Source: a virus. From it: a stretch of DNA of 34,002 bases. The notes beneath the pieces are model-generated. The model made no database searches and was not told where the DNA came from. It worked only from the letters and a program-made list of their open reading frames with translations. The stretch lies in the IMG/VR virus record IMGVR_UViG_3300034037_000033, positions 1 through 34,002 of that record; one strand, written 5' to 3'. The stretch's first letter is position 1; each line of letters begins with the position of its first letter. The position numbers and the translations under genes are program-made. Positions 1 through 34,002 of the stretch are shown piece after piece.

Positions 1-3000
1 CCAGCATCTACCCAAGCAGCACCAGAATTTTCTCTGGTTTGTAGCTTCATATAGATGTGTGCTGCAGTAGGTGAAGTAGTCCACCCACTTACACCATCAA
101 TACTGAATACAAACCGACTTGTTTCACTTTCTTGTACGAGTAATGATGGAGTAGACCATGCTGCTTCTTGTGGGCTTTGCCCATCCGATGTAAATATCCG
201 CTTAGACATATACACAGGAAGTGACCCATTAGGTATACCATCTGACCAATCTCCTTGATCTGGCATAGGAGTAGCGAAAGAACCGCCTGTGGGTAATTGC
301 CCTCCAGTAGGTGTAGTAGCAAACCTACCAAAGATATAAGCAGTATAAACAGACTGGCCAGCATTACCATCTTCGCCTTTATCCCCTTTAACGATGTAAG
401 GCTTAGGTATGCTCCAACCATTATTAGACCATACACCAGTATTAGGATGCTGGCTATATACTGTTTTTGATATGTAAGTAACTTTACCTGCCTCATAGAC
501 TGGTGAGTCACTCCATCCTGTATCAGGAGGTGTCTCATTAGCCCCATCAAATGAGCCATTTTGAGGGTAATCTGCTTCCGTAGGTGGCGTAGCAAAGGCT
601 TTGTACACAGAGCTGTAAAAACGACCCGTATAGAAGAAATCTATGCCTAACTGGGGTGTGTCGCCATCTGCCCAAGTAACCGTATTGCCATTGACCGTTA
701 TACTGTAAGTACCGTCTCCATTAGCTGTCACTACAGGAGGGACGGCGTCTTTACCATCAGATACTGTAACAGTACCCCCTGTACTGTCTGTAATAGTGTA
801 TGTGCCGTCACCATTGTCATTAACAGTTATTGTGGCATCTGCCCCTTTAACACCTGCTTTCGATTTAGATATGGTGTAACGTTTGGTAATAGTCTTACCT
901 GTGGTATGTGTTGCGGTGAACTCAACAACAGCATTATCACTAGTTAGTGAGCTTACCGAATAGTGTCCATCAGTTAGCCCAATACCCACTGAGATACTGC
1001 CACTAACTACAGAATACGTGTAAGTACACTCACTAGAGACATCGTCTAGGCCGAGGAATACTTTGAAATAACCATCAGAACCAACAAATGTAACGACACT
1101 GCCGTCACTATCTGCAGATACTGTATGACTCTCATTGGTTAAGTAGCCTGACATATTTGCTTCAAAGACAAACTTACTGGGCGTTGACCAGGCACTTCCT
1201 GCCCAATTACCGCCATTGTCTTTGGTATATGTCCTCTTACTTACATAAGTAACCTCATTACTTGCAGGCGTTTCTGGGTTATCTTTCCACCCACTAGGCA
1301 ATGTTTCAGTAGCGCCGTCATAAGAGCCACCTGTAGGTAACTCAATAGTCCCATTAATGGCGATATTCTTAAATACATAACTGATGAACACGCCTTCGCC
1401 ATCGTAGTAATCAACGCCTTTGGTAGGGATATAGGTGTGTTTTACTGGCGTAGTCCAAGTGCCTGTATTGTCATATACACTTGTACCGTCTACAGCTATA
1501 GAGGCTGTGTAACGTTTTTTAGAAACCCAAAGGAAATTACCTGAGCTTGGTTTAAAGGCGTCATCTTTCCATACAGCGCCTGGCGTACTGTTAGACGCGG
1601 TTTTAGGTAATACTTCTGTTACACCATCATAAGTACCGTCTATTGGTGCTTCAGGCGCTGACGCGCCTTCCGCATAGACGGTACTTATGTAAGTTCCGCT
1701 TAGGCCATCTGTATAGTCTACGCCTTTTACAGGAGTTTTACCGTCTTTTACCTTAATAAGAGTAACGCTGTCAGAAAGAGCACCTACAGTAGCAGTAACA
1801 GTAATACTACCATCTACAGCTATTTGATCAGGTGTTATAGTCAATACATTACTTAACGGTGTTGCTTGTGCTACTCCGTTGATGTACCAGACTTCACTAC
1901 CTAATGTAATATTCTGTGTGTGTAGGATTAAGGTAATGTCATCAGGTATAGCTACAGATTCATCTGCACTTAATTTAAATACTTGGCCTGTTGCTTCTAT
2001 TCGGATAGACTGTGCATTTAAGCCATCTGCTCCTTTAAGGTCTTTAATGTATGTCCATGTAGTGGCGTCAATTTTTTGATAAACTAAATTACCGCCAACA
2101 AGGGCATAGTCACCAATCTTACCTAACTCAGCTCCTGGCACACCAGAATCCAGATAATGCCAAATAGTCCCATCTACGCCATCTCTACCGTCAGAGCCAA
2201 AGATCAATACAGACCACGAGCCTATTAAATTATCATCACTATCGAAATTACCAACAGCTAGCCATAGTTGTTCTGTGCCTGTAGTTAATCCAGGAGTATC
2301 AACCCAGCCTTGGTTAGATATATCATTGCCTGTAGGTACAGGAGGCTCAGTATTAGATCTCAAAAACCAGAACTCAGTATGCTCGCCTTTTTGACCATCC
2401 TCTCCTTTAAATAATAAAGGATCGCCCCAAGTAACCCCACCATCGGTAGAGGTTCTAAAATACTTATCGCCTGCAGTGTATGTATCCGACCAATTGCTTA
2501 CCCCATCCAAAGAGAACTGCAGTTTTACGTCCTTACCATCAGAATAGTCCACACCGTATTGTGGCGTATAACCGTCATTAGTTCGTGTGACTGTAAAAGT
2601 CTTTTCAATAGTGAATGTCTTACCTAATGGGCTGACATAAGTAGCTTCAAAAACCACTCCACCAAAGTGATCAGTGATACCATTAATGTAATAAGAACCA
2701 TCTGACGTGATAGTAGGGGCTACTACATTAAGTTCAGTCCCTGGCTTAACATTAAAAGTACAGTCAGCAGTGACATCTGTAGAGCCATAGTAAACAATAA
2801 AATTACCTTTAGCTTCCGCTAAGGCAGCAGCATCTACATTACCTGATGAATCTGCAGGCAAGTTATGTGATTCATTAGTCAAATAACCAACGACTGCTGA
2901 GGAATTTTCGTATACCTTTATTAGGGTAACAGTATCAATAATACCGTCTGATTCCGCACTAATCGTAATAGTATCTGTACTAACATCGCTTACGTCTAGT

Positions 3001-4853
3001 ACAGCATTCTCATTAAAATCACCTGAAGTAGTTAGCGGCACTCCTACAGGAACGGTAGACCACGTTACAGTTTCAATTAAGTTTATTAGTTTTGCTGATA
3101 GATTAGCTTTCTGATTAGCAGGTTCAGGGACACCATCTTTATTGATGTTAAATACGTTAATATCAGAAGTTAGAATCAACGAATATGGCTGATCCCCTGA
3201 CATTCTTGCAGGTGTAGACCATCCTAAAAATGACCAACTTCCATCATCTAGCTCTTTGTAACGTCCTACAGACATCCAAATAACTTCTTTACTGCCAGGA
3301 GTAGGTGTTACAGGGTCGTCTGTCCAACCAGTTGGTATTACTTCATTAACGCCATCATAACTACCTGTGCCAGGTAATCCTGGCTGCGTTTCAGACAATG
3401 TAAATATAAATGACGTATACATGCCTGCCAGACCATCTTTGTAGTCTATACCAGGCTGGGGATCATAGCCGTCTAATCCAGAGAATCTAAATGGCTCTCC
3501 CCAAGTAGGTGTAATCCATGTAGTACCATCATAGTGGTACGTGCCTTTACTAGCCCAAATGTATTCACCTTTATTTGGAGATACGGGATCATCTGTCCAT
3601 CCGCCTGCAGGCATTGTCTCATTCACACCATCATAAGAACCACCAACAGGCTTGGCTGGTTTAGTGGCACTATTATGGAATACGAAAGATACGAAGTTAC
3701 CTACTGTGTCTGTATAGTCCAGCCCTTTGACTGGTGTTTTACCATCTAAGCCACTTAGTCTTACTGGTCTAGACCATTCACCATTTAGTACCCATGTATT
3801 AGTGTCTCGGTCATGTTTATAGGCATTTTTAGAAACCCAAATGTACTCACCAGTTTCAGGAGCTACTGGGTCATCAGTCCAGCCTCCTGGAGGCATAGTT
3901 TCATTTACACCATCAAATGTACCGCCTGCAGGTTTAGGTGGCTCATCTGTACTGTTTTTAAATACAAAACTAATGTAGTTACCATTCTCACCATCAAAGT
4001 AATCCGTATACTTCTGTGGAGTATATCCCTCATCACCTGAGAACTTAGTAGGATCTGACCAAGCGCCTTTAACCCATGTGTTAGTAATGTCGTTGTACTT
4101 GTATACCGCTTTACTGACCCATACGTACTCGCCTTTAGCTGGTGCGCTAGGATCATCAGTCCAACCATCGGGTATTACTTCGTTCTCACCGTCATACTCA
4201 CCACCCACAGGAACACCTGGTTTAGTAGGGCTATTTCTGAATACGAATGAAGTGTATTGACCGTGTACACCGTCTTTATAGTCTGTACCATAGATAGGAG
4301 TGTAGCCATCAACACGAATAAGTACTGGATCAGACCAGTCCCCATTAGTAATAGTATTACCTTCAAAATCAAGCTCTACTGTACGGCTACGTTCATAATA
4401 ATCCGCTGTAGTCTTAACATCATGCCATTGCGTAACGCCATCAACAGAGTATTGAAATTCTTTGAACCGTATATTACCTGGTAGCCCATCATTATAGTCA
4501 ACACCTTTTACAGGCACATAACCTTGTTGGATTACTGCAGTATTGCCTTCAGCATCAGTGATTACTACATTACCATCAGCATCTAGAGAAACTGTAGGAC
4601 TTTTCCCGTCAGTGCCAGGAGTGCCGTCTCTAAGTGTAATAGAGCCATTACCGCCAGTGATAGTATATGTACCATCCCCATTATCGGTAACAGTAGGTGT
4701 ATCCCCTTTCTCGCCTTTATTTAATTCAATGTTCTCAGCGATTAACTTTAAGCGAGGCAGCTCTTGGTATATTTGGCGGATGATGTCAAATGATGAGCCA
4801 AGGTACTTATCAATTGCGCCAATTGTTTCGTTAGTCTTATTATCACAACTCAT
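1..4853 (-). CDS. Giant modular tail appendage/fibre protein (partial, C-terminus beyond window)
   Basis: An open frame runs from the ATG at 4853 to the window edge (1617 codons, no stop). The ATG overlaps the TGA of the upstream gene (ATGA), so the two are translationally coupled. An N-terminal stretch of about 45 residues is followed by a collagen-like GEKGD motif, an Ig-like/beta-rich region, and about nine copies of a 75-95 residue module. Each module carries a Y-x-S-F-V-F start, a GG(S/T)YDGVNE core, a GWTDDP turn, a Y-(I/V)-W-(V/A)-SK strand and a closing W-S-x-P, and many end in a GxDYxDG(x)xG linker. Such modules are known from phage host-recognition proteins. The location directly after a gp67-like gene is that of N4 gp66, the tail appendage. 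N4 gp66 homology is inferred from position, not from sequence. The full length is unknown, and chaperone or receptor-binding domains may lie outside the window. Confidence 0.85.
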   Translation of the reverse strand, partial: MSCDNKTNETIGAIDKYLGSSFDIIRQIYQELPRLKLIAENIELNKGEKGDTPTVTDNGDGTYTITGGNGSITLRDGTPGTDGKSPTVSLDADGNVVITDAEGNTAVIQQGYVPVKGVDYNDGLPGNIRFKEFQYSVDGVTQWHDVKTTADYYERSRTVELDFEGNTITNGDWSDPVLIRVDGYTPIYGTDYKDGVHGQYTSFVFRNSPTKPGVPVGGEYDGENEVIPDGWTDDPSAPAKGEYVWVSKAVYKYNDITNTWVKGAWSDPTKFSGDEGYTPQKYTDYFDGENGNYISFVFKNSTDEPPKPAGGTFDGVNETMPPGGWTDDPVAPETGEYIWVSKNAYKHDRDTNTWVLNGEWSRPVRLSGLDGKTPVKGLDYTDTVGNFVSFVFHNSATKPAKPVGGSYDGVNETMPAGGWTDDPVSPNKGEYIWASKGTYHYDGTTWITPTWGEPFRFSGLDGYDPQPGIDYKDGLAGMYTSFIFTLSETQPGLPGTGSYDGVNEVIPTGWTDDPVTPTPGSKEVIWMSVGRYKELDDGSWSFLGWSTPARMSGDQPYSLILTSDINVFNINKDGVPEPANQKANLSAKLINLIETVTWSTVPVGVPLTTSGDFNENAVLDVSDVSTDTITISAESDGIIDTVTLIKVYENSSAVVGYLTNESHNLPADSSGNVDAAALAEAKGNFIVYYGSTDVTADCTFNVKPGTELNVVAPTITSDGSYYINGITDHFGGVVFEATYVSPLGKTFTIEKTFTVTRTNDGYTPQYGVDYSDGKDVKLQFSLDGVSNWSDTYTAGDKYFRTSTDGGVTWGDPLLFKGEDGQKGEHTEFWFLRSNTEPPVPTGNDISNQGWVDTPGLTTGTEQLWLAVGNFDSDDNLIGSWSVLIFGSDGRDGVDGTIWHYLDSGVPGAELGKIGDYALVGGNLVYQKIDATTWTYIKDLKGADGLNAQSIRIEATGQVFKLSADESVAIPDDITLILHTQNITLGSEVWYINGVAQATPLSNVLTITPDQIAVDGSITVTATVGALSDSVTLIKVKDGKTPVKGVDYTDGLSGTYISTVYAEGASAPEAPIDGTYDGVTEVLPKTASNSTPGAVWKDDAFKPSSGNFLWVSKKRYTASIAVDGTSVYDNTGTWTTPVKHTYIPTKGVDYYDGEGVFISYVFKNIAINGTIELPTGGSYDGATETLPSGWKDNPETPASNEVTYVSKRTYTKDNGGNWAGSAWSTPSKFVFEANMSGYLTNESHTVSADSDGSVVTFVGSDGYFKVFLGLDDVSSECTYTYSVVSGSISVGIGLTDGHYSVSSLTSDNAVVEFTATHTTGKTITKRYTISKSKAGVKGADATITVNDNGDGTYTITDSTGGTVTVSDGKDAVPPVVTANGDGTYSITVNGNTVTWADGDTPQLGIDFFYTGRFYSSVYKAFATPPTEADYPQNGSFDGANETPPDTGWSDSPVYEAGKVTYISKTVYSQHPNTGVWSNNGWSIPKPYIVKGDKGEDGNAGQSVYTAYIFGRFATTPTGGQLPTGGSFATPMPDQGDWSDGIPNGSLPVYMSKRIFTSDGQSPQEAAWSTPSLLVQESETSRFVFSIDGVSGWTTSPTAAHIYMKLQTRENSGAAWVDA
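334..4257 (-). repeat. About nine diverged ~80-residue repeat modules inside the tail protein
   Basis: Reading the minus strand, modules begin near 4257, 3985, 3702, 3424, 2381, 1690, 1393, 640 and 350. The first four are nearly contiguous at ~280-bp periodicity and are the most alike (shared GWTDDP and GEYIW cores). The later ones are separated by Ig-like inserts and are more diverged. This pattern fits growth by internal duplication followed by drift. Confidence 0.75.
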
Positions 4854-5563
4854 AGCCAGTTATTTTCCTTGAATAGGTTAGCCTTAAATGAAGGTACAGG
4901 AATTAAGCCAGATTTCTTAACTGCCTCACACTCTCTTTCAAACTTAATTAGGTAGTTGTCTTGTACGCTTGAGTTATCTGAAGTCAGGCCATTGATAGCA
5001 GGTATACGTGAAGCTACATTAAAAATCAAAGCATCTACAAGTGCAGGATGTATATCGACATTAACTGTACTTGGGTCAGCGACATTGGTAGGTATTCTGT
5101 TAGGCAATGCGCTGTAATGAACGACCATAGTTAGATCATCATAAGGCTGTTGTACTAATAATGTACGATAATCCAATAAGCTGATCTCATCAGGTGTACC
5201 GCCTGAGTTAAATGGCATATCGCAACCATTCTCATCAACAATATACAATATTTGGTTAATGTCTTCTTTGAATGGCTGACTCACTGTGTCAAGAATATAC
5301 AGAGGAGAAGCAGTAGCATCCATATTAGAGATAGCATAGTCATAACTAAGTACATATCGAGTGATATGGGAGTATTGTTGGACTACAACAGAATCGAATT
5401 TATAAGGAATTCGCTTATTTACTGCCACTAAACCAAGGTTAATTAATGTGATTATCTGTGGGTAGTTTGATGACTCTATGCCAGCACCTAACTCACCACC
5501 ACCCAGTCTAAGGGAAGATAATTCCCCATAACTCAAGTACTCAAAAAGCTCATTCAATTTCAT
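4850..5563 (-). CDS. N4 gp67-like virion/neck protein
   Basis: A 237-aa protein with no signal peptide or membrane segment. It has an N-terminal helix (NELFEYLSYGELSSLRLG) and an acidic middle region. It sits between the large terminase and the tail appendage gene, the place of N4 gene 67, whose product is a minor virion protein. Proteins with this N-terminal pattern are common in podoviruses as head-tail adaptor or neck components, but I recognise no catalytic motif. The start at 5563 has AGGTAG upstream. The stop overlaps the start of the tail gene by four bases, and 14 bases separate it from the terminase stop. The gp67 assignment rests mainly on synteny. Confidence 0.65.
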   Translation of the reverse strand: MKLNELFEYLSYGELSSLRLGGGELGAGIESSNYPQIITLINLGLVAVNKRIPYKFDSVVVQQYSHITRYVLSYDYAISNMDATASPLYILDTVSQPFKEDINQILYIVDENGCDMPFNSGGTPDEISLLDYRTLLVQQPYDDLTMVVHYSALPNRIPTNVADPSTVNVDIHPALVDALIFNVASRIPAINGLTSDNSSVQDNYLIKFERECEAVKKSGLIPVPSFKANLFKENNWL

Positions 5564-5577
5564 TATATCTACCTACC

Positions 5578-8220
5578 TTACACGATGTAGTTGGAGTAGC
5601 TATCGAGTCCTGCATCTAACTGATTATCATAGTCTACTTCCCAAATTTTACTTTCCTCATTATATACCAACGGCACATCATTGCTAGGTTTCCATGCCTT
5701 CATCAACGACAACATAGATACTATATCAATAAAGTCATCATGTTTACTTTTAAATCCGCCATGTGAGGCTAATGTAAGCTCATTTATAGCTTCCTTGATA
5801 AGGGCAGTATCCTTCATTTCTTCAGGGAAATAGATCTTACCTGCCTTAAATAACGGAACTACAGTACTGAAACGAGTAAATTTATTAGTACTAGGACGGA
5901 TACCAGGATTATTATTGTTGCCTTCAGATGTTAGTGGGAAGAATATATTGCGTTCTATCATCATATTTTTAATGAATGGTATAAAACCACCTTGCTGTCC
6001 AGTAACTTCGATACCTACACCAATAGGTTTATACATTTGCGCTAGTCTAAATAGGTCATCTAATGACTTATCTAGTGTCTGTCTTACACAAATACCATCT
6101 ATTAAGTACCAGCTACCTTCTGCAGAGTAAGCCCATACACCTACTATACTGTAATCTGCACTAGTCTTCTCACTGACTGCAAAGTCAGTAGTAATATACA
6201 CATTAAAGTTGTGTAGATTGCGAATTACAGTGTCTCTACTAAACCAACGTATGTCATTATCTTGTATTAATCTGTCATCATCAGACATAATGCGTAACAT
6301 AAGCTCTTGGTTAAATGTATCTATCTTGCCTTGTAACAATGCTTTCTCGTACTTGGCTTTAACATAGCCATAATCAAAGCGATCTTCCCATGCACCTCTA
6401 AATTCTTCTCTAGTACACGGAAATTCCTCACAAACTGGGAATACATTAACTTTCCATGCACCTGATTCAACCGCTTTATACAGCGGATCTCTCGCATTAA
6501 ACGGAGTACCTGACCAAATTATCTTATGTCTTTGTGGGTGTAGAGCGTAATCTATTGCTTTATAGATGGTATCCTCAACACTTGCAATAACAGTAGCAGA
6601 ACGTGCATCTTCATCACTAATCAAGTCATCCAGTACAGCTAAATAAGGACGTTGACCCATTTCTTTAGCACCACGAACACCTGTATTATGTGTACGGAAG
6701 TAACAATCAGCTATGAACTGTCTTTCTTCGTTATCTACTGCAATACATTGACTTGGTTCTTGTTCAATAGGAGTAATGGACTCTACAGCCACTAATCGGG
6801 TTCTGGGTTTATTATTTAGAGCTTTACGAGGTAGACGAAAAAGAGGAAACTCGCTCCATATTTCAACGCACCATGCTTCTGCATGTGAATGTTTTGATAT
6901 AAATGCTGTACCACCCAAAGACCGAATAATACATGCTAAATCGTCACATAACTGATGTGAGCTACTTGTGAAAGTGGTTCGTCCGTTTGCAGAGCAAGTA
7001 CCGTCTGTGTCCATTAGCCCCTGAACCAACGCTAAACGCTGTTCAATGCTGCTATAGAAATAGCTTTCAGGTATAAACTTTAATTCCCCACGTACATTTA
7101 AACCTAGTTTTACCAACGTCTTTCCCAGTCCTCGGATAGACTGTGTAACTGCGTTTGATCGTGGGTCTTTATACAGACTACCAAATGCGTAAGGAATATG
7201 TGTGTGGTAGTGATGCAACTCTTCAAAATGGCAAGTCAGCTCTACCGAACCACAGTCTTTGCGTATTCTACCATCTCCTAGAATTACACCCAACGTATAT
7301 GGATCTATCGGTAACTCAACCTCTGGGTACATCATTGGTTCAACATTACGGACAAACATAGTTCGTTCATTTGATATGTAATCAGGTTTACCTTTTCGTT
7401 TACGTTTACGTGAAAACAACAAAGGCTGTTCCAGTAAGTCTAAAGTAGAGAGAACATAATCTGAGTACTTAGCTTTGTTGTGGAGATTTTCCTTCAACAC
7501 TACAGGATTTAAGTGGTCTTCACTTACTTTTAGGCATCTCCCGTCTTCTAATTGAATACGGTACATTGGTTTATGAAAAATTTCGCTTTTCTTTGTAATA
7601 CGTGTGAGTTTCCCATCTGCACCGAAAATCTCATCACCTACCTGACACTCCCTAATAGTAGTCTTACCGGAAGGTGTAAATAGTTCAGTATCTAGTGATA
7701 GTGCTTTTGCACCATATCCTTTTACTACAAAATGTTTCCCCTCTATGTTGATAAATTCCCAACGAGTGTCTGTAAATTTGATCTTAGGTACGTAAGTCTG
7801 TAGGAATTCTGAGTTAGCCCAGCGATGTTCCAAGTTCTTACGCATGTTCTTAACACCGTTATCTATACTGTCAGAAACATACATAGCCAAGGGAACATCA
7901 CCAAAACCAGGTATATGGCCATATACGCCTAAATACAGGAACAAATACTCTGTTAATGTAGTCTTAGCCATACCACGGCTACACATATTAGCTACATAAG
8001 GGTTCTCATCTACGAAACTATCCAATATCTTACAATGGATAACAGGTGATTTATTCTCTTCTCCTTCTGCCCCATTAACCAGCTTAATGAAAGCCAGGAA
8101 CTCTAAAGCAAAATCACTAGGGATATAGCTTGGATCTGGGGCATAATTTACTTCATTAAGCCATTCTTCTACTGATTTAGCAGTAGGCGTAAGTCCTGTA
8201 TTTACATCAAGTTGTTGCAT
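5578..8220 (-). CDS. terL: Terminase large subunit (TerL) containing an in-frame intein
   Basis: An 880-aa precursor whose mature extein part is 540 aa, a normal TerL length. The ATPase half has a deviant Walker A, CSRGMAKTT (80-88), a Walker B, LAVLDDL (527-533), and a coupling motif, SGTP (570-573). The RNase H-fold nuclease half has acidic residues D679 (TTDFAVSEKTS), E738 (GIEVTG) and D828/D829/D832 (KHDDFID). These translocate and cut concatemeric DNA into the procapsid. An intein (residues 173-512) interrupts the protein between Walker A and Walker B, after GYGAK and before TGVRGAKEMG, and must be spliced out for activity. The start at 8220 has AGAGGATTA upstream, inside the end of the TerS candidate gene. 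The position matches N4 gp68. Confidence 0.95.
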   Translation of the reverse strand: MQQLDVNTGLTPTAKSVEEWLNEVNYAPDPSYIPSDFALEFLAFIKLVNGAEGEENKSPVIHCKILDSFVDENPYVANMCSRGMAKTTLTEYLFLYLGVYGHIPGFGDVPLAMYVSDSIDNGVKNMRKNLEHRWANSEFLQTYVPKIKFTDTRWEFINIEGKHFVVKGYGAKALSLDTELFTPSGKTTIRECQVGDEIFGADGKLTRITKKSEIFHKPMYRIQLEDGRCLKVSEDHLNPVVLKENLHNKAKYSDYVLSTLDLLEQPLLFSRKRKRKGKPDYISNERTMFVRNVEPMMYPEVELPIDPYTLGVILGDGRIRKDCGSVELTCHFEELHHYHTHIPYAFGSLYKDPRSNAVTQSIRGLGKTLVKLGLNVRGELKFIPESYFYSSIEQRLALVQGLMDTDGTCSANGRTTFTSSSHQLCDDLACIIRSLGGTAFISKHSHAEAWCVEIWSEFPLFRLPRKALNNKPRTRLVAVESITPIEQEPSQCIAVDNEERQFIADCYFRTHNTGVRGAKEMGQRPYLAVLDDLISDEDARSATVIASVEDTIYKAIDYALHPQRHKIIWSGTPFNARDPLYKAVESGAWKVNVFPVCEEFPCTREEFRGAWEDRFDYGYVKAKYEKALLQGKIDTFNQELMLRIMSDDDRLIQDNDIRWFSRDTVIRNLHNFNVYITTDFAVSEKTSADYSIVGVWAYSAEGSWYLIDGICVRQTLDKSLDDLFRLAQMYKPIGVGIEVTGQQGGFIPFIKNMMIERNIFFPLTSEGNNNNPGIRPSTNKFTRFSTVVPLFKAGKIYFPEEMKDTALIKEAINELTLASHGGFKSKHDDFIDIVSMLSLMKAWKPSNDVPLVYNEESKIWEVDYDNQLDAGLDSYSNYIV
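6685..7704 (-). mobile_element. TerL intein with LAGLIDADG homing endonuclease, class-3-like
   Basis: A 340-aa insertion, Ala173 to Asn512 of the precursor. It begins ALSLDTELFTPSG and has no nucleophile at position 1, as in class 3 inteins of phage terminases and DnaB. It ends RTHN followed by Thr+1. The endonuclease carries two LAGLIDADG motifs, LGVILGDG (310-317) and LVQGLMDTDG (398-407). Of the class 3 Trp-Cys-Thr triad, Cys (C492 in QCIAVDNEERQF, intein position 320) and Thr (T510, next to the terminal HN) are present. The block B Trp after HL is Asn (HLN, N238, intein position 66). The penultimate His and terminal Asn are intact. Splicing is therefore expected but not proven. Confidence 0.9.
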
Positions 8221-8223
8221 AGA

Positions 8224-8937
8224 TTAATCCTCTCTGTCAGGCGTTATATCTATGATACGACTTTCTGCTATCTCTTTAACAGAACTGTATTGGCTTTGTA
8301 TCATAGCTTTTTGTTGTGCTACCAATTCCATAGTCGTCTTACGTAGCTCATCAATAGTACCATCCTCTTTAATGCTCATATCTATTTCTAATTTCTGTGT
8401 CTCTGGGCGCTTCAAATGAGTCAATAAGCTATTAGCTGCATCACTTCTTACTTTCTCACTCTTCGCATTCATCATCAAATCTGCCTGTACATTGATTGCT
8501 TTTTGGTAAATATCAGCATTCATAATATGTACAGGTACTAACGTCTGCTCTAATATCTGCGTAACCAGCTTATTATTGTTATACATAGACACATAAGAGG
8601 ATATTTCCTTAGGTGTTCTACCATCAGCTACCAGCTTATTGTATCTATCAGGGAATGTCTTAATATATGCTTGTAAATTAGAGTTACCTAACAGCTTATT
8701 GGTTACATACCTAACAGCATCCAGGTAGTTTTCCATCTTAAACTTACCGTCCCTTAACACTGTACTATATGTAATTAAGTTATCTCGGTAAGCCTCTCTA
8801 AATTCATCATCCATAACCAAACTATTTAAAGTAGCTACCATCTGTGGCGTAACTGCTTTACGTACCGACTTAGGTACTACTTCCTTCAGCTCTGCTTCAG
8901 TTATTACTGGCTTATTAATTGTTACATCATTACTCAT
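8224..8937 (-). CDS. Putative terminase small subunit (gp69-like position)
   Basis: A 237-aa, largely helical, soluble protein just upstream of TerL, with three bases between its stop and the TerL ATG. It has an extended charged N-terminus and a helical middle with repeated Asn/Lys turns. The C-terminal third (about 170-237) is charged and likely coiled coil. I see no clear helix-turn-helix, so the small-terminase call is from location, size and helical composition. Its start has AGGTG five bases upstream. It is probably translated with TerL, the gp67-like gene and the tail gene from one leftward late transcript. Confidence 0.5.
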   Translation of the reverse strand: MSNDVTINKPVITEAELKEVVPKSVRKAVTPQMVATLNSLVMDDEFREAYRDNLITYSTVLRDGKFKMENYLDAVRYVTNKLLGNSNLQAYIKTFPDRYNKLVADGRTPKEISSYVSMYNNNKLVTQILEQTLVPVHIMNADIYQKAINVQADLMMNAKSEKVRSDAANSLLTHLKRPETQKLEIDMSIKEDGTIDELRKTTMELVAQQKAMIQSQYSSVKEIAESRIIDITPDRED

Positions 8938-8991
8938 GTGAACACCTATTGACTGGTTTATTATTCATTGATATTATCATTTTGCTTTTTT

Positions 8992-9021
8992 TGCAAAAGC
9001 TCCTTTTCTGCAAAAGCTCCT
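8992..9021. repeat. Two direct copies of TGCAAAAGCTCCT, 17-bp period
   Basis: Perfect 13-bp copies at 8992-9004 and 9009-9021 lie between the winged-helix gene and the TerS candidate. On the minus strand they read AGGAGCTTTTGCA, and a TTTTGC/GCAAAA dyad (8981-8998) overlaps the first copy. The function is unknown. They could be protein binding sites or part of an RNA leader for the late operon. Confidence 0.6.
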
Positions 9022-9026
9022 GTTGT

Positions 9027-9071
9027 CCCGCTTATAGGTTTTATAGTATTTTCCTTATAAGCGGGTTTTTT
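9027..9071 (+). terminator. Intrinsic terminator oriented rightward
   Basis: A perfect 10-bp stem, CCCGCTTATA (9027-9036) with TATAAGCGGG (9056-9065), a 19-nt loop, then six Ts on the plus strand. The U-tract is correct only for rightward transcription, although both flanking genes are leftward. In the leftward direction there is a run of As before the stem and no U-tract after it. Confidence 0.7.
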
Positions 9072-9072
9072 A

Positions 9073-9483
9073 TTACCCTGCTTTACGTATAGCCTCCAAT
9101 AATCCCTCATCAGCGCCATATTCTCTTTCAAGGTTCTTAATTGCCCTTACAGAGTCTAAACCAATGAAGAAGTATATAAACTTAACGCCTTTATTAGACT
9201 TCATCTGTACTTTATAGAAATAACCTGCTTTTTCAAGCCGTAGGCGCTCTTTCTGCACTGTCTGGGTACTTACCCCTAGGATATTAGCAAAATAGCTGTC
9301 ATCGAACGTACAGTCCTCTATATGACATGAATCCAAGTAGAGTAAATAAAGTAGTGTAGCTCTCTCACCTACTGCTTGTAATAAAGCCATCTTATCTTTA
9401 ACAGTGGTATATACGTTAGTGTGTTTAGTGTTGTCTTGTGTATCTGCTTTTACTGCTGTGATTATTTTTAAAGGTTTTGTCAT
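9073..9483 (-). CDS. Winged helix-turn-helix transcriptional regulator
   Basis: A 136-aa protein from the ATG at 9483, chosen because GGGAG lies at proper spacing before it. An upstream in-frame ATG at 9501 would place that ribosome site inside the gene. Residues 63-89 (SYFANILGVSTQTVQKERLR, then LEKAGYF) fit a helix-turn-helix with recognition helix STQTVQKERL. Residues 91-108 form the two-strand wing. The N-terminal third is helical and may dimerise. It is the first gene of the leftward late block, and a promoter with palindromic repeats lies directly upstream, so autoregulation and control of late transcription are likely. The ligand is unknown. Confidence 0.75.
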   Translation of the reverse strand: MTKPLKIITAVKADTQDNTKHTNVYTTVKDKMALLQAVGERATLLYLLYLDSCHIEDCTFDDSYFANILGVSTQTVQKERLRLEKAGYFYKVQMKSNKGVKFIYFFIGLDSVRAIKNLEREYGADEGLLEAIRKAG

Positions 9484-9499
9484 GATAAGCTCCCAAACC

Positions 9500-9577
9500 A
9501 TATCTAGGTAAACATTACATGTCCTATTCTATATCTAATTAGGTATGTTGTCACCCATTTCATATCTAGATAGATAC
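9500..9577. promoter_or_regulatory. Three operator-like palindromic repeats at 31-bp spacing
   Basis: Sites beginning ATATCTA occur at 9500, 9531 and 9562, each exactly 31 bp from the next (about three helical turns). Site 2 (ATATCTAATTAGGTAT) and site 3 (ATATCTAGATAGATAC) are near-perfect 16-bp dyads of ATATCTA-NN-TAGRTAT, and site 1 is a weaker half-site. Site 2 lies between the -35 and -10 of the predicted leftward promoter. They are the natural binding sites for the adjacent winged-helix protein (inference). Confidence 0.7.
9526..9554 (-). promoter_or_regulatory. Leftward sigma70-type promoter for the regulator/late operon
   Basis: On the minus strand GTGACA (9554-9549) is followed after 17 bp by TAGAAT (9531-9526). 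Each hexamer matches the bacterial consensus at five of six positions. Late genes of N4 are transcribed by host sigma70 RNA polymerase, which agrees with a host-type promoter here. The central palindromic operator fills the spacer, so a bound repressor would exclude polymerase. Confidence 0.6.
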
Positions 9578-9870
9578 GATTTGGGACATAGTAAAAAGTA
9601 CTAATATTATATATTTCAATAACTTACTAAAAATTGATGTGGTTTTTCCCCTTAAGTATTATAAGAGAAAAGAAGTGCTCTCTTTTTGTAATAGTCCTCA
9701 ACTTTTTTATCAAAAATAAAAAATTAGTATGATGGTAGTATACACAGTCTAAACAGACTGAAACCGAATATCCCCCCCTACTCGGTTTACAAATCACCTT
9801 ATGCCTTTAATCCAAACCTGCTGGCGCAGGCGTTGGCAATAATGCCTTAAATAATTAAAGAGGAATAACC
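9578..9870 (+). other. Non-coding leader with a chain of small hairpins
   Basis: No gene is seen. The first part is AT-rich, with a weak hairpin plus T-run (9663-9687). The second part holds four consecutive inverted repeats: CAGTCT/AGACTG (9745-9760), AAACCGA/TCGGTTT around a loop with seven Cs (9761-9788), CCTGC/GCAGG (9817-9830) and GGCA/TGCC (9835-9846). They immediately precede the ribosome site of the 50-aa ORF, so they probably form its structured 5' leader. A possible rightward -10 (TATGAT, 9728-9733) has no good -35. An early promoter used by virion RNA polymerase could also be here. Confidence 0.45.
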
Positions 9871-10023
9871 ATGCGTAAGTGCTGGAACCTATTTTGGGAG
9901 ACGCTGTTCAACCTTCTAACATCAGCGTTCTTCCTAAGCGAGGCGATGAAAAAAGCGTCTAAAGAACTCACGGAGTCAGATGATTCTGATTCCGAAGATA
10001 TACGTAAAGAGCTCCTTAAATAG
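9871..10023 (+). CDS. Small early ORF, 50 aa, unknown function
   Basis: ATG at 9871 with AGAGGAA seven bases upstream. The product has an amphipathic N-terminal helix rich in Trp/Phe/Leu (MRKCWNLFWETLFNLL) and an acidic Ser/Asp/Glu C-terminal tail (TESDDSDSED). A Trp/Phe-rich helix with an acidic tail is typical of small phage proteins that dock on a host enzyme or on membrane, but no family is recognised. The strong ribosome site, the structured leader and a terminator whose stem includes the last codons and the stop mark it as a self-contained transcription unit at the head of the rightward region. Confidence 0.6.
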   Translation: MRKCWNLFWETLFNLLTSAFFLSEAMKKASKELTESDDSDSEDIRKELLK

Positions 10024-10038
10024 GGGCTCTTTTTTTTT
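10009..10038 (+). terminator. Intrinsic terminator overlapping the end of the 50-aa ORF
   Basis: An eight-pair stem, GAGCTCCT (10009-10016) with AGGGGCTC (10022-10029), loop TAAAT, followed by nine Ts. The stop codon TAG (10021-10023) is at the loop/stem boundary. Confidence 0.85.
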
Positions 10039-10186
10039 ATCCCATACACACACAAGAAGATATTACCTCTAAATACTCTTATAAGCTCCTGTGAGCCATT
10101 CTAAGCGTATTTCTCTTATCACCCTATACAATCACCTTATTTACCTCTAATAAGCTCTTATATCGCTATTCATGCAGCCGAGCATA

Positions 10187-10222
10187 TAGCGAGGCATACA
10201 CAAGTAGCGAGACGTACACAAG
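10187..10222. repeat. 18-bp tandem direct repeat (16/18 identical)
   Basis: TAGCGAGGCATACACAAG at 10187-10204 is followed without gap by TAGCGAGACGTACACAAG at 10205-10222. The first copy overlaps the right arm of the 10163-10192 hairpin. Confidence 0.75.
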
Positions 10223-10263
10223 ACACAGGGAAGATAGAACAATCAAGAAGAGGAAGAAGGGCG

Positions 10264-10373
10264 TATAAATTACTGTGTTTTGTGGTATAGGCTATTGTGT
10301 GTAAGTTACTGTGTATAAGTTATTGTTTTATATATATATAAATTATTATGCTCTATATGTATAAATTATTATG
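10264..10373. repeat. Six iteron-like 14-bp repeats, TATAARTTAYTRTG
   Basis: Copies begin at 10264, 10286, 10300, 10314, 10337 and 10360. Three are head-to-tail with a 14-bp step, and the others are spaced 22-23 bp. The last two are identical (TATAAATTATTATG). Very AT-rich. Confidence 0.6.
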
Positions 10374-10382
10374 TTTTACACA

Positions 10383-10482
10383 GGTAAAAGTATGCTAATT
10401 ATATAGGTAAAAATATAGGTAAAAGTGACATAAGTCATTGATTTACATAAGTAAAAGTAAGCTAAGTTATTGATTATTATAT
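10383..10482. repeat. GGTAAAAG repeat cluster including a 31-bp tandem pair
   Basis: GGTAAAAG-like units start at 10383, 10406, 10419 and 10450. The 31-bp segments at 10420-10450 and 10451-10481 match at 24 of 31 positions, sharing GTAAAAGT, TAAGT and ATTGATT blocks in the same order. The 31-bp period equals the operator period at 9500-9577, though the sequences differ. Confidence 0.55.
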
Positions 10483-10600
10483 TCCTTAATCTACCCTAAG
10501 CATTAACACCCACCTCTGCTTTACACCTGTTTGACAACAGGTTTAGGAAGCTATGCCATTTAGGTATAGCTAATTATTAATCAGCAAGAGGAGTACTTCT

Positions 10601-10891
10601 ATGAAGTATTTTGTATCGCGCCATCAAGGTGCAATCAAGTGGGCGTTGCCTTTATTGGGCGACGTCCACGTAGTAGCTCACATGGATAGTGAGCTACTAG
10701 GCCTCATCAAGGAAGGTGATGAGGTCTATGGAACACTTCCGCTGCATTTAGTGGCGGAAGTGTGTAAAAAGGCTAAGTATTTTAACTTAGCGCTAGACGT
10801 AGCCCCATATCAAAGGGGCATGGAGCTAGAAGGTGAGGAATACCTCGCCTGCAATCCGCGATTCGAGCGGTACATGGTTACAAAACTGTAG
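10601..10891 (+). CDS. csx16: Csx16 family protein (candidate cyclic-oligoadenylate ring nuclease / anti-CRISPR)
   Basis: The 96-aa product fits the Csx16 (VVA1548) family along its whole length: N-terminal FVSRHQGAIKWA (4-15), GDEVYGTLPLHLVAEVC (39-55), YFNLALDV (60-67), QRGMEL (71-76) and a C-terminal RFERYMV. Csx16 is known as an accessory protein of type III CRISPR loci, and this family has been reported to degrade the cyclic tetra-adenylate second messenger. No cas gene or array is in the window, so in this phage the likely role is to destroy the alarm signal of a host type III system, by analogy with phage AcrIII-1 (inference). It is placed among early genes, has AGAGGAG upstream of the ATG, and is followed by its own terminator, as expected for a rapidly expressed counter-defence protein. 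Confidence 0.85.
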   Translation: MKYFVSRHQGAIKWALPLLGDVHVVAHMDSELLGLIKEGDEVYGTLPLHLVAEVCKKAKYFNLALDVAPYQRGMELEGEEYLACNPRFERYMVTKL

Positions 10892-10910
10892 CCATGTACT
10901 GTGTACATGG
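10892..10910 (+). other. 8-bp hairpin with 3-nt loop directly after csx16 stop
   Basis: CCATGTAC (10892-10899), loop TGT, GTACATGG (10903-10910), a perfect stem abutting the stop codon. It could extend the terminator that follows or be a hairpin promoter for virion RNA polymerase. The loop does not match the N4 loop as I remember it, so the latter is speculative. Confidence 0.4.
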
Positions 10911-10950
10911 ACCAATGGCATCTGGCGATGCTGTTGGTATTTTTATTTTA
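10911..10950 (+). terminator. Intrinsic terminator after csx16
   Basis: A 12-pair stem, ACCAATGGCATC (10911-10922) with GATGCTGTTGGT (10927-10938), two G-U pairs, loop TGGC, then ATTTTTATTTTA. Confidence 0.85.
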
Positions 10951-10975
10951 TCTTTAATTTTTATATGGAGGCCTT

Positions 10976-11146
10976 ATGGCTACTATTGAAAAAATATCTA
11001 TCCCACAACCATGTGATTGTGGGCATACATTAGGCGATTTCTGCTCTGACTGTTGGAGTCAGGGCGGGTACTGGAGTCAGGACGTTGAAAAATGCCCCGA
11101 CGGTACATATAAAGCCGTTTACCCTTCGTTCTATGACGAAGAGTAG
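10976..11146 (+). CDS. Small putative zinc-binding protein, 56 aa
   Basis: ATG at 10976 with GGAGG five bases upstream. The product has cysteines at 13, 15, 23 and 26 in the pattern PCDCGH...FCSDCW and a further Cys at 40, consistent with one small zinc knuckle, followed by a Tyr/Trp-rich acidic tail. I do not recognise a family. It lies between two strong hairpins, downstream of csx16 and its terminator, and is probably an early host-interaction protein. Small zinc proteins of early phage regions often bind host nucleic acid enzymes, but that is only an analogy. Confidence 0.6.
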   Translation: MATIEKISIPQPCDCGHTLGDFCSDCWSQGGYWSQDVEKCPDGTYKAVYPSFYDEE

Positions 11147-11152
11147 GTGGCT

Positions 11153-11217
11153 GGGAAAGGCATAACATCTGTACATCAAGTATAGGTGTTATGCCTTTCC
11201 CTATCTTACACAGATAG
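11153..11217 (+). terminator. Long 18-bp hairpin plus second hairpin (terminator or RNase III site)
   Basis: GGGAAAGGCATAACATCT (11153-11170) pairs with AGGTGTTATGCCTTTCCC (11184-11201), all 18 positions with one U-G, loop 13 nt. CTATCT/AGATAG (11201-11217) follows. There is no U-tract, which suits an mRNA processing or stabilising structure better than a classic terminator. Confidence 0.5.
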
Positions 11218-11342
11218 AGCAGATAGTATTCCATAGTAAACCATAGGTATTACTTATGGTCTGGTGTAGGGATACTGTCGTATCTTTTGGCAACATGTGT
11301 TGTCAAGTCTTATTAATTAATTTAGCTACTAGGAGAAATATC

Positions 11343-11627
11343 ATGGCTATCATTAAAGAAACTTCAACTCAAGCAAACAACAGCTCACGTAAAGTGAGCA
11401 AATTTGTAAATGTCCATTTATTAAATAAATCAGGTGAACCAATTAGCCAAATCGGGGCAATCCTCGTTTTCGAGGGTGAAAAGCCCACGAAGTATATGCA
11501 GGCATTGCTCGATTTGGCTCAAGAAGAGCCGAACCGAATTTCTGAAATTCGTTGCGGTATTAGTATCAGGGATAATACCCCTGATAATACCAAAGTCGAC
11601 CTAATGAATGAGTTAGGTCTTATTTAA
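11343..11627 (+). CDS. Conserved-looking early protein, 94 aa, unknown function
   Basis: I start at the ATG at 11343 because AGGAG precedes it at proper spacing; a longer frame to 11256 has no ribosome site. The product has a Lys/Ser/Asn-rich N-terminus, a beta-rich centre (KFVNVHLLNKSGEPISQIG, then AILVFEGEK), a short helix (KYMQALLDLAQEE) and an Asp-rich end. The fold resembles small phage proteins found near transcription genes, but no motif identifies it. It is followed by a strong terminator and then the RNA polymerase genes. Confidence 0.6.
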   Translation: MAIIKETSTQANNSSRKVSKFVNVHLLNKSGEPISQIGAILVFEGEKPTKYMQALLDLAQEEPNRISEIRCGISIRDNTPDNTKVDLMNELGLI

Positions 11628-11631
11628 CAAG

Positions 11632-11667
11632 AAGCCCTATAGCTAATGCTGTAGGGCTTTTATTTTA
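11632..11667 (+). terminator. Intrinsic terminator upstream of the RNA polymerase genes
   Basis: AAGCCCTATAGC pairs with GCTGTAGGGCTT around loop TAAT (12 pairs with one U-G), followed by TTTATTTTATT. Confidence 0.85.
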
Positions 11668-11696
11668 TTAGTACAGATAGTAGAGAGGACTAAATC

Positions 11697-12497
11697 ATGG
11701 ATAAAATCCAACTAGAGATAAAACGCCTAGAACAGGTGATCATAGAAGATACTTACGGTAAGCATAATATCCGTAAATATCTTCAATTAGCATTAAGGGA
11801 TTACTTTGATAATCACCCTAATCAATTCATACCTCAAGACAGGTATGAGTTGTATGTAACCAATATTTTGTTACTAACAATAGACTATCCGTCTGTGTTA
11901 GTTACATCTCTACTAGGTGTTGTAGCTCAACAACTAGACATGGAGTATAACCAAGCTCTATGTACTGTATTAGATGAACTACAGCACCTTGAATGTATTG
12001 ATATTTACGATAGTGAATATCCATACATCATTCCTAAAATCTCATTACAGGATGAGATTATTGAATACATCAAGTCCAAAGAATATCTACCGCCTATGGT
12101 GTGTAGACCAAGACTTATCTTAAAGAATACTGATGAACCTTACTTAACCAAACGTAAGGGTTCAGTGATTCTAGGTGATTCATTTAATCATCATGACAAG
12201 CCTCTGGCATTAGATGTATTAAATATATTGGGCAAAGTCCAACTGTCGTTGGATGAGGATATTTTATCTGTACCACGGGATAATCCCGATGATGATGAAA
12301 TGCTAGCCATATTTGATGCTACGTCTGCGTACATGGCATTAGATATTGTGCATAAATATGATAACACTTGTTATCTGCCTTGGAAGTATGACAAACGAGG
12401 TAGAGTATACAGTCAGGGCTATCATATTAACATTCAGAGTGATGCGTATAACAAAGCTCTGATTAACTTAAATAAACCTATTACTTTAGAGGACTAA
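11697..12497 (+). CDS. N4 RNAP II subunit 1 (N-terminal half of a T7-type RNA polymerase; gp15-like)
   Basis: A 266-aa protein matching the N-terminal and early palm part of single-subunit RNA polymerases. LPPMVCRP (131-138) matches the region before the catalytic core. The T/DxxGR region reads WKYDKRGRVYSQ (229-240), like T7 RGRVY at 423-427, followed by NIQSDAYNKALI. The chain ends at PITLED, before motif A. In N4 the middle-gene polymerase RNAP II is a heterodimer of gp15 and gp16 of similar sizes, and the second half is encoded at 13091. Together they transcribe middle genes. The start has AGAGGACTA upstream, a ribosome site repeated before the next genes and complementary to the RNA at 16567. 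Confidence 0.92.
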   Translation: MDKIQLEIKRLEQVIIEDTYGKHNIRKYLQLALRDYFDNHPNQFIPQDRYELYVTNILLLTIDYPSVLVTSLLGVVAQQLDMEYNQALCTVLDELQHLECIDIYDSEYPYIIPKISLQDEIIEYIKSKEYLPPMVCRPRLILKNTDEPYLTKRKGSVILGDSFNHHDKPLALDVLNILGKVQLSLDEDILSVPRDNPDDDEMLAIFDATSAYMALDIVHKYDNTCYLPWKYDKRGRVYSQGYHINIQSDAYNKALINLNKPITLED

Positions 12498-12499
12498 CT

Positions 12500-12889
12500 A
12501 TGACTACTGCAACTACTGTTTATCTATCATTGATTGTGGCTTTAGTGATTATATTATTTATCAATTACTTAGGTAACAAGAAATTACATGAAGCCCAAGA
12601 GGAATTTGTACTACATCTGGATGATAGTACATCAATTCTCAGGGAATTTGAAAAGAGGCTTAAAGCCATCAAAGTGGATGGCAAAATAGATTATTCTCAG
12701 TTATCTAGAGATGAGCTAATGGCAATGGAATATGCCTTAGAGCGTATTAAATATAATCTAGACGAAATGCTTAGTAATGCATTCTATCGCAAGCATAAAG
12801 AGGATTTAAATCCTTATATTGCGGTAGTGTCAATGGGAGTAATGGTGCTCAATAAGGCAATTATGGGAGCTAAGAAAAATGCTGAATAG
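12500..12889 (+). CDS. Membrane-anchored coiled-coil protein between the RNAP subunit genes
   Basis: A 129-aa protein. Residues 7-24 form one transmembrane helix with a short periplasmic N-terminus. The rest is charged and helical (KKLHEAQEEFVLHLDDSTS onward), likely a cytoplasmic coiled coil, with a weaker hydrophobic stretch at 107-122. The ATG is three bases after the stop of RNAP subunit 1, and the ribosome site TTTAGAGGACTA lies inside the end of that gene, so translation is coupled. No family is recognised. In N4, RNAP II works at the inner membrane with early proteins gp1 and gp2, so a membrane partner for the polymerase is an attractive but unproved idea. Confidence 0.65.
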   Translation: MTTATTVYLSLIVALVIILFINYLGNKKLHEAQEEFVLHLDDSTSILREFEKRLKAIKVDGKIDYSQLSRDELMAMEYALERIKYNLDEMLSNAFYRKHKEDLNPYIAVVSMGVMVLNKAIMGAKKNAE

Positions 12890-13040
12890 ACGTAAAAGAG
12901 CTCTTAGTATATTGAGCGGTATTGTGGGATTTACCTCATTTAATACTGCTCTATGGGCAATGATGACCTACAGTGTGCCAGTAGCCATTGTAGGCTTAAC
13001 TGGGATGTTAATAGCTATAGCTATCCATCCAAGTAATTAA
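12879..13040 (+). CDS. Small two-helix membrane protein, 53 aa
   Basis: ATG at 12879 overlaps the previous gene by 11 bases, and GGGAGC lies upstream within it. The product starts MLNRRKRAL (positive, cytoplasmic) and has two hydrophobic segments (about 11-31 and 34-49). The short form resembles small phage inner-membrane proteins. The tight overlap with the membrane coiled-coil gene suggests the two act together. The function is unknown. Confidence 0.6.
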   Translation: MLNRRKRALSILSGIVGFTSFNTALWAMMTYSVPVAIVGLTGMLIAIAIHPSN

Positions 13041-13049
13041 ATAACTAAC

Positions 13050-13073
13050 AGCCAGTAGCAATGCTGGCTTTTT
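13050..13073 (+). terminator. Hairpin with T-run between the two RNAP subunit regions
   Basis: AGCCAG (13050-13055) with CTGGCT (13064-13069) and TTTTT. The hairpin is followed directly by the ribosome site of RNAP subunit 2. It may attenuate the second subunit relative to the first. Confidence 0.65.
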
Positions 13074-13090
13074 AATTAGAGGACTAGATT

Positions 13091-14344
13091 ATGGAATCAT
13101 TTAATGGTTATCAGTATTTATTAATTGCATTTGCGAATGCTATTGATGGGCTTGATAAATTAAACTATGAAGAACGTATATTACAGGCAGAGGCTATTTT
13201 AGCTAAGTCTGATCAAGAGATTATTGATGTAATCAATGATCAAAAAGAAAAGTACTTAGCTTACAAGTATTATCGAGAAATAACGGAATACCGTGACAAA
13301 GGCAAGCTAGAAACCAATGTATTAATTGGTCTAGATGCCACTGCTAGTGGTATGCAGTTACTAGGTGTGCTTACAAGATGCGAGCGTACTATGCGTATAG
13401 CCAATGTGCTTGATACACCTAACCGAGTAGACCCTTATACTCATGTATACAGAGTGTTTAACAGTAAGTTAAACCATAAAGGGACTGCTACTCGTAGTGA
13501 GGTGAAACAGGCTATAATGACTAGCTTCTATGGTAGCCAGGCAACACCTCGTAATCTGTTCCCTAATCCAGATGATTTGGGAGCATTCTACCAGTCTCTA
13601 GCAGAAGAAGCGCCTGGTGCATGGGCTGCTAGAAACTACTTATTGAGTTTGCATAACCCTGATGTAGACTCAGTATCATTTGTGATGCCTGATAATCACC
13701 ATGTTTATCTACCGTACAAAAGCAAAGAAACACTGGAGCTATGTGTAGATTACTTGAATAACCCTATTCAGCATCAAGTGGTGATGAACAAACCTGTTCA
13801 ACGTGATGTATCTATCGCTGCTAACCTAGTGCATGCAGTAGACGGATATATCGTAAGAGAGCTAGTACGTATGGCTAATATAAGCCAAGGTTCTCTTACA
13901 GGCTTAATATCAGCGGTTAAGAGTGAAATTGATTTTCGTGTATTACATGAAAACAATGAAACCAAAGTAATTAACCGTATGCCGTCATTAGCATGGATGT
14001 ACCAAGACTGGTCACAGTTGGCATTAGAAGAGTTAAGGAATTTTTATCGTTACTTAACCATATTCAATGCAACTAATCACATGCTATCTAAGCATGGGAA
14101 GAATAGACCACATAAGCCAGTATATGACTTATTGCCTATACATGATTCATTCTGGATGCATCCTAATTATGGCGATTACACTAGAGCATACTATTCAATG
14201 ATATTAGCTGAAATTTACCAATCAGATTTATTTTCTGATTTAGTATGTCAGCTCACTGATACTGCGCCAGAGAAGTTAATAGAAAACCCTATTAATACGG
14301 ACGTATTGAATAGTATCTATAACAGTAATTACTCAATTTGTTAG
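13091..14344 (+). CDS. N4 RNAP II subunit 2 (catalytic half of a T7-type RNA polymerase; gp16-like)
   Basis: A 417-aa protein carrying all catalytic motifs. Motif A is LDATASGMQ, with D82 matching T7 D537. Motif B is R135-SEV-K139-QAIMTSF-Y147-GS, matching T7 R627/K631/Y639. Motif C is LPIHDSF, with H351 and D352 matching T7 H811/D812. It lacks the N-terminal domain and the GRVY palm motif, which are on the protein encoded at 11697. N4 gp16 has the same division. The gene starts 5' of any hairpin-free leader: TTAGAGGACTAGA sits at 13076-13088, directly after a hairpin with T-run. The two halves are separated here by two small membrane protein genes. Confidence 0.93.
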   Translation: MESFNGYQYLLIAFANAIDGLDKLNYEERILQAEAILAKSDQEIIDVINDQKEKYLAYKYYREITEYRDKGKLETNVLIGLDATASGMQLLGVLTRCERTMRIANVLDTPNRVDPYTHVYRVFNSKLNHKGTATRSEVKQAIMTSFYGSQATPRNLFPNPDDLGAFYQSLAEEAPGAWAARNYLLSLHNPDVDSVSFVMPDNHHVYLPYKSKETLELCVDYLNNPIQHQVVMNKPVQRDVSIAANLVHAVDGYIVRELVRMANISQGSLTGLISAVKSEIDFRVLHENNETKVINRMPSLAWMYQDWSQLALEELRNFYRYLTIFNATNHMLSKHGKNRPHKPVYDLLPIHDSFWMHPNYGDYTRAYYSMILAEIYQSDLFSDLVCQLTDTAPEKLIENPINTDVLNSIYNSNYSIC

Positions 14345-14354
14345 AGGATTAGAT

Positions 14355-14735
14355 ATGAGTTATCAATATAAAGACCAAGTAAAATTTAAGCCATGCACTA
14401 AGCTAATCAGCAGAGGTGCGCAGGGAAGCAGCTCTTATTGGTATGCCCAAGACCCTGTAAGGACACTGGGTATTAATGTGCCTGTTAATGCCGATACTTA
14501 TACCAAAGATGATTTGGTAGGTATCAGTGTTAATGGTAACCGACATAATCGGGTAGCGCCTGATTATGATTTAATAAAGAAAGCCGCTGATGCTGGTGTC
14601 AGATTTGTCACTGATAACAGCTATCATCGTAATCGCCCATTTAATGTGGGTGAACGTGAAGTAGCCGCTTTCTTAACATCATTGGGTTACTCGAATGAAG
14701 AAACCCCTGATGGTTGTGTGTGGTGGAAACCTTAA
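14355..14735 (+). CDS. Hypothetical protein, 126 aa, cotranscribed with RNAP subunit 2
   Basis: A soluble mixed alpha/beta protein with a beta-rich first half (SSSYWYAQDP, VGISVNGNRHNRVAPDYDLI) and a C-terminal domain ending DGCVWWKP. The pattern RPFNVGEREVAAFLTSLGY (93-111) is a helix. I recognise no enzyme family. The ATG has TTAGAGGATTAGA at 14341-14353, inside the RNAP subunit 2 stop, so both are on one transcript, which ends at the terminator at 14762-14794. The position equals N4 gene 17, for which I recall no known function. Confidence 0.6.
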   Translation: MSYQYKDQVKFKPCTKLISRGAQGSSSYWYAQDPVRTLGINVPVNADTYTKDDLVGISVNGNRHNRVAPDYDLIKKAADAGVRFVTDNSYHRNRPFNVGEREVAAFLTSLGYSNEETPDGCVWWKP

Positions 14736-14761
14736 TCCACCGCTACCTCTCTCACCACTTT

Positions 14762-14794
14762 CCCTAAGACCTCGCGTCTTAGGGCTTTTTTTTT
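14762..14794 (+). terminator. Strong intrinsic terminator after the RNAP operon
   Basis: A perfect 9-bp stem, CCCTAAGAC (14762-14770) with GTCTTAGGG (14776-14784), loop CTCGC, followed after one C by nine Ts. Confidence 0.92.
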
Positions 14795-14807
14795 ATAAGG
14801 CTTTTAT

Positions 14808-14996
14808 ATGTATTACGACGAAGAGATAGAAACAGCTACTGACTTAGAAGATATGGAGATAGATAAGATAGAACTAACCGATGAAGGTGTTCTTATTTAT
14901 ACTAATGGAGCAATTGCATTCACATTAACATACAATGAGCTATTGGTTCTTAATAACCATGCTAATAAACGAGCCTTGAAGAAACTGTTATCATAA
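14808..14996 (+). CDS. Small acidic protein, 62 aa, unknown
   Basis: ATG at 14808 with AAGG upstream. The first 20 residues are strongly acidic (YDEEIETATDLEDMEIDKI), followed by a beta-rich centre and a basic C-terminal helix (NKRALKKLLS). No family is recognised. It is alone between a terminator and a pair of overlapping hairpins that include its stop codon. Confidence 0.55.
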   Translation: MYYDEEIETATDLEDMEIDKIELTDEGVLIYTNGAIAFTLTYNELLVLNNHANKRALKKLLS

Positions 14997-15029
14997 CCTA
15001 TTTAGGTTATGTTTAGGTTTCTAAATAGG
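14992..15029 (+). promoter_or_regulatory. Two mutually exclusive 9-bp hairpins (switch-like)
   Basis: CATAACCTA pairs perfectly with TAGGTTATG (14992-15011). The overlapping CCTATTTAG (14997-15005) pairs perfectly with CTAAATAGG (15021-15029). Both cannot form together. No T-run follows either one. They lie between the 62-aa gene and the gene at 15160. Confidence 0.5.
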
Positions 15030-15159
15030 CTCTAAATCGCCCTAAAACGCTCTTTAAGGTGGTTGTGGGGCTAACCTTTAAACTAAATAGTAAAATCACT
15101 AAAATCGCTTAAAATGACTATATACACCCTATACACTAACCAGTAAAAGATAGACTTCT

Positions 15160-15453
15160 ATGAAACCTATAATCCTTCCAAAGAGACCAGTACCTGAGCA
15201 ATTCAAATTAAAGACCTCAGAAGAATGTATTGATACATTATTACTGTGCTATCTAGTGAACTTAGATGAGCCAGTTAGTAAAAGATTTAAACGTATTAAA
15301 ATAACAGCTAACAATCTGCTAGATAAAACAGACGATGAGATTGTTGTTGGGTTGTGCTTACGTATTTTAGCTACAAGAAGCACTAAAGCCCTTAAAGAAG
15401 CGATGAATCGCTTATTACATCCTGAGAAAGCTCTAGCACTTCAAGAGAAATAA
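15160..15453 (+). CDS. Hypothetical protein, 97 aa
   Basis: A small basic, helical protein (SEECIDTLLLCYLVNLDEP; DDEIVVGLCLRILATRST). No recognised domain. The ribosome site is weak (AAAGATAG region). A two-base gap to the next gene suggests coupled translation. It opens a group of genes that leads to ThyX. Confidence 0.55.
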   Translation: MKPIILPKRPVPEQFKLKTSEECIDTLLLCYLVNLDEPVSKRFKRIKITANNLLDKTDDEIVVGLCLRILATRSTKALKEAMNRLLHPEKALALQEK

Positions 15454-15455
15454 CC

Positions 15456-15734
15456 ATGATTATATTAACTGAGCAAGAACACTCAAAACTTGTGGACGAG
15501 TACTATGAGTTAGATAGACTACTCAGTACCCATGGTATTCCTGAGGATGTTCACCAGAATATTCTTAATACCATGGATAAGATAGAGAAGATTCTCGAAG
15601 AGAATTCTAATCCAAAGCATGTATTAAAATTACACCCACAAAACAAGAAACTTAAAGGTATTAAAAAATATGACGGTAAAAGTAAAACTCCTGGCTTACA
15701 GCGAATTCAATGGCGAAACTGCTGCAACAATTGA
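15456..15734 (+). CDS. Hypothetical helical protein, 92 aa
   Basis: A charged helical N-terminal part (EQEHSKLVDEYYELDRLL) resembling small phage coiled-coil proteins, and a Lys-rich C-terminal part. Its final 65 bases overlap the start of ThyX in another frame, so the Lys-rich tail may be partly constrained by thyX. No function is recognised. Confidence 0.5.
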   Translation: MIILTEQEHSKLVDEYYELDRLLSTHGIPEDVHQNILNTMDKIEKILEENSNPKHVLKLHPQNKKLKGIKKYDGKSKTPGLQRIQWRNCCNN

Positions 15735-16530
15735 ATTAACTTATCCTCGTTTTATCCATGCGGAAGTAATGACACATCGGGTATTTTCCCGTAACTCAGC
15801 AAGCAGTAGAGCTATCCCTGCCAAGAAGATGAGACAAGCAGTATTGAAAGATATTGCTATGCCTATTCATTGGGGGGCTAACCAAGCAGGTATGCAAGCA
15901 TATGAAGAAATATCAGCTAAGCGTAAAAAGCTAGGCGTATTCTTATGGAAAACTGCAGCTAAATTAGCCTGTGGTATGCATTACCTCATGGAAAAAGCAG
16001 GTATACATAAGCAAGTAACCAACCGTATTATTGAACCATTCATGCACATGCGTGTGGTGGTTACCTCTACTGACTGGGAATCATTCCTTTGGTTACGTGA
16101 TCATAAAGCAGCTCAGCCTGAAATACAGTTATTAGCTAAGAAGATACGTAATGTACTTTCTTACAATAACCCAAGAAAATTAAAAGAAGGCGATGTACAC
16201 CTGCCTTATGTAACCAAGAAAGAATTACGTAAATACGTCAGTCTAGATAGTTTGTTAGCCCTGTCTTCTGCACGTTGTGCTGCAGTAAGTTACAATACTT
16301 ATTCAGACAATATTGATCTCAATAAAGCCAAGCAAATTAAGACTAAATTGATGGCTTCTAAAGATGACCCAGAAGATAGATTCCATGCGTCTCCATTCGA
16401 GCATCAGTTATTTGCTGTAAGTGATCCAGAACATCCTGGATGGACGCACATAGACAGACATGGTAGATACTATTCAGGTAATGTTTGTGGGTTTGTACAA
16501 TACAGACACATACTAGAACAAGACAGATAG
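15670..16530 (+). CDS. thyX: Flavin-dependent thymidylate synthase ThyX
   Basis: ThyX makes dTMP from dUMP using methylene-tetrahydrofolate and FAD/NADPH. The signature THRVFSRNSASSR (35-47), the ThyX RHRxxSxNxxSxR motif with Thr in first place, identifies it. The surrounding IHAEVMTHR and the C-terminal SPFEHQLFAV with an H-rich end also fit. At 286 aa it is near the upper end of the family. Together with the phage dCTP deaminase at 18092 it forms a route from dCTP to dTMP. The start at 15670 gives the usual N-terminal strand VKVKLLAYS and has AAAGG upstream; it overlaps the preceding gene by 65 bases. Confidence 0.95.
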   Translation: MTVKVKLLAYSEFNGETAATIELTYPRFIHAEVMTHRVFSRNSASSRAIPAKKMRQAVLKDIAMPIHWGANQAGMQAYEEISAKRKKLGVFLWKTAAKLACGMHYLMEKAGIHKQVTNRIIEPFMHMRVVVTSTDWESFLWLRDHKAAQPEIQLLAKKIRNVLSYNNPRKLKEGDVHLPYVTKKELRKYVSLDSLLALSSARCAAVSYNTYSDNIDLNKAKQIKTKLMASKDDPEDRFHASPFEHQLFAVSDPEHPGWTHIDRHGRYYSGNVCGFVQYRHILEQDR

Positions 16531-16554
16531 TATTTACTATTTTTAAAAATTAGT

Positions 16555-16560
16555 TATTAT
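16555..16560 (+). promoter_or_regulatory. Possible -10 element for the structured RNA
   Basis: TATTAT (five of six to the sigma70 -10) with TTTACT at 16533-16538, 16-bp spacer. Seven bases after the -10 comes the first G of the long stem at 16567, a fitting start site. An AT-rich RNAP II start is an alternative. Confidence 0.4.
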
Positions 16561-16566
16561 AGTTTT

Positions 16567-16649
16567 GTCTGTGAGGGGGTTTGTCTCTCTCCTCAATCTT
16601 GCGATCAAGGTGTTTCTTCTAGTCCTCTAAACACCTTCCCCTTGCAGAC
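16567..16649 (+). ncRNA. Candidate structured regulatory RNA with an anti-Shine-Dalgarno loop
   Basis: The ends pair over 13 positions: GTCTGTGAGGGGG (16567-16579) with the region 16637-16649 (three wobble pairs). Inside are a pyrimidine-rich single strand (TCTCTCTCCTC, 16584-16594), a small hairpin CTTG-CGAT-CAAG (16598-16609), and a hairpin GGTGTTT/AAACACC (16609-16635) with a 13-nt loop CTTCTAGTCCTCT. The loop and its 3' flank are the exact complement of TTAGAGGACTAGA upstream of RNAP subunit 2 (13 nt) and of TTTAGAGGACTA upstream of the gene at 12500 (12 nt), and match AGAGGACTA upstream of RNAP subunit 1. Loop-exposed anti-ribosome-site sequence is typical of antisense regulators. It could alternatively be the 5' leader of the ORF at 16672. 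Confidence 0.6.
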
Positions 16650-16671
16650 ATCATTCTTATGAGTATCTCCC

Positions 16672-16770
16672 ATGCCTATATCAGACCCTATACCAGTAAA
16701 ATATGCATCAATGCGTGAAGATAGGCTAAGTAAAGAGCATATAGAGAAAACCCAACAACTAGTTAAATAA
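16672..16770 (+). CDS. Possible 32-aa ORF
   Basis: An ATG at 16672 opens a short charged peptide starting MPISDPIPVKYASMRED and ending KTQQLVK. There is no clear ribosome site. It lies between the structured RNA and the DUF6378-like gene. Codon composition looks coding-like, but the length gives little certainty. Confidence 0.35.
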   Translation: MPISDPIPVKYASMREDRLSKEHIEKTQQLVK

Positions 16771-16790
16771 CTACAGGAATAGAACTTTGT

Positions 16791-17099
16791 ATGACTACAG
16801 AAACAGATGAATTAATAGATACTAGAGAGTCTAACTACGGTAAATTAGAAGATGGTGCTACTTTAATGCAGGCATTGAAACAGACTGCACGCCAACATCC
16901 TAATTGGGATAAGTTACCTGATTATCAGAAAGAAGTTATTGAGATGATCTTCCATAAACTTGGTAGACAGATTAATGGAAATTATAAATATGAAGATAAC
17001 TTCCTAGACATTGCAGGCTATGCCAAGAAAGCCTTTAATATACTGCAGGCAGAGAATCTTAAAGAAAAGAATCAACTGCCTGAACAAACAAAAGAGTAG
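16791..17099 (+). CDS. DUF6378-like phage protein, 102 aa
   Basis: A helical protein with the pattern R-x3-YG-x-LEDGA (13-23), an internal DYQKEVIEMIFHKLGRQING (44-63) and DNFLDIAGYAKKA (69-81). This matches a small phage family (DUF6378) with conserved YG, HK and D-x2-DIAGY positions, often found next to nucleotide metabolism genes. The fold resembles all-alpha NTP pyrophosphohydrolase-like proteins, but metal-binding ExxE motifs are not evident. The stop codon is inside a bidirectional terminator shared with the leftward gene downstream. Confidence 0.65.
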   Translation: MTTETDELIDTRESNYGKLEDGATLMQALKQTARQHPNWDKLPDYQKEVIEMIFHKLGRQINGNYKYEDNFLDIAGYAKKAFNILQAENLKEKNQLPEQTKE

Positions 17100-17115
17100 T
17101 TATCTACTCTTTTTT
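17090..17115. terminator. Bidirectional intrinsic terminator between convergent genes
   Basis: A perfect 10-bp stem, AAAAGAGTAG (17090-17099) with CTACTCTTTT (17104-17113), loop TTAT, Ts on both sides. The stop codons of both convergent genes lie in the stem arms. Confidence 0.9.
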
Positions 17116-17550
17116 CTTACCAGGTAAATTATCCATACGTTTGTAGAAATAGAACCCTACAATAGCAATAGCAACATACCCAATACTGTAAGCAGCAGCT
17201 AAGTCGGCAATACGTTGAATTACCTTATCTACGTCTGTAAAATCACCTGTGAAGAAACCATAGAGCGTAAGCAATACACACAACACAAATGTAAAGCAAA
17301 ACGTAGTGCTGTACAGTACTGCCAAATATCTTCTGGCTTTATTCATCCCTTGTGTAGCTTCTAAAAATTTAAGGTGTTGTTCGAACGCCATAAATTGAGC
17401 TTTGGATTTTTCTTCAGGAGTGAACTGCTGTTCATCAATCCAATTACCGACACCTTTAGCTACGTCCATGACTTGTTCAGGGCTGTCGAACAATTTAGGG
17501 AAAAATACACTCCCTAATAATTTGAATGGTGCTTTAATAATATCTAACAT
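17104..17550 (-). CDS. Holin-like membrane protein (3TM/GTA-holin type)
   Basis: A 148-aa protein from the ATG at 17550, chosen for GAGG five bases upstream; a longer frame to 17670 would run into the divergent gene. An N-terminal amphipathic helix (LDIIKAPFKLLGSVF) is followed by a charged Gln-rich helix with EATQGMNKARRYLAV (64-78), and two strong transmembrane segments (about 78-100 and 115-136). The tail is basic (YKRMDNLPGKKKE). The layout resembles holins of the gene-transfer-agent type, which permeabilise the inner membrane for lysis. It is the only leftward gene within the rightward region, convergent with the DUF6378-like gene. Confidence 0.6.
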   Translation of the reverse strand: MLDIIKAPFKLLGSVFFPKLFDSPEQVMDVAKGVGNWIDEQQFTPEEKSKAQFMAFEQHLKFLEATQGMNKARRYLAVLYSTTFCFTFVLCVLLTLYGFFTGDFTDVDKVIQRIADLAAAYSIGYVAIAIVGFYFYKRMDNLPGKKKE

Positions 17551-17581
17551 AGTAACCTCATTAAGTGGTGGAGTTTTACGA

Positions 17582-17929
17582 GTGAATGACAATAATAAAT
17601 TAATCATTATCCGCGCCTCAAAGCAAGCCTCAAGGCATGGTAATGGTGCCGCTAATATCATAACAAACAACTACGGTGAAGTGTTCTTTTACGGACAAGG
17701 TAAATTCAATAACAACTATTTACTTTGTGTATATGACTATTCAGGAAGACCTTTACCCGTACATATAATCCAAGCAAATATTAATCAAATGCTCGCAGAC
17801 ATAGGAGACAGAGATCGCGCTTTATCGTTATTGGATTCAGCATTTAATAAATTAATAGCAAACCATAAAGATATGCTTTCTGTAGTAACTCAGTTAAGGG
17901 GATATGCTTCAGATGATTTACTGGTCTAA
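17582..17929 (+). CDS. Hypothetical protein, 115 aa, divergent from the holin-like gene
   Basis: I start at GTG 17582 because GGAG lies about eight bases upstream; the frame is open further 5' but that part overlaps the holin-like gene on the other strand. The product begins VNDNNKLIIIRASKQASRHG, then a beta region (GEVFFYGQGKFNNNYLLCVY) and a helical C-terminus. No family is recognised. It ends overlapping the next gene start. Confidence 0.5.
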   Translation: MNDNNKLIIIRASKQASRHGNGAANIITNNYGEVFFYGQGKFNNNYLLCVYDYSGRPLPVHIIQANINQMLADIGDRDRALSLLDSAFNKLIANHKDMLSVVTQLRGYASDDLLV

Positions 17930-18089
17930 AGCAGATACCGACAAGATACCGCCTTTCATAGACTATCTTAGCGATATTAGAGGCAATCCTATGATAGTCT
18001 ACTGGGATGGTAGTAAATGGCTTTCACGGGCTTCTAAAGAGCCTGTGGAAGTCTTTTTTATTAGTGAATATAACAAACCAGAGGAATAG
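17913..18089 (+). CDS. Hypothetical protein, 58 aa
   Basis: ATG 17913 is preferred over 17904 because the GGGG ribosome site (17898-17901) would be too close to the latter. The product contains the beta-rich core NPMIVYWDGSKWLSR and an acidic end, resembling small phage proteins of the DUF551-like type. The overlap with the preceding gene and the two-base gap to dcd show an operon. Confidence 0.5.
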   Translation: MIYWSKADTDKIPPFIDYLSDIRGNPMIVYWDGSKWLSRASKEPVEVFFISEYNKPEE

Positions 18090-18091
18090 TA

Positions 18092-18634
18092 ATGTTATTA
18101 TCGTATAACCGTCTATGTGAGTTACATGAACAAGGTGTAATCATCTGTGATCCAAAGAATATTAATGGTGCTAGTATCGACATTACATTAGGTGATGAGA
18201 TGTTGCTAGAGGTACCGCCAGAAACTACTAACGTTGCCTTAATAGACCCAAGAGACAAAAATCAAACACTTCAATTTAAGAAAGTACAAGGCTCTTTAGT
18301 ATTGACACCGGGAAGCTTTGCTTTGGCAACAACAAATGAAGTATTCAATTTACCTGATAACATCGCATGTGAATATAAATTAAAAAGCTCATTAGCTCGT
18401 TCGGGTTTACAACACATGTTAGCTGGATGGTGTGATCCAGGCTGGAACAATTCCAAATTAACGATGGAATTTTATAACGCAACCAAGTTCCATCATATCT
18501 TATTAACTCCTGGCATGAAAATCGGCCAAATGGTTTTCTTTGAATGTGACCCAGTACCTGCCGATAAGTCTTACGCCGTGACTGGTCAATACAATAACCA
18601 AGCTACTGTTACTGCCAATAAAGGGGCTAGATAG
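18092..18634 (+). CDS. dcd: dCTP deaminase
   Basis: Converts dCTP to dUTP, feeding dUMP to ThyX. The 180-aa trimeric dUTPase-fold protein shows NGASIDITLGDE (25-36), LTPGSFALATTNE (71-83), KSSLARSGL (98-106), AGWCDPGW (111-118), the catalytic Glu in MEFYN (E126) and GMKIGQMVFF (141-150), all family landmarks. The length is typical. AGAGGAA precedes the ATG. The combination with ThyX is common in N4-like phages and boosts dTTP supply for AT-rich DNA. Confidence 0.93.
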   Translation: MLLSYNRLCELHEQGVIICDPKNINGASIDITLGDEMLLEVPPETTNVALIDPRDKNQTLQFKKVQGSLVLTPGSFALATTNEVFNLPDNIACEYKLKSSLARSGLQHMLAGWCDPGWNNSKLTMEFYNATKFHHILLTPGMKIGQMVFFECDPVPADKSYAVTGQYNNQATVTANKGAR

Positions 18635-18647
18635 CCTCAATTCTTTT

Positions 18648-18707
18648 AACCCGCCTACAACGTTAATCTGTAACCTAATAATGCTGTTAGTCTGTTGTGG
18701 GTGGGTT
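18648..18707 (+). terminator. 14-bp hairpin after dcd
   Basis: AACCCGCCTACAAC (18648-18661) pairs with GTTGTGGGTGGGTT (18694-18707) throughout (two G-U), with a 32-nt loop, followed by TCCTTATTTT. Weak U-tract; likely terminator or 3' processing structure. Confidence 0.6.
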
Positions 18708-18729
18708 TCCTTATTTTGGAGTTATTGTT

Positions 18730-19143
18730 ATGACAATACGTTTACTTACAGAGCCTGAAAGCTCTGATAAATTACTAATTCATGTATACGGTCATGTAAC
18801 TAGAAAAGGTCTTATGACTACAGATGGTACTTTCCCAGTGGTAGTAAAAGATATGTTACATAAAGGCGAAAGACCGTTACTCACATTTAACGTATATCAT
18901 TCTACAGGGTCTATTGAGAAAGATGAGATAGAGCATTCCCCTGAAGAAATAACAGATCTTGAACGTGTCTACATTGGTTCTATCTATGTTCCTATCCATA
19001 CAATCAGCGAAGAAGATATAATGTCTTTGTATAAAAAAGAACACAAAGACAAAACTGTACAAGAATTAGATCAAAAGATATTAGAATTAAAAGAAACAAC
19101 AGCTTCTTTAGAAAAGCTAAAAGAATCTTTGAAAGAGGAATAG
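18730..19143 (+). CDS. Hypothetical protein, 137 aa, C-terminal coiled coil
   Basis: The start at ATG 18730 has GGAG upstream; an in-frame ATG at 18697 falls inside the dcd terminator stem. Residues 1-95 are beta-rich, with a Gly/His segment HVYGHVTRKG. The last 35 residues (VQELDQKILELKETTASLEK) are a clear coiled coil. There are no membrane segments. It is one base from the next gene. The function is unknown. Confidence 0.55.
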   Translation: MTIRLLTEPESSDKLLIHVYGHVTRKGLMTTDGTFPVVVKDMLHKGERPLLTFNVYHSTGSIEKDEIEHSPEEITDLERVYIGSIYVPIHTISEEDIMSLYKKEHKDKTVQELDQKILELKETTASLEKLKESLKEE

Positions 19144-19144
19144 T

Positions 19145-19591
19145 ATGTCTATCCTAACATTAACTACCATGAGCATTGATATTGCTACTGTGGGTAAGTT
19201 CACTGACCGTTTTGGGAATGTTATTTGTAAGTCAATGGAATTACCCTGGAAAGATAACAAACCGTCAATAAGTTGTGTACCAGCGGGTACTTATGATTTA
19301 CAATTATATCAGTCACCTAGATATGGGAATTCCTATCATCTGGTGAATGAAGGTTTAAATGTATCTATCACTGGCGAGAACACAACAAGAAGCCATATTC
19401 TGATACATCCTGCTAATTGTCCAAGTCAGTTGCAAGGGTGTATCGCCCCTTGTAAGAGCTATGGAATACTAGACATCAACCATAATGGTCAGTATGAACT
19501 AGCAGGCCTATCTTCACGTAAAGCATATAGCGAACTAATTGAGTACATAAAAGAAAACCAAATAACCAAATTAGTGATATATCGAGTGTAG
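19145..19591 (+). CDS. DUF5675-family phage protein
   Basis: A 148-aa beta-rich protein with the DUF5675 landmarks GNVICKSMELPWKDN (22-36), VPAGTYDL (44-51), YGNSYHL (58-64), HILIHPAN (82-89) and GCIAPC (95-100). The family is common in phages and often lies beside lysis genes; its biochemical role is unsettled. Here it is followed by two small membrane proteins, which supports a lysis-related cassette. AGAGGAA precedes the ATG. Confidence 0.75.
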   Translation: MSILTLTTMSIDIATVGKFTDRFGNVICKSMELPWKDNKPSISCVPAGTYDLQLYQSPRYGNSYHLVNEGLNVSITGENTTRSHILIHPANCPSQLQGCIAPCKSYGILDINHNGQYELAGLSSRKAYSELIEYIKENQITKLVIYRV

Positions 19592-19594
19592 TAA

Positions 19595-19810
19595 ATGTTG
19601 TGTAGAGCCACTAAGAGGATGATAAAGGTAATATTAGAGATCAGTAGTACTATTATTACTTTGATCGGCCTTATCGTGGTTCTAATCCATAAAGATGATG
19701 TATTTATATTCCAGGTGATTTTTTATACTGGACTTACCTCAGGAGTAGGTTATATAATTTGTCTATTAGTGCACCTACTCAAACAACAGAATAACAGATA
19801 TGGCAGATAG
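19595..19810 (+). CDS. Small two-TM membrane protein
   Basis: A 71-aa protein (or 63 aa from ATG 19619). It has two transmembrane helices (about 10-31 and 38-63) and a basic C-terminus (KQQNNRYGR). Size and topology fit a small holin or antiholin. Its end overlaps the next gene by 11 bases. Confidence 0.5.
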   Translation: MLCRATKRMIKVILEISSTIITLIGLIVVLIHKDDVFIFQVIFYTGLTSGVGYIICLLVHLLKQQNNRYGR

Positions 19811-20207
19811 AAGAGACCTAAACGTACATACAATACGATTAGAAGCTGATGTAGAGATTATTAAAAAAGCTTTAGAGACTATGTCTGATAGTGTCGCTGA
19901 ATCTGCCAAAAGCCAGAAAGAACTTAATGGTAAATTATCTGAGCTAATAGTAGAAATGCGCGAACATGGTATTCATAATGAGTATCTCACAAAACAAGTA
20001 GCCCGTACTGAAGAAAAGCTAGATACTTTCATCCAAGAAACAAAACCTCACCTCGAACGTCTTAAAGCCAGAAATGAATTTTATGATAACTTTATAAAAG
20101 GCATATCCTCTAACTGGGGTAGACTAGCCTCATTAGCCATACTGTTAGCTATTCTCTATTTCTTTGGCATTACTCCTGAAAATATCATTAACGCACTTAA
20201 AAAATAA
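19800..20207 (+). CDS. Coiled-coil protein with C-terminal membrane anchor (XhlA-like topology)
   Basis: A 135-aa protein: charged helical residues 10-100 form a coiled coil, and residues 107-124 (GRLASLAILLAILYFFGI) form one transmembrane helix near the C-terminus. The topology resembles XhlA/hemolysin-type phage lysis helpers. Translational overlap with the small membrane protein upstream suggests they work together. No endolysin is in the window. The lysis role is inferred. Confidence 0.5.
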   Translation: MADRRDLNVHTIRLEADVEIIKKALETMSDSVAESAKSQKELNGKLSELIVEMREHGIHNEYLTKQVARTEEKLDTFIQETKPHLERLKARNEFYDNFIKGISSNWGRLASLAILLAILYFFGITPENIINALKK

Positions 20208-20237
20208 CTAAACCCTCTAAAGTTAGGTACAAAACCA

Positions 20238-20282
20238 GGCCTACTACAGGCACATCTAGGTGTGTTTGTGGTGGGTCTTTTT
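20238..20282 (+). terminator. 17-pair intrinsic terminator
   Basis: GGCCTACTACAGGCACA (20238-20254) pairs throughout, with several G-U, with TGTGTTTGTGGTGGGTC (20261-20277), loop TCTAGG, then five Ts. Confidence 0.8.
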
Positions 20283-20313
20283 ATTAACCCTTAAATTTTT
20301 ATTAACCCTTAAA
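20278..20313. repeat. Perfect 18-bp tandem duplication
   Basis: TTTTTATTAACCCTTAAA occurs twice with no gap, directly after the terminator stem and just before the ribosome site of the next gene. The duplication doubles a TTAACCC element and probably affects the promoter or leader of the middle operon. Confidence 0.85.
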
Positions 20314-20325
20314 AAGGAAATTACT

Positions 20326-20736
20326 ATGACTACATTAACCCAACAACAGATAGATGAAATAGCCAACACCATTGTGGAAAACGCTGCTGTTATCAGTGTT
20401 TTAGATGAATTTCATAACACTTCTGTACACACATTCAAAGATGCTACATTAAGTATTATGAAAGTAGCAGACCATGCAAGTACTGTTATTGATTTGCTAG
20501 CTAAGGAAAACCCTGAACTAGATAGCGATAGTGCCAGAGAGGCCTTAAAGCATATCATAGATAACATGATGATGAGCCATCTTATCTCTCTTGTTTCAGT
20601 AGCGAGCCAAGCGGTTCGATTCGGTGAAGTAAATCTCACCGAAGATGTGAACAAGGTTATCGCTGAGAGCGACGAAAGCAAACTAATCGTAGGTACAGTA
20701 TCTATCCAAGTGACTTTAAAAGAAGAAGATAAGTGA
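20326..20736 (+). CDS. Hypothetical protein, 136 aa (paralogue A)
   Basis: Start at ATG 20326 with AAGGA upstream. A helical protein. Residues about 82-125 (SDSAREALKHIIDN, then SQAVRFGEVNL) align with the following gene product, pointing to tandem paralogues. It opens the operon that contains the MoxR ATPase and vWA genes. No domain is recognised. Confidence 0.6.
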   Translation: MTTLTQQQIDEIANTIVENAAVISVLDEFHNTSVHTFKDATLSIMKVADHASTVIDLLAKENPELDSDSAREALKHIIDNMMMSHLISLVSVASQAVRFGEVNLTEDVNKVIAESDESKLIVGTVSIQVTLKEEDK

Positions 20737-20743
20737 GATTACC

Positions 20744-21256
20744 ATGAGTAAAAGTACAGAAGAAATCATCAAATTAATTAGAGATCTGCACGATGACCCA
20801 GTTCTTGATAAAGAAATGCAACGACTATTGTCAAGCATCACAGATGCAGTAGGTTCTGCAGTAGGTAGTATTTCAGACAATGTGCTATCTAGCCTAGAGC
20901 AATCTATGTCAGTAATAGATAACTCAGAACTCTCGGAATCCCATAAGGACGCATTCAAAATGGTTGCCGACAGGTATTTAATACAGCAACTGATGAAAGC
21001 TATAGGTGTTTTGTCTCAAATGATAGGATTCGGTAACATCAATACAGATGATAATACTAATTACATAGCTATGCAGCTTAATAGCACTGGTGACAAAGTA
21101 AAAGTTATTCGCCCTATCTTAAATGTAGAAATGAAAGAAATGACTATCGAAGAAGCAGAACAACTGCCTTCTCTTTCACCTTCTATTGACGAATTACGTG
21201 AATTGAGTAGTAAATTCAAACCAACTGCACCTTCAGTAAATACCAAAATACACTAA
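20744..21256 (+). CDS. Hypothetical protein, 170 aa (paralogue B)
   Basis: A helical protein with an S-E-S-H-K-D-A-F-K-x3-D block followed by SQMIGFGNINT, matching the SDSAREALK...SQAVRFGEVNL block of the preceding gene. It has a longer C-terminus rich in Ser/Pro/Glu. It is directly upstream of the MoxR ATPase. An adaptor or substrate role for the AAA+/vWA pair is possible but not shown. Confidence 0.6.
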   Translation: MSKSTEEIIKLIRDLHDDPVLDKEMQRLLSSITDAVGSAVGSISDNVLSSLEQSMSVIDNSELSESHKDAFKMVADRYLIQQLMKAIGVLSQMIGFGNINTDDNTNYIAMQLNSTGDKVKVIRPILNVEMKEMTIEEAEQLPSLSPSIDELRELSSKFKPTAPSVNTKIH

Positions 21257-21283
21257 TACCCCATAACACTAGGAGAAATTATT

Positions 21284-22309
21284 ATGGCTTATCAAGTATC
21301 GCCTACACAGGCTTTTGACTTAATTAAAGATGCAGTACAAGCAGGATTAACTGCTATGTTAAGTGGTAGTCCTGGTATCGGTAAATCATCAATATTTGCC
21401 CAGGTAGCGGATTATTTTAACTTGGAGCTCATTGACGTTCGATTGGCTCAATGTGATCCAACGGACTTAAACGGTTTTCCTACTAAAATGGAAAATGGTA
21501 AAGCTAGTTACATGCCTATGGATACATTTCCTATTCAAGGCGATGATCTGCCTGAAAACAAAGATGGCTGGATGATTCTATTAGACGAATTGACTTCAGC
21601 CCCTAAAGCAGTACAAGCAGCAGCTTACAAACTGATCTTAGACCGTCAGGTAGGGCAACATAAATTACATGATAATGTAGTAATTTGTGCTGCAGGCAAC
21701 TTAGCTACAGACAATGCTGTAGTACATAAAATGTCTACAGCCTTGCGTTCACGTATGTTGCATTTGGAATTAAGCATTTCTAAAGATGATTGGGTAGAGT
21801 GGGCATTGAAGAACAATATTGACCACCGTATTGTATCGTATATCGAATTCTCGCCTAAGAGCTTATATACTTTTAACCCAGAGCACAGTGACAACACTTA
21901 TTCATGTCCACGTACTCTTGAGTTTGCTTCACGGTTATTTGAAGTATGGGGCGAAAACATTGAACGTAATAAACTACCTTTATTGATTGGTACGTTAGGT
22001 GAAGCAGTAGGGCATGAGTTATTTACTTTCTCTAAAGTATACTCTCAATTGCCTTCATTTGATGCCATCTTACAAGATCCAATCAATGCTCCTGTATCTA
22101 AAGACCCAAGCGTAAATTACGCATTAACTGGTGTTTTATACACTAACGCAGATGGTAATAACTTACCTAAAGTAATGGATTATATCGAACGTTTACCAAT
22201 CGAATTCCAAGTAATCACATTAAAAGGCATCTGTACTTCTAAACCAGTATTAGGCCAACACAGCCGTATTATGGGCTGGTTGAACAAGAACGCACAAGCA
22301 ATGGCATAG
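21284..22309 (+). CDS. MoxR-type AAA+ ATPase (N4 gp24-like)
   Basis: A 341-aa protein with Walker A GSPGIGKSS (28-36), Walker B MILLDEL (97-103), sensor 1 region CAAGN (135-139) and an arginine pair ALRSRM (154-158). It belongs to the MoxR/RavA-like ATPases that remodel protein partners together with vWA proteins. The vWA gene follows after 8 bases. The pair is conserved in N4-like phages (gp24/gp25). AGGAG precedes the ATG. Its substrate in the phage is unknown. Confidence 0.92.
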   Translation: MAYQVSPTQAFDLIKDAVQAGLTAMLSGSPGIGKSSIFAQVADYFNLELIDVRLAQCDPTDLNGFPTKMENGKASYMPMDTFPIQGDDLPENKDGWMILLDELTSAPKAVQAAAYKLILDRQVGQHKLHDNVVICAAGNLATDNAVVHKMSTALRSRMLHLELSISKDDWVEWALKNNIDHRIVSYIEFSPKSLYTFNPEHSDNTYSCPRTLEFASRLFEVWGENIERNKLPLLIGTLGEAVGHELFTFSKVYSQLPSFDAILQDPINAPVSKDPSVNYALTGVLYTNADGNNLPKVMDYIERLPIEFQVITLKGICTSKPVLGQHSRIMGWLNKNAQAMA

Positions 22310-22317
22310 GCATAACA

Positions 22318-23547
22318 ATGACTAAAGAAATCACTGAAGAACAAATAGAGCAAATTAAGGCATCTATGGAAACACTGCAGAAAGCTGATCAAGCACTATA
22401 TAAGACTAAATTAGGTTTTATGTCCACTTCTTCAGTGTTTCTTTCTACTGTTTTATTTAACCTAAAATTCCATTGGGTATCTTCCATAGAGGCGATAGCA
22501 GTACAAGACACAGATCTGTTCATTAACCCTGAGTGGTTTGTTAATTTAAAACCACAAGAGCGTGTATCTGTATTAGCCAAAGAAGCTATGCACGTAGCTC
22601 TACAACATGCTGCTCGTAGAAGCGATAGAGACATTAATAAGTGGTGTAAAGCCACTACATTTGCTGTCTCACACCTTCTAAAAGAAGGCAAAATGACTGT
22701 TGGCTTTGATCATATTCCTGAATGCCCTGACGAATTTAAAGGACTATCAGCGAATGAAATATATGAACTATTGCCAGATGAAGATAATGACGACGATGGA
22801 GATGGTGATGAAGGCCCTGCCACAGGTTTAGGTAGTGTTGCCTCTGATGGGACATTACAAGACCAACAAAAACAAGTAGGTGCAGAGCAACAACAGGAAC
22901 AGGAAGACATCACTCAAAAGGCTGCAGTAGCCTCTAAAATGAGCGGTAAAGACGCCGCCAATGACATTCCTGAAGAAGTTCGGCGAATGATAGAAGAACG
23001 AACAAATCCAAAATTACCTTGGTACGTTATTCTTCAAAACTATATGTCTGACTATGATAGAGACGATTATTCCTACGCCAGACCTAATAGACGATATTTA
23101 CCTGATTACTATCTTCCTAGTATGTATTCCGAGCACATGGGCGGAATAGGTGCATACATTGATACTTCTGGCTCTATTTCAGATGAAGATTTAAAAGTAT
23201 TTATCTCTGAAGTAGAAGGGATTAAAGAAATACTCAATCCAGAGAGTGTTCGTGTAGTTCAGTGGGGTAGTGAAATCGTCTACGATAAAGAATTCCATAA
23301 AGAAGAATCACTGGACGTAGAGTATGTCGGTGGCGGTGGTACAGTTATAGGTAATGTAATTGACCACATTAAAAAACATAAGCCTGAAGTGGCTATTATC
23401 TTTACAGATGGTTACTTCTGGGATGGCGAGTACCCTAAAGTAGATAATACAGATGTTATCTGGATCGTATTCGATAATCCTGCATTTACCTCACCTTTTG
23501 GTAAAATAATTCATTTTGATTTAGGGGCAGCCCATGACAAAAATTGA
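22318..23547 (+). CDS. vWA-domain protein with DUF2201-like N-terminus (N4 gp25-like)
   Basis: A 409-aa protein. The N-terminal region holds KEAMHVALQHAARR (88-101), where related proteins have a metallopeptidase-like HExxH; here the first His is Lys, so zinc peptidase activity is doubtful. An Asp/Glu and Gln-rich linker (154-200) leads to a von Willebrand A domain with MIDAS DTSGS (282-286), GGGT (338-341) and FTDG (362-365). It is the partner of the MoxR ATPase upstream. The stop overlaps the next gene by 14 bases. Confidence 0.9.
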   Translation: MTKEITEEQIEQIKASMETLQKADQALYKTKLGFMSTSSVFLSTVLFNLKFHWVSSIEAIAVQDTDLFINPEWFVNLKPQERVSVLAKEAMHVALQHAARRSDRDINKWCKATTFAVSHLLKEGKMTVGFDHIPECPDEFKGLSANEIYELLPDEDNDDDGDGDEGPATGLGSVASDGTLQDQQKQVGAEQQQEQEDITQKAAVASKMSGKDAANDIPEEVRRMIEERTNPKLPWYVILQNYMSDYDRDDYSYARPNRRYLPDYYLPSMYSEHMGGIGAYIDTSGSISDEDLKVFISEVEGIKEILNPESVRVVQWGSEIVYDKEFHKEESLDVEYVGGGGTVIGNVIDHIKKHKPEVAIIFTDGYFWDGEYPKVDNTDVIWIVFDNPAFTSPFGKIIHFDLGAAHDKN

Positions 23548-23989
23548 GCTAAATAAAGATGGCTCTATGGATACCTACTTAGAGGTATGCAGCCACTGTA
23601 AGAAAAGTACAGGTATTCTATTAGGCACACTGTACGAAAATACTGACACCAAGGGAATTACCCACTATGCCAGCACTCCACATAAATACCAGAAAGAGTG
23701 TGAGCAACACGGTACTTTCTTTAATAAGCCTTTCACTAAAGTAGGGCCAAGTACTCAAATACCTACAGGACTGTGTGACGAATGTTACGAGAAGTTAGCA
23801 GATGAGCAGGCTTTATTTAGCGAGATAGTTTCTCAAGGTGGTGTCTACTTCAAATGCAAAGAGTGTCATCAAACTGGTGCTATTAAGCCAAATGAATTTA
23901 CAGCCAGTGTAAGGCGTTCTGCTGGAGTAGAGCCACCAGATCCATTAGGAATTGAATTTTCTTCGTGTGAAGAGCATAAAACATATTAG
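23534..23989 (+). CDS. Zinc-ribbon protein, 151 aa
   Basis: Three CxxC pairs (C19/C22, LCDEC, FKCKEC) and further Cys/His positions indicate two zinc-binding sites. The central part has a stretch of Thr/Pro/Lys. The start overlaps the vWA gene end by 14 bases. The family is not recognised. It may bind nucleic acid or link the ATPase/vWA pair to the replication proteins downstream. Confidence 0.6.
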   Translation: MTKIELNKDGSMDTYLEVCSHCKKSTGILLGTLYENTDTKGITHYASTPHKYQKECEQHGTFFNKPFTKVGPSTQIPTGLCDECYEKLADEQALFSEIVSQGGVYFKCKECHQTGAIKPNEFTASVRRSAGVEPPDPLGIEFSSCEEHKTY

Positions 23990-23996
23990 GTTTACT

Positions 23997-26231
23997 ATGA
24001 CTATATTAACCACATCACAAGAACACGCATTACAGAAATTGCAAGAATTCAGTGAAGATGTTACTGGGTATTACTACGTTTTAGATGGTGCTGCAGGTAC
24101 AGGCAAGAATAAGCTAATCAGCGAGTTGATCAAACAAGACATGATCAAAACAGACTTGCTTAAATTAGTTACAGACGTATTACCCACTAAAGCCCATATA
24201 CTTGCAGGCACTACACAAGAAGTGGCGAGTGAATTTCTTACTAATGTGCTTAATGATGTGGCTAAGGATAGACGATTCATTGCTATAACAAAAGCACATG
24301 AAGAAAAATCCACTGCTATGTTACTTAACGTAAATAACGATACAGATGGTTTAAGATATGGTACAGGTACTTCTATTGTTACAGGTGGGTCATCTAAAGT
24401 AAACGTACACGTAAGTAGCCTGCCAGAAGAACACCAACAAAAAGTAACATACAGTGCGTCAAACTACACTACCGTAATTTACGTCAATTCTTTGACTCAT
24501 TTTACCGCAAATGCATTGAGCTTAGATGCAAATCCAGGTAGTTCTGCTTTACCATTCCGTACTGATTTAACTACATCTGACTTGAACGAATTTATTGAAA
24601 AAGCACTTTTTATTACAAAAGCACTTATAGATTCTAATACGTTTTATACAGTTTATGACAATTCAGCAAAAAGACTGAAAAATTCATATATTAGTGCATG
24701 GGATCTCAGCCACACTACGTTAAACAGTACAATAACAGCTAACATAGATACAGCTTTTAACTATGAGGAAATTACTTTAATAGACGCAAATAAGAATACG
24801 CCAAATGCCAAAAAACGGCATAAGAAGCCTACCATGGTATTGAGCGGTATTTCTAGCACAAGAAAAGGGCGGGTATATTTGCCTGCGTTCATTAAAAAAG
24901 CCCCTGATTTAAACCAGGAATGTCCTCGATTATGCTCTGCTGTACATAATTTATACGATTACCCTAAACAATCAGCGGAATACTCAGGCAATATATCTAA
25001 GGTAGTAGCAGCTATCGTCAATAGTCTCTCACATGGCTATATAAAATTAATAACACATATCCAGTTAATTAACCCAGAAATGAGCGACGAGGATTTCACC
25101 GCAGTGCAGGATACCCTGATATTGAACAGAAACGCTGATATAGACTGCTTATTGGATTATCTTGGCTCTGAAGAGGGCAAAAGAAAGGCTGAAGAATTAC
25201 AGAAGTTAACTAGACACATTACATCCACTAACCACAACAAGTCTAAAAATAATGTAGTACATGACCTGCTTTCATTTACTACATGCCTTAATCAACTTAT
25301 TGAAGGCTATCTAGATCTACGTGAAAAAATAGACTATATCCCTTTGCCTGAAGGTATACATGTATGCCCAACTACCCATATCCAACATGTAGACGAAGCC
25401 TACAGAGTTGGTGATGGGGTGTTTCAATACATGCGGATGACAGTAAATAAAGTGCGTCTATCTAACCCAATAGTACATTGTAAAGAATCTGGTAATTCTG
25501 TGTATCGTAGAGTACATAATTACAAAATGGTCGGGATATTAGATGCTAAGCAATTAAACCCAATTCAAGACGAACCAAGCCTGTACAACTACTGTAAGGC
25601 TAAAGGCAATGTCGTTACCTTGACAGAAAATGTCAGACAACGAGAAAACCTGGCTATAGCTAAAATAGTAGAAGAATTACGTGATGTGATAGGTACTCCG
25701 TATGTACCTAAATTAAACCTAGATGATCCTACTATTCATTTGTTTAGTAGAAGAAACAGGTTTTTAGATGATTACACAAAGAATATCCTAAAAGTCTACA
25801 AAGACGTATTACTTAAATATACACAAACTACGGACAAGAACGACCAACTTATATTTGGTGAAATTAGGGAAATAACAGGTAGATTGCAAATGGAACTAAG
25901 CAATACTACGATTCCTCTCTATTTGACTTACACCAATAGAGATGTATTGGCTGCCTTTAGTACATTAACTACTCATTTACGTAAGTTACTTATGGGGGAA
26001 TTTAAGCTAAATGACAAAGATTGTGCAGACCTCATAGAAGATACGCTGAACATAGTTACGTCTAATATCACCACAATCCATAAAGCACAAGGGCTTACGT
26101 CTCACACTGTTTACATTAACTTATCAAGTCTTTCATCGGTAAGATCCAAGGATGATGTAGATAGGTTGATGTACGTAGCTTTTTCTAGGGCTACGCATGA
26201 ACTAAAACTCTACAGTAACGGAGGATTTTAA
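23997..26231 (+). CDS. SF1 DNA helicase (N4 gp37-like) with a large central insertion
   Basis: A 744-aa protein from the ATG at 23997 (TTAGG upstream; an upstream in-frame ATG at 23952 overlaps the zinc-ribbon gene). Helicase motifs: Walker A GAAGTGKN (31-38), DEAY (466-469), motif III ILDAKQLNPI (514-523), ENVRQRENL (544-552), motif V TTIHKAQGL (692-700) and motif VI MYVAFSRATHEL (725-736). This is the Dda/RecD type. The P-loop ends in Asn where Thr/Ser is normal. About 430 residues lie between motifs I and II instead of under 100, so a large extra domain is present. It unwinds DNA for the adjacent polymerase. Confidence 0.88.
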   Translation: MTILTTSQEHALQKLQEFSEDVTGYYYVLDGAAGTGKNKLISELIKQDMIKTDLLKLVTDVLPTKAHILAGTTQEVASEFLTNVLNDVAKDRRFIAITKAHEEKSTAMLLNVNNDTDGLRYGTGTSIVTGGSSKVNVHVSSLPEEHQQKVTYSASNYTTVIYVNSLTHFTANALSLDANPGSSALPFRTDLTTSDLNEFIEKALFITKALIDSNTFYTVYDNSAKRLKNSYISAWDLSHTTLNSTITANIDTAFNYEEITLIDANKNTPNAKKRHKKPTMVLSGISSTRKGRVYLPAFIKKAPDLNQECPRLCSAVHNLYDYPKQSAEYSGNISKVVAAIVNSLSHGYIKLITHIQLINPEMSDEDFTAVQDTLILNRNADIDCLLDYLGSEEGKRKAEELQKLTRHITSTNHNKSKNNVVHDLLSFTTCLNQLIEGYLDLREKIDYIPLPEGIHVCPTTHIQHVDEAYRVGDGVFQYMRMTVNKVRLSNPIVHCKESGNSVYRRVHNYKMVGILDAKQLNPIQDEPSLYNYCKAKGNVVTLTENVRQRENLAIAKIVEELRDVIGTPYVPKLNLDDPTIHLFSRRNRFLDDYTKNILKVYKDVLLKYTQTTDKNDQLIFGEIREITGRLQMELSNTTIPLYLTYTNRDVLAAFSTLTTHLRKLLMGEFKLNDKDCADLIEDTLNIVTSNITTIHKAQGLTSHTVYINLSSLSSVRSKDDVDRLMYVAFSRATHELKLYSNGGF

Positions 26232-26232
26232 A

Positions 26233-27039
26233 ATGTATATAACAGGAAATTACCCAGATGTAATGGCTAATGTAAATATTAATAGATTTAAGAAAATACG
26301 GGTTATTTCGCCTAAATTCATAAACAATATTATCATAGCCGAACTTATGCTTGGGTCTTATAGACAAATCAATGGCATGATATTGGATTTATCTATGCAA
26401 AATATTATCTGCCATATTGAAGATAATGGGGATAACTTCAAAATAATACCAATTGGAGTAACAGATGCTGAATTAGGTGTAATAGATAGCAGTAACTTGA
26501 TAGCGTTAGGTAACTCATACTACGAGAGCCCTCTTGCAGTAATGCGTACAAATGCCCATTTGCCCCTAGAATCATTGAAATTAACTAGACCTGACATTGA
26601 TATATACTCTTTAATTAGAATGTCTAATGGCGATTCTAGACGCTTTTCTAGACTACCGTTTAAGTTACACCCAAAATTAAAAGAAGATGCAAGATACGTT
26701 AAAGAATTCATCGAACAAGCTGATAAAGACCTTGTTGAATTAGAGATGGCTCTTCGTTTCTTTTCTTCTCGTTATGTTGGAGAGTATGTACGTAACTTAC
26801 CTGAAGGGCTAGTACATTACCTGGAAAATAACGCATCTATAAAAGAGCTATGGAATGGTGTAGTTAAAAATGCTGCCTACCAAAGTGATCAAAAGCTAGA
26901 ACAGCTCAAAGAAGCCAAGGACTACGAGCCTTTGATACCCGTACATAAGAAATCTTCGGAAAACTATGAACGTTTGGCTGTAAAACATAACGAAACGATC
27001 AATAAGTTCCTATTACGTAAAACACTACTTGGAGTATAG
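26233..27039 (+). CDS. Hypothetical protein, 268 aa, between helicase and DNA polymerase
   Basis: ATG at 26233 with GGAGG upstream, one base after the helicase stop. The N-terminal half is beta-rich and the C-terminal half helical (EDARYVKEFIEQADKDLVEL), ending basic. No motif is recognised. The place corresponds to N4 gene 38 and suggests a replication accessory role. Confidence 0.6.
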   Translation: MYITGNYPDVMANVNINRFKKIRVISPKFINNIIIAELMLGSYRQINGMILDLSMQNIICHIEDNGDNFKIIPIGVTDAELGVIDSSNLIALGNSYYESPLAVMRTNAHLPLESLKLTRPDIDIYSLIRMSNGDSRRFSRLPFKLHPKLKEDARYVKEFIEQADKDLVELEMALRFFSSRYVGEYVRNLPEGLVHYLENNASIKELWNGVVKNAAYQSDQKLEQLKEAKDYEPLIPVHKKSSENYERLAVKHNETINKFLLRKTLLGV

Positions 27040-27045
27040 ATAACC

Positions 27046-30000
27046 ATGCCTAAAAAAGTGCTAGTATTATCAGGCTATACACATACGCCTACTAATCGCA
27101 AAGAATTACAGAAACATGTCTTAACGCCAGCAGGTATTGATAAAGACGATGTAATTTATTACACCATTACTCCTTCAAAAGGCAAAAACCCTAGTAAAGC
27201 CGATATACAGGAAGCACTTGAGTACTCTGATTTAAGGGACACATTACAGTCACATGATTTTGCATTTATATTGACTACCCACGGTGAACTATTTAAAAGA
27301 CTCGTAGGTGTGACTCAAGTAGGTAAAACTCTAGGTAATGCATTGCCGCTTAAAGGTTTTAAAGTACCTACTGAAATGAGTCTACCTGAAGTGTTTTACG
27401 CTTATTCTCCAGCTACTTATTTTGCTAGTACACAAAATAAAGAAAGAAACGAAAACATAGTAATACCTGCGATTAAGAGTGCTTACATCAATGGAGTGTA
27501 CGAGCAAACGCCTTTAGTTAAATTGACCCAAGATAAAGAAATATACCTTATCGACTTATATGATGCTTATGACGATATACCGAAACAGCGGTTGACTTAC
27601 AGAAGAGCTAAACGATTTGTTGATTTAGGTTTGGTAGGCGAGTCTATCTTAGACTCAATTAATTTTACTAATCCTCCTACACAATCGCTTTTTAATGCTT
27701 ACATAACGGACTCAGGCAGTACGATAACAAGCACATGTGTAACAGCTACTACTATGTATGTAGAGAGTGTCTTTAAGGCTGCAGTTAATTTAATGTATCA
27801 ATGCTATGTCAAAGAGTACGACCCAAAATTAAGTACATTTGAGATAGGCGAAAGAGCACTAAAAGCACTAAATAACCATTCTCTAAAAAACATTGAATCG
27901 CCTGTCAAACTGGATTCCAGTTTGATAGCAAGAGCGCAATTAGAATCTATCTATATAATGGATTCATTCCAAGAAATGATTAATAAAGTTATGGGCGGCG
28001 ACTATGACTATAGTAATAACTGTTACAGATGTTTTACCCACTTGCCTACTATGTTGCCTATGCTTGATAGAGCCATACAGCGATTGATTGAGGCTAATAT
28101 AGCAGACCCGTATTTGCTCGACATTAACTACCCAGACAATGGGCAACTACCTATAGCTTTATTTGTACAGATGCAATTATTTAAAGAACCTGGAGATAGT
28201 CCAATTATACTGCATTCTAAGAATAGTAACCATATAAGTGTGTTTGATCTATTGATTCTATATAGATACATAACACAATCTAAAAAACTATTCATAGACG
28301 TTGAAACTGCATCATTACAGCATGTAAACAATGATGTGTTATCAGGCAGTATTACTGTAGATGATGGTAAGACATTCGTGTTTTACAAAAGTCGTATTAA
28401 GGCCAGTGAGAGAAACTACTCACCTAAGAGACAAAACATACACCACCCGTTTACCAATATTTCGAATACTTCCCAAAATTGTCGCCCACAGGCAACAATA
28501 CCAACCATAGCTACAGGCTATGACGCAAAATCTACAATACACGACTCTTACCCTTTCACAGGCATACCAACACTGCCTGAAGAGTTTCGTGATTGTAAGC
28601 ATAAAGTAGTAAATACGGTAAGTACATACAATGACTCTAGTACAATAAATTACTACAGCAAACTGATAGACAGTAAAGACAGTAAAGGAAAGGCAGTAAA
28701 ACACACGTCTAACGTATTCCGCGGTTTCAGTAATATAAATATAGCTAATACATTGTTTGCTTGTATGTACAACAGTGGTGACGCTAAATTAATATTCCAC
28801 AACGCTACTTTTGATTTAAAGCATATCATGTGGCCTGCTGTCTTAAATACGGATTATTCTAAGATAGAAGACCCTAGGGTATATCCCATTATGAGGGATA
28901 TTTGCCGTAGATCACACGATACTGCTTTATTGGCTTACCTAAGCCTAAATTCGCCTGAAGAAACATCATACTCCTTAAAATCTTTAGCCCAAAAAGCCTT
29001 TGGTAACTACCAATTGGCTGAGGAAGACATTAAAGATATGATTACGTATATGGACAAGAATTTAGGCAAAGCCTTGATATACAATGCTACAGATACTCTA
29101 GCTACCCAGTACGTGTATGAGGAATATAGCCAAAAAGTAGTGGAAGAAGATCAACTAGACGTATACGAGCGCATCTTCCAGCCTTCTATATTTACTTTGA
29201 TGGTTACTGAACTTGTTGGTATGCCCATTGATATAGAGCGCGTTACAGAGATTGCTGAGCACTTACACGATATTAAGTTTAACCATACGCAGAGTATTGC
29301 TTGTAATCCAATTATATTGGGTTTTCAAGAGTACTTAACTAAACGAGCTTTTGATATAGCTCACTCAAAATGGAAAACCAAAAAAATCCCTTATGAGGAA
29401 TTCCCTAAAGAGGAGTTTAACCCAAACAGCGATAAACAGTTACAGTTACTACTGTATGATGTACTGGAATTGCCTGTAATAGATATCACAAAGAAAGGTG
29501 CTCCATCGACTTCCCAAAAAACCTTAAAGAAATTGAAGAACCATACACAAGATGCTGATGTATTGTTATTACTTAATGATTTAATTGAGTTAGCAAAAGT
29601 AAGCATAATTCTTCAGAACTTCATTAAGGCATTTATAACCAATAGCGTTACTTTTGTGTCTATTGGCTTTAACGACAAAGAAGAACCTTTTGTAGATAAG
29701 ACAGTTACTCGACTTTTCGGTAACTTTAATCTAGGTGGTACTGTGAGTGGTAGATTATCTAGCTCTAACCCTAACTTACAGAATATACCTAGTGGAAGTA
29801 CCTATGCAAAGTTAATTAAGAGTGCGTTTATATCTACAGATGAGTACATATTCTCTGGAGCTGATTACAACTCATTAGAGGATTATGTATCTGCACTAAC
29901 GACAAGAGACCCAAATAAGTTAAAAGTGTACATTGGGCACACAATTTACCAATTAACTGTAAATGACACTATCCATCATATACGAGATGATGCTACTATC

Positions 30001-30066
30001 ATTTATGATGGTAAATCATATACAGGAGAAGAGTTCTATGCTGCTTATACCAATGGCACATTATGA
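27046..30066 (+). CDS. Family A DNA polymerase, N-terminal part (exonuclease + motif A), split gene
   Basis: A 1006-aa protein. The 3'-5' exonuclease domain has FIDVETA (D418, E420), FHNATFD (N586, D590) and YNATD (D683). The polymerase part has SGRLSSSNPNLQNIP (901-915) and motif A GADYNSLED (D940), then ends at GTL before motifs B and C, which are on the protein at 30543. The first 400 residues precede the exonuclease, and residues about 20-130 recall uracil-DNA glycosylase-like folds (weak). About 165 residues lie between exonuclease motifs I and II, more than usual. The last 45 residues look like a genuine subdomain. Motif A on one chain and motifs B/C on another means activity needs both proteins. 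Confidence 0.92.
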   Translation: MPKKVLVLSGYTHTPTNRKELQKHVLTPAGIDKDDVIYYTITPSKGKNPSKADIQEALEYSDLRDTLQSHDFAFILTTHGELFKRLVGVTQVGKTLGNALPLKGFKVPTEMSLPEVFYAYSPATYFASTQNKERNENIVIPAIKSAYINGVYEQTPLVKLTQDKEIYLIDLYDAYDDIPKQRLTYRRAKRFVDLGLVGESILDSINFTNPPTQSLFNAYITDSGSTITSTCVTATTMYVESVFKAAVNLMYQCYVKEYDPKLSTFEIGERALKALNNHSLKNIESPVKLDSSLIARAQLESIYIMDSFQEMINKVMGGDYDYSNNCYRCFTHLPTMLPMLDRAIQRLIEANIADPYLLDINYPDNGQLPIALFVQMQLFKEPGDSPIILHSKNSNHISVFDLLILYRYITQSKKLFIDVETASLQHVNNDVLSGSITVDDGKTFVFYKSRIKASERNYSPKRQNIHHPFTNISNTSQNCRPQATIPTIATGYDAKSTIHDSYPFTGIPTLPEEFRDCKHKVVNTVSTYNDSSTINYYSKLIDSKDSKGKAVKHTSNVFRGFSNINIANTLFACMYNSGDAKLIFHNATFDLKHIMWPAVLNTDYSKIEDPRVYPIMRDICRRSHDTALLAYLSLNSPEETSYSLKSLAQKAFGNYQLAEEDIKDMITYMDKNLGKALIYNATDTLATQYVYEEYSQKVVEEDQLDVYERIFQPSIFTLMVTELVGMPIDIERVTEIAEHLHDIKFNHTQSIACNPIILGFQEYLTKRAFDIAHSKWKTKKIPYEEFPKEEFNPNSDKQLQLLLYDVLELPVIDITKKGAPSTSQKTLKKLKNHTQDADVLLLLNDLIELAKVSIILQNFIKAFITNSVTFVSIGFNDKEEPFVDKTVTRLFGNFNLGGTVSGRLSSSNPNLQNIPSGSTYAKLIKSAFISTDEYIFSGADYNSLEDYVSALTTRDPNKLKVYIGHTIYQLTVNDTIHHIRDDATIIYDGKSYTGEEFYAAYTNGTL

Positions 30067-30586
30067 AGATAAATACTCTATAAGAGAGGATGGGGCTATT
30101 ATTTCGCATACAAACAACAGCCCCATAAAACCGATTAAAAACTCAAATGGGTACTATAAATACACATTCACTTTAAATGGTAAACGTGAACAAAAACTTA
30201 TTCACCAAGTAGTAGCAAAACATTTTCTACCTAACCCTTATAATCATACTCAGGTAAACCACAAAGATGGGAATAAAGCGAATAACTCTGTAGGTAATCT
30301 TGAATGGATCAGTAGTACGGGTAATATTCAGCACGCCTTAGAAACAGGATTAAGAAAAGGTTTTATGCCTTACGATGTAAAACTGGAACTCTTGCATAGA
30401 GTTTTGCAAGGTTCTCAAATAAGACAGTTAGCTGAGGAAGTAGGTAGAAGAGAAGAGTCTCTTTCTGGAATGCTGAGAAGAACAGCAGATAGAGAGAACT
30501 TACGTACTGAATGGGAGAATGAAATGAAGCGGAGAAGAAAAAGTGTCGCAATTCGGAACCTTGAAAAAATCAACAATCCATCTTAG
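30038..30586 (+). CDS. HNH homing endonuclease inserted in the DNA polymerase gene
   Basis: A 182-aa protein from the ATG at 30038 (GGAGAAGAG upstream). A NUMOD4-like start (DKYSIREDGAIISHTNN) is followed by an HNH_3 core VNHKDGNKANNSVGNLEW with NIQHALETG, then a helical C-terminal DNA-binding part (about 115-182, Arg/Lys-rich). It overlaps the polymerase N-part by 29 bases and the C-part by 44 bases, so it fills the whole insertion and leaves no room for a group I intron. Likely a free-standing endonuclease that cuts the uninterrupted polymerase gene. Confidence 0.9.
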   Translation: MLLIPMAHYEDKYSIREDGAIISHTNNSPIKPIKNSNGYYKYTFTLNGKREQKLIHQVVAKHFLPNPYNHTQVNHKDGNKANNSVGNLEWISSTGNIQHALETGLRKGFMPYDVKLELLHRVLQGSQIRQLAEEVGRREESLSGMLRRTADRENLRTEWENEMKRRRKSVAIRNLEKINNPS

Positions 30587-31376
30587 TAGCTCTGATGTTT
30601 TTAGCATTAAACAAGTAGGGGACTCTGATGGCTATGATGGCCACTGTTTACGGGCATACTCATACTTCAAAGAAGAGTTGCCTGATATAGAAGACACAGT
30701 GGAATCCATTAATTCTATCGAGGCAAAGTACCCTGAAATAAGGCAGAAATCAAAAGCACCTACTTTTGCTCTAACTTATCAAGGTACAGCGTTTACATTG
30801 CACAATAACTTGGGTATCCCGTTAGAAGAAGCTGAAGCCATAGAATGCCGTTTTAAAGACCTTTACAAGGCATCTATCCAATGGGTTAACAATAAGCTAA
30901 TACAGGCGTCTAAGGACGGTTATGTTGTTGGTGCGTATGGGCTAAAAGTACGTACACCAAAACTTAAAAAATCATTGATAGTGAATGGAATAATTCCACA
31001 AATAGCTGCTAAAGAAGGTAGAACTGCAGGTAATGCATTAGGCCAATCTTATGGCTTACTTAATACCAGAGCAGCTAATGAATTACTTAATCGTATTATT
31101 GATGAAGGTTATGCAGGTAAAGTACTACCTTCATGTCAAATACATGATGCACAATATTATCTAGTCAGCAATGATGTAGATACGGTATTATGGTATAATA
31201 AGAACCTTATCGAATGTATGGAAAACCATGAATCACCTGAGTTAGAACACCCTATTGTTAAGATTGGTGCTCAGACGGATTTATATGTTCCAAACTGGAG
31301 TAAGGCTCTTACTATTAAGAACAATATAACCGAAGAAGAGCTTCTTAAAGCAATTGAAGAGTATGAACAACAATAA
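30543..31376 (+). CDS. Family A DNA polymerase, C-terminal part (motifs B and C)
   Basis: A 277-aa protein from GTG 30543, with GGAG upstream at workable spacing. It carries DGYDGHCLRAYSYF, motif B R67-QKS-K71-APTFALT-Y79, and motif C IHDAQYYLV (D202). GTL at its start (residues 5-7) repeats the GTL at the end of the N-terminal part, exactly 500 bases away, and lines up the two pieces as one ancestral chain. Frames differ by +2 (500 mod 3), so no readthrough joins them; the two chains must assemble. Confidence 0.9.
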   Translation: MSQFGTLKKSTIHLSSSDVFSIKQVGDSDGYDGHCLRAYSYFKEELPDIEDTVESINSIEAKYPEIRQKSKAPTFALTYQGTAFTLHNNLGIPLEEAEAIECRFKDLYKASIQWVNNKLIQASKDGYVVGAYGLKVRTPKLKKSLIVNGIIPQIAAKEGRTAGNALGQSYGLLNTRAANELLNRIIDEGYAGKVLPSCQIHDAQYYLVSNDVDTVLWYNKNLIECMENHESPELEHPIVKIGAQTDLYVPNWSKALTIKNNITEEELLKAIEEYEQQ

Positions 31377-31419
31377 CTCCTAGTGGTAATTGCTAGAACG
31401 GCAATCAAATAATGTTCCT

Positions 31420-31438
31420 TGCCAGTGAGATGCTGGCA
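31420..31438 (+). terminator. Small hairpin before the nuclease gene
   Basis: TGCCAG/CTGGCA with loop TGAGATG, then CTTTCATTT and the ribosome site. The arrangement parallels that before RNAP subunit 2 (13050-13090). A weaker hairpin ATTGC/GCAAT is at about 31389-31405. Confidence 0.5.
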
Positions 31439-31460
31439 CTTTCATTTAGAGGATTTAATT

Positions 31461-32462
31461 ATGATTTTCACCAATATGTATAATCTGCCTTATTCAATGG
31501 CAGTATGGCTCTGTGACGACGAATATGACTACTATAATGACGGTACAGGTAAACCGCATATTAGTGCCACATCTCTGCTTAAACCAACAAAACAGATTAT
31601 CCTGAATCAACGAGTTGATTTCGACAATATCGGTCGGGATGTGTCTGATTTAGTTAGTTCTCGCGCAGGTACAGCAATTCATACCGCAATAGAGCACACA
31701 TGGCAAAACAGAGAGCGTTTAGAGCGTGCTTTACGTAAATTGAATATACCACAAAAGGTAGTTGATAGAATTGTTGTAAATCCTTCTGAGGAGTACTTAC
31801 AAGCAAATCCAGCATGTATCCCAGTTTATCAAGAAATTAGATCAAGTAGAGAAATCAACGGATGGGTTATACATGGTAAATTTGATTTCATCTTTAATGG
31901 ACAATTAGAGGACGTTAAAACCACTAGCACATTTACCTACACTAAAGACCTTAATGCCGATAAGTATACCTTACAAGGTTCTATTTATCGTTGGCTTAAC
32001 CCTAAATTAGTTACCTCTGATACAGTATTAATCAACTATGTATTTAATGACTGGATGAAATCTAAAGTAGGTAAAGACCCTACATACCCAGTCTCTAAGG
32101 TACTGCCTGTTCATTACGATTTAATGGACGAAGAGGCAACTGAGCGTTTTATAAAAAATAAAATAACTGAACTGAATAGGTACAAAAACGCTGCGGAAGA
32201 AGATATTCCAGCGTGTACAAAGGAAGAATTATGGCAAACAGATTCATCCTTTAAGTACTACAAAGATCCAACCAAACGAAATAGAGCTACCAGAGTGTTT
32301 GACTCTTTGGCGGTTGCTCAATCGTATAAAGCGACTACAGGTAAAGGTAAGGGTGTGGTGGTGGAAGTCCCTGGACAAGCCAGAGCATGTGTTTATTGCC
32401 CTGCAGTAACTATATGCAAGCAAGCCCAAAATCTAATATCACAAGGTCTATTAACCATCTAG
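31461..32462 (+). CDS. PD-(D/E)XK nuclease (RecB/Cas4-like) with C-terminal cysteines
   Basis: A 333-aa protein from ATG 31461 (TTTAGAGGATT upstream). RAGTAIHTAIEH (68-79) gives the His of motif I. HGKFDFIF (138-145, D142) and LEDVKTT (149-155, E150/K153) are the PD-(D/E)XK core, with Q172 in YTLQGSIYRW. Near the C-terminus ACVYCPAVTIC may hold a metal or partial Fe-S site as in RecB/Cas4-like nucleases. It follows the polymerase as in N4 (gp40 region). Probably replication or recombination. Confidence 0.85.
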   Translation: MIFTNMYNLPYSMAVWLCDDEYDYYNDGTGKPHISATSLLKPTKQIILNQRVDFDNIGRDVSDLVSSRAGTAIHTAIEHTWQNRERLERALRKLNIPQKVVDRIVVNPSEEYLQANPACIPVYQEIRSSREINGWVIHGKFDFIFNGQLEDVKTTSTFTYTKDLNADKYTLQGSIYRWLNPKLVTSDTVLINYVFNDWMKSKVGKDPTYPVSKVLPVHYDLMDEEATERFIKNKITELNRYKNAAEEDIPACTKEELWQTDSSFKYYKDPTKRNRATRVFDSLAVAQSYKATTGKGKGVVVEVPGQARACVYCPAVTICKQAQNLISQGLLTI

Positions 32463-32471
32463 GAGGCATTT

Positions 32472-32852
32472 ATGCTAAATATACAAAACCTTATTTCCGA
32501 TGTATTGGAATTTATCGCTGAAGTAGGCGAATCTATTGTTGTATTCTTTGGGACAGACACTGAAACTAATGAAAAAGTATCTGCTAAAAGAAACCCCAGA
32601 AAATCTGAAGACAAACCAAGAAAACCTTATGACACTTCGGTAATCACGGTAGAACAGTACGCTCTTATACTGGATGAATGGGATCGTTTCAGCTCTAACA
32701 AGGATAAATTACCTTTTAAGGTCTTTGTTATTGAAATGAATAACGCCCTTAAATTAAATAAAAGCGAGACATTTTACCGCAAGATTGTGAAAGGTCAGAC
32801 TACTATGGCTGATATTATTGCACGTAACGTAAGAACGAATGAGCGAGTGTAG
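32472..32852 (+). CDS. Hypothetical protein, 126 aa
   Basis: GGAGG precedes the ATG. An N-terminal hydrophobic helix (LISDVLEFIAEVGESIVVFF), a Lys/Arg/Pro-rich linker (about 35-55) and a helical C-terminus with HTH-like spacing. Sits between the nuclease and the P-loop replication protein, matching N4 gene 41. No function is recognised. Confidence 0.6.
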   Translation: MLNIQNLISDVLEFIAEVGESIVVFFGTDTETNEKVSAKRNPRKSEDKPRKPYDTSVITVEQYALILDEWDRFSSNKDKLPFKVFVIEMNNALKLNKSETFYRKIVKGQTTMADIIARNVRTNERV

Positions 32853-32854
32853 TC

Positions 32855-34002
32855 ATGTCAGACATTAACTATAAAGATTACCCTCATTTTGAATTATCTG
32901 AAGAACTGGTAAAAGTATTACGTAAAAAAGTACAGAGTGATGCTGACCTGTTCTTTAGATTGCAGGTAGCTTATTACTTTTGTAAAGCCGCCTCAATGAT
33001 GCGTACAAACATCAAAACTATGGATAGAGGCTTTATACCTATCAATATGTATGCGCTTAATCTAGCGCCATCTGGAACTGGTAAAGGCCACTCTACTAAC
33101 ATAATGGAAGAGGAAGTACTTCACCGATTTAAAGACCGATTCTTGAAAGAAACTTTCCCTATGATAGCGGAGCAAAATTTGTTAAGTATGGCTATGCAAC
33201 GAGCCGCTATTAACAATACCGACATTAACGTAGAGGAAGAACTAGTAGCAAAAGAATTCCGTTCGCATGGTGAATTACTCTTCTCTTTCGATAGTGCTAC
33301 ACCTGCGGCGATCAAACAGTTACGTCAGAAACTATTAATGGCTAAAGCTGGTTCGTTGAATTTTGAAATGGACGAAGTAGCCAGTAATTTGCTGAGTAAT
33401 ACTGATGCTTTAACTGTGTTCTTAGAGTTATTTGACGTAGGTAAGACTAAACAAAAATTAATTAAAAATACTGCCGATAACTCACGTAGCCAAGATGTTG
33501 ATGGACGTACTCCTACAAACGTATTACTTTATGGTACACCAACTAAACTACTTAATGGTGGTAAAGTAGAAGAAGAGTTTATGTCTTTCCTAGAAATAGG
33601 GTACGGACGTAGATGCTTCTTTGGCTTAACACGTAATGCACGTAAGCCAGGCATGAAGTCACCAGAGGAATTGTTATCACAGCTAGTTGATCAAAACGAT
33701 GAGCAGACATTATTTGATATGGCTGATAGATTGTTCGAACTAGCTGATATAGATAACTTTGGTAAAGATATTGAAGTGTCTCGTGATGTTACTATCGAGT
33801 TACTTAAATACAAAGATTATTGCGAACTACGTGCTTACGAATTACCAGAGCATAAAGAAATCCAAAAAGCGGAGCTAAGTCATAGATACTTCAAAGCACT
33901 TAAAGTGGCAGGAGCTTACGCTTTTATAGACGGCTCAGATGAAGTTACCCAACATCACCTATTTTGTGCTATCCGTTTAGCTGAAGATTCTGGTAAAGCC
34001 TT
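32855..34002 (+). CDS. P-loop replication protein (N4 gp42-like), partial
   Basis: Open from ATG 32855 to the window end (382 codons). It carries the P-loop-like NLAPSGTGKGHST and a helical body with no clear Walker B in the visible part. The place after the gene-41-like ORF corresponds to N4 gp42, which N4 needs for DNA replication. The start is two bases after the preceding stop. The C-terminal part is outside the window. Confidence 0.75.
   Translation, partial: MSDINYKDYPHFELSEELVKVLRKKVQSDADLFFRLQVAYYFCKAASMMRTNIKTMDRGFIPINMYALNLAPSGTGKGHSTNIMEEEVLHRFKDRFLKETFPMIAEQNLLSMAMQRAAINNTDINVEEELVAKEFRSHGELLFSFDSATPAAIKQLRQKLLMAKAGSLNFEMDEVASNLLSNTDALTVFLELFDVGKTKQKLIKNTADNSRSQDVDGRTPTNVLLYGTPTKLLNGGKVEEEFMSFLEIGYGRRCFFGLTRNARKPGMKSPEELLSQLVDQNDEQTLFDMADRLFELADIDNFGKDIEVSRDVTIELLKYKDYCELRAYELPEHKEIQKAELSHRYFKALKVAGAYAFIDGSDEVTQHHLFCAIRLAEDSGKA

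Follow-up and report, generated by a model that had tools for sequence, protein, structure and literature searches.

The described proteins closest to the one reported here are the ring nucleases of the Csx16 family (PF09652 / TIGR02620 / Cas_VVA1548), whose cellular members are usually found in type III CRISPR loci, a position that is not part of the family definition. Purified Csx16 efficiently degrades cyclic tetra-adenylate (cA4) to linear products, and the tested protein cleaved neither cA3 nor cA6 even at tenfold higher enzyme; the same study found Csx16 in 2 of 28,114 phage genomes (Hoikkala et al., PMC12409355). The activity of Csx16 and its occurrence in phages are thus already published, and the idea of a phage-carried Csx16 is not new. 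The two phage cases counted in that study are probably the Methanobacterium viruses Drs3 and PhiF3, archaeal tailed viruses (Anaerodiviridae) whose stand-alone Csx16 is annotated as a “putative CRISPR-associated protein.” AcrIII-1 (viral Crn2, DUF1874/STIV_B116-like, PF08960) is a viral cA4 ring nuclease that acts as an anti-CRISPR, and a viral Crn2 homologue shows only weak fold similarity to Csx16 (DALI Z 4.8 to 2J6B; PMC12409355). Crn4b of phages and plasmids is likewise a ring nuclease of mobile elements and a proposed anti-CRISPR (PMC12830947), but differs from Csx16 in its unrelated fold and broad cOA specificity.

Here we analysed a 34,002-base IMG/VR virus contig, IMGVR_UViG_3300034037_000033 (positions 1 to 34,002, hereafter “the window”), which encodes an intact Csx16 (Table 1). 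Judged from its sequence, the record is a fragment of an N4-like (Schitoviridae-type) phage; relatives of this phage measure about 69-74 kb, against the 34 kb examined here. Its terL is about 50% identical to the terL genes of the Schitoviridae Vibrio phages JA-1 and VCO139, and the record also encodes the N4-type RNAP1 and RNAP2, a dCTP deaminase, a thymidylate synthase and an exonuclease. The giant virion RNA polymerase of Schitoviridae (about 3,500 aa) would be encoded beyond the 34 kb covered here. Two further features of the record were observed on the way. The terL gene (window 5578-8220) carries a long intein-like insert, as annotated in the terL of JA-1, and the DNA polymerase frame (27046-31376) appears by eye to be interrupted, with an HNH-type ORF (29963-30586) lying between its parts, which suggests a self-splicing intron or an intervening homing endonuclease.

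Table 1. Features of the csx16 locus, of the corresponding slot in the sibling contig L008 and of csx16 genes in other viral contigs (window coordinates unless a contig is named).
Feature	Position	Strand	Evidence or remark
AT-rich leader, candidate early promoter region	10300..10580	+	two hairpins (z = -3.0), GC 0.26; alignment with sibling, hairpin scores
Exchangeable cassette (csx16 and 56-aa ORF)	10581..11155	+	blastn against L008, ORFs, alignment
Ribosome-binding site region, AGAGGAG	10588..10600	+	read directly; AGGAG 7 nt before the csx16 ATG
csx16, 96-aa CARF-like ring nuclease homologue	10601..10891	+	ORF with ATG start, exact span; PF09652, TIGR02620 and PADLOC matches, invariant residues, AlphaFold2 model
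Terminator-like hairpin, 12 bp, core GCATCTGGCGATGC, then U-rich tail ATTTTTATTT	10911..10938	+	z = -3.7
56-aa Cys-rich small ORF, second cassette gene, CDCG..CSDC.. pattern	10976..11146	+	weak zinc-finger-like matches only
22-bp hairpin closing the cassette	11153..11201	+	L008 equivalent has another stem sequence
N4-like early RNA polymerase genes, RNAP1 (11697-12497) and RNAP2 (13091-14344)	11697..14344	+	phrog_2166 1.3e-47, phrog_2051 1.6e-89; early-region marker
Alternative cassette (105-aa and 63-aa ORFs)	L008:5542-6168	minus	
csx16 of L054	L054:10001-10303		43-kb viral contig; terL and portal genes lie about 2.5 kb downstream
csx16 of L124 and L125	L124:9989-10294, L125:9989-10294		related 89-kb and 111-kb phage contigs, amid small unknown genes

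The original prediction had read the 96-aa product as Csx16 from end to end, and profile searches bear this out. PF09652 matched it with E=1.1e-21 and 77.2 bits (curated cut-off 25), aligning residues 3-93 with profile positions 1-90 of 91; TIGR02620 (Csx16) gave 71.6 bits (curated cut-off 46.35) over positions 1-92 of 93, and the PADLOC Csx16 profile gave 8.7e-23. With scores this far beyond chance, the product is by sequence a Csx16 over its whole length. PHROGs held no model or family covering it. In an alignment of 50 Csx16 members (the phage protein and 49 homologues), all 12 invariant positions (S6, R7, H8, G10, A11, W14, H27, G44, P47, R72, G73 and E75) are retained, as are the near-invariant L46, L76, G39, D40 and V42, and the family pattern SRH-(P)GA..W / H / G-[TS]-L-P / R-G-x-E-L is present. 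The near-invariant P9 is replaced by Q, a change shared with the Csx16 of two other phage contigs (L124 and L125) and of Psychrobacter.

The AlphaFold2 model of the monomer is confident (pLDDT 96.7, pTM 0.86) and shows a small alpha/beta protein with alternating strands and helices, to be set against the CARF-like derived Rossmann fold with a 5-stranded sheet expected for Csx16. Its fold matches are weak and include, at Z 5.0 over 94 residues, the substrate-bound ring nuclease Sis0455 and, at Z 4.4, Sso2081, besides CARF domains from Cam1, Csm6 and Cad1; the CARF and ring-nuclease matches fall at Z 4-5. Since resolvases and other unrelated Rossmann-like folds score equally, the predicted fold, which is compatible with CARF, backs the Csx16 assignment without proving it; the structure prediction proposed earlier as a check thus gave a confident model whose likeness to ring nucleases is matched by that to unrelated proteins. 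Foldseek searches of the model against the PDB and BFVD returned no match at E<0.001, and phmmer against the PDB found no solved relative of Csx16. The phage protein agrees with the known family in end-to-end sequence, invariant residues and size, and its predicted fold would be compatible with CARF.

The invariant residues also bear on how the protein would handle its ligand. Rather than cleaving cA4 usefully, the phage Csx16 might bind it tightly and sequester the signal; the slow ring nuclease Csx15 and phage sponge proteins are precedents, Csx15 being a good cA4 sponge and a very slow nuclease that still neutralises immunity when over-expressed (PMC13148439). The divergence of the window sequence would fit such a role, but all invariant Csx16 residues are retained, and cA4 cleavage by the Csx16 that was tested is efficient (PMC12409355). 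Moreover, the large cOA output of type III systems makes sponging less effective, and Csx15 was not seen in phages (PMC13148439). We therefore consider sequestration improbable and retain cleavage of cA4 as the presumed activity.

Cellular Csx16 and the phage copy differ in their surroundings. Among 60 bacterial Csx16 loci fetched by similarity, 54 have relatives of Cmr, Csm6/CARF, Cas6, Cas1 or Cas2 nearby, within the DNA fetched around each gene, whereas the same queries found no such neighbour in the window or in the viral contig L054. As the original prediction stated, there is no cas gene or array in the window: the 34-kb record gave no match to the Cas10 palm domain (positive controls were found) or to the Cmr, Csm6, Cas1, Cas2 and Cas6 queries, and contains no CRISPR-like spaced repeats. 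Cas10 was likewise absent from all seven viral sequences searched (the window, L008, L054, L124, L125, Drs3 and PhiF3; two positive controls were detected). Within the 34-kb record, N4-like RNA polymerase and terL genes thus occur without Cas10, as in a virus with no type III system of its own, and the type III locus usual for cellular Csx16 is not found. The phage copy is an early-region accessory gene outside any CRISPR locus, with a presumed role in counter-defence instead of self-regulation. It would act as AcrIII-1 does, and it had been assigned to a different family from AcrIII-1; this holds, as PF08960 had no match in the record (a control was detected) and the protein matches only PF09652.

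The position of csx16 points to expression early in infection. It leads a group of three small genes lying immediately 5' of RNAP1, with about 0.8 kb between csx16 and RNAP1. The genome of JA-1 has terL at its right end, on the minus strand, and at its left end, on the plus strand, the early genes running toward RNAP1; in our record, these two blocks are joined through a 1-kb AT-rich stretch. Given this JA-1-like arrangement, csx16 heads the early region, in keeping with the early placement first claimed for it. In phage N4, transcription begins with the virion RNA polymerase, which reads the early genes as infection starts, those for the second RNA polymerase among them (PMC12633501). Judged from its position in the gene order, csx16 would belong to this first transcription wave; no N4 early-promoter hairpins were identified. 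Rfam found no known RNA element at the gathering threshold, and weaker matches were taken as chance. The strong ribosome site ascribed to csx16 is indeed present, and the terminator ascribed to it is plausible, given the hairpin and ATTTTTATTT tail that follow the gene.

How the gene came to this position is indicated by a near-isogenic sibling, IMGVR_UViG_3300034045_000035 (L008). By blastn, identity between the two contigs is 98.05% across window 1-10580 and 97.0% across 11156-16679, and the interval 10581-11155 between these blocks has no detectable homology in L008; no further break of this kind occurs in the overlap of about 16.7 kb. The L008 slot is filled by ORFs of 105 aa and 63 aa rather than by csx16 and the 56-aa ORF, and both phages have the same leader ahead of the slot, near-identical except for short indels close to its 5' end. 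Neither of the L008 ORFs has a Pfam or PHROG match. The two cassettes share one layout: a first gene, a hairpin with the GCATCTGGCGATGC core, a second gene and a long closing hairpin. The loops and positions of the cassette hairpins are kept between the phages, and their stem sequences differ yet still pair, which suggests that the cassette borders carry an RNA or DNA element with a function. The 56-aa Cys-rich ORF lies directly 3' of csx16 and is a possible partner. A search for further siblings through the common leader or flank returned only L008 among true relatives, and PF09652 had no match in any of 46 related N4-like records (L008 and 45 others). The GC3 of csx16 is 0.53, against 0.27-0.38 in 18 other genes of the window; that of the L008 105-aa gene is likewise high (0.44). 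The atypical GC3 points to a recent acquisition, and together with the exchange in L008 it indicates that csx16 is a recently swapped accessory gene.

Because this junction is seen in one contig only, and the closest homologues are bacterial, we considered whether a bacterial csx16 had been misjoined into a phage contig by chimeric assembly or host contamination. Both flanks, however, are phage sequence 97-98% identical to L008; the cassette boundaries coincide with gene and hairpin edges; the cassette holds the GCATCTGGCGATGC core, which occurs in 2 of the 123 fetched loci, namely this phage and L008; and no cas genes accompany csx16. The pattern of an exchanged module relative to L008 argues against a chimera, which we reject as highly implausible.

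Alternatively, csx16, as a recent arrival whose GC3 is atypical, might be a passenger with no function for the phage, and the absence of csx16 from the 97-98% identical sibling and the 45 other N4-like records would fit this. On the other hand, the frame is open, with a good Shine-Dalgarno sequence and intact conserved residues, and the different two-gene cassette in L008 identifies the slot as a site for cargo, not as the product of a chance insertion. The recurrence of Csx16 in several viral groups, and the purifying selection seen in one of them (below), also speak for a use to the phage. An idle passenger is in our judgement unlikely, and we favour a gene that serves the phage. A slot swapped between near-isogenic phages is typical of anti-defence loci. 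We tentatively suggest, while regarding it as somewhat doubtful, that the slot between leader and RNAP1 is a dedicated exchangeable anti-defence site, holding Csx16 with a 56-aa partner here and unrelated anti-defence proteins of 105 and 63 aa in L008; the latter would then be directed perhaps against a different signalling immunity.

Profile-guided scans of viral sequences detected Csx16 also in L054, L124 and L125. The scan patterns are insensitive, and one that found L124 and L125 would miss the window's own Csx16, so these counts are lower bounds; a single-sequence scan of the viral records returned no relatives. The Csx16 proteins of L124 and L125 are 82% identical, with dN of about 0.15 and saturated dS (not estimable by NG86, 1.8 by LWL85), a mark of strong purifying selection on Csx16 in this viral lineage. 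In a Csx16 tree built on 104 columns, with long branches and with L124 and L125 left out, the window protein takes a place apart from the L054 copy and from those of the archaeal viruses, which are likewise separate from each other, the proteins of Drs3 and PhiF3 being 27-31% identical to the window Csx16. Several independent viral acquisitions of Csx16 are likely. The window protein joins the Csx16 of an Aeromonas plasmid with weak support, both on long branches, and the donor is not nameable. With an identity of only about 45% to the nearest bacterial relatives and a long branch, the activity of the phage protein could be altered.

Based on these findings, we propose that this N4-like phage carries a functional, early-expressed Csx16 that degrades cA4 and so lets the phage escape type III immunity, a reading to which we assign a probability of roughly 0.7. 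The source of this ring nuclease, dimeric and CARF-like in our reading, would be a type III CRISPR locus of a proteobacterium, and on infection the phage would express it among its first genes, upstream of RNAP1 and RNAP2. When the host Cas10 complex senses phage RNA and makes cA4, Csx16 would bind this signal and cut it to small linear products, and the cA4-activated effectors (Csx1/Csm6-type, Can, Cam1) would stay off. For the phage protein, we infer each of the dimeric state, cA4 cleavage, early expression and the benefit of type III escape. The silencing role originally predicted for the gene is probably right in its type III part, which fits the family, the intactness of the gene, its early position and the apparent lack of a host-type CRISPR locus. 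Its extension to other cyclic-nucleotide immunity is a weak point, given the cA4 specificity of the Csx16 that was tested. Degradation of a CBASS, Thoeris or Panoptes-type signal instead of, or besides, cA4 might be imagined for a diverged protein, and multi-signal nucleases of mobile elements such as Crn4 exist (PMC12830947); but with cA3 and cA6 left uncleaved by the tested Csx16 at tenfold higher enzyme (PMC12409355), and with the bacterial relatives placed in type III loci, we think this very unlikely and take cA4 as the probable target.

What is new here is the intact Csx16 in an N4-like phage and the near-isogenic L008 with an alternative cassette. If our reading is true, tailed phages, probably of proteobacteria, would have in Csx16 a second ring-nuclease family that counters type III CRISPR. 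The window and L008 form a natural pair with and without csx16, and this pair suggests that the early region has a slot dedicated to genes that may be anti-defence. Within the large N4-like group, the common slot and the L008 cassette offer a concrete place to seek anti-defence genes not yet recognised, for which the 105-aa and 63-aa proteins are candidates.
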